Assembly (NCBI GenBank): GCA_910575105.1
Contig: CAJTDK010000001.1
Location: 186,001-250,000 of the forward strand
Direction: 5' to 3'
Length of the DNA stretch: 64,000 bases
DNA from: Lachnospiraceae bacterium
GTDB taxonomy: Bacteria > Bacillota > Clostridia > Lachnospirales > Lachnospiraceae
The notes beneath the pieces were generated by a model. The model did no database searches and was not told the DNA's origin. It saw only the letters and a program-made list of their open reading frames with translations. This document shows positions 1 through 64,000 of the stretch, in pieces (the stretch's first letter is position 1; every line of letters begins with the position of its first letter). Position numbers and translations under genes: made by a program.

Positions 1-333
1 GATTCAGGGTACAATAGGGACATTCAGATTGCGAGAAAACTCAATTCTTCTGAAACCCCTGCGAAAGATATGGTAGATAACAACCTGAGAGGAATGGGCT
101 TTGAAAAAGAAGGAAATATTACTGCAGCTATTAATTTATACGAATATAACGTAAAACACCATTTTTATGGAACACATCCCTATCAAAGACTAGCCATAAT
201 TTACCGTAAACAAAAAGATTATAAAAACGAAATCCGTGTAATAAATTCTGCGCTCAAAATCTTCCAACCCACTTCTCCAGATGATTGGTTTGTAAAACGC
301 CTTGAAAGGGTCAAAAAACTCCAAAGGGATTGA
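1..333 (+). CDS. 3' part of a hypothetical protein, possibly TPR-like
   Basis: The frame is open from the first base of the window through a TGA at 331-333, so the gene probably begins upstream and only its last 110 codons are visible; an internal ATG at 70 is a possible but unsupported start. The visible part has short amphipathic helices with the pattern seen in tetratricopeptide repeats (aliphatic/aromatic residues around YEYN, YQRLAIIYRK and IRVINSALKIF). No signal peptide or membrane segment is visible. In another frame, 329-410 can be read as a short relic ending in HGHRFYSKSIK; I cannot identify it. Function is unknown; the TPR suggestion is inference from helix pattern alone. Confidence 0.5.
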   Translation, partial: DSGYNRDIQIARKLNSSETPAKDMVDNNLRGMGFEKEGNITAAINLYEYNVKHHFYGTHPYQRLAIIYRKQKDYKNEIRVINSALKIFQPTSPDDWFVKRLERVKKLQRD

Positions 334-417
334 CAATTACGGCATCGGATTCGAGCCGTCATTGCTCAGCAATGAACACGGACATAGATTCTATTCTAAA
401 AGCATTAAATAGGAGAA

Positions 418-656
418 ATGATCATGTGTGTATATTGTGGCGGAACTTTAAAAGAAGCTACTATGGATTATGTGGAAAAATTGACAACTATGTTATTGTC
501 ATTAAAAATGTACCTTGCAAAAAATGTAACCAATGCGGAGAGGAATATTTTTCCACTCCGGTTGCCAAAAAGATTGAGTCTATACTTGATGGTATCCAGA
601 AAATCTCCAGCGAAATCACAGTAACTGTAATAGATTACCCCACCCAGGCCGCATAG
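418..656 (+). pseudogene. YgiT/MqsA-type zinc-finger protein, frameshifted
   Basis: Two overlapping frames together make one YgiT-type zinc-finger protein. Codons from ATG 418 give MIMCVYCGGTLKEATMDYVEK (first CxxC knuckle); the next frame continues IDNYVIVIKNVPCKKCNQCG (second CxxC pair) and then STPVAKKIESIL to the TAG at 654-656. The break lies in an A run near 475-481, where one extra A would restore a continuous protein of about 79 residues. A GGAG ribosome site precedes the start. YgiT-type proteins are usually antitoxins or regulators encoded beside a small RelE/MqsR-like toxin; no such partner is intact here. The frameshift may be real or a sequencing error in the homopolymer. Confidence 0.75.
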
Positions 657-658
657 AT

Positions 659-802
659 ATGAGCGCAATAAAAGAAAGAATACTGGGAGCTGTCACCATG
701 ATGGATGATTCTGGCACAGAAAAAGTTTGGAATTTTCTTACGCAAAAACTTATCATTGTTACTATAAAAAACAAAAAAAGAGGAAAGAGGTATATTCTTT
801 GA
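659..802 (+). CDS. Small basic protein of unknown function upstream of a PBECR nuclease gene
   Basis: A 47-residue ORF from ATG 659 to TGA 800-802. Its N-terminal half (MSAIKERILGAVTMM, then EKVWNFL) resembles short acidic proteins common in Lachnospiraceae near toxin-like genes, but the C-terminal half is strongly basic (KNKKRGKRYIL), so it may be a truncated or recombined version. It starts 2 bases after the YgiT relic and overlaps the next gene by 4 bases (TTGA), which suggests translational coupling. A related tail with the pattern VTIKxKKRGKxY occurs again at about 1889-2002 just before the Uma2 gene. A role as antitoxin is only inference from position. Confidence 0.5.
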   Translation: MSAIKERILGAVTMMDDSGTEKVWNFLTQKLIIVTIKNKKRGKRYIL

Positions 803-1164
803 AAGATAAGCTGATGCCCATTGCATATTTTAATAAAGCATTTAATAAATACCTTCCTTATCCTTTGGAATATGATATTATATACCAATCATCTGGTTTG
901 GAAAAGCATATTTCCAAACGACATCCCGAATGTCTGCCTTATCTGAACTTTATAACAGCTATCATTTCCTGCCCCGATTATATTGGGATAAATCCCAACG
1001 AAAAGGGGAGAAGTTTTGAATTAGTAAAAGTTTTTAGTGAAAATGTCCAAGTAGGAATTAAATTAGACACAAAAAATGATTACCTATATGTAGCAACACT
1101 ACATACTATAACAAATGGCAAATTACAACATGGTCTCTCCAATGGCCGCCTCAAAAAAATTTGA
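799..1164 (+). CDS. PBECR-type nuclease-fold protein
   Basis: A 121-residue protein. The chosen start is TTG 799, because it is preceded by AGGAAAGAGG at 781-790 and overlaps the upstream stop by 4 bases; the in-frame ATG at 727 lies inside the preceding gene. The core (EKHISKRHPECLPYL, PDYIGINPNEKGRSFELVK, VGIKLDTKNDYLYVATLH) matches the phage Barnase-EndoU-ColicinE5/D-RelE-like (PBECR) nuclease fold found in phage and mobile-element proteins. The conserved His residues and the KxD strand fit a metal-independent RNase-like centre, though activity is not shown. It probably forms an operon with the 47-residue ORF. The terminal 10 residues before the stop are poorly typical. Confidence 0.7.
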   Translation: MKDKLMPIAYFNKAFNKYLPYPLEYDIIYQSSGLEKHISKRHPECLPYLNFITAIISCPDYIGINPNEKGRSFELVKVFSENVQVGIKLDTKNDYLYVATLHTITNGKLQHGLSNGRLKKI

Positions 1165-1204
1165 CAAATTTGTAATCATATATTACAATAATGGCATAAA
1201 TAAA

Positions 1205-1337
1205 TAGTAGCTATATGGCAAAGGTCGGAAAGGCTCCCGACGCACTCGAGAGAGTACCTGAGATGATGGATACGCCGCCCATCTTGTTGTATAGATAGCT
1301 GTTAAGGGTGCTGCATTATTGGCTGCACCCTTTTTAT
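1205..1337 (+). ncRNA. Putative structured RNA ending in a terminator
   Basis: No ORF fits here, but several helices can be drawn. AGCTAT (1209-1214) pairs with ATAGCT (1295-1300) as a closing stem; inside are GTCGG/CCGAC (1224-1228 with 1237-1241) and ACTC/GAGT (1244-1247 with 1252-1255). A separate hairpin AGGGTGC/GCACCCT (1305-1311 with 1325-1331) is followed by a T run, as in an intrinsic terminator. I do not recognise a known riboswitch or small-RNA family. It ends directly against a HicA relic, so it may also be the end of a mobile element. Confidence 0.35.
1305..1337 (+). terminator. Intrinsic terminator
   Basis: 7-bp GC-rich stem AGGGTGC/GCACCCT with a 13-base loop, followed by TTTTATTAT. 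Confidence 0.6.
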
Positions 1338-1352
1338 TATCACTCACGAGCC

Positions 1353-1403
1353 ATGAAAAAGGGCTTGGAACAGGCAATATTAAAACAGGCAGGGCTCAAA
1401 TAA
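1353..1403 (+). pseudogene. HicA toxin relic (C-terminal tail only)
   Basis: The frame from ATG 1353 to TAA 1401-1403 reads MKKGLEQAILKQAGLK. This matches the usual C-terminal end of HicA mRNA interferases (GLxxxILKQAGL) and stands where hicA should be, 29 bases upstream of hicB. Everything upstream (the catalytic GSH region and the dsRNA-binding-like fold) is missing and replaced by the putative RNA/terminator sequence. The toxin is therefore inactive here. Confidence is moderate because only about 16 residues remain. Confidence 0.55.
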
Positions 1404-1432
1404 CTCTGCCGTTAAAAAATGGAGGTTTCTGC

Positions 1433-1837
1433 ATGAATAAATTACTGTTTTATCCCGCTATTTTCCACAAGGCAGAAGAAGGAGGTTTCTGGATTTCTTT
1501 TCCAGATTTTCCAGAATGTCTTACAGAAGGGAAAGATATGACAGATGCATACGAAATGGCTGTTGACGCACTTGGGCTTGCGCTTACATCACGTGAAGCC
1601 ACAAACAACTCCCTGCCGAAGTCTTCTGATCCAACTGCTATTTCAGTTGATAAAGATTCATTTCTTGTTGTGATAGAGTTTGATATGCTTGCATACAAAA
1701 AAAGAACCAATCCACGGGCTGTAAAAAAGACTCTCAGCATTCCTGAATGGCTCAATGAAGAAGCTACTGCTATTGGAGTAAATTTCTCTCAGGTACTGCA
1801 GGAAGCGCTTATACAAAAAATACAAGCTAAGCAATAA
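1433..1837 (+). CDS. HicB family antitoxin
   Basis: A 134-residue protein. The start at ATG 1433 is set by GGAGG at 1421-1425; the longer reading frame from 1319 has no ribosome site. Residues 1-60 carry the HicB partial RNase H-like fold (FYPAIFHKAEEGGFWISFPDFPECLTEG, then AYEMAVDALGLAL). Residues from about 95 form a ribbon-helix-helix-like DNA-binding end (KKTLSIPEWLNEEATAIGVNFSQVLQEALIQKI). HicB normally neutralises HicA and represses its own promoter. Here hicA survives only as a tail, so this is an orphan antitoxin that might act on HicA toxins encoded elsewhere (inference). Confidence 0.85.
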   Translation: MNKLLFYPAIFHKAEEGGFWISFPDFPECLTEGKDMTDAYEMAVDALGLALTSREATNNSLPKSSDPTAISVDKDSFLVVIEFDMLAYKKRTNPRAVKKTLSIPEWLNEEATAIGVNFSQVLQEALIQKIQAKQ

Positions 1838-1838
1838 T

Positions 1839-1870
1839 AAAAACCGCCTCTGCGCAACAGGAATGACTTA
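1839..1870 (+). repeat. Copy 1 of a short motif after accessory-gene stops
   Basis: AAAAACCGCC followed by CTCTGCGCAACAGGAATGAC directly after the hicB stop. A second copy follows the Uma2 stop at 2558-2595. It may be a decayed terminator or a recombination scar. Confidence 0.4.
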
Positions 1871-1888
1871 CTTAATATTTATGTATGA

Positions 1889-2002
1889 GAAAAGTTATTG
1901 GTAAATACAGGTAATAATAGTGTAGACTGGAGCGCTGTTACTATAAAGCAAAAGAAAAGAGGGAAAAAGTATAAGAAAAAAATCTTATATATAAGGAGGT
2001 AG
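1889..2002 (+). pseudogene. Relic of a small basic protein
   Basis: Open frame without a start codon, preceded by an in-frame TGA at 1886-1888. Its end reads WSAVTIKQKKRGKKYKKKIL, which shares the pattern VTIKxKKRGKxY with the small ORF at 659-802. Both lie immediately upstream of a mobile-element-associated nuclease gene. Function unknown. Confidence 0.3.
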
Positions 2003-2006
2003 TTAC

Positions 2007-2546
2007 ATGTCATTGCCAGACAAGCATACCTATACGTCAGAAGATTACTGGAATCTTCCAGAAGGCCAGCGTGCTGAACTAATAGACGGTCAGCTCTATA
2101 ATATGGCTCCGCCAAGCCGGATACACCAAAAACTTATTGTTCAGCTTTCCGCAGCAATCTACAGTCATATCAGGTCAATATCCGGTTCCTGTGAAGTATA
2201 CCCAGCTCCATTTGCAGTAAATCTAAATGCAGATGATAAGATTTGGGTAGAGCCTGATATTTCTATCATATGTGACAAAGCCAAGTTGTCTGATCAGGGC
2301 TGTAAGGGCTGCCCAGACTGGATCATTGAAGTTGTATCGCCATCCAGCATCCGGATGGATTATGCAGTCAAACTATTTAAGTATCGCACTGCTGGTGTCC
2401 GGGAATACTGGATCGTAAATCCATTGAGGGAAATTGTGCAGACTTATGTTTTTGAAGGCGAGGAAGATTCAAACTTCTTTTCCTTCGATGAGGAAATACC
2501 CGTCCACATATTTGAAGATTTAAAAATCAGAATATCCAGCTTATAG
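2007..2546 (+). CDS. Uma2 family endonuclease-like protein (DUF820)
   Basis: A 179-residue protein of normal family length, starting at ATG 2007 after AAGGAGG (spacing 7). It has the Uma2 layout: an N-terminal LPEGQRAELIDGQLYNM segment, then EPD at residues 82-84 and WIIEVVSPSS (Glu108) that form the PD-(D/E)xK nuclease-like active site, and a C-terminal YRTAGVREYWIVNP segment. The family is abundant in cyanobacteria and Firmicutes, but its biological role is not established. A decayed relative is found at 4133-4399, followed by a recombinase relic, so this gene and the recombinase probably travel together. Confidence 0.85.
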   Translation: MSLPDKHTYTSEDYWNLPEGQRAELIDGQLYNMAPPSRIHQKLIVQLSAAIYSHIRSISGSCEVYPAPFAVNLNADDKIWVEPDISIICDKAKLSDQGCKGCPDWIIEVVSPSSIRMDYAVKLFKYRTAGVREYWIVNPLREIVQTYVFEGEEDSNFFSFDEEIPVHIFEDLKIRISSL

Positions 2547-2557
2547 TACTTTTATTT

Positions 2558-2595
2558 TAAAAACCGCCCCTGTCGGCCAACAGGAACGGCCTTAA
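2558..2595 (+). repeat. Copy 2 of a short motif after accessory-gene stops
   Basis: AAAAACCGCC followed by CCTGTCGGCCAACAGGAACGGCC just after the Uma2 stop. CCTGT/ACAGG can form a small stem. It matches the motif at 1839-1870. Confidence 0.45.
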
Positions 2596-2715
2596 GATAT
2601 ATATCCGAAGATATACCTTTTCACAAAACCATTGTATCATCTTCGGACAGCCTTTGCAAGAGATCATCTGCTCTCAGGCTGTTATTTTTGTACCTATTTT
2701 TAAGGAGGATAAATT

Positions 2716-3834
2716 ATGTGGTGTGAGACATTACCCAACGGAAAAGTCAGATTTGTAGAACGTTATGAGCACCCGCTGACCGGAAAACAATGCAAGGTAT
2801 CCGTAACCGTAGATAAGGATACAAAAAGTACACGTAAGCAGGCCCAAACAGCTCTGCAGGATAAGATTGAGGAAAAGATAGGCAGTTTCCTGACTGCTGC
2901 CAAAAAGGAGAATCTCCGTCTTTCAGAACTTGTTGACTTGTATCGGAAGGACCAGCTCTCTACTGTGTCACGATCTACATATCAAAGAAATTACCATGCG
3001 ACAAACTCCCTTATGGATATTCTTGGAGGCGCTACGCTTGTCGAACGGATGACTGCAGGCTATGTCCGTGAACAACTTGCCATCAGGAACGAAAAAGCAG
3101 GGACGACCAATGAACGCATCACCCGCCTAAAAGCTCTTTTCCGATGGGGTTATGAAAATGATTATGTGAAAGATATCCGATGGCTGGATAAATTAAAAAA
3201 ATTCAAAGATGACGAGAAACTCCAAAAACTGGAGGAAAAATACCTTGAAAGCGAAGAACTGAGCATGCTTCTGCAAAACATCTCGGTTGATAAGTGGAGG
3301 CTTCTGGCCGAACTTACCGCCTTATCAGGCCTTCGGATCGGCGAAGCTATCGCCCTGGATAATGCCGATGTTGATATAAAGAAAAGAGTTATAACCGTAT
3401 CCAAAACTTATGATGCAGTAAATCAGATTGTGACAGATCCAAAAACCATCACATCAAACAGAGAAGTGTATATGCAGGACGAACTTTTAGAGTTATGCCG
3501 ACGGATATCCTTGTATATGAAAAAGGATCATCTACTTAAAGGATATCAGTCCAGCCTCTTTATCAGCGATTCTAACGGAGGCTATATTTCATACTATGCC
3601 TACAACAAATGTCTCTCGGAAACAGCACAGCGGCTATTTGGCAAAAAAGTCACTTCCCATTTCATGAGACATACACATGTCGCACTTATGGCCGAACAGG
3701 GCGTTCCCCTCGATGTGATATCCCGAAGGCTCGGCCACGCCAACAGCCAGATTACGCGGGAAATATATTTTCATGTAACCAAGAAATTAAAAGAACAAGA
3801 TCAACAGCGGATAAAGGCTGTAAAAATATTGTAA
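2716..3834 (+). CDS. Tyrosine recombinase (integrase)
   Basis: A 372-residue site-specific recombinase starting at ATG 2716 after AAGGAGG. Residues 1-60 form an arm-type DNA-binding end, about 65-165 the core-binding SAM-like domain (LSELVDLYRKDQ), and 175-372 the catalytic domain. Visible catalytic residues are Arg207 (SGLRIGEA), His315 and Arg318 (SHFMRHTH), His341 (RRLGHAN) and the nucleophile Tyr351 (REIYFHV). The set is complete, so the enzyme could be active. It probably mobilised a small island that includes the neighbouring accessory genes. No excisionase is visible beside it. A copy of part of its sequence (bases 3245-3300) recurs at about 4397-4452. Confidence 0.93.
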   Translation: MWCETLPNGKVRFVERYEHPLTGKQCKVSVTVDKDTKSTRKQAQTALQDKIEEKIGSFLTAAKKENLRLSELVDLYRKDQLSTVSRSTYQRNYHATNSLMDILGGATLVERMTAGYVREQLAIRNEKAGTTNERITRLKALFRWGYENDYVKDIRWLDKLKKFKDDEKLQKLEEKYLESEELSMLLQNISVDKWRLLAELTALSGLRIGEAIALDNADVDIKKRVITVSKTYDAVNQIVTDPKTITSNREVYMQDELLELCRRISLYMKKDHLLKGYQSSLFISDSNGGYISYYAYNKCLSETAQRLFGKKVTSHFMRHTHVALMAEQGVPLDVISRRLGHANSQITREIYFHVTKKLKEQDQQRIKAVKIL

Positions 3835-3984
3835 TCATGCCCCATGGGGCAAATATGGGGCAAAGCATATTACATCATGTTACAAAGCCATCTCGGAAAA
3901 CCCTTTATTTTCCGGGCTTTTCGTAACATTGTAACGCTTATCAACTCCTCAAAAGTCCCTTTCTCCGCATTTAACTTATTACAC

Positions 3985-4024
3985 AAACCATTGGAAATTC
4001 AAATGTTTCCAATGGTTTTTCTTT
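3985..4024 (+). terminator. Intrinsic terminator downstream of the integrase
   Basis: Perfect 13-bp stem AAACCATTGGAAA/TTTCCAATGGTTT (3985-3997 with 4006-4018), 8-base loop, then a T run. Another hairpin, CGGAAAA/TTTTCCG, lies near 3895-3915. Confidence 0.85.
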
Positions 4025-4132
4025 TCTAATAGAATATCTTAGAACGAAAAAGTTGTCATAAAACGAATAAGCGAAAATTTAACATGAAAAGGCGGCTCTT
4101 ATAATAGCAAATAGCACTACCTCAAGAAAAAA

Positions 4133-4399
4133 TATACAATCGATGATATCAACGCCCTGCCGGACGGCAAGCTGGCAGAACAGATTGACGGGCAAATTTA
4201 CAATATGGAGCCGCCCAATACCGCCCACCAGCGTATAGTCAGTCAATTCACACAGTAGATCGGAACTTATATACGTCCGGGTAATGGCAACTGCGAAGTC
4301 TTTCCTGCTCCGTTCGCCGTTTCCCCGAACGAAGATGGCCGCAACTACGCTGAACCTGTCATCTCCGTCATCTATGACAAAAACAAGCTAAATTCTTAA
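4133..4399 (+). pseudogene. Uma2 family relic
   Basis: The + frame reads YTIDDINALPDGKLAEQIDG, then QIYNMEPPN and, after an in-frame TAG, CEVFPAPFAVSPNEDG and EPVISVIYDKNKLNS before a TAA. This is the first two thirds of a Uma2 protein similar to the intact one at 2007-2546. The start codon is lost, one internal stop is present, and the C-terminal EVVSPSS region is absent. The sequence runs directly into an integrase relic. Confidence 0.8.
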
Positions 4400-4452
4400 A
4401 AAGTGAAGAACTGAGCATGCTTCCGCAAAATATCCCAGTTGATAAGCGGAGG
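4400..4452 (+). pseudogene. Integrase relic (internal segment)
   Basis: About 53 bases match bases 3248-3300 of the intact integrase with scattered substitutions; the frame reads SEELSMLPQNIPVDKRR against SEELSMLLQNISVDKWR. It follows the Uma2 relic in the same order as the intact pair, which points to an ancient duplicate cassette with an internal deletion. Bases 4453-4710 downstream show no gene or structure I can support. Confidence 0.7.
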
Positions 4453-4712
4453 ATACCCCTCTATATTTATCTTCCGATTTTCTTAAGAATTTTTATAAAC
4501 ATTTCTGTTTTCCGTCACACCAGCTTCACATTTCCCCATTATAATGATCCTATCAATTAAAGAAGACAGCGGTTGTGCTGCTAAGTTCTGTATGATCGCT
4601 GGACTTCGCCTAAACAATTATCCCATTAACTTTTTTCGTTTCAGGCTTCCCGTTTACTATGCCATCCGGTGTATGGGGTTTTGCCTGATATTATATAGAT
4701 TTTCCCCTCCGA

Positions 4713-4748
4713 AGGCCGATGCTTTTTACATCGGCCTCCTCTCTTTTT
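4713..4748 (+). terminator. Hairpin terminator between accessory patch and larE
   Basis: 9-bp stem AGGCCGATG/CATCGGCCT (4713-4721 with 4729-4737) followed by a T-rich stretch on the + strand. It lies 15 bases beyond the larE stop, so it may also act on leftward transcripts, although no T run is present on that side. Confidence 0.6.
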
Positions 4749-4760
4749 TACCTCCGAATA

Positions 4761-5603
4761 CTACACATTATCCGCTTTTATATCCACATTTACATTCACA
4801 TCCATGCTTCCCGAGCGGAAGCCCTCCAGATCTGCTGTCACATAGGTATAGCCCAGCTCTTTCAGTCTGTCGGCCACACTTTCCCGTTTCTCCACGAGCA
4901 TCGGCAGGTCACGGCTATCTACTTCAAGCCTCGCAATCTCTCCATGCACCCTTATGCGGACATTATAAAACCCTTGCTCTTTAAGCATCCGCTCTCCCCG
5001 CTCTACTCTGCGCATCTCCTCGTCAGAAAGTCTCGTACCATAAGGAAACCTAGTCGCCAGGCAAGGCGCTGCGGGCTTTCGGGAAACAGACAGCCCATAT
5101 TCTGACGCCAGCCTGCGCACTTCCTCCTTAGTCAATCCTGCCTCCGCCAGCGGACTGGCGATGTTAAGCTCCTTCACCGCACGTATTCCCGGCCTGTAGA
5201 CCTTCAGGTCATCCTGGTTGGTCCCTTCCATAACAGTGCCTGCGCGAAGCTTTTCTGCCTCTCTTAAGATGCTTTGGAACAAATGCTTTTTACAGCGGTA
5301 ACATCTGTCCACCGGATTATACGCGATACCCGCCCCTCGCAGCTCATTTATCTCCAACACACGAAAAACCGCACCGATCTCCTCTGCGGTTTCCCCAGCG
5401 CTCTCCGCCTCTCCCGACGGATGAAGCATCGTATGCAGAAATATTCCATAAACAATCCGTCCTGTCTTTTTCGCCGCTTCACATGCCATTTTCAGAAGGA
5501 GACTTGAATCCGCCCCTCCCGAAAATGCAACAACAACATCCTCTTCTGCGCAGGAAGCCATGATTGCTTTTAACCTTTCAACCTTTGTATCATATTCACA
5601 CAT
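4761..5603 (-). CDS. larE: LarE, ATP-dependent sacrificial sulfur transferase
   Basis: A 280-residue enzyme of the PP-loop ATPase superfamily. In nickel-pincer nucleotide (NPN) biosynthesis, LarE adenylates the carboxylate of the pyridinium bis-carboxylate made by LarB and inserts sulfur. The PP-loop SGGADSS is at residues 28-34, a CxxC (DRCYRCK) at 101-104, and the probable sulfur-donor cysteine is Cys181 in PAAPCLATRFPYG. The last 25 residues are an unusual Asp/Val-rich tail. It lies 15 bases downstream of larC on the same strand. LarB and a LarA-type racemase are not in this window, so they must be encoded elsewhere if the pathway works. Confidence 0.92.
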   Translation of the reverse strand: MCEYDTKVERLKAIMASCAEEDVVVAFSGGADSSLLLKMACEAAKKTGRIVYGIFLHTMLHPSGEAESAGETAEEIGAVFRVLEINELRGAGIAYNPVDRCYRCKKHLFQSILREAEKLRAGTVMEGTNQDDLKVYRPGIRAVKELNIASPLAEAGLTKEEVRRLASEYGLSVSRKPAAPCLATRFPYGTRLSDEEMRRVERGERMLKEQGFYNVRIRVHGEIARLEVDSRDLPMLVEKRESVADRLKELGYTYVTADLEGFRSGSMDVNVNVDIKADNV

Positions 5604-5618
5604 AAATACAACCTTTCC

Positions 5619-7037
5619 TTACTCGCAGCCCGGAGAAAGTATCTTCTCTGCTTCTTCTAATATCCGCTCCCACACCTCTCTGTACGGAAGTTTTTTTGCG
5701 GACGCAATCGCCGCCGCACTCTCATATTCCGGATATATTCTCGCTTCGCCGTATACATCGCATATCTTAACCTGTGCCTCTCCCAGAGATGTCTCTACCT
5801 TCTTAAGCTCTCTTTCCAGCACCGTACGCTCTGCCTTCATACGGCGTATGCCGATCGTCGTCGTTTCTTTAAAAAGAATTTCCTCCATCACTGGAATATC
5901 CTTTTCCATGCATATAATATTGATCTGATATGCAGGCCGGTTCTTTTTCATAAATACCGGCATATAGCTGACGTCTCTCGCCCCGCCCGCAAAAAGCCGC
6001 TCCATCACGTAGCCAAGCACTTCTCCCGTGCAGTCATCAATATTGCTCTCCAGCTTATAGATGTGATCCTTTAAAGGTTCCCTCTCCTCTGTCTTTCCCA
6101 TATCCTCGATCATCATCGTCCGCAGGATACTCGTTCTTCCGTAATCCCTCTTTCCCGCTCCCATGCCGGCGGCCAGAATCCTGTACTTCGCCGGTAGTTT
6201 ATCTGCCGTGCGCACTGCTGCTGCGATCGCCGCGCCGGTAGGTGTCACAAGCTCCGCCTCTACATTGGTCATACGCAGGGCAAGTCCATGTTCAGCGGCA
6301 ATATGCATCACCGCCGGAACCGGAACCGGGAGAATTCCATGAGCGCACCTCACTGTCCCTCTTCCCTCATAGAGTTCCGGTATTATGATATCTTTTATTC
6401 CTAGGTTATCAAGGCAGATCGCTGCTGCCGCGATATCCACGATCGAATCCACTGCACCGACCTCATGAAAATGCACAGTCTCTATCGTTGCACCGTGAGC
6501 CTTCGCTTCTGCCTCCGCCAGCACATGGAAAATATCCAGAGCGATCTTCTTCGCTCCCTCTGCAATTCCCGACTGCCCGATAATCCCGGCAACATCTTTA
6601 AGACCACGGTGAACATGGCTGTGCGCATGTCTGTGGGGTTCATGAACATGGTCATGTGTATGCTCATTTTCATGATCATGCTCATGATCGTGGGGAGCGT
6701 GAGCATGATCATGCATATGGCCGTGCCCGTGTTCATGAGCATGGCCAGACATATGCCCAAATTCCCCGTCCCCCTGCCTGTGTCCATATAAATAGACGAT
6801 ATCATGATCGTGATTATGGTACTGCTCCTCCAGCACCACATGAAAATCACAGCAGTCTAATCCAGACTTTTTCACTCTGCTGATTTCGACAGAAAACCCA
6901 TCCAGCGGCAATGTCTCAAGCTGGCGTCTAAGTTCTTCTTCGTCCGCCCCCATGTCCAGAAGCGCCGCCACTGTCATATCACCGCTGATTCCTCCGTAAC
7001 ACTCAAAATAAATTGCTTTTCGGCTTCTTTTATCCAT
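5619..7037 (-). CDS. larC: LarC, nickel insertion protein (cyclometallase), single-ORF form
   Basis: A 472-residue protein that inserts nickel into the pincer cofactor using CTP. The start at ATG 7037 follows AGGAGG; GTG 7043 is an alternative, and the longer frame to 7142 lacks a ribosome site. The N-terminal LarC1 part begins YFECYGGISGDM, followed by a His-rich stretch at about residues 73-143 (many HDH/HEH/HGH triplets) that is likely to bind or store nickel. The C-terminal LarC2 part contains LESNIDDCTGEVLGYVME. In Lactiplantibacillus plantarum the two parts are joined by a programmed frameshift; here they are one continuous frame. It is followed by larE. Confidence 0.92.
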   Translation of the reverse strand: MDKRSRKAIYFECYGGISGDMTVAALLDMGADEEELRRQLETLPLDGFSVEISRVKKSGLDCCDFHVVLEEQYHNHDHDIVYLYGHRQGDGEFGHMSGHAHEHGHGHMHDHAHAPHDHEHDHENEHTHDHVHEPHRHAHSHVHRGLKDVAGIIGQSGIAEGAKKIALDIFHVLAEAEAKAHGATIETVHFHEVGAVDSIVDIAAAAICLDNLGIKDIIIPELYEGRGTVRCAHGILPVPVPAVMHIAAEHGLALRMTNVEAELVTPTGAAIAAAVRTADKLPAKYRILAAGMGAGKRDYGRTSILRTMMIEDMGKTEEREPLKDHIYKLESNIDDCTGEVLGYVMERLFAGGARDVSYMPVFMKKNRPAYQINIICMEKDIPVMEEILFKETTTIGIRRMKAERTVLERELKKVETSLGEAQVKICDVYGEARIYPEYESAAAIASAKKLPYREVWERILEEAEKILSPGCE

Positions 7038-7119
7038 ATCCACATTTTCCTCCTGTACTTTCACTTCTCTTTTGAGATGAAAATTCCGCCTATCAAAAGA
7101 TATGCGGAATTTATTGCTC

Positions 7120-7770
7120 TTAATGTATAAACGGCTTCGCAATATACGGTATATATATCATAACTTTTCCCTTGATCATATCATGGGTAACAGCCTCTTC
7201 ATCCACCGCAGCATTCTCCGTTCCCTTCGTATAGAAGGCCCGGCTGCCGGTATCGTTGTAATTCTCAATTTCACTGACGATCTGATGCGTAACTGATATC
7301 CCCTGACTGTTTATATAAGTAATCACATCACCGATCTGAAGCTCCTCCATCGGTATCTCGTACGAAAATACAACGCTTCCCTTAGGGATAGTATCGCCCA
7401 TACTTTCCGTCATCATACAATAACAATGCAGATGGAATTTATCCATATTCGTGATAAACAACGCTATCGCCAGAATCAGTATGATAAATCCTGCCGAAAA
7501 AAATTTAATAACCCGATATTTGGAAGCCGGTTTTGGCGCTATAGGAGCTTCCTCCTCCTTCGCACCGGCATCTGGCATATCTGCATCGGAAGCCCCATTC
7601 CCTGCTGCGGCCGTTACCATACCATCCTTCGCCGCATCTCCCTCTCCGGGCAGTTTAAGCTGCTCTTGCTCCTGCTTTTCCACCGTCGCCGTATCTTGTA
7701 AATCAATCTGAAACAACTCTTCCGGGCTCGGAAAATGCTCCGGATACAAGTCTAAATCTTTTTTATCCAT
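7120..7770 (-). CDS. S26 family signal peptidase, SipW-like, with long acidic N-terminus
   Basis: A 216-residue membrane peptidase. Residues 1-84 are an acidic, proline/alanine-rich region without a membrane segment. One membrane helix lies at about 90-108, followed by the catalytic domain. The nucleophile is probably Ser123 (MTESMGDTIPKGS) and the general base His162 (SVTHQIV), the Ser-His pair typical of SipW/archaeal-type rather than Lys-type signal peptidases; GDVITY precedes it. It ends with FYTKGTEN and an IPYIAKPF strand. It starts 18 bases after the M23 protein, so its likely substrates are surface proteins of this locus (inference). The long cytoplasmic N-terminus is unusual. Confidence 0.8.
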   Translation of the reverse strand: MDKKDLDLYPEHFPSPEELFQIDLQDTATVEKQEQEQLKLPGEGDAAKDGMVTAAAGNGASDADMPDAGAKEEEAPIAPKPASKYRVIKFFSAGFIILILAIALFITNMDKFHLHCYCMMTESMGDTIPKGSVVFSYEIPMEELQIGDVITYINSQGISVTHQIVSEIENYNDTGSRAFYTKGTENAAVDEEAVTHDMIKGKVMIYIPYIAKPFIH

Positions 7771-7788
7771 ACAATATCCTTTTCTTTA

Positions 7789-9831
7789 TTACTGTTGAAT
7801 ATCCAGATAAAGCAGCGGGTCGATTGCCACTCCGTCCTTCTCCACCTGGAAATGAAGATGATTTCCCGTGGAGTTCCCGGTGGTTCCGCTAAGTCCGATC
7901 TGCTGTCCCTTTTCAACCCTGTCGCCTGGCTTTACATATACCTTATCGTGATGCATGTATTTGGTCACCAGACCATTGCCATGGTCGATCGTAACAAGAT
8001 TTCCCGCCGCACCGCTTGCACCTGCGTAGGTCACTATGCCTGCCGAAGCTGCATAAGTCGGTATATGATAAGCACCTGTTCCCATATCAATTCCTTTATG
8101 ATATGTACTGGCCCCCGCAGTCGGCGCCGTCCTGTATCCGAAGCTGCTGGTCAGTCTTGCACCCGGACACGGATTGGCAAATACGCCGATCATACCGCTG
8201 AATTCATCCAGGGTCATCTCATCCAGACGGTACAGATCATACCGGTTCATCTGCTGGATCAGATTCTGTCCATAGCTTAAACTCGTCGCCCATCTCTGGC
8301 CGATCTTCATCGCAAAAGTATTGGCATCCTTTACGCCAAAGGTCAGATCTTTGTACACTCTCTCCAAAAGTGAACTTCTATCGTCAATACACTCTGTATA
8401 AGTATTATACACACGGAAACCTGCCGTGATGTTATACCTTGAACCGTCCTGCCGCTGCTCACCAGTGTTCATCGCCACGCTTCCGGCTGTTCCCGAACCT
8501 TTGATGCCAAACAGGTTATTATACTGATAAGCCAGATAGGACAGTCCCTGTCCTTTATCACCATCCGGCCCGTATTTCCCGAATCCCGACTCCTGAATGA
8601 TCTGCGCGATCGTAACCGATGCCGGATACCCTGTCTCATCCTGACACTTCAATGCCCCTATGACCATCTCCTGCGTGATAAAGCCAGGCAATCCGCTGAC
8701 AGGCACATCTACATTGTACTTTACCTTTTCTGCATCGTCAATGAACTCAGAAGAAGGCGCAAAACTGCTGAACATATTGCCGGGCTTTGATCTGTCCCCG
8801 GCAGTTTGCGGGGCTTTGTCCCCCTGCTCCTCATTGCTGGTTTCATGGCGGCTACCGCCGGCAGAATTCTTTGTGCTGCTGTCGTCCACTCTGCCATCGT
8901 CTTTTATCCCGGAATAGTCATCGGAACTGCTATCTCCTCCTGGAACCTCCTCTGCTCCCGGGTCATTCTCATCTTTCGGAACTTCTTCTCCGGGATTATC
9001 GTCTTCTCCCGGTACTTCCTCGGTTCCTGGATCGTTCTCATCTTTCGGAACTTCTTCTTCTGGGTTATCAGCTCCTCCCGGAACCTCCTCGGTTCCTGGA
9101 TCGTTCTCGTCTTTCGGAACTTCTTCTCCAACTGTCCCGTCGTCCTTTGGAAGCTCTTCTTCATCAGCAGTTCCATTATTCAAAGTATCATCATCCGCTG
9201 GCATTCCCGGCTCATTCTTCTCTGTCTCTCCCGAAACTCCTGGTATCTGCACCGGCTCCCCCGAAGGCTGGCCCGGCTCTCCGGCTGACTGTGCCGGCTC
9301 TTTGGCTGCCTGACCAGGCTGTGTCTCCTCTACGGTTGGCTGCTGATCCGGCTCTTCCGGCTGCCGGATTATCTCTCCGGACGGCTGCTGCACTGGCTCT
9401 TCGGCTGCCTGACCAGGCTGTGTCTCCTCCACAGTTGGCTGCTGATCCGGCTCTTCCGGCTGCCGGATTATCTCTCCGGACGGCTGCTGCACCCCTTCTT
9501 CTGCTGACTGCACCGGCTCTTCCGGTTGCTGAATCATCTCTCCAGACGGCTGCTGCACTGGCTCTTCTGCCGGTTGCGCCGGCTCCTCCGGCTGCTGCAC
9601 TGGCTCTTCTGCCGCTTGCACCGGCTGCATCTGCTCAAAGCTTCCTTCTGTTCCCTGTATTTCCTCTGCCATCCCAGGCTCCCCAGACACCGCTTCTTCC
9701 ACTGTGCCCAGTCCCTCTTCCTGACCTGACTCTTCTCCAATACCGAATGTCGCCTGCATCTCTGCCGCGATCAGACATACACTAATTCCAAGAACGACGA
9801 ATACTTTTTGCAATTTCATGTCTGTCCACAT
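7789..9831 (-). CDS. Secreted glucosaminidase/M23 endopeptidase with acidic Pro/Glu repeats
   Basis: A 680-residue wall hydrolase (alternative start ATG 9819). An N-terminal hydrophobic segment (VFVVLGISVCLIAAEM) acts as signal or anchor. Next come about 330 residues of low-complexity Pro/Glu/Gln/Asp sequence with a 33-residue unit twice and a 23-residue unit three times. Then follows a glucosaminidase domain (SVTIAQIIQESGFGKYG with the catalytic Glu, YNNLFGIKG), and last an M23/LytM domain with HKGID, MHH and HLHFQVEKDG zinc/catalytic motifs. Both catalytic sets are intact, so it could cut glycan and peptide bonds. It lies between the DivIVA-like and signal-peptidase genes with gaps of 7 and 18 bases, suggesting one operon for envelope growth or division. 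Confidence 0.88.
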   Translation of the reverse strand: MWTDMKLQKVFVVLGISVCLIAAEMQATFGIGEESGQEEGLGTVEEAVSGEPGMAEEIQGTEGSFEQMQPVQAAEEPVQQPEEPAQPAEEPVQQPSGEMIQQPEEPVQSAEEGVQQPSGEIIRQPEEPDQQPTVEETQPGQAAEEPVQQPSGEIIRQPEEPDQQPTVEETQPGQAAKEPAQSAGEPGQPSGEPVQIPGVSGETEKNEPGMPADDDTLNNGTADEEELPKDDGTVGEEVPKDENDPGTEEVPGGADNPEEEVPKDENDPGTEEVPGEDDNPGEEVPKDENDPGAEEVPGGDSSSDDYSGIKDDGRVDDSSTKNSAGGSRHETSNEEQGDKAPQTAGDRSKPGNMFSSFAPSSEFIDDAEKVKYNVDVPVSGLPGFITQEMVIGALKCQDETGYPASVTIAQIIQESGFGKYGPDGDKGQGLSYLAYQYNNLFGIKGSGTAGSVAMNTGEQRQDGSRYNITAGFRVYNTYTECIDDRSSLLERVYKDLTFGVKDANTFAMKIGQRWATSLSYGQNLIQQMNRYDLYRLDEMTLDEFSGMIGVFANPCPGARLTSSFGYRTAPTAGASTYHKGIDMGTGAYHIPTYAASAGIVTYAGASGAAGNLVTIDHGNGLVTKYMHHDKVYVKPGDRVEKGQQIGLSGTTGNSTGNHLHFQVEKDGVAIDPLLYLDIQQ
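8972..9182. repeat. Tandem 69-bp repeats in the wall-hydrolase gene
   Basis: The segment beginning TCTTTCGGAACTTCTTC recurs at about 8972, 9041 and 9110 (period 69 bases, 23 codons), encoding units of the type VPKDENDPGTEEVPG. Copies are nearly identical in DNA, so in-frame length variation by recombination or slippage is likely. Confidence 0.8.
9304..9500. repeat. Tandem 99-bp repeats in the wall-hydrolase gene
   Basis: The segment starting GGCTGCCTGACCAGGCTG at 9304 recurs at 9403 (period 99 bases, 33 codons) with about two visible differences. It encodes the unit with QPSGEIIRQPEEPDQQP. Confidence 0.8.
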
Positions 9832-9838
9832 CCTTTCC

Positions 9839-10450
9839 CTAACGCTTCCGTCTGACCATCCTCTTCACGCTGTCCTGCACAAATTGTTCTACCTTGGAAA
9901 TCGGAACCCGTTCTTTATTCTCAAAGAACTGTTCATACAACCACTGCTGTTTCTCTACTTTATCCTTCAGCTTCGCTACCAATTCATCCTTTTCCTGAAT
10001 TAGCTCCTCTTTCTCCTCCAGCCGCTCTTCCAGCTCATGAATCTTCTCATCACTGATCTGGCACTCTCTTTCCATATTAAGAATATCTTCCTGCTGAAGC
10101 CGGATCGTCTCTCTGTTCTCCCGCAGGAGATTCTCCTGCTTTCTCGCAGCATCCCCCCGGGTGCGGATCGTCTCCTTCTGAACCTTGATCACATTCTCAT
10201 TCGTGCGAAGCTCACTCTTCTGGCGCTCGATTTGCGCCTCCTGCTCCTTGCTCCGATCCCAGAGCGCCCTATAATATGATTCCGCTTCTTTAAGCTTCTG
10301 TGTGTATTTTTCATTCATCTCATTCGCCGACGCCAGATCCTTCTGAAGCTTTGTAATCATCGTCTGTAACTCCTCGATATAGGCCTCAGTACTCTTCTTA
10401 TTATATCCGCCAAACAAACTGCCATTGATCTTTTTCTCTGTTTCGCTCAT
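9839..10450 (-). CDS. DivIVA/GpsB-like coiled-coil protein
   Basis: A 203-residue cytoplasmic protein starting at ATG 10450 after AGGAGAAGG. The N-terminal motif LFGGYNKKSTEAYIEELQ resembles the lipid-binding DivIVA N-domain (GYxxxxVDxYIxxL). Residues about 25-180 are a long, charged heptad-rich coiled coil (KLQKDLAS through EKDELVAKLKDKVEKQ), and the end is very basic (VKRMVRRKR), which could bind membrane or nucleic acid. DivIVA-family proteins mark curved membrane and division sites. Its place at the head of the hydrolase/signal-peptidase operon suggests it positions the wall hydrolase (inference). Confidence 0.7.
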   Translation of the reverse strand: MSETEKKINGSLFGGYNKKSTEAYIEELQTMITKLQKDLASANEMNEKYTQKLKEAESYYRALWDRSKEQEAQIERQKSELRTNENVIKVQKETIRTRGDAARKQENLLRENRETIRLQQEDILNMERECQISDEKIHELEERLEEKEELIQEKDELVAKLKDKVEKQQWLYEQFFENKERVPISKVEQFVQDSVKRMVRRKR

Positions 10451-10586
10451 TTTCCTTCTCCTATACTTATGTAAACCTAATCGAAATACCGTATTATTAT
10501 ACTCTATTTATCTCTTCCACGCAATATTTCCGCCCTATAATTTATGATTTACACAAATCGCAAAATTGAACAGATTTGACATTATA

Positions 10587-10619
10587 ACAAAGGACCCGCC
10601 ATACGGCGAGTTCCTTTGT
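10587..10619 (-). terminator. Intrinsic terminator of the BIG_2/cysteine-peptidase gene
   Basis: Stem ACAAAGGA/TCCTTTGT (10587-10594 with 10612-10619) plus inner CGCC/GGCG, about 60 bases past the stop of the gene at 10678. Its T run is weak. Confidence 0.6.
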
Positions 10620-10677
10620 CTGAAAAATTTTATGTTTTATTCCTGTCTGGTTACGGTTCGCTCTATTCACAGTAACC

Positions 10678-12987
10678 CTATCTGTTCTTTACCAGATTCC
10701 CGTCCTCGTCCCGGTAATACTTGGGTACGAAGCTGTCCTTAACCCGGATAATGTAATGTACTTTGAACCTTTCATCATAGGTTCCCTTATATTTTCTCAC
10801 CCAGCTTTCGAATACTGCTTTGTTGGAGTCATCGCTCTTTACGGATTTGTCCTTGTGCCACTTCGCGTCATGCCCGCTGGCGAACACGGTTCCGTTGCCG
10901 CGGTAAACGTAAGTATGGCCTTTTCCGATGATCACATCACCTACTTCAATCTTGCCCTCATCCATAAGCGTCCCGAAAGATTTCTTTTTGCCGTTAATAA
11001 TCGTACAGTATTTATCCAGCTTGGATTTAAGCTTCGTTGAGCCGGAATTGTAATTCCGGATATTCCCGTTGCCGTCGCCGTAAAATTTCTCGCTGCTGCT
11101 GATAATACCCATGTCGCGGTACGCCCAGTTGGCAATGGACGCACAGTTTCCTCCACGGATCTTGCCTGCAAGCATCTTCTCAAAAGAACCGCTCTGGGCC
11201 ACGTATTTGCTACTGTTGGAATATACCCATTTTTCCCCGTTCTCTACGGCCTCTTCAAGCACACTGTTGTAATAATTGCCGCACGCCACTATAGCTTCAG
11301 GCCCGGTTAACTGCCCGCCTGTATTCTCAACCTTTTCTGCTGTTTCTGTCTTGGAGGTCTCTGTCTTTTCCTTCGTGTCGGTCTTTTCTTCGCTCTTGCT
11401 GTCCGAAGAATCCTCCTTACTCTCCGAAGTCTCTGTTTTGCTTGACTTATCCGAAGCTTCTTCTTTCGAAGCAGTCTGCGGTGCAGCGCCGGTCTGAACC
11501 CGCGCAGCCGTATCCGCTGCCGCTCCTGTGTCTCCCTGCGTGTCAGACAGCTCCTGCGCCTGGCCTGCCGTCTGCGCGCTCACCTCCTGCGCCTGCTGGT
11601 TCTGAAGGTCCTTTTCTTCGATCGTCACCGGAATGGACATGGTCGATGGTCCGATATTACAAAATACCATCGTCTTTCCTTCACTGATAGGAGTGATTTC
11701 CCCGGTCTGGCTGACCTGTGCAATAGTGCTGTCCGCAGATGCCCATTTCACTTCCTGGCCTTCTGCGCCTGCTACCTTGATCGTCTTTGTCTTCGACTCT
11801 TCTTTCATCGTAAGGGAAGAATTGCTCAACTGGACTACAGATACGTCGCAGGATAAGCTTTTATTATTGGCTGTCGCCGTAATCCTCGCTGTGCCTGCGC
11901 CGACTCCCTGCAGTACTCCGCCGGTTACCTTTACCTTGGACTCATCGCTGCTCTTCCACAGGACGCTGCTGTTTCCGGCATTAGAAAGCTGGAGCTTGGA
12001 ACTCATCCCTACAGCCGTGTACGCACGCTCAGGAAGCGACATAACGTACACCTTGCCTGTGAGCTTCTGTCCTTCCACGGAACAGGTGATCTCAGCCTCT
12101 CCCCCGTTCACTGCTCTTATATTTCCTGATTCATCAACACGTACGACATCCTTGTTGGCGCTTCTCCACTCGATCCCTTCGGTGTCAAAGCTTACGCCGC
12201 CGGCAAGAGGATCAGAATAGATATCTCCTGACTGCAGGTAGATCTCCGGCTCCTTCATCGCGACCACATTCACCGTCGTTGATAAGGACTGATCATCCGC
12301 TGTCTGGCAGGATATCTCCGCCGTTCCTGACGCAACGCCTGTCACAGCTCCGGTCTCATCCACAGTAGCAACCAACGGGTCGGAACTCATCCACCCCTTT
12401 GCCTTCCCGATCAGGCTTTCATTAGTATTAAGCTGCATCTTATTTCCGGCAAACAGATACGGCCTCTCCGAAGTAATGCCCGCCACATAAATGGACTGGG
12501 ATACCTGCCGGCCGTTATCATTGCACACAATATCCGCGACTCCGTCCTTAAGCGCCACCAGATCGCCGTCCACCACGTCAACGACTTCTCTGTCACTGGA
12601 GTAAAATTCTGCGTCTTCAGACGCACCGCCGATTCCCAGCTCCTGCGTCTGCCCTGTGAGCATCGTAAGCTCACTTTCCTCAAATCCGAGAACATATACC
12701 TTGCATGTCAACGTGCGGAAAGGTACCTTTACCTCCACCTCGGTCTCACCCGGTTCGTAGGCTTCTATCCGGCCGCCCTGCCCGGCAGCGATAAGATTGC
12801 CGTCCACAGTCTCATACTTCGCCACCATCTGCAGAACAGGATTCGTCAATGCGATCTCTGCGTTATCCCCTACCATCATCGTCAGCGAATCAGCTTTAAG
12901 TTCTCCAAAAAGGAATGCGGGAGTAATTGCAATAACCATCATGCAGACAATAACAATAATTAAAATCTTTGTCTTAATGTTCTTCAA
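10678..12987 (-). CDS. Surface protein with repeated BIG_2 Ig-like domains and a C-terminal NlpC/P60-like cysteine-peptidase domain
   Basis: About 769 residues if translation starts at TTG 12987, the only in-frame candidate with a good ribosome site (AAGGGGAG, 6-base spacing); TTG 13005 lies inside that site. A hydrophobic signal/anchor (ILIIVIVCMMVIAITPAFLFG) is followed by about five bacterial Ig-like repeats marked by W(x)SSD/SAD and GxAxIxC/T patterns. Then comes a Ser/Thr/Glu-rich linker and a final domain with GGNCASIANWAYRDMG (probable Cys nucleophile) and GHTYVYRGNG (probable His). This resembles NlpC/P60 or CHAP-like amidase folds, so wall-peptide cleavage is likely but not certain. 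It stands alone, with its own terminator. Confidence 0.75.
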   Translation of the reverse strand: MKNIKTKILIIVIVCMMVIAITPAFLFGELKADSLTMMVGDNAEIALTNPVLQMVAKYETVDGNLIAAGQGGRIEAYEPGETEVEVKVPFRTLTCKVYVLGFEESELTMLTGQTQELGIGGASEDAEFYSSDREVVDVVDGDLVALKDGVADIVCNDNGRQVSQSIYVAGITSERPYLFAGNKMQLNTNESLIGKAKGWMSSDPLVATVDETGAVTGVASGTAEISCQTADDQSLSTTVNVVAMKEPEIYLQSGDIYSDPLAGGVSFDTEGIEWRSANKDVVRVDESGNIRAVNGGEAEITCSVEGQKLTGKVYVMSLPERAYTAVGMSSKLQLSNAGNSSVLWKSSDESKVKVTGGVLQGVGAGTARITATANNKSLSCDVSVVQLSNSSLTMKEESKTKTIKVAGAEGQEVKWASADSTIAQVSQTGEITPISEGKTMVFCNIGPSTMSIPVTIEEKDLQNQQAQEVSAQTAGQAQELSDTQGDTGAAADTAARVQTGAAPQTASKEEASDKSSKTETSESKEDSSDSKSEEKTDTKEKTETSKTETAEKVENTGGQLTGPEAIVACGNYYNSVLEEAVENGEKWVYSNSSKYVAQSGSFEKMLAGKIRGGNCASIANWAYRDMGIISSSEKFYGDGNGNIRNYNSGSTKLKSKLDKYCTIINGKKKSFGTLMDEGKIEVGDVIIGKGHTYVYRGNGTVFASGHDAKWHKDKSVKSDDSNKAVFESWVRKYKGTYDERFKVHYIIRVKDSFVPKYYRDEDGNLVKNR

Positions 12988-13103
12988 GTTTTTCTCCCCT
13001 TTCAATTATATATCTCCACCTTGTAGATTATCATATGTCAGGGGATATGTCGATAAAGAATTTTAAATTCGCAATATTTTACAAAAAATCAGCAATTTTC
13101 CTA

Positions 13104-14036
13104 CTAATCTGTAAAAAGCGGCGTTGAATAGTATCTGTCGGCTGTATCCGGCAGCAGCGCCACGATCATCCGGCCTTCATTTTCCGGGCGCTTCGCCAGT
13201 TCCATCGCACAGTGCAGCGCCGCCCCGGAGGATATCCCCACCAGAATCCCCTCCTTCTTTGCCAGAAACTTCGCCGCCGCAAAGGCGTCCTCGTGTCCCG
13301 CCTTGTATATCTCATCGTAAACAGATGTATTCAGCACCTCCGGCACAAAGCCTGCCCCGATTCCCTGTATCTTATGCGCCCCGCTCCTGCCCTCAGACAA
13401 CACCGGGGAATCCGCAGGCTCTAAAGCTACGATCTTAATATTCGGATTCTTCTCCTTCAGGTACTCCCCGGTTCCAGTAATCGTGCCGCCTGTACCGACT
13501 CCGGCGATGAAAATATCCACCTTTCCGTCCGTATCCGCCCAGATCTCCGGCCCTGTAGCCGCCCTGTGCGCCGCCGGGTTAGCCGGATTTGTAAACTGCC
13601 CCGGGATAAAGCTTTCTTGTATCTCCCGCGCCAGCTCCTCTGCCCTTTCTATAGCTCCTTTCATTCCTTTCGCACCTTCCGTCAGCACAAGCTCTGCTCC
13701 GTATGCTTTCAGGATATTCCTTCGCTCCACACTCATCGTATCCGGCATCGTGAGGATGATCCGGTAGCCCTTTGCCGCCGCGATAGACGCCAGGCCGATC
13801 CCCGTATTCCCGGACGTCGGTTCGATGATAACGGCCCCTTCCTTAAGCAATCCTTTTTTCTCCGCATCTTCTATCATCGCTTTTGCAACCCTGTCCTTTA
13901 CACTGCCCGCCGGATTAAAATATTCCAGTTTCACCAGCACCTTCGCCTTAAGCTCCAGCGCTTTTTCAATATTTACCACCTCTACTAACGGTGTATTACC
14001 GATCAGTCCCAATGTTCCTTCGTAATAATTTGCCAT
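13104..14036 (-). CDS. cysK: Cysteine synthase A (O-acetylserine sulfhydrylase)
   Basis: A 310-residue PLP enzyme of normal CysK length that makes L-cysteine from O-acetylserine and sulfide in the cytoplasm. The PLP-binding Lys is Lys47 in [15 protein letters not shown] (74-79) binds the substrate carboxylate and GTGGT (181-185) the PLP phosphate. The C-terminal [14 protein letters not shown] motif is typical of CysK. The start at ATG 14036 follows AAGGAGA. It is transcribed alone, divergently from the VanW gene, with an inverted repeat in the intergenic region at 14084-14102. An Rrf2 regulator lies about 1.6 kb away and could control it (inference). Confidence 0.95.
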
Positions 14037-14083
14037 GATCTGTCTCCTTTTCCTTCTTTATGAATTGCATATTACCACTATTT

Positions 14084-14102
14084 ACCTATCATTTCAATAG
14101 GT
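14084..14102. promoter_or_regulatory. Inverted repeat upstream of cysK, possible Rrf2-type operator
   Basis: ACCTAT (14084-14089), 7-base spacer, ATAGGT (14097-14102), about 50 bases upstream of cysK. Rrf2/CymR-like regulators often bind such AT-rich dyads before cysteine genes. The assignment is inference. Confidence 0.4.
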
Positions 14103-14188
14103 TTATAGGATTTTATTGAAAAAAAGAACTTCTGCGGATATAATTATATCAGAAAACGAAAAATAAATCACAAACAGGAGCAGTCCCG

Positions 14189-15604
14189 ATGAAGCGTTTT
14201 GCATTATCTCTTATGATCATATTATTTGCGGCAGGCGGATATACCGCTTTTTGCGCCGCGGCAGATACCGGCCGGATACTGCCTGGCACGATGGTAAATG
14301 ATATCAATATCAGCGGCATGACACAGGAGGAAGCCGCCGGGGTACTGAAGGACGACGCAGCAGCCCGGCGCGATTCTTCCGAATTTACCGTCTCGTTCGA
14401 AGATCAGCAGTTTCAAATCGACGTCAGGGATGCGCTGGTCTTAGATTACGAAGCCGCAGCCAGGGAAGCCTTTGAGGAAGGACATTCCCCCTTCTTTAAA
14501 AGAGGGCTGGCGAGAATAAAGTCTTACATATCCGGCAGCCATATTGACCACCCGCCTGTCTCTGTAGACGCGGCAGCACTTCATGACAGCATCGAAGCCA
14601 GCGGTCTCCTTAATGCCGCCACAGCCGTAAAAGATACCTACCATCTGGAGGAGGAAAAACTTATCCTTACCACCGGAGCCGCGAAAAAGCCCGACGAAGA
14701 AGGCTTGAAAAAAAGGCTCATCCTCGCCGTCCAGACAAAAGATTTTGAACAAACGATACCTTGCCCTGCAGTTGCCAATGACATAGAGAACCTGGAGCAG
14801 ATCTACAAGGAAGTCCACACTGAGCCCCAAAACGCCACCTTAGACCGCGATAATGGTTATACCATTTTAAAGGCGGTCACTGGAGTAGATTTTGACAAGG
14901 AGAATGCAAAAAAGATTCTACTTGAGACAAAAGACGGGGATGTCTCCAAAATCGACCTGACCTATACGCAGCCGGAGATCAGCACCAGCGATCTTAAGGA
15001 GCATCTGTTCGCAGATAACTTAAGCTCTTATGCGACAAAAGTGACCGGACGGACGAACCGCCTTACGAATGTAAGCCTGGCCGCCCAAAAATGCGATGGT
15101 ACGATCCTTCTAAGCGGCGAGGAATTCTCCTTTAACGGCACTGTAGGCGTGCAGAACGCACAGACAGGATTCAAGAAGGCCGGCGCAACCTTGAACGGAA
15201 GACCCGTGCAAGCTTACGGCGGAGGGATCTGCCAGGTCTCTTCAACGATCTTTGCCGCCGCCCTGTTTGCCAATCTTGAGATTGTAGAACGTTGGGAACA
15301 CGAATACGTCTCCAGCTATATCGCTGCCGGGATGGATGCCGCTGTTGCCTGGAACGAGCTGGATTTGCGGATCGTCAATAACACCAGCTATCCTGTCCGG
15401 CTCGACGTGGATTATCGGGACGGATACCTGACCGTCACCATCCGCGGGACCAAGACAGACGATGCTTTTGTCAGGATTCAGACAGAGACACTGGACACAT
15501 CCCCCACAGGCATGCTGGAAGTCGATACTTACCGGAATGTCTACACGGAAAACAAAAGCCAGCTTTTTACTGAAAAGATCGCCCACAGCGCATATCTGAG
15601 ATAA
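14189..15604 (+). CDS. VanW family exported protein
   Basis: A 471-residue protein. Residues 1-25 form a signal peptide (LSLMIILFAAGGYTAFCAAA). The middle part holds two YoaR-like putative peptidoglycan-binding regions (GTMVNDINISGMTQEEAAGVL, and GVDFDKENAKKIL). Residues about 285-430 are the VanW domain, with SGEEFSFNGTVG, GGGICQVSSTIF and RWEHEYVSSYI. VanW was named from vancomycin-resistance clusters, but its biochemical function is unknown; a cell-wall role is likely. The rrf2 gene follows after 28 bases with no terminator between, so they may be co-transcribed. Confidence 0.88.
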   Translation: MKRFALSLMIILFAAGGYTAFCAAADTGRILPGTMVNDINISGMTQEEAAGVLKDDAAARRDSSEFTVSFEDQQFQIDVRDALVLDYEAAAREAFEEGHSPFFKRGLARIKSYISGSHIDHPPVSVDAAALHDSIEASGLLNAATAVKDTYHLEEEKLILTTGAAKKPDEEGLKKRLILAVQTKDFEQTIPCPAVANDIENLEQIYKEVHTEPQNATLDRDNGYTILKAVTGVDFDKENAKKILLETKDGDVSKIDLTYTQPEISTSDLKEHLFADNLSSYATKVTGRTNRLTNVSLAAQKCDGTILLSGEEFSFNGTVGVQNAQTGFKKAGATLNGRPVQAYGGGICQVSSTIFAAALFANLEIVERWEHEYVSSYIAAGMDAAVAWNELDLRIVNNTSYPVRLDVDYRDGYLTVTIRGTKTDDAFVRIQTETLDTSPTGMLEVDTYRNVYTENKSQLFTEKIAHSAYLR

Positions 15605-15632
15605 TATTCTAAGTAAATCGGAGGGAATTTTT

Positions 15633-16040
15633 ATGATTTCAACAAAAGCGCGCTATGCACTCAGAGTAATGACCGACCTTGCCGGACAGGAAAAGAACAG
15701 CTATATCCCGTTAAAAGATATCGCGATCCGGCAGGAAATTTCCGAAAAATATCTGGAGAGCATCTTAAAAACACTGGTAAAGGGAAATATCCTCAAGGGC
15801 GTCCGCGGCAAAGGCGGAGGCTATATGCTGACACGCCCGCCGAAGGATTATACGGTGGGGGAGATCATCGAGCTGACAGAAGGCTCTCTTGCCCCTGTCG
15901 CCTGCCTGATGCCCGGCGCCCGTTCCTGCCCCAGAAGGGAGAAGTGCGCCACGCTGCCGCTGTGGAAAAAATACGGCGCACTCACCCACGATTTTTTCTA
16001 CAATATCACACTGGAGGATCTGATCAACAATAATTTTTAA
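15633..16040 (+). CDS. Rrf2 family transcriptional regulator (IscR/CymR-like)
   Basis: A 135-residue regulator. It has the Rrf2 winged helix (STKARYALRVMTDLA, then ISEKYLESILKTLVKGNILKGVRGKGGGYML) and three cysteines at 91, 99 and 105 (CLMPGARSC, REKC). Their spacing is close to that of the Fe-S ligands of IscR, so it may carry an iron-sulfur cluster. In Firmicutes, members regulate cysteine or Fe-S cluster genes. The nearby cysK with a dyad in its promoter is a plausible target. The start at ATG 15633 follows GGAGGG. Confidence 0.88.
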   Translation: MISTKARYALRVMTDLAGQEKNSYIPLKDIAIRQEISEKYLESILKTLVKGNILKGVRGKGGGYMLTRPPKDYTVGEIIELTEGSLAPVACLMPGARSCPRREKCATLPLWKKYGALTHDFFYNITLEDLINNNF

Positions 16041-16045
16041 ACCTT

Positions 16046-18508
16046 TTACTCAAATCCTCTGATCCTTTCTGCCAGAGACTCTTTCTGATCCATATAGCGG
16101 TAAGTCAAAAGCGGGATAAGGATACAGGCCAGGCAGACCAGCACCATGGCAGCGGCAAGATAAGCCAGAGGGATCCGAAAAGGCGCCCCCATGCTGTTCA
16201 TGGACTGGAAAAGGGAGTACGTGACCAGCATTCCGGCGGTGAAGGTGACCGCCATAGAGCCGCCCGCATACAACATCCCTTCCCGAACAAGGAGCTCTCT
16301 GACCTGCCTTCTGCTCATGCCGAGACTTTCCATAACTGCCAACGAACGCCTTCTGTTCTGGATTCCGGCAGAGACGGTATTGATATAATTCAGGATACCG
16401 ACCAGCAGCAAAAGAATTGCTATGCAGCTCCCTACTTCCATCCTGCCGCTCTGGGCTGCTCTGATCTCCTGCATGTTATCGTACTTCGATTCGCAGTAGA
16501 AATCGCTGGCATTCTCATCTGTATTGATGAGCGTCCTGACTGCACGCTCTGTCTCCTCATCATACTCCTTATCATACATCACATTCAGGCTCAGGATGTC
16601 CGTTTCCTCGCAGGCCGAAGCCAGGTATTCCCCGCTCATGATGATGCCGGGGCCACCCGAAAATCCATAATAGCCTTCATATACCATCCCCGCTACCCCT
16701 GTCTCCTGGTATTTTTCTGTCCCTTCTTCCCGGAACCGGACCGTCATCTGACCAAGCTCTTCTTCGGAAAACTCCACCCCGGAGTGATAGACCAGACATT
16801 TCTTCCCGCTCAGGAAATCCTCCTTATCCACCGGTTCATCAAGACTCTGGTTAAGATAATCAAACTCTGCCTCATCAATGCCGCAAATCCACGCCCGGTA
16901 ATCCTGCCTGCTGCTTTCTATTGCACTATTTCCTGATTGCAATGCATTATACCGCTCAAGCCATACGCTGAGGAATTCATTTTCACGGGGAATCTCAGCC
17001 TGTACTCCTGAGAGGATATGGATTTTCCTGATTCCCTCTATCTGGCATAGCTCCTCTACAAATGTGTCGCCGATAATGGGACGGAATGCCTCCGTATCCT
17101 CCAGGCCTGCCGTATCGTTGCGGATGACGATGTCTGCGTCCATATGATTCGGGTACACCGTCCTCGCCCCCTGAGTGCCGATAATGGTTGTCAGACAGAG
17201 ATATACAGACAGGCTGGCCGCCAGTGACAAAAATACGACGGCGGTCTTCTTTTTATCCTTGCGAAGCTGACCGGCTGCCATCCTCTGACACCAGGAACCC
17301 CTGCCTGTCTTTTTCCTCTTCCTTTCCGCAGGCACATATCCCTGGTACGCCAAAGCCTCCACCGGCGTGATGCATGATGCAGCCAAGGCTGGCTTTCTAA
17401 CGCTCAGATAAAGGGTGCAGCCCACCACAAGGATGCTGACAAACAGCACTGCGGGATGGAACCGGATCTCCATATTCCCGGCTTTTATCCCGAGCAGCTT
17501 CATCACATACGGCACAAGCCCGAAGGAAACGCCCGCCCCCGCCAGAGTCCCAAAAAGGATCCCTGCAGCTCCGATCAAGATCATCTGCCCCATGACCAGT
17601 CTCCTGACCTGTCTCTTAGTCATACCTAACGCCTGCAGCAGACCGTAATACCGTACCTTACCTGCCACAGACAGATAGAAGATATTGTAGATCAGCAGAT
17701 AGGCGCTCAGACAGATGATGAACCCCAGGCCTGCAGTGCCGGCAAGCGCGTATGCCGAATTCTCTGTATCACTGTTTACATAGAATATCTGTCGGTCCGT
17801 CTTTCCGACACTCTCTTCCAGCATAGCAAGGGTTCTTTTCGTGACAAACCGCCCCTTAAGCTTCACAAAGAGTCCGGCGTTCCCAGACAGCTCATAACCC
17901 GATTCCCGGTAAAATGCCTCCGAGACGCAAAACACCTCTTTCCCTCCGAACCCTTCCCAGATCCCGCTGATGACGAATTCCTCTTCATGGCTTCCCCGAC
18001 GGTCACTGTAAGTCATAACAAAGCTGTCGCCCACATCGAGTTCTCCTTTTCCGCAGTCTGCAAGGGCTTCTCTGGTCACCATCAGCTCATTGCTCTTTTG
18101 GGGATAATGCCCGCTCTCCTTGTCTACTGCCCGGGATTTCTGCTCCTTCCAGAACACATCATCGTAATAGATCAGGCCGGTATGCACAGTGTCGTCCGCA
18201 TCCGTCTTTTCCACATATCCGGCATATGCAAACACGCCCACCGAAGAGACATGCTCATCTTTCATCAGCTTTTCCTTCTGCTCCCGGGTAAAGCCGTTGA
18301 TCAGCTGGATGTCGTAATCAGCGCCGTTGATCCGGATCGTCTGCAGCTTTAAAAGCTCCAGATACGTCAGCCCGATAGTCAGCACACAAAACAGCAGGAA
18401 TGAAGCTATCGCGGCTGCGGCCAAAAACGTCCCGTACCGCTTTCTGTCTGCGCGCATTGATCTTAAGGACAATCTTCGGATCACCTTCTGGTCGTTGTTA
18501 GCCAGCAT
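16046..18508 (-). CDS. FtsX/MacB-like ABC transporter permease, module 1
   Basis: About 820 residues; ATG 18508 is preferred over GTG 18520 because AAGGTGG precedes it. One membrane helix at about 25-45 is followed by an extracellular region of about 200 residues, a group of helices (about 255-370), a cytoplasmic link, another single helix, a second large extracellular region and a final helix group. This is two FtsX-type halves in tandem, as in BceB/VraG-like antimicrobial-peptide exporters, though longer than classic BceB (about 650). It overlaps the ATPase gene by 11 bases and is the last gene of a regulator-kinase-ATPase-permease run. The substrate is unknown; envelope-targeting peptides are the likely class. 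Confidence 0.87.
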   Translation of the reverse strand: MLANNDQKVIRRLSLRSMRADRKRYGTFLAAAAIASFLLFCVLTIGLTYLELLKLQTIRINGADYDIQLINGFTREQKEKLMKDEHVSSVGVFAYAGYVEKTDADDTVHTGLIYYDDVFWKEQKSRAVDKESGHYPQKSNELMVTREALADCGKGELDVGDSFVMTYSDRRGSHEEEFVISGIWEGFGGKEVFCVSEAFYRESGYELSGNAGLFVKLKGRFVTKRTLAMLEESVGKTDRQIFYVNSDTENSAYALAGTAGLGFIICLSAYLLIYNIFYLSVAGKVRYYGLLQALGMTKRQVRRLVMGQMILIGAAGILFGTLAGAGVSFGLVPYVMKLLGIKAGNMEIRFHPAVLFVSILVVGCTLYLSVRKPALAASCITPVEALAYQGYVPAERKRKKTGRGSWCQRMAAGQLRKDKKKTAVVFLSLAASLSVYLCLTTIIGTQGARTVYPNHMDADIVIRNDTAGLEDTEAFRPIIGDTFVEELCQIEGIRKIHILSGVQAEIPRENEFLSVWLERYNALQSGNSAIESSRQDYRAWICGIDEAEFDYLNQSLDEPVDKEDFLSGKKCLVYHSGVEFSEEELGQMTVRFREEGTEKYQETGVAGMVYEGYYGFSGGPGIIMSGEYLASACEETDILSLNVMYDKEYDEETERAVRTLINTDENASDFYCESKYDNMQEIRAAQSGRMEVGSCIAILLLLVGILNYINTVSAGIQNRRRSLAVMESLGMSRRQVRELLVREGMLYAGGSMAVTFTAGMLVTYSLFQSMNSMGAPFRIPLAYLAAAMVLVCLACILIPLLTYRYMDQKESLAERIRGFE

Positions 18509-19190
18509 AGCTGTCACCACCTTTCACTGTCCTGCCGTCCTCAATACGAACGATCCTGTCTGCTATCTGCGCGATATCCTGATCGTGGGTAATGATAACC
18601 ATTGTCTGCTGATATTTCTTTGAAAGCGTCTTTAACAGGCCCATGACCTCATGCCCCGTCGCTGTGTCGAGATTCCCCGTAGGCTCGTCGGCAAGGATGA
18701 TCGAAGGCTTCGCCGCCAGCGCCCTCGCGATTGCCGCACGCTGCTGCTCTCCGCCGGACAGCTGGGAAGGCAGCATCTCCCTCTTCGCAGATATCCGAAG
18801 TACCGCCATAATCTCATGAATAAACTCATCGTCAATGTGCCCGCCGTCCAGCTCTGTAGGGAAAATAATATTTTCATAAATATTCAGGTCCGGGATCAGG
18901 TTATAATTCTGGAAGATGAACCCGACCTTCCTGCGCCGGAATATGGCAAGCTGTTCATTATCCATATCCGCTAGGTTCACACCGTCTACGATGACACTTC
19001 CGCTGTCCGGGACATCCAGCCCGCCGATCAAATGGAGCAGCGTACTCTTCCCGCTCCCCGATTTTCCGATGATGGAGACAAATTCCCGCTCTCTGGCCTC
19101 GAAATCGACTCCGTCCAGTGCCTTGACCGCACTTTCACCCATTTGATAATATTTTTTCAGATTAGATGTCTTTATGATAATCCTGTTCAT
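18498..19190 (-). CDS. ABC transporter ATP-binding protein, module 1 (BceA/MacB-like)
   Basis: A 230-residue ATPase. Walker [10 protein letters not shown] is at residues 42-50, the Q-loop [13 protein letters not shown] follows, and LSGGEQQR (signature) and [11 protein letters not shown] (Walker B, D-loop) are intact. It belongs to the LolD/MacB/BceA group that drives FtsX-type permeases. The start follows GGAGGA. It overlaps its permease. The promoter region upstream holds TCACAAA-type repeats that probably bind the response regulator encoded upstream. Confidence 0.93.
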
Positions 19191-19233
19191 CCTATCAGTC
19201 CTCCTTTGTGCTTTCCAGGTTAAACCATAAAAA

Positions 19234-19267
19234 TCACAAACCGTTCACAAAACAAAAAAATCACAAA
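19234..19267 (-). promoter_or_regulatory. Probable response-regulator binding repeats before the module 1 transporter
   Basis: On the minus strand TTTGTGA occurs three times (+ strand TCACAAA at 19234, TCACAAA at 19245, TCACAAA at 19261). The 11-base spacing of the first two fits OmpR-family head-to-tail sites. Confidence 0.5.
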
Positions 19268-19279
19268 ACTGTGATTTTT
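19256..19279 (-). terminator. Terminator between the kinase and ATPase genes of module 1
   Basis: Perfect 10-bp stem AAAAATCACA/TGTGATTTTT with a 4-base loop and T run, just after the histidine kinase stop. Confidence 0.75.
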
Positions 19280-19307
19280 CTGAATACACTGCATACACTA
19301 AGCAGGA

Positions 19308-20234
19308 TCACGACCGGGGAAGATATACTCTGAAATCCGCGCCCTTTCCTGCTTCTGAGACAACCTGGATATAGCCGCCTTGCATAGTGACAATCTTTCT
19401 GGAAAGATACAGCCCCACGCCGATCCCTTCACTGTCATGAACTTCCGGTTCCCGGTAGAACCTGGTGAAGATCTCCGCCTGTCTCTCCGGTGCAATACCT
19501 TTTCCCGAATCTTTCACGCTGATCTCCGTAAATATCTCCCGCTCTCTCACGCAGATTCGGATACTGCCGCCCCATTCAGTGTACTTTACGGCATTATCCA
19601 GAAGATTGGCCAGCGCCTCTGCGGTCCATTTCTTATCGTGGCAGAGCATGAGCTTTTCATCACAGTCAACAGAAAGCGTGATATGCTTCCTGTCAGCCTT
19701 CGGGACGATATCCGCGGCGGCGGCCGCCAAAGTGTCAATGACCGGAGCGGATACCGGATGGACATTGATTACGCCCGTGTCTAAGCGGGACAGCTTCACC
19801 ATGCTCTGCATAAGGAAATCCAGCTTCCTGACCTGCCCGCTCATCTTTTCTAAAAATCCGGCTGCATTTTTTTCTGATTCTTTCTGTAAGATCTCCAGGT
19901 ACAGGGTGATATTGGCCATAGGCGTCTTCGTCTGATGGGAGATGTCGCAGATTAATTCCTTTATCTGATTCCTCTCCTGACGCATCTCTTCATTTTTCCT
20001 CCGGCTGACCTGCGACAGACGGTACAACCTGTCATTGATCTTATCCTGCAATGTATCCTTCCCTATACCGGGCGCTGGAAGCTCCCCGCCGGATAGCAGC
20101 ACGCTCAGATCCCTCTCAAGCTTCTCTGTATACCCGTATATCTCCTGTTCCTTAAGCCGCAGCCTCCAAAGCAGGAACAGGCATGCGCCGGCCAAAATAA
20201 GCACAAGTAGTATTAATATGATCATGATTTCCAT
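19308..20234 (-). CDS. Sensor histidine kinase, module 1, minimal membrane anchor
   Basis: A 308-residue kinase. A single hydrophobic segment at residues 3-24 is the only membrane part; no extracellular sensor domain is present. The phosphoacceptor is probably His100 (CDISHQTKTPMAN). The ATPase domain has NLLDNAVKYTE (N box), DSGKGIAPE (G1) and GIGVGLYLSRKIV (G2). The gene overlaps the response regulator by 13 bases. Kinases of this kind (BceS-like) usually sense through the partner ABC permease rather than directly, which fits the adjacent transporter genes. Confidence 0.92.
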   Translation of the reverse strand: MEIMIILILLVLILAGACLFLLWRLRLKEQEIYGYTEKLERDLSVLLSGGELPAPGIGKDTLQDKINDRLYRLSQVSRRKNEEMRQERNQIKELICDISHQTKTPMANITLYLEILQKESEKNAAGFLEKMSGQVRKLDFLMQSMVKLSRLDTGVINVHPVSAPVIDTLAAAAADIVPKADRKHITLSVDCDEKLMLCHDKKWTAEALANLLDNAVKYTEWGGSIRICVREREIFTEISVKDSGKGIAPERQAEIFTRFYREPEVHDSEGIGVGLYLSRKIVTMQGGYIQVVSEAGKGADFRVYLPRS

Positions 20235-20890
20235 AAATAGCCCATTCCATAAATATTCGTAATATAGCTGTGGTCTGCGTCCTCAATCTTTCTGCGCAGC
20301 CTGTTCACATTGACCGCCAGCGCATGCTTATCTGAAAACTGCGCTCCCTCGTCCCACAAACGGTCGAGAAGCACAGCATAAGTCAGAAGCTGCCCCTGAT
20401 GCCCGGCAAATATCTTCAGCAGCCTGAATTCCGTAGGCGTAACGCTGCATTCCTTCCCCGCAGCGCTCACCGCCCCGGAAGCAAAGTCGATGCGCAGAAA
20501 GCCGTCGTCAAAGATCTTATGCTCCCGTCCTTCTTTTCTGGACAATATTACCTCTATTTTTTTGAGAAGTATCTTCATGGAAAATGGTTTCGTCACATAA
20601 TCCTGCGCGCCAAGCTCATACCCCTTAAGCATATCCTCCTCCAGATCTCTCGCGGAGAGGAATAAGACCGGGATCTTCTGATGCTCATTGATCCACCGGC
20701 AGAAGAAAAACCCGTCGCCGTCCGGCAGGTTCACATCCAGAACAGCCAGATCCGCCGCCGTCCTTTCCATGACTCTCTTCGCTTCCCCCACAGAACGGGC
20801 TGATGCCACCGTGTAGCCTTCCCTTTGCAGCGCGTAGGAAATCCCGTCATTCAATTCTATATCATCTTCTAAGACCATGATCGTTTCCAT
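20222..20890 (-). CDS. OmpR family response regulator, module 1
   Basis: A 222-residue regulator. The receiver domain has acidic residues at 9-10, the phosphoacceptor Asp52 (VLDVNLPDGDG) and Lys102 (YVTKPFS). The C-terminal winged helix contains TPTEFRLLKIF and a terminal NIYGMGYLW hairpin. It is the first gene of a four-gene module and is likely to activate the ABC genes through the TTTGTGA repeats near 19234-19267 (inference). Confidence 0.93.
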   Translation of the reverse strand: METIMVLEDDIELNDGISYALQREGYTVASARSVGEAKRVMERTAADLAVLDVNLPDGDGFFFCRWINEHQKIPVLFLSARDLEEDMLKGYELGAQDYVTKPFSMKILLKKIEVILSRKEGREHKIFDDGFLRIDFASGAVSAAGKECSVTPTEFRLLKIFAGHQGQLLTYAVLLDRLWDEGAQFSDKHALAVNVNRLRRKIEDADHSYITNIYGMGYLWKS

Positions 20891-20987
20891 AAATAACTCC
20901 TGCGTTACTATTTCTTTATCATCTGCTGTTTTTTATATAGTATTTCATAACAATTGGCCTGTCAATCCTGAGGGAAATACTTTCTGA

Positions 20988-21431
20988 AATGAAGAATCTG
21001 AAGCGCAGAACCGCACCGACTTTAAAAATAAAGCGGCAGAATTTATCAGTAACGAGCTTCTAAAAACCGCAGATGTCAAAAACTGGGAAGTAATCTTTAA
21101 GGCAATCACCGGCAGCGCCCCAAAATATACTGAACTGTTTGCCGTAAACAGCGATATCTATCAGTTTATTGCGTCCTGCAGCCGGAAGTTTTCCGCTATA
21201 TCTACGGTTCTGGAGGTCAAGGCAGCCAGCCTGACCAGATATATAAAGGCTCTGACTGATCTTGACATCTTAGAGCGTGAGATTCTGGTGACCGAAGAGG
21301 GCTTATCCGCGGGCATACTGCCTTCGTCTATGAAGATATCTGCCGGAATCATTTCCGCTAAAGCAGCACTCCCCGCCGGAATCCGGAAGCTCCGGTTCTG
21401 GAAGGGAGCGTTATCTCATCTGCTCTTCTGA
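20988..21431 (+). pseudogene. Relic of an archaeal-type AAA ATPase (C-terminal winged-helix region)
   Basis: A 147-codon frame with no start codon, preceded by a TGA at 20985-20987. It reads NWEVIFKAITGSAPKYTEL, then VLEVKAASLTRYIKAL and LDILEREILVTEE. This is the pattern of the winged-helix part in DUF234-type AAA ATPases (IFKAIASG...LxxYLKxLxxLxIxERE). The whole ATPase domain is missing and the region after the EE motif is scrambled. It ends just short of the GH42 stop. No other gene lies in 20891-21434. Confidence 0.45.
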
Positions 21432-21434
21432 ACC

Positions 21435-23465
21435 TTACCGCCCATGCCGGCTCAGCTTCAGTATCTTCACATCCTTCGGTTCTATCCTTATCCTTGTCCC
21501 TCCTGTTACCGACCCGTCAGACAGCAGGTCGGTGCAGTCCTCTTCAATCAGCACTTCTGCGCATGTATCACCATGATTCAGCAAAAATAAAAACCTTCCG
21601 TTCTCATTCTCACGCGCCGTTACCTCCACACCCTCAGCATGTTTAAGGAGAGGCGTAACGCCGCACTCCCCGCACAGATCCTTAAGGAACTGACGATAAA
21701 AATCAGCATCCGAACGAGTCGCCACATAGTAAGCCTTTCCCCTGCCAAATTCATTGACCGTCACCGCAGGCATCCCGGCGTAAAAATCCTTCTGGTATGC
21801 CCCAAGCGCCTTCGCGCCTTCCGGATGGACCAGATCGCACAAAAGCTTCGCCGTATAGCTGGCGCCATGATAGTCAAAGCAATTCTCCTTATCCTTAGGA
21901 AGCGCGTCGGTCTCCTCCGCCCAGATTCCCAAGATGTCTCTTAGCCGCCCCGGATATCCGCCGGTGATCACCAGATCATTCTCATCCACGATACCGCTGA
22001 AGAACGTCGTAACAAATATTCCTCCATCCTTCACAAACCGGCGCACCTTTTCGTCGTACCTGGTCTTGGTCATGTAGAGCAACGGCGCGATAAGGAGCTT
22101 ATACCTGCTAAGGTCATCTCCTGCCCCCACGATATCTACCGGGATATTCAGCGCATGAAGCGCCTGGTAATAATCCAGTATCTGCGCCCGGTAATCCAGA
22201 TCCTGCGTCGGTCCGGCCGTACAGGTAAGCGCCCACCAGTTGTCCCAGTCAAAATATATCGCAGCCTTCGCGTCCACGGACGCGCCAAGCATGATTCCTC
22301 CCAGCTTTTTCAGCTCTCTTCCAAGTGCCGCTGTCTCCTTAAACACCCGTGTCTCACCATTTCCCACATGGTCGATGACCGCACTGTGATACTTCTCGCA
22401 CGCCCCTATGCTCCTGCGCATCTGGAAGAACATCACGGAATCCGCGCCATGGGCAACCGCCTGATAGCTCCACAGCCGCATGACCCCCGGACGTTTCAGC
22501 GCACAGTAAGCGTGCCAGTTCGTAACTCCCGGCGTCTGCTCCATCAGAAGGAAAGGCTTGCCGCCGCCCACTCCCCGCATCAGGTCATGCTGCATGGCGA
22601 TCTCTGCCGGAGTGGTGTCCGCTTCCGGATAATTATCCCAGGAAACCACGTCCATGTACCTTCCCCACTTCTGATAGTCAAGCATAGGATAAAAGCCCAT
22701 CAGGTTCGTCGTCACCGGGATGTCCGGCGTTATCGCTTTGACCGCGTCATATTCCATCCGGTAGCAGTTCAGGATACTGTCCGAATTAAACCGTTTGTAA
22801 TCCAGAGTGATCCCCTGGAACATACTCCGTTCATACTCAAAATGCTCGCTCAGGGCGTTAGGCAGCACGATCTCATCCCAATCGTAAAAGGTGTGTCCCC
22901 AAAAGGACGTATTCCATACCCGGTTTAATTCCCCAATCGTCTGATATTTTTCCTTAAGCCAGTCCCGGAATGCCTGCTCACAGTTTTCACAGTAGCACTC
23001 TCCGCCGTATTCATTGGAAATGTGCCATGCCACGATATTCCCATAATCCTTATACCGCTCGGCAAGCTTCTGTGCAAGCCTTACCGAATATTTCCGGTAA
23101 GCCGGGCTGTTAGGGCAGGAATTATGACGACCGCCGAATTTGTGCTTCCGCCCTTCAAAGTCTACCCGCAGGATATCCGGATGGTGTTTTGCCATCCACG
23201 CAGGGTGGGCGCCAGTAGATGTCGCAAGGCATACCTTCAGCCCGTTCTCCCTCACCATATCCATAATCTTATCCAGTCTCGAAAAATCATACTCCTCCTC
23301 AGAAGGCTGAATCGCCGCCCAACTGAACACATTGAGCGTCACAATGTCAATTCCCGCCTCTTTAAACAGGCGCATATCCTCCTCCCATATCTCTTCCGGC
23401 CACTGCTCCGGATTGTAATCCCCGCCGTAGACAATCTTATCTACCTTATCGCTGTATCTTTTCAT
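21435..23465 (-). CDS. GH42 beta-galactosidase
   Basis: About 676 residues, close to the family norm. The start at ATG 23465 gives MKRYSDKVDKIVYGGDYNPEQW; the frame could extend to 23513 but lacks a ribosome site. The catalytic acid/base Glu lies in WHISNEYGGECYC and the nucleophile Glu in LLMEQTPGVTNW. Cysteines near CYCENCEQ form the usual zinc cluster. The trimer-like domain B and a small beta domain follow. It has no signal peptide, so it acts on imported galactosides in the cytoplasm. It stands alone between gene relics with no transporter beside it. Confidence 0.93.
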   Translation of the reverse strand: MKRYSDKVDKIVYGGDYNPEQWPEEIWEEDMRLFKEAGIDIVTLNVFSWAAIQPSEEEYDFSRLDKIMDMVRENGLKVCLATSTGAHPAWMAKHHPDILRVDFEGRKHKFGGRHNSCPNSPAYRKYSVRLAQKLAERYKDYGNIVAWHISNEYGGECYCENCEQAFRDWLKEKYQTIGELNRVWNTSFWGHTFYDWDEIVLPNALSEHFEYERSMFQGITLDYKRFNSDSILNCYRMEYDAVKAITPDIPVTTNLMGFYPMLDYQKWGRYMDVVSWDNYPEADTTPAEIAMQHDLMRGVGGGKPFLLMEQTPGVTNWHAYCALKRPGVMRLWSYQAVAHGADSVMFFQMRRSIGACEKYHSAVIDHVGNGETRVFKETAALGRELKKLGGIMLGASVDAKAAIYFDWDNWWALTCTAGPTQDLDYRAQILDYYQALHALNIPVDIVGAGDDLSRYKLLIAPLLYMTKTRYDEKVRRFVKDGGIFVTTFFSGIVDENDLVITGGYPGRLRDILGIWAEETDALPKDKENCFDYHGASYTAKLLCDLVHPEGAKALGAYQKDFYAGMPAVTVNEFGRGKAYYVATRSDADFYRQFLKDLCGECGVTPLLKHAEGVEVTARENENGRFLFLLNHGDTCAEVLIEEDCTDLLSDGSVTGGTRIRIEPKDVKILKLSRHGR

Positions 23466-23644
23466 ATATCCGTCCCTTTCTCCTGCCCTCCTTTGGCCTG
23501 TGTACGTGTCCAAATGGCAGGCGTGCGTAACTAAGATAACTATACTCTTTCAGCCATAAAGATACAACCCTAAAAAACCCCAGACCTTCTGCTTTTCACT
23601 ATATGCTTACTGTAACGATTCTCTCCTGCCCAGACAGACACTTG

Positions 23645-24067
23645 CTAAATTTTTTTCCAATACACTTTCAACATTGCCAGAGCAGTTATAAATGCCAGCA
23701 TATCCGCAACCGGGCCTGCCCACAATGCACCTTCTACCCCTAGCACCTCCGGCAGTAACACCGTTGCCGGAATCAGGTATACGATCTGCCTGGACAAAGA
23801 CAGCACCGCTGACTGCGTAGGTTTTCCGATGGCCTGGAAGAAGATGCCCGTTGCCATCGGCAGCTCGTTGATCGGACAGGCCGGAAGAAAGATGCGGAAG
23901 CATTTCACCGCAAACTCATTGTACATCTTCGACTCCGATCCGATGATGCGCACGATACTCATCGGCGCAAACTGGAAGACGGAAAACGCCAGGACTAACG
24001 CGATCGTCGATGCCGTCAGGATAATGCGGTAAGCCTGCCTCACCCTGTCCTCTGGTTCACCTTCATG
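23645..24067 (-). pseudogene. MATE efflux protein relic (C-terminal half), leftward
   Basis: The minus frame reads HEGEPEDRVRQAYRIIL and continues through four or five membrane helices (APMSIVRIIGSES, LPMATGIFFQAIGKPTQSA, GVEGALWAGPVADML) to WKKI. This is the C-terminal half of a NorM/DinF-type MATE transporter. The N-terminal half is absent, and the frame breaks just right of 24067. It lies head to head with a second MATE relic on the other strand. Confidence 0.75.
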
Positions 24068-24112
24068 GTAATGCCGATGATCGTCAGCGGAATCTCCCTT
24101 CTGTCTTAAGGG

Positions 24113-24420
24113 AGCATCTTTAACCGGGAGCCGGAGCTTGTCACCGCCGCCGCAAAGGCATTGCCGGTTTTTAGCCTGCCCTTTATTCCTACGGGTTTAA
24201 ATCTTGTGTATACCTCGCTGCTGTACTCAACCAAAAGGACAAAGCAGTCGGATATCATTGCCATATGCAGAGGAGCCGTAATAAAAGCCTTTGCCATATT
24301 CATGATTCCGGCAGTCTTGGGGATCGGTTCGGTCCGGACTGCCCCGCCGGCCGCGGAAATCATCACATTTGCTGTTGCAGTGATAATCACCAGAAAGACA
24401 AAACTGCCGTTTTCAAAAAA
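24113..24420 (+). pseudogene. MATE efflux protein relic (C-terminal half), rightward
   Basis: The + frame from 24113 reads SIFNREPELVTAAAKALPVF, then PTGLNLVYTSLLYSTKR and SDIIAICRGAVIKAFAIF. These are typical MATE features from the seventh helix onward. It is open to 24511 but resembles MATE only to about 24420. It has no N-terminal half and diverges from the leftward MATE relic, with about 45 bases between them. Confidence 0.65.
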
Positions 24421-24504
24421 GTTAGTACAGCACTGCATTAATCTTAAAGTAGCATATCATTGGCAATGGGTTCTGCAATTCTGCGTGATTAAAATCCAGA
24501 CCGA

Positions 24505-24524
24505 TTTATAAATTATTTAAAATT
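24505..24524 (+). promoter_or_regulatory. AT-rich motif, copy 1, before the poly-Asp sensor kinase
   Basis: TTTATAAATTATTTAAAATT, 26 bases upstream of the kinase start. It matches 18 of 20 bases of the motif at 27105-27124 before the BIG_2 gene, so it is probably a shared regulator site. Confidence 0.55.
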
Positions 24525-24550
24525 ATGTGTTAAAATGATAAAAACGTTAC

Positions 24551-26398
24551 ATGATTATACAGGAAAGGTACAAGAGTTTGAATCTAAGGAAAAAACTAAT
24601 CATCGCCAGTATATTGATGATACTGATTCCTCTTTTGGTATCTGTGCTTCTCTGTGTCATGCTGATCTTTTATAAAGGAGACAGCTCATTAAACCGCCTG
24701 AAAAGCATTTACGAAAATGATAACGGCTTTTTAAATGTACAGACTATACTATACTCTCACGAAGATCAGATCTTAAGCTATACGCCATTAAAGAATGAGG
24801 ACGCTAAATACGGGGATCATGACAGCGATGACGATGGTTATGGTTATGGTTATTATGATGACGGCAGCGACGACGATGACGACGACGATGATGATGATGG
24901 CGATGACCGTGAGCATGATGATGACGGTGACGACAGCGATGACAATGATGACGGCGATGACGATGACGACGACGATGATATTGCAGACGCTGAGGAGGAC
25001 AGCGGGCATAACAACGATGATATCCATGCTGCTGGCACGATCGGCAATGGCGATCTCAAAAGCGTCCGCAGCGATGACAGCAATCAGAACAACAATAAAA
25101 ACAGTATCAATTACGATTCCGCCCAAAATGCGTTCGGCGACCTGATCAATGAACTTGAAATGATTAGATATTATTATCAGATCAGATGTGATGGCCAGGT
25201 GATCGTCTCCAATCTTCCAGAATACGCCGAAAAGGAAATCGCCGGCCTGGCAGGAGCCGAGTACATGGCAACCCGGAATTTTGCCGTGACAGACGGGGAA
25301 GATTCTGTCGTCAAACGTTCTTATACCGACGGCGTAAAAACGCTGGATGTTATGGCTTATTGTAATCAGTATGACAGCAGCCATTATCTGTCACAGATTA
25401 TCCGGGATTTTTTCGTTCTGATAATCTTTTTCATGGTGGTGCTGACCGCCACAATTATCATCAGCATAATCATCTTGACCAAATGGCTGAGCCGGGGGAT
25501 GCGCAGCTCTCTCGGCCAGTTATCCGAGGCGGTAAGGCAGGTGCAGGATGGTAATCTGAGTTACCGGATCCGCAGCCAGAAAAAAGACGAGCTTGGAAAA
25601 GCCTGTCAGGAATTTGACGAGATGGCTGAATATCTGGAAAATTCCGTAAAAGAACAGGAAAAATACGAAGAATCCCGGAAGCAGATGCTGGCCGGAATTT
25701 CTCACGATCTGCGTACACCCCTTACTTCCGTCAAAGCATACGTGGAAGGTCTTAGAGACGGAATTGCGAACACAGAGGAAAAAAGGCAGCGGTATTACCG
25801 CGCATTAAAGACACGAATTGCGGATCTGGAAGCTCTGATTGACAATTTGTCGCTGTTTTCCAGATTTGACCGCGGAGAATATCATTATTCTATGGAAAGA
25901 ATCGAGCTTGGTGAATTCCTTTCACAGTTTTTTCAGGAAAATGCCGTTGAATTTCAGGAACATCACATTACTCTCGACTATGATATTCAGGCAGAAGAGC
26001 CTCTGCATATAATCGGGGACAAAAAGCAGCTAAGAAGGCTGCTCGGAAATCTGATCGACAATACGCTGAAATACAGAGAAAAAGAAGAGACCAGACTAAA
26101 GACAGTTCTTTACAAAGCAGGCGGGAAAATCGTTTTGGAAATGGAAGATGACGGACCGGGAGTTCCGCCAGAAGAAAGAGAACTGATTTTCGACACCTTT
26201 TACCGGGGCGATAAAGCAAGAAGTGATCCCGGAGGAGGAAGCGGCCTTGGACTTTCAATCGTAAAAGAAATCTTAAAAGGCCACAAAGCCGCTTTTTATG
26301 CAAAGGCCGGACGTGAAGGGAAGGGGCTTAGGCTCGTCATGGAATTTCCTTCTGAGAAGGGAGAGAAGTATGAAAAAAATTCTAATTGTGGAAGATGA
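24551..26398 (+). CDS. Sensor histidine kinase with poly-aspartate extracellular insert
   Basis: A 615-residue kinase (TTG 24578 is an alternative start with a better ribosome site, AGGAAAGG). Membrane helices lie at about 15-41 and 286-311. The extracellular part between them includes residues 89-147, made almost wholly of Asp with Gly, Tyr and His, then a Asn/Ser/Asp stretch and a short folded region. A HAMP segment follows, then HisKA with His385 (AGISHDLRTPLTS) and a HATPase domain with LIDNTLKY, DDGPGVP and GSGLGLSIVKE. Such an acidic loop should bind divalent or polycationic ligands. The response regulator overlaps it by 29 bases. Secreted BIG_2 and PepSY proteins follow. Confidence 0.93.
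   Translation: MIIQERYKSLNLRKKLIIASILMILIPLLVSVLLCVMLIFYKGDSSLNRLKSIYENDNGFLNVQTILYSHEDQILSYTPLKNEDAKYGDHDSDDDGYGYGYYDDGSDDDDDDDDDDGDDREHDDDGDDSDDNDDGDDDDDDDDIADAEEDSGHNNDDIHAAGTIGNGDLKSVRSDDSNQNNNKNSINYDSAQNAFGDLINELEMIRYYYQIRCDGQVIVSNLPEYAEKEIAGLAGAEYMATRNFAVTDGEDSVVKRSYTDGVKTLDVMAYCNQYDSSHYLSQIIRDFFVLIIFFMVVLTATIIISIIILTKWLSRGMRSSLGQLSEAVRQVQDGNLSYRIRSQKKDELGKACQEFDEMAEYLENSVKEQEKYEESRKQMLAGISHDLRTPLTSVKAYVEGLRDGIANTEEKRQRYYRALKTRIADLEALIDNLSLFSRFDRGEYHYSMERIELGEFLSQFFQENAVEFQEHHITLDYDIQAEEPLHIIGDKKQLRRLLGNLIDNTLKYREKEETRLKTVLYKAGGKIVLEMEDDGPGVPPEERELIFDTFYRGDKARSDPGGGSGLGLSIVKEILKGHKAAFYAKAGREGKGLRLVMEFPSEKGEKYEKNSNCGR
24814..24982 (+). repeat. GAY trinucleotide-rich tract encoding poly-Asp
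   Basis: Nearly continuous GAT/GAC codons with scattered GGT/TAT/CAT in the kinase gene. The mix of both Asp codons reduces but does not exclude slippage. Long ORFs on the other strand here are artefacts of this tract. Confidence 0.85.
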
Positions 26399-27086
26399 TA
26401 TTTTAATCGCAGAGATCGAGCGGGATTACCTGGAGGCAGAGTATTTTGAGACCACCATCTGCCAGAACGGTCAGGAAGGGCTTAAGCGCGCATTGGAAGG
26501 AGAATATGACCTGGCCATCCTCGATGTCATGCTTCCGGGACTCAACGGCTTTTCCATCTGCCGGGAAATCCGCCGGGAGACAGACATGGCAATCATCATG
26601 GTAACTGCCCGGAAAGATGATGTGGATAAGATACGGGGATTAGGGCTTGGAGCAGACGATTATATCGTAAAGCCTTTCAGCCCAGGTGAACTGGTAGCAA
26701 GAGTTAAAGCGCATATCAATATTCATGAGCGGCTGAAAAAGCAGAACGGAAGCGGTCTTGCAAAGAACCACGACTTTGAGAAAGGGAGTATCCAGACGGC
26801 AAATCTTAAGATCCTCCCTCTGTCCAGACAGGTATTTTGCAGTGGCAAAGAAGTGGAGCTGGCCAACAAAGAATTTGAACTTCTTTATTTCCTTGCGTCC
26901 AACCCTAATATCGTCTTTTCTAAAGATACCCTTTTTGACCGGATCTGGGGAATGGATGCCGTAGGCGATACGGCGACTGTTGCAGTGCATATAAACCGTA
27001 TCCGTGAAAAGATCGGAACTGACGAAGAGAATATGAAGCTGATCGAGACTGTATGGGGAGCCGGCTACCGTTTCCGGAAAAAATAA
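26370..27086 (+). CDS. OmpR family response regulator of the poly-Asp kinase
   Basis: A 238-residue regulator. ATG 26370 is chosen because MKKILIVEDD is the standard receiver start and GGGAGAGAAG precedes it; the reading frame is open upstream to 26298 within the kinase gene. Phosphoacceptor Asp52 lies in AILDVMLPGLNG and the conserved Lys in YIVKPFSPGEL. The winged-helix domain has LANKEFELLYFL and the final VWGAGYRF hairpin. It likely controls its own operon and the next one through the shared AT-rich motif (inference). Confidence 0.94.
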   Translation: MKKILIVEDDILIAEIERDYLEAEYFETTICQNGQEGLKRALEGEYDLAILDVMLPGLNGFSICREIRRETDMAIIMVTARKDDVDKIRGLGLGADDYIVKPFSPGELVARVKAHINIHERLKKQNGSGLAKNHDFEKGSIQTANLKILPLSRQVFCSGKEVELANKEFELLYFLASNPNIVFSKDTLFDRIWGMDAVGDTATVAVHINRIREKIGTDEENMKLIETVWGAGYRFRKK

Positions 27087-27104
27087 AAATAAGGCTCTGG
27101 AAAA

Positions 27105-27124
27105 TTTATAAATTGTTTAAATTT
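27105..27124 (+). promoter_or_regulatory. AT-rich motif, copy 2, before the BIG_2/PepSY genes
   Basis: TTTATAAATTGTTTAAATTT, about 90 bases upstream of the BIG_2 start. TTTAAA occurs again just downstream (27127 onward), followed by a CATATAATT -10-like box. Compare 24505-24524. Confidence 0.55.
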
Positions 27125-27213
27125 GATTTAAAGACATTTTAACATCCCTTCATATAATTAAATCGTAAAATAAAGCAAAAAGATGAATATAATCAGATCA
27201 GGAGGTAAAAATA

Positions 27214-27888
27214 ATGATGAAAAAGAAATTAATCGCAGGTTTACTGACATTTGCCGTGATGGCGTCCACCGCTATGCCGGCATTGGCGGCCCCTAAGGCA
27301 ACAGGGATCTCGGTCAAAGGGAAAAAGACCGTTATCGTTGGGGGCACGATCGAGCTGGACAGCGTGATCACACCGAAAAGGGCAAAAGTAAGAGACCACG
27401 ATATCATCTGGAGCAGCAGCAAGCCATCTGTAGCAAAGGTTCTTGATAAAAGGGACGACGATACAAAAATAAGGGGAGTGAAAGCCGGAACCGCAACAAT
27501 TACGGTAAAGGTTAAAGGTACATCCCTGAAAAAGAAATTTAAGATCACCGTAAAAAAGGCGTCAAAAACGACAAGTACTTCTGCAGCGGAAACAAAGATC
27601 GAGACATATACACAAGAGGCAAAAGCCCTGAAAACACAGATCGGCAGCATCCAGCTTGCAGAGACTATAGAACAGCGGAGAGTCCAGTATCATACTTACA
27701 AAGCTAAGATTGAAGCCATCGAGCACAAGCTGGATAAACTTGATGATACATGGGAGGACAAGTATGAGTCCGGAAAAATTACCCGTTCACAATATAAGAG
27801 CTTAGAGCGAAGGATTGAGACAGCGGAAGATTACCTGGACGAGGTGGAGGATTATCTCGACCTGAAATTCAATTATGAATTTGATTAA
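27214..27888 (+). CDS. Secreted BIG_2 Ig-like protein with C-terminal coiled coil
   Basis: A 224-residue protein starting at ATG 27214 after AGGAGG. Residues 1-26 are a clear signal peptide ending MPALAA. Residues about 28-110 form one bacterial Ig-like (BIG_2) domain: GISVKGKKTVIVGGTIEL, IIWSSSKPSVAKV, GVKAGTATITVKVKG. Residues about 130-220 are a charged, helix-rich region likely to coil. There is no anchor motif, so it is probably released or wall-associated. It follows the poly-Asp two-component system and precedes a PepSY lipoprotein by 29 bases, so it is a likely regulated output of that system. Confidence 0.8.
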   Translation: MMKKKLIAGLLTFAVMASTAMPALAAPKATGISVKGKKTVIVGGTIELDSVITPKRAKVRDHDIIWSSSKPSVAKVLDKRDDDTKIRGVKAGTATITVKVKGTSLKKKFKITVKKASKTTSTSAAETKIETYTQEAKALKTQIGSIQLAETIEQRRVQYHTYKAKIEAIEHKLDKLDDTWEDKYESGKITRSQYKSLERRIETAEDYLDEVEDYLDLKFNYEFD

Positions 27889-27917
27889 CCAACTATTTTT
27901 TAAGGGGGAATGAAAGA

Positions 27918-28577
27918 ATGAAGCTTAAGAGCACCAGTATGATGGGCATTGTAATAATTGCCCTGCTACTGTCCGGATGCGGGGCAAAGTCCCAGGAAGA
28001 CACTGAGGAAAAAAGCGATATCCACGCAAAGGAAACCGTTTCAGCCAGAACAGATTCTGCTGCTTCAAAGGATATTTCCCCGTCCGAGGCCGAGACTTCC
28101 TCGTCTGGAGAAGCTGCGCAGGCAGACGGGACACTGATCACCGAAGACGAAGCAAAAGATATTGCCCTTAAGGATGCCGGTCTGACGCAAGAGCAGATCT
28201 CTGGCATACGGATCAGTCTCGAAACCGATGATGGGCGCAGACAATATGAAGTCAGCTTTTATGCCGGAGATCAAGAATATGATTATGACATTGACGCTGT
28301 AACTGGGAAGATTCTCAGCAAAGATATGGAGATTGCGGATGATTACCAGCAGCCAGGTTCACAAAGTGTTGCCGTATCTGAAACAGAAGCGAAGAAGACA
28401 GCCTTAAAAAAGGTGCCGGGAGCCGGGGAAGATGATATTAAGATTCATTTGGACCACGATGACGGAAAGGTTTTGTATGAAGGCTCCATTGTCTATAAGG
28501 AAAGAAAATATGAATTCGAAATCGACGCAGACACCGGCAGCATCCTGAAGTGGGAGGAGGAATCAGTTTTTGATTAG
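27918..28577 (+). CDS. PepSY-domain lipoprotein
   Basis: A 219-residue lipoprotein. The lipobox LLLSGCGAKS places the lipidated Cys at residue 21. An acidic Ser/Glu-rich linker is followed by two PepSY domains: ITEDEAKDIALKDAGL through YDYDIDAVTGKIL, and VSETEAKKTALKKVPGAG through YEFEIDADTGSIL. PepSY domains are thought to inhibit or modulate extracellular proteases or bind ligands near the membrane. Its surface location and genetic link to the poly-Asp kinase make it a candidate ligand-binding or feedback component (inference). A strong terminator follows. Confidence 0.88.
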   Translation: MKLKSTSMMGIVIIALLLSGCGAKSQEDTEEKSDIHAKETVSARTDSAASKDISPSEAETSSSGEAAQADGTLITEDEAKDIALKDAGLTQEQISGIRISLETDDGRRQYEVSFYAGDQEYDYDIDAVTGKILSKDMEIADDYQQPGSQSVAVSETEAKKTALKKVPGAGEDDIKIHLDHDDGKVLYEGSIVYKERKYEFEIDADTGSILKWEEESVFD

Positions 28578-28630
28578 CCAGGTGACAGGCAATATTTAAA
28601 ATCAACTGGATCAATGGATAATTGCCGCAT

Positions 28631-28670
28631 AATAAGCCGTGCTGAACTTTTTAGCACGGCTTATTTTTAT
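28631..28670 (+). terminator. Intrinsic terminator after the PepSY gene
   Basis: Perfect 13-bp stem AATAAGCCGTGCT/AGCACGGCTTATT (28631-28643 with 28653-28665), 9-base loop, T run. It may also serve the convergent gene at 28691. Confidence 0.9.
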
Positions 28671-28690
28671 CCATTTCCTGAATTGAGGTT

Positions 28691-29074
28691 TTATCTCATC
28701 CCTATGATCATCCCAAGTACATACGGGAGAAGCCAGACGGCCCAGACAGCGATGCTAAGCCTGTGAAAATTCTTTGCCGAATCTTCATTATCCCTGGCCA
28801 GAACGACCGTCGCCCATATTGCATGCACGATCATGAGAATAATCGCGAGAGTCCCTGTCACACCGTGCAATGATAATTTACCGGAGAACATCGGCTGCTC
28901 TGCAATCTGCCCCATCAAAACCGTACCCGTTGTATCCATGCAAAGCCCCAGCCAGAAAAAAATTAAATGAATTTTTTTCAGCTGTTTGCTCCGATGCTCT
29001 GACCACACGCCGATCGTGTAAAAAATTAAAGCTAGTGTTATCGTAATAATTGCAGCTATTAATGTCCCTCTCAT
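28691..29074 (-). CDS. HsmA-like small membrane protein (TIGR03987 type)
   Basis: A 127-residue protein with four hydrophobic helices: LIAAIITITLALIFYTIGVW, IHLIFFWLGLCMDTTGTVLM, LHGVTGTLAIILMIVHAIWA and IAVWAVWLLPYVLGMIIG. The His residues (LSLHGVTG, IVHAIW, FHRLSI) and the overall layout match HsmA/TIGR03987-type proteins. The role is uncertain; haem or metal binding in the membrane is only suggested by the intramembrane histidines. It is a single gene. Confidence 0.6.
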   Translation of the reverse strand: MRGTLIAAIITITLALIFYTIGVWSEHRSKQLKKIHLIFFWLGLCMDTTGTVLMGQIAEQPMFSGKLSLHGVTGTLAIILMIVHAIWATVVLARDNEDSAKNFHRLSIAVWAVWLLPYVLGMIIGMR

Positions 29075-29141
29075 ATAAAAACACTCCGTTATCCCTAATC
29101 TTCCAGCTTAAAAAGCATGGTTTTCCTCATATTCTCTGATA

Positions 29142-29330
29142 TCAATAATGGCGCACGACCTCGAACCGTTCCAGTTCTGCCTTCTCCTGTTCGCCGATCC
29201 TGGCTTTCTGCTTTGCGATCGCGATCTTCCCTTCAACCGTATCTACGCCTTCAAGATTGGGGTGCAGAAGCCCCCGTTTGCATCCCCTGGTTACACCTTT
29301 AACACTTTCATCAACGCTTCTTGCAACACC
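29142..29330 (-). pseudogene. Unidentified coding relic
   Basis: The minus frame ending at TGA 29142-29144 reads VDESVKGVTRGCKRGLLHPN and ends GEQEKAELERFEVVRHY. It looks like the C-terminal end of a protein but has no start, and its 5' side merges into the HicB relic in another frame. I do not recognise the family. Confidence 0.35.
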
Positions 29331-29556
29331 CTTGTTTTACCTTTTCAATAGCACCATCCTGATCTAATGGTTCTGAAAGTTTATCGTTATGGTCTTCCAT
29401 TGAAATTCCCGTCAATCCAATGGCATCCCTTGCCATTTCAATAGCATCTGCAAAGCTTTCCCCCTCAGTAGAGATTTCCATATCCGGAACAAATGTCACT
29501 GTCTCTTCTCTATATATCATGACTCCCGCCATGTCTTTCAAAAATGAATCCAGCAT
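29311..29556 (-). pseudogene. HicB-like antitoxin relic
   Basis: An 81-codon frame. From about residue 20 it reads TVTFVPDMEISTEGESFADA, then IEMARDAIGLTGISMEDHND, the partial RNase H-like core of HicB. Residues before that come from another frame of the adjoining HicA relic, and the C-terminal DNA-binding part is absent (QGCCKKR then stop). The locus is therefore a collapsed hicAB pair. Confidence 0.65.
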
Positions 29557-29590
29557 TCTCCGGTTTCTTTATCAAATCCCTTTGTTTCAT
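29510..29590 (-). pseudogene. HicA toxin relic (N-terminal part)
   Basis: From ATG 29590 the frame reads MKQRDLIKKPENAGFIFERH, then GGSHDI and a TAG at 29510-29512. This is the HicA N-terminus up to and including the catalytic GSH motif. The rest is deleted, with the hicB relic following directly in another frame. Confidence 0.75.
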
Positions 29591-29714
29591 CCGTGTTCCT
29601 CACCGCAAGAATATAATACACACTAATTACACAATAGTCAAGTGCATGGATTTATTGAGAATATTCCTTCTTATCCGCCCAAATATCTTCGCAGTGAGCA
29701 TTGGTATTTAGCAG

Positions 29715-32210
29715 CTACCGGATATCATACACGCTCTTTAAGCGTATCCCTTCCGCTTCTCCGGAGAGAATCTTCACCCGCTTTTCACCTCCGTTCAAGT
29801 CAAAATAGTTATCTGACAAAATAAAATCTTCGTTCTCATTCTGGATTTCCACGCTTTTTGCATAAGCGTCTGCCGACACGATGATCTCATCGCCTTCCAC
29901 CCTCCAGGAAAGCCCGGGATCTTCGTATCTGAAATACTTTGGATAAGAAAAGATAACCGTTCCGTCCGATATCACTCTTCCGTTCTGCCGCATCTCATAG
30001 CTGACATATTCTGAAAATACATCAATCTCAGGCAGCAGCACTTTCTCAAGCCACACGCTGGATAGCGCCGGAACCTCCACTTCCTTCGTGCCTCCATCAC
30101 GCAAAACCCGTGCTTTTGCGTTCCGTACCGCCCATGACACCTGGACGCGCTGCTCTTTTCTTGTCTCATTTGCCACATTTAATTGAACCGACTTTTCAAA
30201 CAGAAAATGCTCGCGGTTCATATCTGCTTCCTGGGTCATCATCCCTTCTTCCTGGCAGGAAATCATAAGGGGCGCAAAAAAGCGTTTTTCTGCATAGTGA
30301 AGCGCCTTCCACCTTCCGCAGTAATCGATGGAAGACCAGGAAATAACAGGCCAGCAGTCATTAAGCTGCCATACGATCGCACCCATACAGCGGCCCCTGT
30401 TTCTCCGGAAATGCTCTACGCCATACCGGATCGCATCCGCCTGCAAAAGCTGCGACGCATAGATCAAGATGTGAAAATCCGTAGGATAAAGATAGATCTG
30501 CTGCAGATAATTCATAATCTTTCCGTTAGCCCCGTACTGCCTCTGATGCTTTTCCATCACATAGGAAAATATATTCTTATCCTTAGGATCGTCTGTAAAT
30601 GTCTCAATCGTCTTCTCACTGGGGAAAGACTGGAACCCAAATTCAGACGCATAGCGGAAGAAATATTTCCGATATTCAGAAAACGGCCGGTTCCCATGCC
30701 ACACTTTCCAATAATGCACATCTCCCCTGTCCGGGCTGTTAGGCTCGTCAAAAGCTCCTCCCGAGGACGGGCTTGCCGGCCAGTAGAACGTCTGCGGATC
30801 ATACTCTGCTAAAACCTCCGGGATTAGCTGCTCATACATCAGGATATAATCACGCACTTCGGTTTTCTTCGTCACCCAGTGGTGCCCCTCTTCCACGAAC
30901 ATCTCCATCTCATTATTGCCGCACCACAGGCCCAGAGAAGCATGATGGCGGATACGCTTGATGTTATCAATAAATTCCTGGCGGATATTCGCCCTGAACT
31001 CTGGCGTAAGCTCATAAACGGCGCAGGCAAACATAAAGTCCTGCCACACCACAAGACCCAGCTCGTCACAGATATCATAAAACCAGTCGTCAGGATAATA
31101 ACCGCCGCCCCATACCCGGACGGTATTATGATTCGCCGCCACACATTGTTCCAGGAGCTTTCTCGTCGTTTCTTTCGTCACTCTCCCAAGAAGATGGTCT
31201 TCCGGAATATAATCTGCGCCCATGGCAAAAATAGCAATGCCGTTTACCTCATGGGCAAAGCTCTCTCCCCATTGATCCTTTTCGATCTTCATAGTCAGTG
31301 TCCGAAGACCGATTCTACTCTCCCAGACGTCCGCTTCCTCCCCGTTGGCAAACAGGATCACCTTTACCGTATAAAGGGGCTGCTCCCCGTAACCGTTGGG
31401 CCACCAGAGCATAGGCCGGCTGATCGGAATTTCTTTCGGAGAATCCGAATAACGCTGAACTGTCCCGTCCGGGGCGGTGATCTCTACCGAATAAGATATA
31501 TCCTCCCGGACGGGAATCTCCTTTCTGTATCCAGCCTTTCCGTATCCATCCTTTTCAAGTAAAGCTGCCGCGTCTTCTTCCGCCTGAACATGAAGGACGA
31601 CGCTTTCCTTCCGATGCTCCTGCCGGATATACACACTGCCAAGCCTTGTGCCCTTTATTCCGACCAGAGACACGTCCCGAAAGATTCCCGCATCTGGCAG
31701 ATGCGCTCCCCAGTCCCAGCCGAACATACAGTGCGCCTTCCGCATGTGGACAAATCCGTCCATGGCGTCCTCTGACCCAAGCGTCCTGCACTTTTCAAAT
31801 TCCTCTCTGATATGCCGCAGCGGGGAATGCAGGACAACTCTCAGCACATTCCCCTTCTCTTTGATCTTGCAGGTCACATCATATTCCCAGACACGGTGCA
31901 TATTATATGCTTTTCCGATATATTCCTGATTCAGGTAGATATCCGCGATCGTATCCAATCCATCAAAACGAAGCAGGATCTTATCCTGCCCGGCAAATTC
32001 CTTCTTAAGCTCAAAGCACGTCTCATATTCATAATCGTCTTCCATCAAAGAAAGGGCGCGGATCTCATTGTCCTTCCAGAAGGGATCTTCCATGTCCCCG
32101 TTCCTTAACAGGTCGGTATAAACCGTCCCCGGAACAGCTGCCGGCCGCGCTTCTTCGCCTTCGCCCATCCGTCTCATCTGCCAGTTTGTATTCAGCACTT
32201 GCTGTATCAT
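29715..32210 (-). CDS. GH2 beta-mannosidase
   Basis: An 831-residue enzyme. ATG 32210 (MIQQVLNTNWQMRRMG) follows GGAGGAGAACAGAG and is preferred to the longer frame to 32444. It has the GH2 sugar-binding, Ig-like and TIM-barrel order. The acid/base is probably Glu434 (WCGNNEMEMF) and the nucleophile Glu523 (YASEFGFQSFPS), both in typical beta-mannosidase context. There is no signal peptide, so it acts in the cytoplasm, releasing beta-linked mannose, for example from Man-beta-1,4-GlcNAc or mannobiose. It is the last gene of the mannoside locus, 61 bases after the isomerase gene. Confidence 0.92.
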   Translation of the reverse strand: MIQQVLNTNWQMRRMGEGEEARPAAVPGTVYTDLLRNGDMEDPFWKDNEIRALSLMEDDYEYETCFELKKEFAGQDKILLRFDGLDTIADIYLNQEYIGKAYNMHRVWEYDVTCKIKEKGNVLRVVLHSPLRHIREEFEKCRTLGSEDAMDGFVHMRKAHCMFGWDWGAHLPDAGIFRDVSLVGIKGTRLGSVYIRQEHRKESVVLHVQAEEDAAALLEKDGYGKAGYRKEIPVREDISYSVEITAPDGTVQRYSDSPKEIPISRPMLWWPNGYGEQPLYTVKVILFANGEEADVWESRIGLRTLTMKIEKDQWGESFAHEVNGIAIFAMGADYIPEDHLLGRVTKETTRKLLEQCVAANHNTVRVWGGGYYPDDWFYDICDELGLVVWQDFMFACAVYELTPEFRANIRQEFIDNIKRIRHHASLGLWCGNNEMEMFVEEGHHWVTKKTEVRDYILMYEQLIPEVLAEYDPQTFYWPASPSSGGAFDEPNSPDRGDVHYWKVWHGNRPFSEYRKYFFRYASEFGFQSFPSEKTIETFTDDPKDKNIFSYVMEKHQRQYGANGKIMNYLQQIYLYPTDFHILIYASQLLQADAIRYGVEHFRRNRGRCMGAIVWQLNDCWPVISWSSIDYCGRWKALHYAEKRFFAPLMISCQEEGMMTQEADMNREHFLFEKSVQLNVANETRKEQRVQVSWAVRNAKARVLRDGGTKEVEVPALSSVWLEKVLLPEIDVFSEYVSYEMRQNGRVISDGTVIFSYPKYFRYEDPGLSWRVEGDEIIVSADAYAKSVEIQNENEDFILSDNYFDLNGGEKRVKILSGEAEGIRLKSVYDIR

Positions 32211-32271
32211 CTCTGTTCTCCTCCTCAGATTCCCTGATCTATCCTGATGCCGGTCCTCTCCCCGCCGCGGA

Positions 32272-32958
32272 TCATTCCGCCTTCGGATACTCGTTGCACA
32301 GCAGGCGATATGGCTCTTCGTCCTCCTCAATCTCCGGAAAACGGCCGATCGGTTCATAGAACCGGTTATCATTTTCATCATCATTGCACATGGACACTTC
32401 TCCCAGCAGCACATCGCCGCTCCCCTCTTCCACATGAAAGTCATGATACATATAGGGATAGATAGTGATGCTCTCCCCCGGCGTTAACCTCACCTTCGTG
32501 CCGGCCGGAACTACGAACTCACGTCCGTCGCAGTTTACCGTAACGTCCGTATCGGCAAACTCCCCGTCTTCCGTAGAATTATAAACCGTGATCAGCACAT
32601 TCCCGCCGCCCCGGTTAATGATATCCTCCATTTTCTTCCAGTGGAAATGCATGGGCGCCATCTGTCCCTCTTTGACAAGGAGAAGCTTTTCTGCATAGGT
32701 TTTTGTATACTTATCGATCTTCAGGTTTCCGTTACGGATCGTAATGAGGGAGAACCCCACTTCGTCAAATTTTCCAAGACCATAGTCCGTAATATCCCAT
32801 CCCAGCATATTATCCCGGATCTCGTTATATTCCGCACCTTTCGTTTTCCAATCCTCAGCGCTCCATTTGCAGAAGGGCGGGATCTCAAAGCCATGGGCCT
32901 GTATCATTTCCTCCATATGTCTGATTTCAGCATTTATCTTTGATCGTTTCATCTTCAT
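32272..32958 (-). CDS. D-lyxose/D-mannose ketol-isomerase family protein
   Basis: A 228-residue cupin-fold protein. Probable metal ligands are His104, His106 and Glu111 (PMHFHWKKMEDI) and His172 (YPYMYHDFH), the arrangement known from D-lyxose isomerases (EC 5.3.1.15), which also convert D-mannose to D-fructose. In this setting the physiological reaction is probably mannose to fructose after glycan trimming (inference). It overlaps the DUF4432 gene by 4 bases (ATGA) and precedes the GH2 gene, so it belongs to the same transcript. Confidence 0.85.
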   Translation of the reverse strand: MKMKRSKINAEIRHMEEMIQAHGFEIPPFCKWSAEDWKTKGAEYNEIRDNMLGWDITDYGLGKFDEVGFSLITIRNGNLKIDKYTKTYAEKLLLVKEGQMAPMHFHWKKMEDIINRGGGNVLITVYNSTEDGEFADTDVTVNCDGREFVVPAGTKVRLTPGESITIYPYMYHDFHVEEGSGDVLLGEVSMCNDDENDNRFYEPIGRFPEIEEDEEPYRLLCNEYPKAE

Positions 32959-34016
32959 GATCTCCTTTCATTTTGTAAAGCTTCGGCTTCTTGTTTTACT
33001 TCATCAAGCTGCCGGCCGGTAAGAAATGCCAGCACGATCCGTTTCTTCTCTGCCGAGAGCGGTTCTATCCGGTGAAGATCCTGCGCTTTCACATGATACG
33101 TCCTTCCGTAGACGCTTGAATTAGCCGGCTCCAGTCCGATCACATAATCTCCTGACGCGATAGATTTCCACTGCATGAAATACGGCAGCTCATTTACATT
33201 ATATTCTATTTTGATCCCCAAATCCAGTCCTCTGTTGATCACTGCCGCAAATGTATTGCCGTCTTTATCCGCGGCCATCTCGTGAAGAAATACATATTCC
33301 GGCTCATAATCCTTCGGCGCCTCCATTCTGCTCCATCCGCCGGCATGAGGCGCCGCCGTCTCATCTCTCGGGATCACCTTTTTCGTCGGAAGGATGATCT
33401 CTGACGTCTCGCACAAAAGCGGATATCCGATGTTCATATGGTACAGCAACATCATCGGCTCTGCCAGAAACCCTTCATTCGCAATCTCATCCTCAATGCA
33501 GATTGTATTGTCCCCATACCGGGTCGTAATTTTCCTCCTCAGAACGAGATTCTCCCCGAAAAGCTCTGCCTCGCGCATCTCTCCCGATACGCTCACTGCG
33601 TAGTCCTCCCCCAGCCAGCATGCATCCGCGCTTACATGTTCCGCCGGGGTTGTACGTATCCTTCCGTGCATGGGATAATCCCTGCCATCCAGACTGCAGG
33701 GCGCGCAGATATTTTCCAAGCCGCAGGTGAACAGCAGGCCGCCCATGATACTGCGCAGCGCCTCGTCTCCGTTCGTATCATAATGACAGCGCCCCATCAG
33801 TCCCGGCTTTGACAAAAAACTTATGTTGTGACCCAAAAAGGACACCTCGGCGATGTCAAGGCATTTATCCGCCATCACCGCAAATCGCAAGGGGCCGTTT
33901 TTTACGTCATATGCTTTCATTCCTCTGGCTCTGCCTTCCTCGTATGTCACCGGGCGCACATACGCAAGCTGCTGCATGTTCCCGGTCAGGCCAAGCAGCT
34001 CTTTCTTTCTATCCAT
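32955..34016 (-). CDS. DUF4432 aldose-epimerase-like protein
   Basis: A 353-residue protein of the galactose-mutarotase-like superfamily. Typical features are a LRFAVMADKCLDIAEVSF segment, GLENICAPC, PMHGRIRTTPAEHV and LYHMNIGYPLL, with His residues suited to a mutarotase site. The DUF4432 subgroup has no proven specific substrate. Beside mannosidases and an isomerase it probably equilibrates or binds a released hexose. It lies between the sugar-binding protein and the isomerase in one operon. Confidence 0.85.
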   Translation of the reverse strand: MDRKKELLGLTGNMQQLAYVRPVTYEEGRARGMKAYDVKNGPLRFAVMADKCLDIAEVSFLGHNISFLSKPGLMGRCHYDTNGDEALRSIMGGLLFTCGLENICAPCSLDGRDYPMHGRIRTTPAEHVSADACWLGEDYAVSVSGEMREAELFGENLVLRRKITTRYGDNTICIEDEIANEGFLAEPMMLLYHMNIGYPLLCETSEIILPTKKVIPRDETAAPHAGGWSRMEAPKDYEPEYVFLHEMAADKDGNTFAAVINRGLDLGIKIEYNVNELPYFMQWKSIASGDYVIGLEPANSSVYGRTYHVKAQDLHRIEPLSAEKKRIVLAFLTGRQLDEVKQEAEALQNERRS

Positions 34017-34107
34017 GTTCAGGCTCCTTTCCGCACACCGTCTCTTTATTTAAGAAAGGCAGCCCTTTCTTAATTTTCTCAAGAGCTGCTTTTCTTTTAT
34101 TCCCATT

Positions 34108-35622
34108 TTACTTTTTCGCTTTCCATTCATCAATCTGTTTCTGCATTTCTGCTATTACCTTGTCAATTCCTGTGGCCTCTAATTTTTCCTGAAGCTTAGG
34201 CAGGTACTCTTCCGGGTCAACGCTTCCGGTAAACAGCGATTTTCCGAACTCGTCCATGACATTGCCGAATCCTGCTACTTCCGTGCTGACAGGCTCTATG
34301 TCGAAATCAAATCCAAAGGACGGGGCGTCGACGGACGCGGTGTTAAATTCCTTGAACGTCGCCCATTTATCCACCGGCTCATTTTCCAGTACATAAGTGT
34401 TGAACAATCCGCCCTGTACCCAGTAGGAAACCGAATAATCCTTCCTTGTCTCCTCATTCAGCTTAATCTTGTTGTCATATACATAAGGCTTTCCTTCTGC
34501 CGCTGCCGCCTCATCTGCCGGAACCTCGACCTTATCCCAGTGCTCGCCTTCGATCCCGTAGTTCAAAAGGTTTCTCAGATACTCGTCCGTATTGATCAGG
34601 TTCAGAAGCTCCACAGCCTTTTCGGGATGCTCTGTCTGCACATTGATCGCAGTCAGCGCTCCACGCGCGGAGATATTGGTCACATAAGTATCCATGATCG
34701 GAGTCGCTACTACTTCATATCCCAGGTCTTTCCCCCATACAAGCTCGGCGTAGGGCTGCCCGTCTCCCTTGGTCACAAAACGCTTGATTGATTTGTCATC
34801 GGAAGCTGTTGCTGCATCTTTATTGATATAACCGTCCAGATAGTATTTTCTCATGGTGTCCAGGGTGGATCTCATCTTTTCCGTCTCAAACACATTCTTA
34901 ACAGTAAGACTGTCGTCGCCGTATTCAATTCCTACCGGGTTCTGGATCAGGTCCATATAAATCGGCGCGGAATAGCTGCTGGTCAGATACATAGGAACAA
35001 CGTCCGGCTCTTTTTCCTTAATGAGCTTAAGCCACGGCTCTAAGTCCTCCAGGCTGTGGATCTCATCCACCGGGACATTATATTTGTCAACATATTCCTT
35101 GGTAAATACCCACATAGGCATACTTCCGATCTCCTTTTCGCTCGGAACGCCGTAAGTCTTGCCCTGCACCTTTGCCGCTTCCCAAAAACGCGCATCGATA
35201 GTTTTATACATGTCCGTATCTTTAATATAGTCATCGATCTGGAGGAACGCGCCTTTGTTGGCGTTCTGGAGGTAATTATTCGCCCATGAGCAGGTAAAGC
35301 ACATATCCCAATCGTCTCCCGTATTGATGACAACCTGCATTTTCTGGTCATAATCGCCCCAGCCGGCAGTGTTAATCTTCAGCTTTACGCCGATCTTCTC
35401 CGTAATATATTCATTCACCTTATCCAGAACCTTTTCCTGATCCTTCTGGGCATCGCCGATCTGCCACCAGGTAAGCTCTACGATCTCGTCTCCATTTGAA
35501 TTGGTCTCAGCCTTTTTTCCGCCGCACCCTGTCATCATCCCGGCTGTCATCATAACAGCAAGACCTGCCGCCGCGAATCTTTTTAACATCTTAAATTTCA
35601 TCATCATTTCCTCCTTGTTCAT
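34108..35622 (-). CDS. Sugar ABC transporter substrate-binding lipoprotein
   Basis: A 504-residue extracellular binding protein (LipO-like family 1). The signal peptide ends in a lipobox (MMTAGMMTGCGGKK), so it is tethered to the outer face of the membrane. Mature features include ELTWWQIGDAQKDQEKVLDK and TGDDWDMCFTCSWANNYLQN, seen in binding proteins for complex oligosaccharides. It starts right after a truncated permease gene. Because both partner permeases are missing here, it may be an orphan unless other permeases accept it. Mannose-containing glycans are the likely ligand from context only. Confidence 0.9.
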   Translation of the reverse strand: MNKEEMMMKFKMLKRFAAAGLAVMMTAGMMTGCGGKKAETNSNGDEIVELTWWQIGDAQKDQEKVLDKVNEYITEKIGVKLKINTAGWGDYDQKMQVVINTGDDWDMCFTCSWANNYLQNANKGAFLQIDDYIKDTDMYKTIDARFWEAAKVQGKTYGVPSEKEIGSMPMWVFTKEYVDKYNVPVDEIHSLEDLEPWLKLIKEKEPDVVPMYLTSSYSAPIYMDLIQNPVGIEYGDDSLTVKNVFETEKMRSTLDTMRKYYLDGYINKDAATASDDKSIKRFVTKGDGQPYAELVWGKDLGYEVVATPIMDTYVTNISARGALTAINVQTEHPEKAVELLNLINTDEYLRNLLNYGIEGEHWDKVEVPADEAAAAEGKPYVYDNKIKLNEETRKDYSVSYWVQGGLFNTYVLENEPVDKWATFKEFNTASVDAPSFGFDFDIEPVSTEVAGFGNVMDEFGKSLFTGSVDPEEYLPKLQEKLEATGIDKVIAEMQKQIDEWKAKK

Positions 35623-35623
35623 A

Positions 35624-35911
35624 CTACTCTTTTACTGCCCCTACAGTCAATCCATTTACAAAATATCTCTGAAAAAACGGATAGGCAAAGATAATCGGCA
35701 ATGTAGAGATGACTACAATGGCCATCTTAATCGTCTCTTTCGGCATATTCGCCGCCGCCGTGATACCGTCCACGCCCATCGTCCCCTTATTGTTGGCGAG
35801 CCAGTCAATAGAGCTTTCGATCTGGATTAAAAGATACTGGAGCGGGATCAGATCCTTGTTATCCATATACATCATCGCGTTAAACCAGTCGTTCCAAATA
35901 GCATTGTGCAC
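35624..35911 (-). pseudogene. Sugar ABC permease relic (LplC/YtcP-like, last 95 codons)
   Basis: The frame reads AIWNDWFNAMMYMDNKDLIP, LQYLLIQIESS and VISTLPIIFAYPFFQRYFVN ending GLTVGAVKE. This is the normal C-terminus of an MsmG/LplC-type carbohydrate permease, including the last helix. About two thirds of the gene is missing at its 5' end, and so is the companion LplB permease that should lie upstream. The truncation point coincides with a perfect inverted repeat at 35904-35951. The stop is 1 base before the binding-protein start region. Confidence 0.85.
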
Positions 35912-35951
35912 TTTTTATGAAAAGTTGAAAACTTTTAGGTTCATTGCACAA
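35904..35951. repeat. Inverted-repeat hairpin at the permease deletion junction
   Basis: Outer arms TTGTGCA (35904-35910) and TGCACAA (35945-35951), inner arms AAAAGTT (35920-35926) and AACTTTT (35930-35936). This may be a scar of an insertion element or a hairpin that promoted the deletion. Confidence 0.6.
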
Positions 35952-35983
35952 ATTCTAGTGGTTATTTTGGATTTTTTATATAC

Positions 35984-36020
35984 AAAAAAATCGTGAAATA
36001 ATTTGTCCATCATTTCACGA
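35984..36020 (-). terminator. Terminator of the YesN-like gene
   Basis: 9-bp stem TCGTGAAAT/ATTTCACGA (35991-35999 with 36012-36020) followed on the minus strand by a run of seven T. Confidence 0.88.
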
Positions 36021-36031
36021 TTTTGTCCACT

Positions 36032-37546
36032 TTAATATTTTTTCATCTCGCGCAGGGATGCGGGCGAAACCCCATAGCATTGTTTGAATTTCCGGTAAAA
36101 ATAACTGGTATCCGGATACCCTACCTGTCTTGCGATGTCATTGATCTTCATATTCGTATTCAGGATAAGGTCTTTCGCGATACTGTTCTTCGTATTGCTC
36201 AGATACTGGGCAAAGGAGCACCCCACCTCCCGCTGGAAGATCTGCCCCAGATAAGAAGCATTCATATGATACTTATACGCCAGAGTCTTCAGATTCATAT
36301 CCTCTTTATAATTATGCCGGACCTCGGCAATGATCTGGCGCACCACCGGGGTATACTGGGAATCCTCCTCATGCATACATTCGATGATCTCCGTGATCTC
36401 TGAGACGAAGGCCGTCTTGATCCCGAGTATATCGTCCGCGCTGAAAATGGTTTCGATCAGCTCCGACAGATCGTGGAATCTCCCTGATTCCAGCTTATAC
36501 TCTTTCTTTATCTCCTGGATCAGCATTGCCATCCTTACCGCGGTCTGATACAGTGCTCCCGCAGACGCATCCTTCTGTATATTATTGATCAGTACGTCTT
36601 CCATATAATCAACTGCCTGATCCTTTTCTTTTTTCAGGATAAATTTCCGAAGCCGGGACTCGTCCATGCTGACCGCCTCGCTCTTCCTGTCCTGTATCTG
36701 GCTCTGGCTGATGCAGCTCCCGTAGCCTTCGATGATCAGATACTTCTGAAGCTTTCTCGCTTTCTTATACGCTCCCGGCAGTTCTTCAAAGCTATGGAAG
36801 GACGGTCCCACGCCGATGAATGTCATCACATTAAACTTGCTGTCGATCTGGCTCTGAAGCTCCAGAAAATACTCCTGTACCTGGACCTCGTCCATATCGC
36901 CGTCCGACAGCACCATAAGAAGGCTGTCCGGAGGAAGGTGCACGATACTCAGCCCATCCTTCTTTTTCAGCTCCACGATCACATCCGTGATCTTTTTTTC
37001 TTTCAGGTCGTCCACGTTCCATTTCATGACAGCCGCATGGTAAGCCTCGCAATCCTCCAAAAGCCCCAGCATCCGGATGTATTTTCCGTATTCGTCCTTC
37101 TGTATCCCGCCGTTTAGGAAATGTATCCATTGGGTTTTCTCGTCGATATACCGGATCTTTTTCTTGTCCATCTCTTCAAGCTTCTCTGCCGTCTCCCTAA
37201 GCTGCCGCTCTAACTCTTCTTCATTGATCGGCTTTAAGATATAGTTCTCTACCTCCAGCCGGATCGCTTCTCTGGCATAATCAAACTCATCGTATCCGGT
37301 GAGGATGATGAAGCGGACCTGCTCCTCTTTTTCCCTGATCTTCTTAAGGAGGGTTAAGCCGTCCATATCCGGCATACTGATATCCGTAACGACAATATGC
37401 ACCGGCTCCTTCTCCCACATCTTTAACGCCTCCAGCCCGTCATGGGCCATATGCACGACCTTAAGCCCGAGAGCTTCCCAGTCCAGGATATTCTTAAGCC
37501 CCTGCAAGATCAGCTCCTCATCCTCCACTAACATTACTTTCTTCAT
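36032..37546 (-). CDS. YesN-like AraC-type response regulator
   Basis: A 504-residue regulator. ATG 37546 (MKKVMLVEDEE) follows GGAAGGAG and begins 2 bases after the kinase stop. Residues 1-120 are a receiver domain with the phosphoacceptor Asp in VVTDISMPDMDG and the Lys in YILKPINEEE. The middle region is a helical linker. The last 100 residues carry two AraC-type helix-turn-helix motifs (LKTLAYKYHMNASYLGQIFQ, and INDIARQVGYPDTSYFYRKF). With the YesM-like kinase it probably activates the mannoside genes when an extracellular glycan is sensed. Confidence 0.94.
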   Translation of the reverse strand: MKKVMLVEDEELILQGLKNILDWEALGLKVVHMAHDGLEALKMWEKEPVHIVVTDISMPDMDGLTLLKKIREKEEQVRFIILTGYDEFDYAREAIRLEVENYILKPINEEELERQLRETAEKLEEMDKKKIRYIDEKTQWIHFLNGGIQKDEYGKYIRMLGLLEDCEAYHAAVMKWNVDDLKEKKITDVIVELKKKDGLSIVHLPPDSLLMVLSDGDMDEVQVQEYFLELQSQIDSKFNVMTFIGVGPSFHSFEELPGAYKKARKLQKYLIIEGYGSCISQSQIQDRKSEAVSMDESRLRKFILKKEKDQAVDYMEDVLINNIQKDASAGALYQTAVRMAMLIQEIKKEYKLESGRFHDLSELIETIFSADDILGIKTAFVSEITEIIECMHEEDSQYTPVVRQIIAEVRHNYKEDMNLKTLAYKYHMNASYLGQIFQREVGCSFAQYLSNTKNSIAKDLILNTNMKINDIARQVGYPDTSYFYRKFKQCYGVSPASLREMKKY

Positions 37547-37548
37547 CT

Positions 37549-39282
37549 TTATGCTCCTTCCCGGCATCCTTTTTCGTCCTCTTCCGGCTTAAAGGTTAGA
37601 ATCACCCTGAGCCCGCCTTCTTTTACTGCTTCCATAGAAACCCCGCATTCCTCTCCATAAACGGCTTTCAGCCTGCGGTTTACATTGGCGACTCCGATGG
37701 ACGACTGCTTTTCCATGATGCCGCATTTTAACTTTCGATTCTGCTCCTTAAGCTCTTCCGCTGGCATGCCTTTCCCGTTGTCTTCCACAATGATCCTGTA
37801 GAATTTCTCTTTCTTAACAGAGATTGTTATGCGGTTATCCTTCTCTTTCATCCGTATACCGTGAATAAAATAATTTTCAATGACCGGCTGCAGCACGAAC
37901 TTGATCACCGGCGTCTGAAGATATTCCTCAGGACATACCACAGCAGCCTGAAACTGGTTCTGATACCGGAACTCGAAAAGCTCCATATATTTTTTACTGT
38001 AATGCAGCTCCTGGGCCAGCGTAATGACATCAGCCTCTTTGATCTGCGCCCTGAACGTTACGGCCAGGCTGTAAAGCATCTTCCCCACCTCTCTGTCGCC
38101 GTTGCAGATAGCTTTCATCCGGATCGCCTCTAAAGTATTATATAAAAAGTGAGGATTGATCTGGCTCTGAAGCGCGGACATCTCGGCGTTTTTTTGCTCG
38201 ATCTCCGCCAGATACCGTTTCTTGATATGCTCATCCAGATTCACGCACATCTCGTTAAAATACTGGGATATCACATCCAGCTCATCCCCGTTCTTATCCG
38301 CCGGGATACGCACGTCCAGATTGCCCTCCATAACCTTCGTCATACCGTCAAGGATCTGGTTGAGCCGCCTGGAAAGCCGCTGCAGATAATACCGGACAAA
38401 CAACTCTCCCACAGCAATAACTGCTGTCCCTACCCCGAAGATCATCAGGAGGACCGGCACCGGCATTGCTGCCGCCTGTTTCTTTTCCAGATAGCTGATC
38501 ACGCGATACTGTCCGATCTGCACCCGCTCCACATAAGCTCCCAGCATAGCTTCTAACGTTTCGTCCCTGTCCCCTTCCATAAGTTTAGGAATCTCGTATT
38601 CTCCCGATGAATCAAACACCGCAAAACCGGCGTCATTATACACTGCCAGCTCTGCCTGGGAATAATACTGCCAGATGCTCTCAAACCTGCTGCTCTTAAA
38701 TCCAAGAAGCATGCAGCCCTTGACCTGCATTGTCACGGGATCGCGTATTTCCTTCATAAAGGAAAAGCTGTCTTCTCCTGCCAGATTGCGCTCTTCAAGC
38801 TGCTCTTTAAGCGTTTCGTCCCCCTGCCTTCTATAGCTCTTCCCATCCCTTGTATACTCTGTCATCTCATCCCGCCCATAGCTGTAAAGCACGATATGAT
38901 TCAGGCTGCTGTACGCCTGGAAGGCATCCAGGAAGAATTTTTCAATCCCTTTATATTCACCGGTCTTATTCTCCGCATATATATCAAGCCGGTACTTCTG
39001 GTAGTCGGCCGGCTCCTCCGTCATATAATGGAGCGCGTCCTTAAGCTCCATATTGGACTTATACAGATCCTCATGGATGTACTCCGCAATATCCGAAGAC
39101 TCTTCCAGATACAAGGCCGCCGATTCATTCATCATCTCTGTATAATTAAGCCTCTGCTCCAGAAAGCGGTTTTTCGTGCTGTGATAAAAATAAGTGACCA
39201 GAGCCGACACGACGCAGACCAGAATAACCGTATAAATAAACAGAAGCTTATTGTACAGCTGCTTTGAGCTTTTTATCTCCAT
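37549..39282 (-). CDS. YesM-like sensor histidine kinase
   Basis: A 577-residue kinase of the HPK7/YesM class. Two membrane helices (about 13-33 and 273-295) flank a large extracellular Cache-like sensor. A HAMP domain follows, then the His_kinase motif ALQSQINPHFLYNTLEAIRM with the phosphoacceptor His, and a HATPase domain with IVEDNGKGMPAEEL and SIGVANVNRRLKAVYG. It is encoded upstream of, and probably co-transcribed with, its regulator. It most likely detects a mannoside or its binding-protein complex outside the cell (inference). Confidence 0.94.
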   Translation of the reverse strand: MEIKSSKQLYNKLLFIYTVILVCVVSALVTYFYHSTKNRFLEQRLNYTEMMNESAALYLEESSDIAEYIHEDLYKSNMELKDALHYMTEEPADYQKYRLDIYAENKTGEYKGIEKFFLDAFQAYSSLNHIVLYSYGRDEMTEYTRDGKSYRRQGDETLKEQLEERNLAGEDSFSFMKEIRDPVTMQVKGCMLLGFKSSRFESIWQYYSQAELAVYNDAGFAVFDSSGEYEIPKLMEGDRDETLEAMLGAYVERVQIGQYRVISYLEKKQAAAMPVPVLLMIFGVGTAVIAVGELFVRYYLQRLSRRLNQILDGMTKVMEGNLDVRIPADKNGDELDVISQYFNEMCVNLDEHIKKRYLAEIEQKNAEMSALQSQINPHFLYNTLEAIRMKAICNGDREVGKMLYSLAVTFRAQIKEADVITLAQELHYSKKYMELFEFRYQNQFQAAVVCPEEYLQTPVIKFVLQPVIENYFIHGIRMKEKDNRITISVKKEKFYRIIVEDNGKGMPAEELKEQNRKLKCGIMEKQSSIGVANVNRRLKAVYGEECGVSMEAVKEGGLRVILTFKPEEDEKGCREGA

Positions 39283-39381
39283 ACTTACGTTCCTCTTCTT
39301 CTCTTATCTGCTATACATTTTAGCAGAACAATCACAAAAAGGAAATGCGGATATCACTCCACATTCCCTTATCAGCTCTAT

Positions 39382-40047
39382 TTATCTGCTCTCCAGACTG
39401 CGCATAACACCCTGGTTCATGAACATCACAAGAAATCCATATACACTGCCCATGAACAGCACCGTAGTTCCCGCCGATATCTCGAACGCCGCAAGGATAA
39501 GCGCCAGCGCCACAATATTTCCGAGGGTAAACACCGGTTTCGCGATCAGAAGCGTAACTGCCGTCTTTACGATCTGTATGTTTTTCATCTCATAACGGCT
39601 GGCAAGCAGATAAAGGTTAGGCGTAACAAGCACCGTCGCCGCAAACAGCAGAAGGAACAGCACCGCAAGAGGCAGGATCCGAAGCTGCAGCGCGAAAAAT
39701 TCGATGTTCGTCCAGCAGATCAGCACAGCAAACAACTGTCCTGCACCCAGTCTGACCTTCTGCAGGAAATCCTGGCAATATCCCTTTTTGTAATCCCGAA
39801 ACGCGCTCCGTTCCGTCCCGTGGATCAGACGGTTCATGGCGTACATGACCGCCGACAGGGCCGGTGCAAGAGGCAGCAGACACAGAAGAAATAACGGGAA
39901 GCACTCCCTAACCTTTCCTCCCCCCACAAATATCAGGAATAGCAGTACAGGAATGTTCGATATGACAAACAGCAGATTCACTGTAAAAAAATAGCATACC
40001 TTCTCACAAAACCCAAACACCTTTTCTATGTTGAATAATTCTTCCAT
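39382..40047 (-). CDS. YesL-like DUF624 membrane protein
   Basis: A 221-residue protein; ATG 40047 (MEELFNIEKVFGF) follows AAAGGAAC and is preferred to a TTG at 40068. It has five or six hydrophobic helices, including FFTVNLLFVISNIPVLLFLIF, PLFLLCLLPLAPALSAVMYA and LALILAAFEISAGTTVLFMG. DUF624/YesL proteins commonly accompany YesMN and oligosaccharide ABC genes; their role is not known, though help in uptake or signalling is suspected. It lies 22 bases after the GH38 gene. Confidence 0.85.
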   Translation of the reverse strand: MEELFNIEKVFGFCEKVCYFFTVNLLFVISNIPVLLFLIFVGGGKVRECFPLFLLCLLPLAPALSAVMYAMNRLIHGTERSAFRDYKKGYCQDFLQKVRLGAGQLFAVLICWTNIEFFALQLRILPLAVLFLLLFAATVLVTPNLYLLASRYEMKNIQIVKTAVTLLIAKPVFTLGNIVALALILAAFEISAGTTVLFMGSVYGFLVMFMNQGVMRSLESR

Positions 40048-40069
40048 ATCGGCCGTTCCTTTCTTCAAC

Positions 40070-43000
40070 TTAAACTTTCACCAGTATCGTCTTGATCTCA
40101 TACGCATGGAGGCTCATGCGGATCTCATCTTTTCCGAACCTTGCAGCCGGACGCTCTCTCAGATCGCATTCCGCCCATGCTTTCCATGGAAATCCAAGAT
40201 TTACCTTCACATCCTGTTTTGCCCCTGCAAACTCATGGAAACGGATCACCAGATATTTTCCGTCTTCCGATTTCTTGACCGCATCAAGCTCTACCTGAGG
40301 ATTATCAAAAGAAACAAAGCTGTCATAACAGAAGCGGCATCTGCCTTTTGCGACTTTCATCGGCGCATTCAGTGCAAATCCTTCCTGAACCACATTTCCT
40401 TCCACAAAATCCCCCCTGTGGGGCAGCAGCGCATAAGTAAAGGTGTGCTCTCCCTGATCCTGAAGATGGTCCGGATGTGTGCCTGCCTTCAGAAGTGTGA
40501 TCCGCAGCACATTGTCCTTAATATCATGTCCATACTTACAGTCGTTTAAGATACTGACTCCATAATTACGCTCTGACAGATCCGCCCACCGGTGCGCCAC
40601 TGTCTCAAATTTTGCCATATCCCAGCTTGTATTCCAGTGGTTCGGTCTTCTGACATTGCCATACTGCACATCGTACGTCCCGTAGGTCGAGCGAATATCC
40701 ACCGGAAAGGCCGCTTTCAAAAGCTGGTGCTGCTCATGGTAATCTACATCTGTCTTAAAATCAATCCTTCGGTCATTGCTGTAAAGAACCATATCCTGAC
40801 TGATATGGGAGCGCATATAGTCCCATTCCATATGGATATTCATGAACAGCGGCCCCATCTCCGTAATCTCAAATGTGGCAAGCTCCGTAACTTCCCGCAT
40901 CTTTTCCTGATAAAAAATATCAATATCCCACGCATCATTGTCAAGGGGCTTGTCTTCAAATACCTGAAGGACATTTCCCCGCTGGCCTTCTGGCATCACA
41001 TCCCGGCCAAAGGTTTTGTCATACAGCTTTGTAATCTGCCCATACTGATTCAAAGAGATCTGGTAGTACGGCGTCTCAATCTCCCTGCCGTTCACCGCGA
41101 ATGCCGCTTTGGGCGCATCACTTTTTACCTCTTCAAAAAAAACTGTCTTCGCTCCCATGGCGGGGACATCCTTGACCTCAACGTAGGCCGCCCTGCGCCC
41201 TTTTTGGGAGACCAGTTCATTTCCTTCCAGATCCTTAAAGATACCCTCCCTGGTTTCCGGCACGGTAACTGTCTGGCTCATGGTCCAGCCGGAATCGTTG
41301 AATACAGTATATGTATTTTCTTTCTGTTCCAGTATATCCGCATACGCCTGGCTCTCTACCTCCCGGGCAAGGCTTTCGATATAGGCGTAATCCTTTCTGG
41401 AATCCTCATACACCTCATGAATCGACGAGCCTGGGATAATATCATGAAACTGATCCGTCAGAATGTGCTTCCAGCCCATTGTCAGCTTCTCCTGCTGTGC
41501 TTTCTCTATGCCGCCTGCAAAAAGCGCGCCCGCCGCTGTCAGCCATTCTGCCCTGCGGTAAAGAAGCTCCATCCGCCGGTTCATTCTCTTGTTATAGCCC
41601 TGACTTGTGTACGTGCCTCTATGGTATTCCAGATACAGCTCCCCGTCCCACGTATGTACATATTGGTCTGTATTCTCCACGGTATCATGAAGTCTGCGGA
41701 AATACTCTCTGGCAGTGGACATTTTCACATTCGGGAGTCCCGGGATCTTATCCATCCTTCTTCTGTATTCCAGCATATCCCGGTTCACGCCGCCGCCTCC
41801 GTCTCCGAAGCCGAATGAAATCAGCAGGTCTTTATTCATCTGTTTTTCACTGTAGGCATCCCACACGCCCTTTACCGTTCTTGGCAGCAGCTTCCCATTA
41901 TAAGTATAAAACCAGGAGTCCTTTTCATTCCATGGCTCCGGCGTAGTGATAAAATGGGTCAGGATCTCGCTGCCGTCGATCCCTTTCCACATAAACGTAT
42001 CGTGAGGCATACGGTTGTACTGATTCCAGCTGATTTTTGTCGTCATAAAGGTATCAATTCCGGCCTTTTTCAAGATCTGAGGCAGCGCCCAGGAATAGCC
42101 GAACACATCCGGCAGCCACAGATATTCTACATCTTTTCCGAATTCATCCTTGATAAATTTACTGCCGATGAGGATCTGTCTCGTAAGGGATTCTCCGCTT
42201 GTCAGGTTGCAGTCGGCTTCCACCCACATACCGCCGTCAGTCTCCCAGCGCCCTTCCATGGCTCTTTTCTTAATGTTCCTGTAAATATCCGGGAACTCCT
42301 CTTTCATGTACTCATAAAGCTGGGGCTGCGTCTGGAGAAAGATATATTCCGGATACAGCTCCATCAGGCGGAGTACGGTTGAAAAGGAGCGGGAACATTT
42401 CTCTCTCGTATGCTTCAGCCGCCAAAGCCATGCCACATCGATGTGCGTGTGGCCTACACAGTATACATTGATCATGGAATTCTTATCCATCCGGTCAATG
42501 CATTCATTCAGGTAATCGTCCGCCTGATGCACGGAATCGTAGAATTCTTCGCTGCCCGGAACCGACCAGTCAATGCAGTGACACGCCCCATCCAGCGCTT
42601 TTCTCAGTTCATGCTGCTCTGGACAGTATTCATCAAGCTCTTTCACCGTCTGCCACACCATAGACGCCGTATAATAAAAATCGTCAACCTTTTCATCCAG
42701 CCATGCCAGATCCGCACGCGCGATCTTGTGTTCCTGCTCCTTAGGGGCTCCGCCTCCCTCCAGACCTGACCACAGGCGGAAGGTCAGGTCTGCGGTCGTT
42801 CCGCACAGGGCGTCGTCAAAGAACACTTCCTTGTGGTTCACATCCACCCCCTGATACATGCTGCCGTTAATATACAGCATGGATTCAAAGCCGGAATTAT
42901 TGCCCGCTCCGGTATTGCCGTAATCGAAGATTCCAACCACCCTTTTTTCCTTCCATTCCGCCGGAATATACATATCCTTATGCAGCCAGAGATACCTGTC

Positions 43001-43183
43001 GCGTCCTTTCCACGTATCCCCTGTTTCTAATACCTCACACTCCTCAAATGCCGGAAGTGCCGGATTTACTACTCCCTGATCGTCTTCTGCCGCAGCAAAG
43101 CTTTTTAGCCCAATGATATCTCTGTATCTATACGGCTCAAGCTCGCTGATACGCCGCTCTAATTTTCTGTCTGTCAAAAACAT
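40070..43183 (-). CDS. GH38 alpha-mannosidase
   Basis: A 1037-residue enzyme. ATG 43183 is chosen for its 5-base spacing from AAGGAGG; the next ATG upstream is only 2 bases away from it. Zinc ligands and the catalytic core are visible: HTHIDVAWLW (His245, Asp249), the nucleophile Asp359 in LWLPDVFGYSWALPQ, and QFHDIIPGSSIHEVYEDS with a further zinc His. The central three-helix bundle and C-terminal beta domains follow. There is no signal peptide, so it trims alpha-mannosides in the cytoplasm. It follows the GH125 gene and precedes YesL in one run of genes. Confidence 0.95.
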   Translation of the reverse strand: MFLTDRKLERRISELEPYRYRDIIGLKSFAAAEDDQGVVNPALPAFEECEVLETGDTWKGRDRYLWLHKDMYIPAEWKEKRVVGIFDYGNTGAGNNSGFESMLYINGSMYQGVDVNHKEVFFDDALCGTTADLTFRLWSGLEGGGAPKEQEHKIARADLAWLDEKVDDFYYTASMVWQTVKELDEYCPEQHELRKALDGACHCIDWSVPGSEEFYDSVHQADDYLNECIDRMDKNSMINVYCVGHTHIDVAWLWRLKHTREKCSRSFSTVLRLMELYPEYIFLQTQPQLYEYMKEEFPDIYRNIKKRAMEGRWETDGGMWVEADCNLTSGESLTRQILIGSKFIKDEFGKDVEYLWLPDVFGYSWALPQILKKAGIDTFMTTKISWNQYNRMPHDTFMWKGIDGSEILTHFITTPEPWNEKDSWFYTYNGKLLPRTVKGVWDAYSEKQMNKDLLISFGFGDGGGGVNRDMLEYRRRMDKIPGLPNVKMSTAREYFRRLHDTVENTDQYVHTWDGELYLEYHRGTYTSQGYNKRMNRRMELLYRRAEWLTAAGALFAGGIEKAQQEKLTMGWKHILTDQFHDIIPGSSIHEVYEDSRKDYAYIESLAREVESQAYADILEQKENTYTVFNDSGWTMSQTVTVPETREGIFKDLEGNELVSQKGRRAAYVEVKDVPAMGAKTVFFEEVKSDAPKAAFAVNGREIETPYYQISLNQYGQITKLYDKTFGRDVMPEGQRGNVLQVFEDKPLDNDAWDIDIFYQEKMREVTELATFEITEMGPLFMNIHMEWDYMRSHISQDMVLYSNDRRIDFKTDVDYHEQHQLLKAAFPVDIRSTYGTYDVQYGNVRRPNHWNTSWDMAKFETVAHRWADLSERNYGVSILNDCKYGHDIKDNVLRITLLKAGTHPDHLQDQGEHTFTYALLPHRGDFVEGNVVQEGFALNAPMKVAKGRCRFCYDSFVSFDNPQVELDAVKKSEDGKYLVIRFHEFAGAKQDVKVNLGFPWKAWAECDLRERPAARFGKDEIRMSLHAYEIKTILVKV

Positions 43184-43327
43184 CATATCCTCCTTGAAAT
43201 CTCCCCATCGTAAATCGGGAAACCGAATCATCTTTATAGCATCATTTTACGATGTCAGGAAATTTTTTTCAATTCAGAGAATTCTAGTTTTGCTGAACAT
43301 TATTTACATTTAAAAATTTCCCTGTTC

Positions 43328-44626
43328 TCAACGCTGAATACGATATCCGCAATAATCCAGCACCAGCTCGCAGAACATGGCGTTGGCCCAGGAAAACCAT
43401 TCCCTTGTATACCTGGTATCATCATCCGCATGAAAGCCTTCGTGCATAAGGCCCGTGCCGCCGTCTGTCTGCGCGAGCATGTGCAGGCTCTCTAACTTTT
43501 CTTTCTCCGTCTTTGCGGTCAGTCCCTCCATCGCCAGCGCAATATGCCAGATATACTTTGCCGGAGTGTGCGGGCTTCCGATGCCTGCTGCCTTTCTGCC
43601 CTCATAATAGTAGGGATTCGCCTCGCTCAAGATCAGCTTTCTTGTATTTTTCGTCACTTCTTCATGCTTTCCCTGAAACCCAAGATAATTCATGGAAAGC
43701 AGGCTTGGCACATTCGCATCGTCCATCAGATTGAACTGCCCGTATCCGTCCGCCTCATACGCATATACTCTGCCGAAGTTCTCTGTATCTGTAATCCCGA
43801 AAGATTCTATCCCTTCATAGATCTCCTCTTTTAACCGTTCTGCCTCATCCTTAAGTTCCAAGTCCCCGAACACATCTTCCGCGATCTCCTCCAGATACGC
43901 CAGCACAACCGCGGCAAACATATTGGACGGAACCAGATATCCGTAGGTACATGCATCATCACTGGGACGAAACCCCGACCAGGTCATGCCAATGCCCGGT
44001 TTTACCAGCGCGCCCTTCCCGTCTCTGGAAAGGGTATCCGTAAAATACGTATCTTTCCTCACAAAGCGGTAGGCAGATTCTTCCTCATGGTTCTGCTCCG
44101 TGCGAAATACTTTAAGAATCTTGCTGACTCCTTCCCTGAAGGCCCCATCAAAATGATCAGTGCGTCCGGTATTTTTCCAGATCAGATATGCGAACTGTAA
44201 CGGGTAACAGAGCGAGTCCACTTCGTACTTGCGCTCCCACACCCAGTCTCCCATATCGGTATCATCATGCTCCCAGCAATTTCCATTGGCCGCCTCATTA
44301 AACGCATTGGCATACGGGTCAATATTCACATACATAAACTGCCGCTTTGACAGGCCGACCAGAAGATCCGAAAGCTCCGCCTCCTCTTTCGCCGCCACAA
44401 GATAAGGCCGAAGCTGCGCCACGGAATCCCTAAGCCACATGGCCGGGATATCTCCTGTGATCACATACGTGGTTCCATCCTCCATCCTTTTTACTGTAGT
44501 GTCCAATGTATTGCCATAACATTTTTCAAACATCTCAAATAATTTTGGTTCGTCTTTTAACTTCTCCTTCACTGTCTGAGCGATCTTTTCCATTGAATCA
44601 TACTGATACTTCCGTGCCATGATCAA
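43328..44626 (-). CDS. GH125 exo-alpha-1,6-mannosidase
   Basis: A 432-residue cytoplasmic enzyme (start ATG 44626 or, equally possible, ATG 44620 giving MARKYQYDSMEKIAQ). GH125 hallmarks are ITGDIPAMWLRDSVAQLRPY, YVNIDPYANAFNEAANG, CWEHDDTDMGDWVWERKYEVDSLCYPL and GMTWSGFRPSDDACTYGYLV, which include the catalytic acidic residues. The family removes alpha-1,6-linked mannose from N-glycans. It heads the mannoside locus and is preceded by a TATAAT box near 44678-44683 on the minus strand. Together with GH38 and GH2 it could strip an entire N-glycan mannose core. Confidence 0.94.
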   Translation of the reverse strand: MIMARKYQYDSMEKIAQTVKEKLKDEPKLFEMFEKCYGNTLDTTVKRMEDGTTYVITGDIPAMWLRDSVAQLRPYLVAAKEEAELSDLLVGLSKRQFMYVNIDPYANAFNEAANGNCWEHDDTDMGDWVWERKYEVDSLCYPLQFAYLIWKNTGRTDHFDGAFREGVSKILKVFRTEQNHEEESAYRFVRKDTYFTDTLSRDGKGALVKPGIGMTWSGFRPSDDACTYGYLVPSNMFAAVVLAYLEEIAEDVFGDLELKDEAERLKEEIYEGIESFGITDTENFGRVYAYEADGYGQFNLMDDANVPSLLSMNYLGFQGKHEEVTKNTRKLILSEANPYYYEGRKAAGIGSPHTPAKYIWHIALAMEGLTAKTEKEKLESLHMLAQTDGGTGLMHEGFHADDDTRYTREWFSWANAMFCELVLDYCGYRIQR

Positions 44627-44786
44627 GCCCTCCGTAGATTTTCTGTTGTTTTTCTGATTTCCTCATATATCTTATTATAACTAAACGGGATAGGATCTCC
44701 ACTTTAAAATCCGCAGAAATGTTGGAGAAATTTCATGTTTTCCAGCATATTATCTATCGGTATGACTGTTATTACACGATTTTACA

Positions 44787-44809
44787 GACTTTGCAGCAAT
44801 TGCAAAGTC
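44787..44809. other. Perfect hairpin in the 44.63-44.85 kb gap
   Basis: GACTTTGCA/TGCAAAGTC with a 5-base loop, without a T run on either side. It may be an operator or a weak terminator for the leftward chimeric gene. Confidence 0.45.
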
Positions 44810-44849
44810 CGTAAATAAACAAAACCAAAAATCTGCCGGAAATCATCCT

Positions 44850-45370
44850 CTACCGCAATACTCTCGCCCCGGCGCCGTAGTTGACTGCTAATCCGGCATC
44901 CCCGGCAGTCATAAGGCCGTAGATCAGGCCGGACGCGAAGGAGTCCCCGACGCCTACCCGGTCCATGATCTCCAGTCCCTTATAATCCTTTGACTTGTAG
45001 ATCTTTCCGTCTGCCCAGCAGATGGCACTCCAGTCATTTACCGTCGCCGTCTTTACCTCCCGCAAGGTCGTTGCCACAACTTTAAAATTCGGATACACCT
45101 CTGCTGCATGATTGATCATCTTCTTGTATCCGTCAAGATTTAACTCCTTTAAGCTTTCATCATTTCCTTCAATTTCAAAACCAAGGCAGGCGGTAAAGTC
45201 TTCCATCAAAAATCCCACCTCGTTCTCCGCAAAGGCAGTGATCACGCCGATCCTCATGCCGGAGCCTCTGCGAACCTCCAGTATCCCGCAGGAAGCCAGC
45301 CCTTTTACCGCCTCCCGGATCGTGCTGCGCCCGACGCCGAACCTCTCTGCAAGCTCAAATTCATTGGTAA
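44850..45370 (-). pseudogene. GntR-KdgK chimeric relic
   Basis: One open minus frame without a start codon (TAA at 45371-45373). It begins with a GntR/FadR winged helix (TNEFELAERFGVGRSTIREA, then SCGILEVRRGSG). Near 45235 it passes into the C-terminal half of a PfkB sugar kinase of the 2-keto-3-deoxygluconate type (NEVGFLMEDFTACLGFEIEG, VATTLREVKTA, DRVGVGDSFASGLIYGLM). The kinase lacks its N-terminal half and, near VNYGAGARVLR, about 20 residues before the end. It appears to be a product of deletions joining a regulator gene to a kdgK gene. The imported AT-rich cassette begins immediately to its right. Confidence 0.75.
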
Positions 45371-45448
45371 TTTACGCATAAGGCAGACAGGCGGCAGGGA
45401 GAAATCTCTGCTACTGTTCTTGAGAGGATACGATTCATAATTCATTTC

Positions 45449-45477
45449 TTGATATTATTCGTTTGAACGAGTATAAT
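45449..45477 (+). promoter_or_regulatory. Sigma-A promoter with palindrome in the spacer, before the imported cassette
   Basis: TTGATA (45449-45454), 17-base spacer, TATAAT (45472-45477). The spacer contains the palindrome TCGTTTGAACGA (45459-45470), a likely operator for the small DNA-binding protein encoded next. Confidence 0.8.
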
Positions 45478-45504
45478 GTACCTACTGATAATATGGAGGT
45501 AGGT

Positions 45505-45705
45505 ATGTTTGCATATATGACGGTACAGGAAGCCGCAATTAAATGGAATATTTCAGAACGAAGAATACAGACATTATGTTCTGAAAATAGGATTGAGGGT
45601 ATTGTGCGTTTAAGAAGAGTATGGCTAATTCCTAAAAATGCGAAAAAGCCAGCTGATGGCAGATTTAAGGCGAATAGAAAAAAGAACGGAGTTGAAACAT
45701 TGTGA
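45505..45705 (+). CDS. Small excisionase/MerR-like DNA-binding protein
   Basis: A 66-residue protein. ATG 45505 is set by GGAGG at 45495-45499; the frame is open to 45463 but that part overlaps the promoter. The sequence YMTVQEAAIKWNISERRIQT followed by RIEGIVRLRRVWLIPKNAKK is a single helix-turn-helix with a wing, as in excisionase-like and MerR-type regulators. It overlaps the response-regulator start by 4 bases (GTGA). It is likely to regulate the cassette promoter, where a 12-bp palindrome sits between the -35 and -10 boxes (inference). Confidence 0.8.
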   Translation: MFAYMTVQEAAIKWNISERRIQTLCSENRIEGIVRLRRVWLIPKNAKKPADGRFKANRKKNGVETL

Positions 45706-46376
45706 AAAAGATATTAGTAATGGAAGATGATGAAATCCTTAATGCAGGTTTGTGCTATAACATTCAAAAAAAGGAGATGCTGCCTATATCTGTTTATAGC
45801 ATTGAGGCTGCAAAAGAAAAATTGAAAAAAGAAACTTTTGATTTAATATTGCTTGATGTAAATCTTCCCGATGGAAACGGATTTGACTTTGCAAAAGAAG
45901 CAATGCCCAAATATAACACGCCTTTTATTTTTCTAACAGCTCATAATTTGGAAGAAGAAATTATTAAAGGCTTACAGTTAGGAGCAGATGATTACATTGT
46001 AAAACCTTTTAGCATTAAGGTTGTTATGGAAAAAATCCAAGTAGTATTAAGACGGTGTTATAATGGGCGAGAGATGGAAAACTATTCCTGCGGAAATCTG
46101 CTTATTAATATGAAAAATCATATTGTGATGAGAAGGGATGAAAGACTGTCCTTAACACCGACAGAGTTTGAAATCTTAGAGGTTTTTGTTGAAAACAGAG
46201 GACAGATTTTAACAAAGGATTTGCTGTTGGAACAGATATGGGATAGAAAAGGTAATTTTGTGAATGAGCATACCCTGTCTTTAAATGTAAGCAGGTTACG
46301 AAATAAAATAGCTGATGAAGAATTTGATTACATCAAGACCATATATGGGCTAGGTTATAAATGGAGTGAAGATTAA
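45702..46376 (+). CDS. OmpR family response regulator, module 2 (imported)
   Basis: A 224-residue regulator starting with GTG 45702. Phosphoacceptor Asp52 lies in LLDVNLPDGNG; the receiver Lys is in YIVKPFS. The winged helix has LSLTPTEFEILEVF and TIYGLGYKW. Its codon use is strongly AT-rich compared with the surrounding chromosome, in line with horizontal transfer. It is followed directly by its kinase (TAA/ATG adjacent). Confidence 0.94.
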   Translation: MKKILVMEDDEILNAGLCYNIQKKEMLPISVYSIEAAKEKLKKETFDLILLDVNLPDGNGFDFAKEAMPKYNTPFIFLTAHNLEEEIIKGLQLGADDYIVKPFSIKVVMEKIQVVLRRCYNGREMENYSCGNLLINMKNHIVMRRDERLSLTPTEFEILEVFVENRGQILTKDLLLEQIWDRKGNFVNEHTLSLNVSRLRNKIADEEFDYIKTIYGLGYKWSED

Positions 46377-47393
46377 ATGAGAATATGCAAATATATGTTA
46401 ATTTTCTTGGATCTACTATTGCTTTTCACAGGTATGTACATAGTGCTGACAATGGCAGAAGAAATTACGGTACAATATATGCTTGTATTTATAATTCTAT
46501 CTTTAGTACTGACAAGTTTGGGAAGTTATTTCTATTTCCGCAGAAGATTTATTGGCTTTTCAAATGAAGTGTGTCGGAATACCGAAGAAATATTGCATGG
46601 TCATTCCATCAAAGAACAACAAAATAAGGAAACGCTTACCTCTAAAATGATAATGGAATTAGAGAAAATAGAAGATATTTTCTCTTTTCAACTTGCGGAG
46701 AGCCAGAATGAAAAAAAAGAGTTGCAGGAAATGATTTCTGAACTTACACACCAAATTAAGACCCCTGCTTCCAATATTCAAATGTATTGCGAAATGTTTT
46801 CTGACCCAGATATTTCTTCAGAGGAAGCAAAACAATTTGTGATGGTTATCAAGCAGCAATTAAAAAAATTGGAATTTTTACTTGATGTGCTTGTGAAATC
46901 TTCACGACTTGAAAATGATATGATAAATCTTCAAATGGAAAACAGCAGACTTATTGAAACATTAGCTGTTGCAGTAAATAGTGTGATGCAGAAAGCAGAA
47001 CTTAAGGGAATTGACATTTCTGTTTCGTGCAGACCTGCTATTCAAGTTTATCACGATATGAAATGGACTGCGGAAGCAATTGAGAATATTTTGGATAATT
47101 CAATTAAATATACTCCCGAAAATGGAAAAGTCCTGATTTCCGTAGAGGTTGGAGAAATGTATACCGTGATTAAAATCAAGGATACAGGTAAAGGAATTGA
47201 AACTGCACATATCAATGATATTTTTAAAAGATTTTACAGGGAAAAATCATCAGCTAAAGATGAGGGATTAGGTTTGGGACTATATCTTACAAGGAACATT
47301 ATAAACTCACAAGGCGGATATGTTTCTGTTCATTCCTCTTTGGGAAAAGGCAGCAATTTTTCTGTATGCCTGCCAAATCGTACCCCTAAATAA
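46377..47393 (+). CDS. Sensor histidine kinase, module 2 (imported)
   Basis: A 338-residue BceS-like kinase with two membrane helices at about 7-27 and 34-54 and only a short loop between them. The phosphoacceptor is probably His125 (SELTHQIKTPASN). N, G1 and G2 boxes are present (NILDNSIKYT, DTGKGIE, GLGLGLYLTRN). Without a sensor domain it probably reads the state of its ABC partner, as shown for BceS. The gene is AT-rich like its neighbours. Confidence 0.93.
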   Translation: MRICKYMLIFLDLLLLFTGMYIVLTMAEEITVQYMLVFIILSLVLTSLGSYFYFRRRFIGFSNEVCRNTEEILHGHSIKEQQNKETLTSKMIMELEKIEDIFSFQLAESQNEKKELQEMISELTHQIKTPASNIQMYCEMFSDPDISSEEAKQFVMVIKQQLKKLEFLLDVLVKSSRLENDMINLQMENSRLIETLAVAVNSVMQKAELKGIDISVSCRPAIQVYHDMKWTAEAIENILDNSIKYTPENGKVLISVEVGEMYTVIKIKDTGKGIETAHINDIFKRFYREKSSAKDEGLGLGLYLTRNIINSQGGYVSVHSSLGKGSNFSVCLPNRTPK

Positions 47394-47492
47394 ATTGTTT
47401 CGGTATTGATACTTTTGGTTTAAAAATTGAAACCAGATTGATAAAATTCAGCTTTATGATAAATGTATCAAGAGGAAAGGAACGGAAAATGA

Positions 47493-48167
47493 ATGAACAT
47501 TTTAAGTACGAAGAATTTGACAAAACATTATGGTGCAGAGCCGTTATTGGTAAAAGCACTTGACGGAATTACCTTAGAAATTGAACAAGGGAGTTTTACA
47601 GCAATCGTAGGAACGTCGGGTTCAGGTAAAAGCACGCTGCTCCACATGCTTGGTGGATTAGATACTCCGACCGGCGGAAGTGTATGTGTTGATGGACAGG
47701 AATTGAGCGGCATGGGAAAAAACGAGCTTGCTATTTTTCGGAGAAGAAAGATAGGCTTTATTTTTCAGAATTATAATCTTATGCCTAACCTTACAGTATA
47801 TGATAATATTGTTCTTCCCGTGGAGTTGGACGGGCGAAGTGTCGATAAAGAATATTTAACTACAATCGCAAATACTTTGGGATTAGAGGATAAGTTAAAC
47901 CGAAAACCCCATAAACTGTCTGGCGGACAGCAGCAAAGAGTTTCTATTGCAAGAGCGCTGGCAGCAAAACCTGCAATTATTTTGGCAGACGAGCCAACGG
48001 GAAATCTGGACAGTCATACCAGTCAAGAAGTCATTGGTTTATTGAAAACAACAAGCGAGATGTTTCACCAAACGATTGTTATGATTACTCATAATGAGGA
48101 AATTGCACAATCGGCGGACCGCACTATCCGCATTGAAGATGGAAAAATTGTGGAAAGCAGGTGGTAA
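47493..48167 (+). CDS. ABC transporter ATP-binding protein, module 2 (imported)
   Basis: A 224-residue BceA-like ATPase. Walker A GTSGSGKST is at about 40-48, followed by a Q-loop ([13 protein letters not shown]), signature LSGGQQQR and Walker [13 protein letters not shown]. It begins about 100 bases after the kinase, with room for a separate promoter that contains a GGTTT/AAACC dyad near 47419-47436. It is likely to be induced by the upstream two-component system. Confidence 0.94.
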   Translation: MNILSTKNLTKHYGAEPLLVKALDGITLEIEQGSFTAIVGTSGSGKSTLLHMLGGLDTPTGGSVCVDGQELSGMGKNELAIFRRRKIGFIFQNYNLMPNLTVYDNIVLPVELDGRSVDKEYLTTIANTLGLEDKLNRKPHKLSGGQQQRVSIARALAAKPAIILADEPTGNLDSHTSQEVIGLLKTTSEMFHQTIVMITHNEEIAQSADRTIRIEDGKIVESRW

Positions 48168-48169
48168 GT

Positions 48170-50554
48170 ATGAATTTGAATAAAAACAATAATGGAAAAA
48201 CCATTTACCGCATTGCAAAAAACAATTTAATGGCAAAGAAAATGTCGAGTTTCTTTGCAGGGCTATCTATTTTGTTAGCAATTACTTTGGTATCTACTCT
48301 TTCGCTTTTTATTGTTGGAACACAGACTTTTGAAAAAAATACGTTAGAACGTATGCAGCATGTCATGTACATGAATGTAACAAATGAACAAATACAAAAA
48401 ATGACTTCCGATAGCAGAATTGAAAGATGTGACCCTTATAAAGAACTGGAGAAAACATTTCAGAGCCAAAATATAAAATATTGTCTGTCTTATTATGGAA
48501 ACTATGCAAAAAGTCAAGAAAACTATGTATCTATCGAAGGAAAAGACCCGGAAAACTATAATGAAATTCTTGTAGATAAGGCGTTTATGCAAGCCCTCGG
48601 CAAAGAGACTGCCATTGGGGAAAGCATTGATTTAGATATAGATGGAGAAACACAAAACTTTGTCATTAGTGGTTATACAAATGAGAACATTTCTGTTGGA
48701 ACACACTTTATCCATGTGTCAAAAGCATTTGCAGAACACAGCCCGTTAATGAAAGATTTGCCTTATACTGCACTTGTACGAATCAATGATATTACAGATG
48801 TTCCCGCTTCTACATTTACGACCATAGCTTATCAAATAGCAATGGATTACAAGATTGAACGTCCGAATGTAAATGTGAATGGAAAATTTGAACAATCTCT
48901 CCAAAGTGGAAATAGTAGAATTTATACCGTTTTTTTTGTTTCTGTCATACTTTTTATCGCGAGCAGTATCGTGATATACAGCATTTTTTATCTTTCTGTT
49001 ACAACCCGTGTACAGCAGATTGGGCAATTACAGACCATTGGTATGACAGAGAAGCAAGTAAAGCAGATGATACGTCGGGAAGGGCTGTTGCTAAGTGTGC
49101 TGTCAATTCCAATAGGGTTATTGATAGGCGGTATTGTTTCCTATATTTTAATCCCAGATGGGTGGACATTTAAAAATTACGGCATAATATCTTTGGTTAT
49201 TGGTATTCTAGGCATTCTGATTGTGCAGCTTTCCGTAAGAAAACCTGCTAAGATTGCGTCAAAATTTTCACCGATAGAAGCGTCAAGAAATGCAGTTGCG
49301 TCCGTAAAGGAACGACCTAACGCCAAACACAAGATATTAACGCCTTATGTCTTAGCTCAAATGGAAAGTAAAAACAATCGTAAAAGATGGTGGTTTACAA
49401 CGCTTTCACTTGCTCTTGGAGGAATTATTTTCATGGTTGCAACGACTTGGATTGCATCGTGGAATGAGGAGCAGTATGCAAGAGAGGGAATATTCACAAA
49501 TGGAGAGTGTTATATTTCTTACCCTTATGACCACAGCACACCAAAACCATATGGAATAACCGAATTTCAGCTGACAGGTCATCTTGGGAGTGAGTTGGAA
49601 AATAGCATTCTAGAGATACCAAATGTGAAAGACATTTACGTTGAAAAAGCAGCGTTTGGAAATATTGAATACAAAGGAGCTACATTTCTGCAAGCATTTT
49701 ATCCGCTTAGTGCGGATGATACGGAGTATTATCAGCTTCCCGCGAAAGGAAACAACAGCTATGAATATATAGCAGAACACGACGCTATTTTTATTACGGA
49801 TAGTACTCTTAGCGAAAAAATGAACGGAGTAAACTTTCAGCCAGGAGATAAAATAGAGTTTCACTATTTTGATGGAGAAGAACATACGGTAGAATTGGAA
49901 ATAGCAGCTGTATCAGCAGAAAGTATCAAAGGAATCGGAAATAGATCAAATTTCTGCATGGCAGACAAGACGATGGAAAAATTATGGAAAGCTATGAATA
50001 CAGCAGCAGAGTTTTCTATATCTATCGAGAATTATGAGAAGAATGGAGAACAAGTAGAAAACGCATTACGGACATTGCTTGATGACTATGAAGATTTGTC
50101 CCTTTATACATTGCGTGAAAGGAAAATCGAGCTGTCAGGACAAATTGAGGAATTACAAATGCAAATATACGGAATTTCTATATTTATAATACTGTTCAGT
50201 ATCTTTAATTTGATTAACACGGTTATCAGCAGCATTGTAAGCCGTAAGAAAGAGCTGTCCATGCTGGAATCCATTGGCATGGAAGAAAAGCAGGTTCGTA
50301 ATATGCTGTTTTGGGAAAGCTTTCTTCTTGCATTGCCGAATATTTTAATAACCTTAACTTTCGGTACGATAACAGGATTTGCCTTTATTTCATTTATGCA
50401 AAAATCGGCATCCTATTTGGAATATCATTTTCCAATTATTGCAGTTGTTCTTTATATTATCGGTATGATAGGTATTCCGATGCTGATTTCTCTTGGTTGC
50501 CTAAAAAGGCAAAATAACATTTCTTTAGTAGAAAGAATAAGAAATGAAGATTAG
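48170..50554 (+). CDS. FtsX/MacB-like ABC transporter permease, module 2 (imported)
   Basis: About 794 residues; ATG 48170 is preferred to GTG 48161, which overlaps the ATPase stop. It has the same plan as the other permeases here: one N-terminal helix, a roughly 200-residue extracellular domain, a helix group (about 255-365), a link, a further helix, a second extracellular domain and a final helix group. The motif IGMTEKQVKQMIRREGLLLS recurs as ESIGMEEKQVRNMLFWESFL in the second half, showing the internal duplication. It probably confers resistance to an antimicrobial peptide (inference). Confidence 0.9.
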   Translation: MNLNKNNNGKTIYRIAKNNLMAKKMSSFFAGLSILLAITLVSTLSLFIVGTQTFEKNTLERMQHVMYMNVTNEQIQKMTSDSRIERCDPYKELEKTFQSQNIKYCLSYYGNYAKSQENYVSIEGKDPENYNEILVDKAFMQALGKETAIGESIDLDIDGETQNFVISGYTNENISVGTHFIHVSKAFAEHSPLMKDLPYTALVRINDITDVPASTFTTIAYQIAMDYKIERPNVNVNGKFEQSLQSGNSRIYTVFFVSVILFIASSIVIYSIFYLSVTTRVQQIGQLQTIGMTEKQVKQMIRREGLLLSVLSIPIGLLIGGIVSYILIPDGWTFKNYGIISLVIGILGILIVQLSVRKPAKIASKFSPIEASRNAVASVKERPNAKHKILTPYVLAQMESKNNRKRWWFTTLSLALGGIIFMVATTWIASWNEEQYAREGIFTNGECYISYPYDHSTPKPYGITEFQLTGHLGSELENSILEIPNVKDIYVEKAAFGNIEYKGATFLQAFYPLSADDTEYYQLPAKGNNSYEYIAEHDAIFITDSTLSEKMNGVNFQPGDKIEFHYFDGEEHTVELEIAAVSAESIKGIGNRSNFCMADKTMEKLWKAMNTAAEFSISIENYEKNGEQVENALRTLLDDYEDLSLYTLRERKIELSGQIEELQMQIYGISIFIILFSIFNLINTVISSIVSRKKELSMLESIGMEEKQVRNMLFWESFLLALPNILITLTFGTITGFAFISFMQKSASYLEYHFPIIAVVLYIIGMIGIPMLISLGCLKRQNNISLVERIRNED

Positions 50555-50567
50555 TGAGGGGGTGTCG

Positions 50568-50705
50568 ATGAAAGGAAATATATGGATATGTTGCTCGATT
50601 TGTAGGAGTAAGACAAGATTACAGATACGGAAAAATACCGAATTGAAAAATTTTCCTCTTTATTGCCCCAAGTGTAAGAAGGAACCTTTAATTAGTGCCT
50701 GCTGA
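50568..50705 (+). CDS. Cysteine-rich KTR domain protein, truncated
   Basis: A 45-residue ORF starting at ATG 50568 after GAGGGGGTG. It has two cysteine pairs (CSIC, and CPKC) and the SKTRLQIRKNTELKNFPLYC motif that defines the cysteine-rich KTR family, a small zinc-ribbon-like protein typical of conjugative-element cargo behind ABC genes. The usual tail after LI is replaced by SAC and a stop, so the cassette appears to be cut here. It is the last AT-rich gene. Confidence 0.8.
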   Translation: MKGNIWICCSICRSKTRLQIRKNTELKNFPLYCPKCKKEPLISAC

Positions 50706-50711
50706 TCAAGC

Positions 50712-51052
50712 CACTATTTCAATCTGGATCAGTCCAAAGGCCGTCTGCTGGGCGGAGCGCTTTTTCCCGCCTGCTGGTATTACTTGACAGTACATGGCAC
50801 GGCGCATCCATTTCCTTCCGTGCTTCGATACTCTCCGACATGGCGCTGTTTCTGAAAACCTATGAAACCGAACTGGACGACCGTTCTTTTATCAAACGGC
50901 TATCTGCGATTGACCCGGAGGAAATCATCCGGCGCGGCAAGATGGACTTTTCCACCAACAAAGCCGCCCTGCGCTTTGCCTGTGTCATTCTGGAAAAGTA
51001 TAACAGCCAGCAGCGCGGCGGGCGCAAGCTGCCCTACCGCTTTAAGGGTTGA
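50712..51052 (+). pseudogene. Conjugative-element protein relic
   Basis: Two frames can be joined by a shift near 50800: HYFNLDQSKGRLLGGALFPA with YYLTVHG, then ASISFRASILSDMALFLKTY, IDPEEIIRRGKMDFSTNKAA and LEKYNSQQRGGRKLPYRFKG. This resembles a cargo protein of Tn1549/CTn-type elements. Its GC content is much higher than that of the cassette to its left. The N-terminal part is missing. Confidence 0.6.
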
Positions 51053-51087
51053 TGGTAAAACGTACATGAGAGCCAAAATCCCCCGCT

Positions 51088-51231
51088 GTGGAGCCGTCCG
51101 AGCAGGGCTGCCAGCTTACCATCGGGCGCGACACCATCCGGGTGGTCAGCGTTTTCAGCGGCACAAGAACGGCAAGCGAAGCTATCCATGAAGCCGCCGG
51201 AAAGAAAATCCTTTACGACACAAGCAGTTAA
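51088..51231 (+). pseudogene. Small transposon-encoded protein, start lost
   Basis: The frame from GTG 51088 reads EPSEQGCQLTIGRDTIRVVS, then VFSGTRTASEAIHEAAGKK. It resembles a small protein repeatedly found in conjugative elements of gut Firmicutes. The frame is open to a TGA at about 51066, and no proper ATG or ribosome site is present, so it is probably not expressed. Confidence 0.45.
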
Positions 51232-51268
51232 AATATGTGTGCAATAGTAACCGGTAGATAGTGCGTAC

Positions 51269-51368
51269 CTATACAAAACCGAAGCAAACTGGGAGTAGGT
51301 CATCCAAAAAACTGCGGTCTGTATCATCCAGATGCTTCGGTATCTCAGTAAGCAGATATTCAAAATAA
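51269..51368 (-). pseudogene. IS66-like transposase relic (C-terminal end)
   Basis: The minus frame reads YFEYLLTEIPKHLDDTDRSF, then LDDLLP and a stop at 51269-51271. LLTEIPKHL...LDDLLP is the usual end of IS66-family transposases. Only about 33 codons remain. Confidence 0.55.
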
Positions 51369-51401
51369 AGGCTTTTTCCGTTTGTCGTTATTATACCGTA
51401 A

Positions 51402-51623
51402 CGGCATAGCTGCGCAAGTTTGCTTTATGCAAACGGCGTTGACCTGAAAGCTATCCAGGAATGGCTGGGACATAGTACGATTACTACAACTACCAATACT
51501 TACACCCATTTTGATTTCAGCAAAAAAGTTCAATCTGCTGAAGCAATTATGGGGAATTGTCCCGCACAGATGGAGCAAAAGCGGGAGGGACGATTTGGAA
51601 GGATGCTCCTTCATCAAAAATAA
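51402..51623 (+). pseudogene. Tyrosine recombinase relic (C-terminal end)
   Basis: After an in-frame TAA at 51399 the frame reads RHSCASLLYANGVDLKAIQE, then WLGHSTITTTTNTYTHFDFS. These are the HxxR end, the second active His (LGHS) and the nucleophile Tyr (NTYTHF) of a phage/ICE integrase. The whole N-terminal part is lost. Its position beside a tRNA-Leu gene suggests a former integration at this tRNA cluster. Confidence 0.85.
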
Positions 51624-51656
51624 AAAAAGACTTATCAAACCACGAAATAAGCCTTT
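51622..51656 (-). terminator. Terminator of the tRNA cluster
   Basis: On the minus strand AAAGGCTTAT, loop, ATAAGTCTTT followed by a long T run, just downstream of tRNA-Leu. Confidence 0.65.
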
Positions 51657-51663
51657 TTACAAG

Positions 51664-51749
51664 TGCCGCAGACCGGAATCGAACCGGTACGGGTATCACT
51701 ACCCACGGGATTTTAAGTCCCGGGCGTCTGCCAGTTCCGCCACTGCGGC
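51664..51749 (-). tRNA. tRNA-Leu (anticodon TAA)
   Basis: 86-nt class II tRNA. Acceptor GCCGCAG/CTGCGGC, anticodon loop with TAA, long variable arm (GTGGGTAGTGATACCC), T arm GGTTCGATTCC. No CCA encoded. Last tRNA of the leftward cluster. Confidence 0.95.
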
Positions 51750-51777
51750 ATTCTCACAACAGTTTCCTATTGTAAAA

Positions 51778-51850
51778 TGGGACCTATAGGGCTCGAACCT
51801 ATGACCCTCTGCTTGTAAGGCAGATGCTCTCCCAGCTGAGCTAAGATCCC
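51778..51850 (-). tRNA. tRNA-Val (anticodon TAC)
   Basis: 73-nt tRNA. Acceptor GGGATCT/AGGTCCC, anticodon stem TCTGC/GCAGA with loop CTTACAA, T arm GGTTCGAGCCC. Confidence 0.95.
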
Positions 51851-51953
51851 ATAAATATATCATCTCTTCACTAACCCCGCAAACACTCCGCTAAGTTCAG
51901 AGAAGGACTTTCGCACTTAATTCGAAAAAGTCTCATCAAGTGCTCAATGTCAA

Positions 51954-52027
51954 CGACCCAGAAGAGACTCGAACTCTCGACCTCCGCCGTGACAGGGCGG
52001 CGCTCTAACCAACTGAGCCACTGGGCC
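51954..52027 (-). tRNA. tRNA-Asp (anticodon GTC)
   Basis: 74-nt tRNA. Acceptor GGCCCAG/CTGGGTC, discriminator G, anticodon loop CTGTCAC, T arm AGTTCGAGTCT. Confidence 0.95.
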
Positions 52028-52035
52028 TTGGATAA

Positions 52036-52109
52036 TGGACCTTCGGGGACTCGAACCCAGGACCGATCGGTTATGAGCCGATTGCTCTAACCAACTGAGC
52101 TAAAGGTCC
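52036..52109 (-). tRNA. tRNA-Met (anticodon CAT)
   Basis: 74-nt tRNA. Acceptor GGACCTT/AAGGTCC, anticodon loop CTCATAA. It lacks the three GC pairs of an initiator anticodon stem, so it is elongator Met or possibly a lysidine-modified Ile-CAT. Confidence 0.9.
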
Positions 52110-52136
52110 AAAATTATATGTGTCCCTAAAGGACGA

Positions 52137-52209
52137 AGCCGATGATCGGACTCGAACCGATAACCTGCTGATTACAAATCAGCTGCTCTGCCAATTGAGC
52201 CACATCGGC
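52137..52209 (-). tRNA. tRNA-Thr (anticodon TGT)
   Basis: 73-nt tRNA. Acceptor GCCGATG/CATCGGC, anticodon stem GCTGA/TCAGC with loop TTTGTAA, T arm GGTTCGAGTCC. Confidence 0.95.
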
Positions 52210-52232
52210 AAAAAAACTTGCTGAAACAAGAA

Positions 52233-52304
52233 TGACTCCAACGGGAATCGAACCCGTGTTACCGCCGTGAAAGGGCGATGTCTTAACCGCTTGACCATGG
52301 AGCC
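52233..52304 (-). tRNA. tRNA-Glu (anticodon TTC)
   Basis: 72-nt tRNA. Acceptor GGCTCCA/TGGAGTC, anticodon loop CTTTCAC, T arm GGTTCGATTCC. First tRNA of the leftward cluster Glu-Thr-Met-Asp-Val-Leu. Confidence 0.95.
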
Positions 52305-52427
52305 ATATGAGTTTTGATCACTTTTGTCTCGGAGTGACCGAAATTTATATTACCATATTGCGACCTTTTTTGCAAGTACTTTTTTAATTTTTTTTGCCAT
52401 ATTTTTTATTTTGTTTAACTATGTTGC

Positions 52428-52485
52428 TGTTCATGGGCTAGGAATGCGCACTGACTGCGCATTCCGTGATAACCTGATGCACTCT
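52428..52485. repeat. Dispersed palindromic repeat, copy 1
   Basis: GTTCATGGGCTAGGAATGCG continuing into a hairpin GGAATGCGCA/TGCGCATTCC (10-bp arms, loop CTGAC), then GTGATAACCTGATGCA. A second copy lies at 59274-59326 with the same flanks. Confidence 0.8.
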
Positions 52486-52488
52486 CCC

Positions 52489-53022
52489 TTATCCTTTTTC
52501 CAAGATATACCTCATCTTTCCCCCGTACTTTTCCTTTTGCGCCTGCACTTCAAATCCTTCTGCCTGCACGTTACGCAGACTGTAGATATTGTCCGGGGAA
52601 ACCGTTGCCAGAATTTTGCACTCCGGCATTATTTCCTTAGCGTGATCCACGCAAGAGCGTATCAATTCTCTCTGCAGGCCCAGCCCGCGGTACGCTGAAT
52701 CGACAACGATCGTATCCAGAACCGCGCACCGGTGCGCCTCTTCCCGCGCAAAGCCCAGATCCCAGCCAAGATTATCCGGCGAATCTCCCAGAAAACCAAC
52801 CGATCCGTATGCTGCCAGCCTGTCTCCGTCATACACGCCCAGGATGACATTGGGTTCTTTTATCAAGCGGATGTTTTCCTCTCTTGAAGTAGCGGCGAAC
52901 CAGTCCGGATGTTCCATGCCCCGGCAGATTTCTTCCTGCAGACGCATCAACGCATCCAAATCCGATTCTTTACACGGACACAAAATCAACGTACCCTTTT
53001 TCCCTTTTAATTCTTTTCTCAT
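52489..53022 (-). CDS. GNAT family acetyltransferase
   Basis: A 177-residue acetyltransferase; ATG 53022 (MRKELKGKKGTLILCPCKES) follows GGAGG, and the longer frame overlaps the permease gene end. The acetyl-CoA site is visible as VVDSAYRGLGLQRELI (R/Q-x-x-G-x-G/A), preceded by HRCAVLDTI and followed by ILATVSPDNIYSLRNVQAEGF. The substrate is unknown. It lies 14 bases downstream of the module 3 permease, so it may be co-expressed with the transporter. Confidence 0.88.
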   Translation of the reverse strand: MRKELKGKKGTLILCPCKESDLDALMRLQEEICRGMEHPDWFAATSREENIRLIKEPNVILGVYDGDRLAAYGSVGFLGDSPDNLGWDLGFAREEAHRCAVLDTIVVDSAYRGLGLQRELIRSCVDHAKEIMPECKILATVSPDNIYSLRNVQAEGFEVQAQKEKYGGKMRYILEKG

Positions 53023-53035
53023 CTCATACCTCCAG

Positions 53036-55750
53036 TTATCCCCCGATCTCCCTGACGATATCCCCAGCCGCAATCCTCGCCGCCGGAACCATGACTGCCG
53101 CCGCGGCTATCACTACATTCATCACCATGACCATCGCAAATACTCCCGCAGGAATCCCGGCCGTAAGGTGAAGGAACTGCACCACATGCAGCATATAGTA
53201 ATCCATAACTCTGCGCAGTGCAAGATGGTAGATCATAAAGATCAACACGTCTGCCAGAATCCCGTACAATATCCCTGTCCAAAGTATCATCCGGCCAAAT
53301 CCCGCATCGGTGATCCCCATCGCCCTGATGATGCCGTATTCCCGCCGTCTGGCAAGAATCGAGTAATTCATGCTGTTCATAATATGGAACAGGCTGATTA
53401 CCAGCAGTATAACCGCAATTCCGGTAAAAAACAACTGCTGCTGCCCGAGATAATTTTTCTGCGTCTCAATCGCTGCCGCGTAATCGCGGAACACAGCCTT
53501 CGGAACATCCTTTACGGCCTTCAAAAGCTGTGCACTCACCTTCCCGGTGTCCGCGCCGTATTCCGGCGACGCATTAACGATACTGTAATCCGCAATGCCG
53601 CAATTTTCCTCCATCTGCCCGTTGGTCATAATAAGGCTCTGTATGCTGCTGTTCTCCCAGCCGTTCACACACAGGAAATTGTCTTCTTTTGCCAGCGGGC
53701 GGCTTACGATCGCAGCGATCGTAAGTTCCTTTTCAATATAATCCGCCTTTCTGCCCTCAAACTTCAGCACCTCAGGCGGGCAGTTCTTTTCCTTCGGGAC
53801 GCGGAATGTCACGGCATCCCCCGGATGAAGCCCATAGAAATCATAATTGCCCTGACCGTCCATATTAGCCACAGCGATAATCTTATTGCCCTTTACCAGA
53901 TCCTTTTCCTCGATTTCGCCCTCCAGCAGGAAATCCTTAAGCTCCTCAAGCATCCCCGTGTCATATCCGTAGATACCGTATTTGATCCCGTACCTTTCAT
54001 CCCCCTTGTCTACGCAGATGCCCCCGTATTGTTCCATAAAATAGCTGTCCTTATTTTGCTCATCAAAATACTCCTCCCATGTCAATTGATCTTTCTCAAT
54101 AGAAACCTCACCCAGAATATACTTTGACGCATACACCTCAGACAATCCCGGAATCGCTCTCGTCTCCTCTACAGCCGATTTCGGAATAGTATCCTCCAAA
54201 TTGTCTGATCTGACCGAGATCCGGTATTCCGAACCAAGCCCATCGTCCGATTTCAGGGACATTTCCGCATGAACCTTCAAATTTTCCACCATATAAGTGG
54301 TGCAAAGGAAAATACAGCCGCCCACAGACAAAGACAGAATAATGCCCATAGCTCTTTTTTTGCTCAAGAACATGAATTTCCTTACCACTACATTGGCAAG
54401 ATCAGCTCCTCTCCGGCTGTATATCTTTCTGCGTCCCCGAAAGAATAACACGTCTCCTCCCATCGCCTCTCGGAGGGTATATCTCCTCATGGCGCGCACC
54501 GTAAGGAAACCTGCAGCCGCCAGTGCAAAAAACAAGACAACAAAGCCTGCACACATCACACCCCAGGACACTTGAAATCCTGCGGCTCTGGCAGTTTCAA
54601 GGGCCGTTCCCTGTGCCGCGCCCTCCAGACCATTTTCCTGTACTGCTATGCGGTCCGTAATGGACGCCGCCGTCTTCCCTCCGCCCATAGCCTTACTGCC
54701 AAACACTCCCCTGAGCCACTGATAGCTAAGCCCAAGCACGCCGTTTCCCAAAAGACATCCCAGCGGATAGCCCGCACAAAACAGCATCCACAGCTCCAGA
54801 ACCAGCGTGCCGCCGACCGCTCCCTCGCTGATCCCCAAAGTCTGCAAAACGGCATACTCTGCTTTTCTCTTTGAGACAGAGATATTGAAAACACTATAAA
54901 TGACAAACAGACTGAACAGGATAAGCACAGCGGCCATAGCATAAAACGCAAGATTGTATTCACTTTGCAGCTTTAAGATAATGTAAGTAAAGTTCCCTCT
55001 TTCATCCGTCAGCGCAAATTTTATGATATGATAAATGCTGTCCGGCCTTTCGCCGCCAAGATACATCGTAAGTCCGTCATTTGCCTCTGCTGCGCCGCCT
55101 GGAATACGGAATCTCTCCTGAAATGCCTCAAGCTGCTTATAGAGCTTTTCACCTTCATCAAATTTCAGATATAATAAGCTCTTTTCTGTACCGTTTCCTT
55201 TCCCTTCAAATTCCTTCCCCACGAAGATCTCCATCTCATCCGCTCCGGACGACCATTTGCTTTTTACGATTCCTGTGAGGATGTAGTTTTTACCGCCAAG
55301 ATTCAGCGTATCTCCTACGCCGCCCTCAAATCCTAAGTTCACCAGAGTATAGCTGTCCGCGGCAATCTCATCTGCCGTCTCCGGTTCCCGGCCCTCGGTA
55401 ATCCCGCGCCAAAGCATCTTACGGTAAGCATCATCCACATGGAGAAACTGGACCTGATAAGGCGCTGACAACTCACCCATAACTTTTGCCTTCGCATACT
55501 GCTCAAGCCGGAATCCTGCATCATCTTTTGTCCCAGATTCTGCCAGAGCTGCTTCCATACCCGCTTCTGACTCTACGCAGTAATGCCAGTCTCCGTATAT
55601 CATCCGGCTGTTTTCCACATCATTGATCCGGCTGCTGTACATCAGGGAACCGATCCCGGACAGCAGCGCGGCAGTCAGGACGATACTGGCGAAAATGGCA
55701 AATGTCTGGCTTTTGTAATACCTCATGTACTGATATGCCAGCTTTAGCAT
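53036..55750 (-). CDS. FtsX/MacB-like ABC transporter permease, module 3
   Basis: A 904-residue permease, the largest of the set. One helix (about 15-37), an extracellular domain of about 200 residues, then a helix group with SKRKAEYAVLQTLGISEGAV. An inserted loop of about 40 residues rich in Gly/Ala follows (GSKAMGGGKTAASITDRIAV), then further helices, a second extracellular domain, and a final group with ARRREYGIIRAMGITDAGFG. The GISEGAV/GITDAGF motifs mark two FtsX halves. It overlaps its ATPase by 7 bases. Peptide-antibiotic resistance or lipoprotein release are possible roles; the gene neighbourhood favours the first. Confidence 0.88.
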   Translation of the reverse strand: MLKLAYQYMRYYKSQTFAIFASIVLTAALLSGIGSLMYSSRINDVENSRMIYGDWHYCVESEAGMEAALAESGTKDDAGFRLEQYAKAKVMGELSAPYQVQFLHVDDAYRKMLWRGITEGREPETADEIAADSYTLVNLGFEGGVGDTLNLGGKNYILTGIVKSKWSSGADEMEIFVGKEFEGKGNGTEKSLLYLKFDEGEKLYKQLEAFQERFRIPGGAAEANDGLTMYLGGERPDSIYHIIKFALTDERGNFTYIILKLQSEYNLAFYAMAAVLILFSLFVIYSVFNISVSKRKAEYAVLQTLGISEGAVGGTLVLELWMLFCAGYPLGCLLGNGVLGLSYQWLRGVFGSKAMGGGKTAASITDRIAVQENGLEGAAQGTALETARAAGFQVSWGVMCAGFVVLFFALAAAGFLTVRAMRRYTLREAMGGDVLFFRGRRKIYSRRGADLANVVVRKFMFLSKKRAMGIILSLSVGGCIFLCTTYMVENLKVHAEMSLKSDDGLGSEYRISVRSDNLEDTIPKSAVEETRAIPGLSEVYASKYILGEVSIEKDQLTWEEYFDEQNKDSYFMEQYGGICVDKGDERYGIKYGIYGYDTGMLEELKDFLLEGEIEEKDLVKGNKIIAVANMDGQGNYDFYGLHPGDAVTFRVPKEKNCPPEVLKFEGRKADYIEKELTIAAIVSRPLAKEDNFLCVNGWENSSIQSLIMTNGQMEENCGIADYSIVNASPEYGADTGKVSAQLLKAVKDVPKAVFRDYAAAIETQKNYLGQQQLFFTGIAVILLVISLFHIMNSMNYSILARRREYGIIRAMGITDAGFGRMILWTGILYGILADVLIFMIYHLALRRVMDYYMLHVVQFLHLTAGIPAGVFAMVMVMNVVIAAAAVMVPAARIAAGDIVREIGG

Positions 55751-56472
55751 GCCCCGTCACCGCCTTCCTCAGAAAGGTAAGATGAAGCCTGATTCCGCAG
55801 CCCCCGCTCCATCACCTGCCCGTCCTCGATGTGGATGATCCGGTCACAGGTCTGGGCGATGGCCTCATTGTGGGTCACCATAAGGATAGTCTGGCTGTAC
55901 CTGCGGCAGCTTTCTTTTAATAGTCCGATCACCTCTACCGTCGTAACAGAGTCCAGATTTCCTGTAGGCTCATCAGCCAGAAGGAGCGCAGGCTTGTTGG
56001 CCAACGCTCTTGCGATGGCGACTCTCTGCTGCTGCCCGCCGGACAGCTCGCCGGGATATTTTTTCCGTTTTTCCCAGATGCCAAGCTCTCTTAACAGCTC
56101 CTCGATATACTTATGGTTCACCTGGCGCCCCCGGTCAAATGTCACCGGCAGCGCGACATTGTCATATACATTTAAAACCGGCATCAGGCTGTAATTCTGA
56201 AACACAAACCCGATATTCCTGCGCCTGAAGATCGTTAATTCCTTTCTTGTCAGAGCTTCGATCTCCTTGCCTTTTACAAAAATCTTTCCCTTAGTCGGGG
56301 TATCAAGCCCGCCTGCCAGATTAAGAAGCGTAGATTTTCCTGATCCGGAAGTTCCTACGATCGCGGCAAATTCCCCCTCCTTTACGCACAGGTTGATATC
56401 ATGAAGCGCTCTTACCTGATTATCTTTCGTGCCATAGATCTTCTCAATGTGGCAAAACTGTAAAATATTCAT
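55744..56472 (-). CDS. ABC transporter ATP-binding protein, module 3
   Basis: A 242-residue BceA/MacB-like ATPase. Walker A GTSGSGKST at about 40-48, Q-loop FVFQNYSLMPVLN, signature LSGGQQQR and Walker [13 protein letters not shown] are all present. It has a short C-terminal extension (RNQASSYLSEEGGDGAC). The promoter region upstream contains a direct repeat of ATTTGCAA at 11-base spacing, a likely target of the module 3 response regulator. Confidence 0.94.
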   Translation of the reverse strand: MNILQFCHIEKIYGTKDNQVRALHDINLCVKEGEFAAIVGTSGSGKSTLLNLAGGLDTPTKGKIFVKGKEIEALTRKELTIFRRRNIGFVFQNYSLMPVLNVYDNVALPVTFDRGRQVNHKYIEELLRELGIWEKRKKYPGELSGGQQQRVAIARALANKPALLLADEPTGNLDSVTTVEVIGLLKESCRRYSQTILMVTHNEAIAQTCDRIIHIEDGQVMERGLRNQASSYLSEEGGDGAC

Positions 56473-56564
56473 CTGTCATCACTCCTTTGCTGCCAGTACA
56501 TCCTGCCATGTCAGAGACAGCATGCTTCCCGGCATCATCTTAAAGTCAGTATAACTTCACTTTC

Positions 56565-56583
56565 TTGCAAATCTGTTGCAAAT
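56565..56583 (-). promoter_or_regulatory. Probable response-regulator site before the module 3 transporter
   Basis: TTGCAAAT at 56565-56572 and again at 56576-56583, an exact direct repeat at 11-base spacing, as expected for OmpR-family dimers. A TATACT box lies between it and the ATPase start. Confidence 0.55.
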
Positions 56584-56649
56584 AAGGATGACCCGTCTTA
56601 CAGTTTTGTAAGGACACAGCGTATCCGGCCTACTTTTTCCTGACGATAA

Positions 56650-56940
56650 TATTCACCAGGGCTTATCCTTATAATCCGGCCGCGCATCCTCCAACTCAAA
56701 GCTCTCCGCCAGCTCAAACAATCCCGTCCGCAAAAACGCATCCTCCAGTTCCTCAAGCCGTTAATCGTTAAAGCCCCCCCAGCCGCTCCTCTTCCCCGCC
56801 GCCATATTTAAAAGAGGCGTAAAGAATCCCGCCCGCTGCCGCAGCCTACAACTAAGATCAAGGCGTTTTCCGGCAAGTATCCGATAAATCTGTCCTAGAT
56901 AAGGCTCATATCCTCCCTCGTCCGTGGCTCTTCTTTCCAT
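56650..56940 (-). pseudogene. Degenerate unidentified gene
   Basis: From ATG 56940 the minus frame reads MERRATDEGGYEPYLGQIYR and continues to a TAA at about 56762-56764. The same frame continues as LEELEDAFLRTGLFELAESF and ELEDARPDYKDKPW to a second stop. The steady frame across one stop suggests a single gene with a nonsense mutation. I do not recognise the family. It fills the gap between the module 3 kinase and the ATPase. Confidence 0.35.
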
Positions 56941-56982
56941 TCTGATGCCTTTTCCATCTGTTATCGTTTCACCTTTTCTCCC

Positions 56983-57885
56983 TTATCTTCCGCCATTTTT
57001 CAAAAACACTGAAAAGCAGCTCCCTTCCCCATATACCGATCTCACTGTCATATACCCTTTCTCCTTCTCAAGAATCAAGTTCGACAGATACAGCCCGATA
57101 CCGGAACCTTCCACGCCTTTCGCATCCTTTCCCCGGTAGAACCGCCCGAAAATGCAAGGAATCTCCTCCTTCCGTATCCCGCAGCCGCTGTCTGCAAACA
57201 GAATCTCTGTATATAGTTCAAAAGAATGGACGGCTATCCGGATCGTTCCGCCAGGTTTTGTATACTTCACCGCATTTTCAAGTATGTTTACGAATACCTC
57301 CGCCGTCCACTTCCGGTTATGAAACAGACGCACATCCTCATACGGCTCCGAATTAATGCGAAGGTTCTTTTTCTCTATCTTGCCGTACACCGCGTCGATC
57401 GCCTCCAGAATGGTCTGCTGGATGGGCAGCTCCCCCGCCTCGAAGGTAATCACATCCTGCTCAAGCTTTACCATCTTCCCGAGAGAGCCGATGATCCAGT
57501 CCAGCTTTTCCACCTGCCGTTTCACCTTCCCTGTCACTTCCCGCCTTTTCCCGTCATCAAGCTCCTGGCCTTCCAGAATATCCGCATAGAGGGACAGATT
57601 CGCCAGCGGAGTCTTAAGCTGATGGGACAGGTTAGACACCAGGCTCTTTACCTGCTCCTTTTCCTCCTCGGCGCGCTCCACCTGGCGGTCCATCATCTGC
57701 CGGATCCTTCCAAGCTTACTGACCAGCGCAGAGAAATCCCCTTCCTGAACCTCTGAATAGCAGATCTCCTCCCGATCCAGCACGCAGTCCAACAGCCGGT
57801 CTATCTCCCGGTACATCCTTCTCCTTTTGCGGATGCCAAGCAAGAAGCCAAAGCCCATCGCCGCCAAAAGCAAAAAATAATCCAT
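56983..57885 (-). CDS. Sensor histidine kinase, module 3, minimal membrane anchor
   Basis: A 300-residue kinase. Only one hydrophobic segment (residues 3-17) precedes a basic RKRRRMYRE stretch; there is no extracellular domain. The phosphoacceptor is probably His88 (VSNLSHQLKTPLAN). The ATPase domain has NILENAVKYTK, DSGCGIRKEE and GSGIGLYLSNLIL. It begins 1 base after the regulator stop. Like the module 1 kinase it probably depends on its ABC permease for sensing (inference). Confidence 0.92.
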   Translation of the reverse strand: MDYFLLLAAMGFGFLLGIRKRRRMYREIDRLLDCVLDREEICYSEVQEGDFSALVSKLGRIRQMMDRQVERAEEEKEQVKSLVSNLSHQLKTPLANLSLYADILEGQELDDGKRREVTGKVKRQVEKLDWIIGSLGKMVKLEQDVITFEAGELPIQQTILEAIDAVYGKIEKKNLRINSEPYEDVRLFHNRKWTAEVFVNILENAVKYTKPGGTIRIAVHSFELYTEILFADSGCGIRKEEIPCIFGRFYRGKDAKGVEGSGIGLYLSNLILEKEKGYMTVRSVYGEGSCFSVFLKNGGR

Positions 57886-57886
57886 C

Positions 57887-58564
57887 TCATTCTTCCTTCC
57901 ATATATACCCGATTCCCTGGATCGTCCGGATAAGGTCCGGGCAGTCTGTGTCTGTCTTAAGTTTCTTGCGCAGCCTGCTGATATTTACGGAAACGGTATT
58001 GTTATCCACATATTTCCCCTCACTGTCCCAGAGCCGGTCAAGGATCTGTTCCTTAGAGAGCACATGGTTCTTATTTTCAATCAGGAAGCAAAGCAGCCCG
58101 TACTCCAGCTTGCTTAGTATGATCTCCGTGCCGTCACGGGTGACCCTGCAGGTGCTCTTATCTATAATGAGGCCGCCGGAAACCAGCTCATTTACCTCTG
58201 CCCTGCCGTTTATCAGGCGCTTCATCCGTGCCCTTAAGACTCCCAGAGAAAATGGCTTGGATAGATAGTCATCCACCCCAAGCTCCAGCGCCTTGATCTC
58301 GTCCATCTCCGTGTCCCGGGCTGTCAGCATGACCACCGGTACATTGCAGAACCGCCGCATCTCCCGGCACAGTTCGAAGCCTGTTCCGTCTGGAAGATTG
58401 CAGTCCAGAAGGACCAGATCCGCTCTCCCCCTCTTTATTTCCCGCAAGCCCTCCCCCTTTGTCCCCGCACAGACGACCTCATAACCGTCGCCCTGAAACG
58501 AAAACTCCAGGCCCTCTCTCAGATCTGCATCATCTTCGATAATTAATAGTCTGTTCTTTGCCAT
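57887..58564 (-). CDS. OmpR family response regulator, module 3
   Basis: A 225-residue regulator. Receiver acidic pocket at residues 10-12, phosphoacceptor Asp54 (LLDCNLPDGTG) and Lys in YLSKPFSLG. The winged helix includes ILSKLEYGLLCFL and ends TIQGIGYIWKEE. It is the first gene of module 3 and the likely activator of the ATPase-permease pair through the ATTTGCAA repeats. Confidence 0.94.
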   Translation of the reverse strand: MAKNRLLIIEDDADLREGLEFSFQGDGYEVVCAGTKGEGLREIKRGRADLVLLDCNLPDGTGFELCREMRRFCNVPVVMLTARDTEMDEIKALELGVDDYLSKPFSLGVLRARMKRLINGRAEVNELVSGGLIIDKSTCRVTRDGTEIILSKLEYGLLCFLIENKNHVLSKEQILDRLWDSEGKYVDNNTVSVNISRLRKKLKTDTDCPDLIRTIQGIGYIWKEE

Positions 58565-58710
58565 ATTCCATCGCCATTCTCTTCCTTCTTTGCTACAACA
58601 GATAGTTATTATCCTTGTCAGCCACCTGTCTTGTAATTACAGCTTTCGTAACTTTGTTATATGATTTCCCTTTCTTTATCGTCATTACATATAACCATTT
58701 TTCCATATGC

Positions 58711-59105
58711 TTACCTCCTGATATAATAATGGATGATGAGGCCAGCAAATATCCTGTCCTTTGATGATACATGGAGGAGCGGCCAGAAGTCAGGTGTGTA
58801 GAGCTTCACAATATCAAGCGCCCTCTCTTTGAGCATAAAACGGGCTGCTTCCGGCTCAATAACCTCAACGTACTTCCCAAAAGACGCGCTGACATTCCTT
58901 TGCGGACAGCAGGGACCTGTCAATGGTATATCCGTCTGTCAGGGATATCCCTCCGCCGGTTCCTCTTGCAGATACTACCGGTATCCCGGTATATTGTTCT
59001 TGTTGATACATGAAAATAACTTGCTAATTCTTTTGCCGTAACATGCCCATGACTGACAATATAAAAACCAATCTGAACCAGACGCTCTGCCTGCATCGCC
59101 GCCAC
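58711..59105 (-). pseudogene. YafY-type HTH/WYL transcriptional regulator relic
   Basis: The start is normal: MQAERLVQIGFYIVSHGHVT, then STRTIYRD (helix-turn-helix). A deletion then shifts the frame; the next frame continues GIPVVSARGTGGGISLTDGY and LLSAKECQRV. Then most of the WYL domain is missing, and a third frame gives the typical end FGKYVEVIEPEAARFMLKER. At least two deletions are needed to explain this. The gene is not functional. Confidence 0.75.
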
Positions 59106-59273
59106 TCCTTATCTCACAACTAAATCATAACACATCTAATGCGACATATAACTGTCACATTTCATCATTTTTTTAATATAACGCATATCGGCAAACTTTT
59201 CAATCATAACAGTCATCCCCACGAAAGAGGATGCCCCGCGTGTCACCATGCTACTGGGAACAATTTATTACTG

Positions 59274-59326
59274 TTCACGAGTCAGGAATGCGCACTGGCT
59301 GCGCATTCCGTAAGAACATGATACAG
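59274..59326. repeat. Dispersed palindromic repeat, copy 2
   Basis: GTTCACGAGTCAGGAATGCG continuing into hairpin GGAATGCGCA/TGCGCATTCC (loop CTGGC), then GTAAGAACATGATACA. Same arms and flanks as the copy at 52428-52485. It lies just downstream of the DUF3021 gene. Confidence 0.8.
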
Positions 59327-59338
59327 GACAATTTCTCT

Positions 59339-59773
59339 TTAACTCCGTTTCTGCCGTTCGTCCAAAAGCCCGTCATATCTCTTCCCGGCCAATCGGAAAT
59401 AGATTTCATACCCCACCGTCATAGCGGCAAAAATGCCCAAAAAGATTCCTGCGAACACAAGCCAGCTGCCAAATTCTCCCGCCGGAAACCATTTCCCCTT
59501 CCACGCGAACACTGACAGCACTGCTAAGAATACTACCGCAAAGATCAGCAGCCGCGCAGGATATGCCATAGATTTGATCAGCCACTCGGTAAACATGATC
59601 CCCTGCAAAAGTGAACCGATGACCGAAAGAAGCAAAAGCTGCAAAAGAGCCCCCAGGGGAATCCCGTCCCATCCCAGAAAATACGCTGCCGCCCAGAACA
59701 CCATCACACTTCCGGTAAACATCATGCACGCATACGTCTTCCACGCAATAACACCTTCTAAAAATCTCTTCAT
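59339..59773 (-). CDS. DUF3021 membrane protein
   Basis: A 144-residue protein; ATG 59773 (MKRFLEGVIAWKTYACMMFT) follows AGGAGG, while the longer frame overlaps the LytTR gene. It has four hydrophobic helices (YACMMFTGSVMVFWAAAYFL, LGALLQLLLLSVIGSLLQGI, RLLIFAVVFLAVLSVFAWKG, WLVFAGIFLGIFAAMTVGYE). DUF3021 proteins are regularly encoded next to LytTR regulators and may hold the regulator inactive at the membrane, as in inhibitory LytTR systems. It begins 13 bases after the LytTR stop. Confidence 0.85.
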   Translation of the reverse strand: MKRFLEGVIAWKTYACMMFTGSVMVFWAAAYFLGWDGIPLGALLQLLLLSVIGSLLQGIMFTEWLIKSMAYPARLLIFAVVFLAVLSVFAWKGKWFPAGEFGSWLVFAGIFLGIFAAMTVGYEIYFRLAGKRYDGLLDERQKRS

Positions 59774-59786
59774 CTCAAAACACCTC

Positions 59787-60224
59787 CTACAAACCAAGTT
59801 TTTTCTTAAGCACCGGCACATACTGCCGCGACACATAAAGCTTCTCGCCATTTCTCATCTGCACAAGCATCCTACCGCCAAAGTCCGGCCGCAGCGACTG
59901 TATCTGGTTAAAATTAATGATCGCGGACTTAGATGCCCGGAAGAAATCACTCCTTCCCAGGCGTTCCTCCAATTCGTACAGCTTAAGCGGCGTCTCATAG
60001 ACCGCCTCCTTCGTATAGAAAAACGTCTTCTTATCTACCGTATCCAGATACAGGATTTTCGGAACTTCCACAATATAAGTTCCCCCGTCCTTCATCCCCG
60101 TGATCTTTTTGTCATACACCCTGATCCTCGCTGCCATATCCAGAATCTCCTCACTGACCTCTGGACAGTAAATCTCGATCCTGCTGTCAGAAAGCCTCTT
60201 GTCTTCATGGATCAAAATCTCCAC
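59787..60224 (-). CDS. LytTR DNA-binding domain regulator
   Basis: A 145-residue protein without a receiver domain. The C-terminal LytTR domain spans about residues 45-145 (YIVEVPKILYLDTVDKKTFF, FRASKSAIINFNQIQSLRPD, LYVSRQYVPVLKKKLG). It forms a two-gene operon with the DUF3021 membrane protein, a pairing known from LytTR regulatory systems in which the membrane partner restrains the activator. Its targets are not evident here. Confidence 0.9.
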   Translation of the reverse strand: MEILIHEDKRLSDSRIEIYCPEVSEEILDMAARIRVYDKKITGMKDGGTYIVEVPKILYLDTVDKKTFFYTKEAVYETPLKLYELEERLGRSDFFRASKSAIINFNQIQSLRPDFGGRMLVQMRNGEKLYVSRQYVPVLKKKLGL

Positions 60225-60341
60225 CGCCGCATCTCCCCTTCCTTTATATCCAAACCATGACCCTCTGCTGCTCCGTGGCCGGCGGCCACAATTCCTCTTT
60301 TAGAGATATCTCATAAGCAAATGATAGAAAACTTTCCGAGA

Positions 60342-60384
60342 AAAAACAATAGCTGCCATACCAACCTGCAGGTATCGGCAGCTA
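60342..60384 (-). terminator. Terminator after guaD
   Basis: On the minus strand AGCTGCC-ATACC pairs across an 8-base loop (60351-60384) and is followed by ATTGTTTTTTC. Confidence 0.85.
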
Positions 60385-60443
60385 AGATGCTATTATTCGC
60401 ACAGATTTGTACATTTCCTGCACGACCGTGCGCAAATGCTCCT

Positions 60444-61712
60444 TTAAAATATCTTTCTTCCACAGATGTATTTTGCGGCGATATGCTTATCCTCGGCCAG
60501 ATACATCAGCCGCTCCAGTCTCTTTCGCACCGTCAGCTCTCCCGGTGACCGAAGATCTGTATCATTGATCACCAGCGCGTCAAATTCATAGCCCTTCTCA
60601 AAGCATCCTACATTTCCGAAGAATTCCCCGCCTCCTCTTGTGGCCATGTAAAATACTTCTGAGAACTTCAAAGGCTTTAGATTCCCATCCTCTATCCTCC
60701 ACTTCAGCTTCGAGCACTGCACGGCCAGCGCCATCGCGCGGAAGACCGACAGTCCCGAGCCGGCCGCAATATCGCTTCCAAGCCCCACCTTTATGCCCTC
60801 GTCCAAAAACGTACGCACAGGCGCGATGCCAGAAGAAAGGTTGGCATTGGACTCAGGACAGTGCGCAACGAACAGCTTCCTCCCCTTCATCAGCCCGATC
60901 TCTTCCTCCCCGCTGTGGACGCAGTGCGCCATGATGGCTGGACTCCCCTTTCCGAACATCCCGTATCCGTCATACGCTGCCCCGTAGCACGCAGTCTCAG
61001 GGCAAAGCTCCATAACCCACGCGATCTCCGCTTGGTTTTCCGATAGATGTGACTGTACCGGAAGGCCGTATCTCTTCTGCAGCTCCGAAAGACGGCGCAT
61101 CAGTTCATCTGAACACGCCGGGATAAACCGGGGCGTCAGTATCGGCTTTACCTGCTGAAACTCCTGGCACCTGGCGATCCATCTCTCGGTATCCTGCGCC
61201 GCCTTAAGCGCATCCGTCTCACAAAGCCCCTCCGGGCAGTTCCGGTCCATATTCACCCGCCCCACGCAGGCTTTAAATCCGGCCTTTTCAAGCAATTCCA
61301 TCAGCAGAAGCGTCGCCTCTGTATGGACCGTGCCGAAGATACACGCCCTGGTAGTAGCGCTTTTCACCAGATCCTCCGTAAATATCTCATATGCTCTTTT
61401 GGCATAGTTAAGATCCGAGTATCTCTGCTCCTCCACAAATGCATGTCCTTCCAGCCATTCTAACAGCTCCAGATCCATCCCCAGACCGCGGAAAGCATAC
61501 TGCGGCGCATGGACATGCAGGTCAGTAAACCCCGGGATGATCAGTCTGCTGCCATAATCCGTACATGCTATACCCCGGTAATCCTCCGGCAGATCCGGAT
61601 ACACGCCGGCACAGACCCCATTTTCACATATAACATAGCTGTTCTCATGAATACTAAGTTCATCCTTATCAAGACTGTAACAAATATTTCCTTTTAATGC
61701 ATAAACTTCCAT
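60444..61712 (-). CDS. guaD: Guanine deaminase
   Basis: A 422-residue amidohydrolase that converts guanine to xanthine. ATG 61712 (MEVYALKGNICYS) has the right spacing from GGAGG; the ATG two codons upstream abuts it. Metal and substrate motifs are FTDLHVHAPQYAFRGLGMDL (HxH), VGRVNMDRNCPEG, QSHLSENQAEI, MAHCVHSGEEE and VGLGSDIAAGSG. The gene overlaps the end of the acetyltransferase gene by 44 bases, so they are translationally linked. A strong terminator follows. Confidence 0.93.
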   Translation of the reverse strand: MEVYALKGNICYSLDKDELSIHENSYVICENGVCAGVYPDLPEDYRGIACTDYGSRLIIPGFTDLHVHAPQYAFRGLGMDLELLEWLEGHAFVEEQRYSDLNYAKRAYEIFTEDLVKSATTRACIFGTVHTEATLLLMELLEKAGFKACVGRVNMDRNCPEGLCETDALKAAQDTERWIARCQEFQQVKPILTPRFIPACSDELMRRLSELQKRYGLPVQSHLSENQAEIAWVMELCPETACYGAAYDGYGMFGKGSPAIMAHCVHSGEEEIGLMKGRKLFVAHCPESNANLSSGIAPVRTFLDEGIKVGLGSDIAAGSGLSVFRAMALAVQCSKLKWRIEDGNLKPLKFSEVFYMATRGGGEFFGNVGCFEKGYEFDALVINDTDLRSPGELTVRKRLERLMYLAEDKHIAAKYICGRKIF

Positions 61713-62403
61713 CGTCATCCTCCGCTTCCTTAAACTGGCTGCTCACCTGATTGGCGTCAGCTATCTCAATTTCATCCGCCGAAGCAGGCTCAACCAGCTG
61801 AAGGACTTCATGATCCGTGAGCGCCTTAATGATCCTCCAGCCTTCCCTGCTGTTGACCGCATTCTGCGGGATAGGGACAAAGCCCAGGTCAAGGTATACT
61901 TTACATGCAAGCCATGTTGTTGTCTGCGTCGGTATTTTGGCATGCTGATAGCCAAGCCCGCGCATAACCCGGAGCACATAGGTGATCAGAGGCTTGGACA
62001 ATCCCCGCCCCTGATACTCTCTGCGGACCGCCACCCAGTGAAGCCATCCCGCTCCGGATCTGTCACGGCCGGTAATATCAATATATGCCGTCGCAGTCGC
62101 CACCTTTTCCCCATTCTCATTCTGAACAAAAACCATCCGCTCCGTCAGAGCATCTTCGCTGCCGGCATAATACTTGTTCCACGCATCAAGCCCCTCTTCA
62201 TCGCTTGCAAATTCCTTCGCGGACTTCTCAATATCAATCCATGTATCACGATCCTCCCGCCGGAAAAAGACAAACCGGTACCCTGCCGGAAGCGCAAGCT
62301 GAGGAATGTCGTCCAGATCACGTTCCAGCAGAAGCTCATAATACCTTATCCGTTCATCGTGATTATCAAATCGTGTCTGCAGTTCCATCTTTACACTCAT
62401 CAA
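61669..62403 (-). CDS. GNAT family acetyltransferase
   Basis: A 244-residue protein. The acetyl-CoA motif is VRREYQGRGLSKPLITYVLR, with WLHWVAV before it and AKIPTQTTTWLACKVYLDLG after it. An N-terminal extension (about 70 residues with RYYELLLERDLDDIP) and a C-terminal tail with EIEIADANQVSSQF are additions to the core. The tail's last 15 codons overlap guaD. The substrate is unknown. Confidence 0.85.
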   Translation of the reverse strand: MMSVKMELQTRFDNHDERIRYYELLLERDLDDIPQLALPAGYRFVFFRREDRDTWIDIEKSAKEFASDEEGLDAWNKYYAGSEDALTERMVFVQNENGEKVATATAYIDITGRDRSGAGWLHWVAVRREYQGRGLSKPLITYVLRVMRGLGYQHAKIPTQTTTWLACKVYLDLGFVPIPQNAVNSREGWRIIKALTDHEVLQLVEPASADEIEIADANQVSSQFKEAEDDDGSLCIKRKYLLQS

Positions 62404-62527
62404 CTCCTTTCAGTCTCCGAACTACCGCTATTTCTTCATATCAAAAGCAAGTGCATCCCCATCATTCTGCTTTCATTTTGTCAAATCATACTGGAAATGT
62501 CAAGTAACGCTTCTCATCCGGACTCTC

Positions 62528-63298
62528 TCACAGCTTCACCATCTGCCGCAGGATCTTCTGGTAAAACTCTTTCTTCTCCCCATTCCTTTCCAGTGTGTTC
62601 AGTATCATCCCGTCTTTCAGCAGGATGATCTTATCGCAATAGCTTGCCACCTTTGGGTCGTGAGTCACCAGCACGATCGTCTTACCCATCTTTTTATTAA
62701 TATGGCTTAATGCTTTTATCACCAGCATAGAGGAGTTGGAATCCAGATTCCCGGTCGGCTCATCCGCCAGGATCAGCTCCGGATCTGCTGCCATGGCCCG
62801 GCAGATGGCTGTTCTTTGCTTCTCGCCGCCCGACAGCTCGTAAGGCTTTTTGTTCAGCAGCGGCCCGATCCCGAACTGTTTTGCCATACGGACAGCGGTC
62901 TGTTCACTTTTTTCCGGATTGTCCTCATTCAGGATCAGTGGCATCATGATATTCTCCTTCACCGTCAGGCTGTCCATCAGATAAAAATCCTGGAACACAA
63001 ACGCAAGCTCCGTCCTCCGGATCCTCGCCAGCCTGTCCCCCAGGATCCGGCTGGCAGGAACGCCCTTATAGCGCACATTCCCGCCGGTTGGCAGATCCAG
63101 CATTCCCAGCGTCTTTAGAAGCGTCGTCTTCCCGCATCCGGAAGTTCCCATGATCCCGATGAACTCCCCCGCCTTTACCTGAAAAGACAGCCCCTTTAAG
63201 ACAGAATACGTAATCTGCTCCCCATCCGCCGAATCCGTATAATAACTGCGCTCCAGCTCTTCTATATCCAGTATATTCTCATCACCTTTTCCGCCCAT
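62528..63298 (-). CDS. ABC transporter ATP-binding protein, module 4
   Basis: A 256-residue ATPase. Walker A is GTSGCGKTT (Cys and Thr replace the Ser residues found in the other three ATPases here). Q-loop FVFQDFYLMDSLT, signature LSGGEKQR and Walker [13 protein letters not shown] are intact. The C-terminal extension (LERNGEKKEFYQKILRQMVKL) is typical of BceA-like proteins. It overlaps the upstream permease gene by 17 bases. Gene order (permease then ATPase) is the reverse of that in the other modules. Confidence 0.92.
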   Translation of the reverse strand: MGGKGDENILDIEELERSYYTDSADGEQITYSVLKGLSFQVKAGEFIGIMGTSGCGKTTLLKTLGMLDLPTGGNVRYKGVPASRILGDRLARIRRTELAFVFQDFYLMDSLTVKENIMMPLILNEDNPEKSEQTAVRMAKQFGIGPLLNKKPYELSGGEKQRTAICRAMAADPELILADEPTGNLDSNSSMLVIKALSHINKKMGKTIVLVTHDPKVASYCDKIILLKDGMILNTLERNGEKKEFYQKILRQMVKL

Positions 63299-64000
63299 TC
63301 CTGTTCCCCCTCTCTGTTTTTGAACACGTATTCCGGGCCGCCAGCTTCATCACCAGATAAATGATCCCGGCCGCCCCGCAGCATAACACTGCAGCCCAGG
63401 CAAGATAAATAAGGTTCCATTCTCCCGGCATATGCTTATCGAAGATCTTTTCACCCGCCATAAAATATGCCAGAGGCAGACCGCAGCACAAGGAGACCTT
63501 TGCGGCCATCAGTACTTCCTTTCCCAGATTCTTCTTCCGCTTTTTCTGCGTCATGCCAGAGCGGCAGTAGAACTGGTATTTCCACGCGATGTCTTCATAA
63601 TCGCTCTCCATTTTCTCAATCAGCACAAACAGCACGCACATAAACAGCGTGATAATATTGATCAGCATAGAGCTTGCCCCGTACAGCTTCTGCCGCCGGC
63701 TCTCGATGCCCTGCCGGCGCCCTTCGTAGATCAGGTTCCCCGCCCGCCAGTCGTAAAAATTCACCTGAGAATGCTCCTTCGCATAGGCGTATACCTCTTT
63801 TGTCACCTCATCGTATTGCTCCGGTATATCTATGATCACCATAAGGTCAGCCCCCCGCGCGCCAGCCCGTATCCGTTCAAACTCCCTGTCGGAAAATACG
63901 ATGATATCTTCAAATACATCACAGACCATATTCAGCGAACGGGTCTTAAAATTCCCTGTCAGGATACGGTTCTTTGATCCTTTAATCCTATATTCCCGGA
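63282..64000 (-). CDS. FtsX-type ABC permease, module 4 (C-terminal part, runs off the window)
   Basis: The minus frame is open from the window edge (reading REYRIKGSKNRILTGNFKTR) to the stop at 63282, so at least 239 residues are present and the start lies outside. After an extracellular or linker part (MVIIDIPEQYDEVTKEVYAY) there are three helices: MLINIITLFMCVLFVLIEKM, AAKVSLCCGLPLAYFMAG and IYLAWAAVLCCGAAGIIYLV. This is the usual FtsX C-terminal group, with FYCRSGMTQKKRKK as the cytoplasmic coupling loop. The tail is basic. Confidence 0.8.
   Translation of the reverse strand, partial: REYRIKGSKNRILTGNFKTRSLNMVCDVFEDIIVFSDREFERIRAGARGADLMVIIDIPEQYDEVTKEVYAYAKEHSQVNFYDWRAGNLIYEGRRQGIESRRQKLYGASSMLINIITLFMCVLFVLIEKMESDYEDIAWKYQFYCRSGMTQKKRKKNLGKEVLMAAKVSLCCGLPLAYFMAGEKIFDKHMPGEWNLIYLAWAAVLCCGAAGIIYLVMKLAARNTCSKTERGNRNGRKR

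Follow-up and report, generated by a model that had tools for sequence, protein, structure and literature searches.

Deletion of lplB and most of lplC from an NgtS-like importer locus in a Lachnospiraceae bacterium

The window, i.e., the 64,000 nucleotides analysed here, is part of a 357-kb contig in a draft assembly of 86 contigs from a gut-type Lachnospiraceae bacterium. It contains a glycan-uptake locus which has lost both permease genes. lplB is gone and of lplC only the C-terminal end is left. The neighbouring genes on both sides are intact, the endpoints of the deletion are defined, and the missing genes are found nowhere else in the assembly. We consider the deletion real, recent and illegitimate, and the function of the importer lost with it, with a probability of about 0.82. 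Loss of transport, a weakened promoter and relaxed selection on the locus are inferred.

The locus and its deletion

The genes and sites under discussion are the following.

29715-32444, minus strand: GH2 beta-mannosidase-like enzyme (Glyco_hydro_2_N2, Mannosidase_ig, Ig_mannosidase)
32272-32958, minus strand: D-lyxose/D-mannose isomerase (PF07385; NF051472 below its cut-off)
32955-34016, minus strand: DUF4432 protein, putatively aldose-epimerase-like (PF14486)
34108-35622, minus strand: lplA, NgtS-like solute-binding lipoprotein, intact, 504 aa (Pfam SBP and DUF3502)
35624-35911, minus strand: lplC remnant, a 95-aa ORF which opens in promoter sequence and holds about 91-92 native C-terminal codons
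35897-35898, no strand: deletion junction between lplC (at codon ~224) and the lplB promoter region; the window is ~1.75 kb shorter here than G001
35898-35961, minus strand: conserved block, the probable lplB promoter (CTAGAATTTGTGCAATGAACCTAAAAGTTTTCAACTTTTCATAAAAAGTGCACAATGCTAT), -10 box cut by the junction; from an alignment of about 20 relatives
35987-36024, minus strand: intrinsic terminator of yesN, 16-bp stem and T run; the second inverted repeat nearby
36032-37567, minus strand: yesN, AraC-type response regulator
37549-39282, minus strand: yesM, sensor histidine kinase, colinear with G001
39382-40068, minus strand: yesL, DUF624 membrane protein (PF04854)
40070-43231, minus strand: GH38 alpha-mannosidase
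43328-44626, minus strand: GH125 exo-alpha-1,6-mannosidase (PF06824, E 4e-156)

The main reference was the matching sequence of Lachnospiraceae bacterium 3-2 (G001; KE159796.1, locus L084), a member of the same genus; coordinates for the deletion comparison are given as L025. Among six genomes of this genus only G001 shares the locus with the window. In G001 the order is GH125-GH38-yesL-yesM-yesN-lplB-lplC-lplA-DUF4432-isomerase-GH2 and all genes are intact.

By blastn, G001 and the window align continuously across lplA and part of lplC as far as position 35896 (83% nucleotide identity). The alignment starts again within the lplB promoter, at 35898, and continues through yesN and yesM (77%). 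Between these two points G001 has about 1750 nt (L025 11262 to 13013), the window a single nucleotide. The same breakpoints recur against more than 20 relatives, and the junction is clean against those which retain the sequence on both sides of it. The net loss of ~1.75 kb is a simple deletion without an insertion sequence. The longest exact word common to both ends, examined over 100 nt on each side in G001, has 8 nt and does not lie at the junction. This suggests neither homologous recombination nor a repeat-driven collapse of the assembly. Neither an IS nor flanking repeats were found at the junction, and a rearrangement mediated by either is thus not indicated. The deletion would have been illegitimate, its ends sharing little or no homology, and would have removed the 5' UTR, all of lplB and some 70% of lplC.

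An insertion element or phage at the junction was considered and none was found; the phage search returned only two weak matches (72% over 101 nt of the lplC remnant) to unannotated Listeria phage records. A relocation of lplB and lplC is ruled out, because searches of the own genome with full-length LplB and LplC returned only the remnant and paralogues, the best of which are 33% (LplB) and 36% (LplC) identical and are both located on C8.

The original prediction had thus described the essentials correctly: an intact binding-protein gene, about 95 remaining LplC codons, and no lplB between this remnant and yesN. It had further placed the breakpoint at an inverted repeat, and this does not hold. 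The palindrome AAAAGTTGAAAACTTTT (35920-35936) is ~22 nt away from the junction and the other repeat is the yesN terminator.

Age of the event

The remnant corresponds to residues 224-315 of G001 LplC with 92% identity (tblastn); the few extra codons of its ORF are read from promoter sequence. Compared with the consensus of the relatives about one residue has changed, there is no stop and no frameshift, and dN is 0.01-0.03. A remnant that has hardly changed argues for a recent loss. Synonymous sites are near saturation between the species, which makes pairwise dN/dS weak evidence, and the deletion thus appears young relative to the split from G001. The locus is colinear and intact in sister taxa and the remnant is conserved and in frame, as one expects of a recent deletion pseudogene. 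lplA and the enzyme genes are likewise free of decay. Relaxed selection on lplA, when probed via branch length, gave no signal: its end branch is 0.039 compared with 0.088 in the sister, i.e., there is no acceleration. The short branch fits a very recent event, but equally a continued use of the gene.

The promoter of the operon

The palindrome at 35920-35936 is part of a conserved block upstream of lplB (CTAGAATTTGTGCAATGAACCTAAAAGTTTTCAACTTT...TGCACAATGATATAGT) which is present in about 20 relatives, nearly all of them with intact permeases. A deletion scar can therefore be dismissed; this is native promoter sequence. The counterpart in G001 is at L025 about 13010-13075. To judge from the alignment, the block is probably the lplB promoter with a candidate regulator site, conceivably for a regulator of the YesN/RR07 type. 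The pneumococcal study found no motif for the RR07-type regulator (PMC7075642).

The -10 box reads TATAGT in about 20 relatives (TACAGT in one) and TATTTG in the window, the junction falling directly after its first three bases. A promoter scan of G001 (L025) yields TTTTCA, 17 nt and TATAGT with a TG before the -10 box; at the corresponding place in the window the scan yields no promoter. The junction cuts into the -10 box, which probably weakens the operon promoter. lplA and the genes that follow it, the isomerase and GH2 genes included, are probably expressed below their normal level and poorly transcribed.

Of note, a dyad (ACTGCA..TTGAC-GAACCGGTAA-GTCAA..TGCAGT) is conserved in the 5' UTR, downstream of the lplB promoter and ahead of the start codon, and some of the changes in it are paired. 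It is located at L025 12950-13009 (minus strand), occupies the same place in about 20 relatives and is deleted in the window. It has no Rfam match, and RNAalifold predicts only 7 pairs at -0.35 kcal/mol; we therefore record the dyad without proposing an RNA element.

Intact and broken loci in relatives

The original prediction had proposed a comparison with the same locus in relatives. The LplA tree comprises 55 proteins, and the window falls into a clade of 28 rows, 27 of which can be assessed (upstream sequence is lacking for row L050). In 22 of the 27, G001 and 21 others, both permease genes precede lplA and are intact. In five rows of the clade, the window included, the permeases are broken. 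All five are at tips and the lesions differ; the other four are listed here.

Dorea sp. 5-2, L093 5498-6894: fusion of lplB, at codon 189, with lplA, at codon 207
Lachnospiraceae bacterium 3-1, L049 3540-5052: loss of some 90 nt at the end of lplB; yesL joined to yesN
MAG, L092 2800-6260: several deletions and a stop
MAG, L036 4333-6010: transposase directly upstream of lplA

On the LplA tree five separate changes are required, of which at least four are forced by well-supported branches. The lesions of the relatives also strike yesL-yesM-yesN, GH38-GH125 and lplA. Since they vary in place and often affect regulators or enzymes as well, they fit the erosion of a dispensable operon better than a targeted loss of permeases.

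A second layout of the locus exists (L072, L074, L077, L079, L081, L087, L091, L105). Here, lplA directly follows yesN, and a more distant lplB-lplC pair and a second lplA-like gene are located downstream.

Other features of the window

Just upstream of GH125, at 44850-45440 (minus strand), the reading frame of a GntR-family HTH continues into the final ~115 residues of a KDG-kinase-like protein. The first part of the regulator is out of frame, and the whole is another deletion-scar pseudogene. Of a MATE efflux transporter, 23645-24043 (minus strand) encodes only ~130 C-terminal residues; by eye, a second MATE fragment appears in opposite orientation at 24161-24511 (plus strand), which makes this a decayed and possibly inverted transporter locus. 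These two further wrecked loci, at 23.6-24.5 kb and 44.85-45.4 kb, fit a general decay. A sensor histidine kinase at 24551-26398 (plus strand) has a long extracellular run of Asp/Gly/Tyr-rich repeats and is perhaps a metal sensor. At 1214-1291 (plus strand) the skipping-rope RNA family is matched (RF02924, 66.2 bits).

Identity of the transporter

The best match of LplA among solved structures (phmmer) is pneumococcal NgtS, 5swa/5swb, with E 7.4e-64, for 5swa over residues 30-501; the strong matches comprise 5swa/5swb, 5suo and 5mlt (E 7e-64 to 1e-62). 5SWA and 5SWB are NgtS with bound glycan (PMC5215778). NgtS binds Man5GlcNAc, its partner permeases in the ABC importer are NgtP1 and NgtP2, and GH38 and GH125 process the imported products (PMC5215778). 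Control of the importer is exerted by the two-component system TCS07 (PMC7075642). A Trp in the SYWVQGG motif of LplA aligns with a Trp of NgtS, which may be Trp386, the residue that stacks on the ligand (PMC5215778).

We took an importer of the NgtS type to consist of an NgtS-homologous binding protein, the permeases NgtP1/NgtP2, Man1-5GlcNAc binding, the mannosidases GH38 and GH125, and GH85 plus GH92 for substrate supply. The binding protein of the window is an NgtS homologue along its full length, and GH38 and GH125 accompany it according to Pfam. The two cognate permeases are lacking, with lplB absent and lplC cut to 91-92 codons. The profiles for GH85 (PF03644) and GH92 (PF07971) have no match in the genome; hence, release of the substrate would have to fall to a different enzyme or to a different organism. 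The label of the original prediction, a mannoside transporter, was too general. Judged by the NgtS match and the set of GH38, GH125, GH2, isomerase, YesM/YesN and DUF624, the locus is better read as NgtS-like uptake of N-glycan fragments. For lack of its permeases the copy in the window would no longer be a working importer of this type.

Meaning of the loss and alternative explanations

Lacking either transmembrane subunit, the NgtS-like binding protein could not deliver its substrate, and import by this system would be lost. With its -10 box truncated, the promoter would probably drive little transcription of lplA and the downstream genes. The enzymes themselves are intact and probably starved of substrate; the locus would have ceased to be under strong selection and be at an early stage of decay.

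The original prediction had left a choice between rerouted uptake and a recent loss with the enzymes kept. The latter is supported by the absence of decay and by a sister with intact permeases. Rerouting would imply that LplA is still served by permeases encoded elsewhere, e.g., the pair on C8. Indeed lplA is intact and conserved, as are the enzymes, and among the 44 BPD_transp_1 matches in the genome there is one pair of the LplB/LplC type, the one on C8. However, this pair, the best candidate, is only 33-36% identical to the lost permeases, it belongs to a complete cassette that brings its own binding protein and LacI-type regulator, and the promoter before lplA is damaged. We consider rerouting unlikely. 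An assembly artefact or a collapse of mixed strains, the organism itself possessing intact lplBC, is highly improbable. In a draft of this kind the population may have been mixed, only part of it carrying the deletion, yet the ends carry no repeats, both flanks are colinear with G001, the missing genes are on no contig, the junction is far inside the 357-kb contig, and contamination is 0.68% at a completeness of 99.96%.

A different question is whether the loss was adaptive in related gut Lachnospiraceae, for instance as an escape from phages or bacteriocins which use the permease, or as a result of cross-feeding. Five separate changes, all at tips within a clade of 28 rows, speak for such a view. 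Yet the differing lesions, which include regulators, enzymes and lplA, have the look of general operon erosion, and two of the five broken rows are MAGs. We regard an adaptive loss as quite improbable. It is likewise very doubtful that permeases were lost in parallel under selection across gut Lachnospiraceae while binding protein and enzymes were kept, e.g., to escape a permease-using predator.

The preferred reading, a recent illegitimate deletion with loss of function, has a practical side. A mannosidase set and a binding protein are present in this genome, and a call of N-glycan use from enzymes alone would be wrong. Further, a naturally broken locus together with an intact one in a sister species is a ready comparison for testing the cargo of the importer.

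Comparison with known systems

The LplABC/YtcP-type CUT1 importers of Bacillus subtilis have the same subunit architecture and gene order; they differ in substrate and genomic partners. A close parallel is NgtS-NgtP1-NgtP2 of S. pneumoniae (ABCNG; PMC5215778, PMC7075642). Alike are the binding protein, GH38 and GH125, the two permeases as seen in the intact relatives of the window, and a histidine kinase/response regulator pair beside the glycan genes. The window differs in that it has lost both permeases, that its locus also includes a lyxose/mannose isomerase and a GH2 beta-mannosidase-like enzyme, that the genome has no GH85 or GH92, and that importer, enzymes and regulator are united in one locus.

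A convergent loss of parts of ABC importers in gut clostridia has already been described (PMC5951980). The deletion in the window is a further case, i.e., a new one of a known kind. Common to both are independent, partial deletions of importers. C. difficile, however, lost genes for the binding protein and the ATPase, probably via repetitive DNA, whereas the window organism lost its permeases without the involvement of repeats (PMC5951980 for C. difficile).
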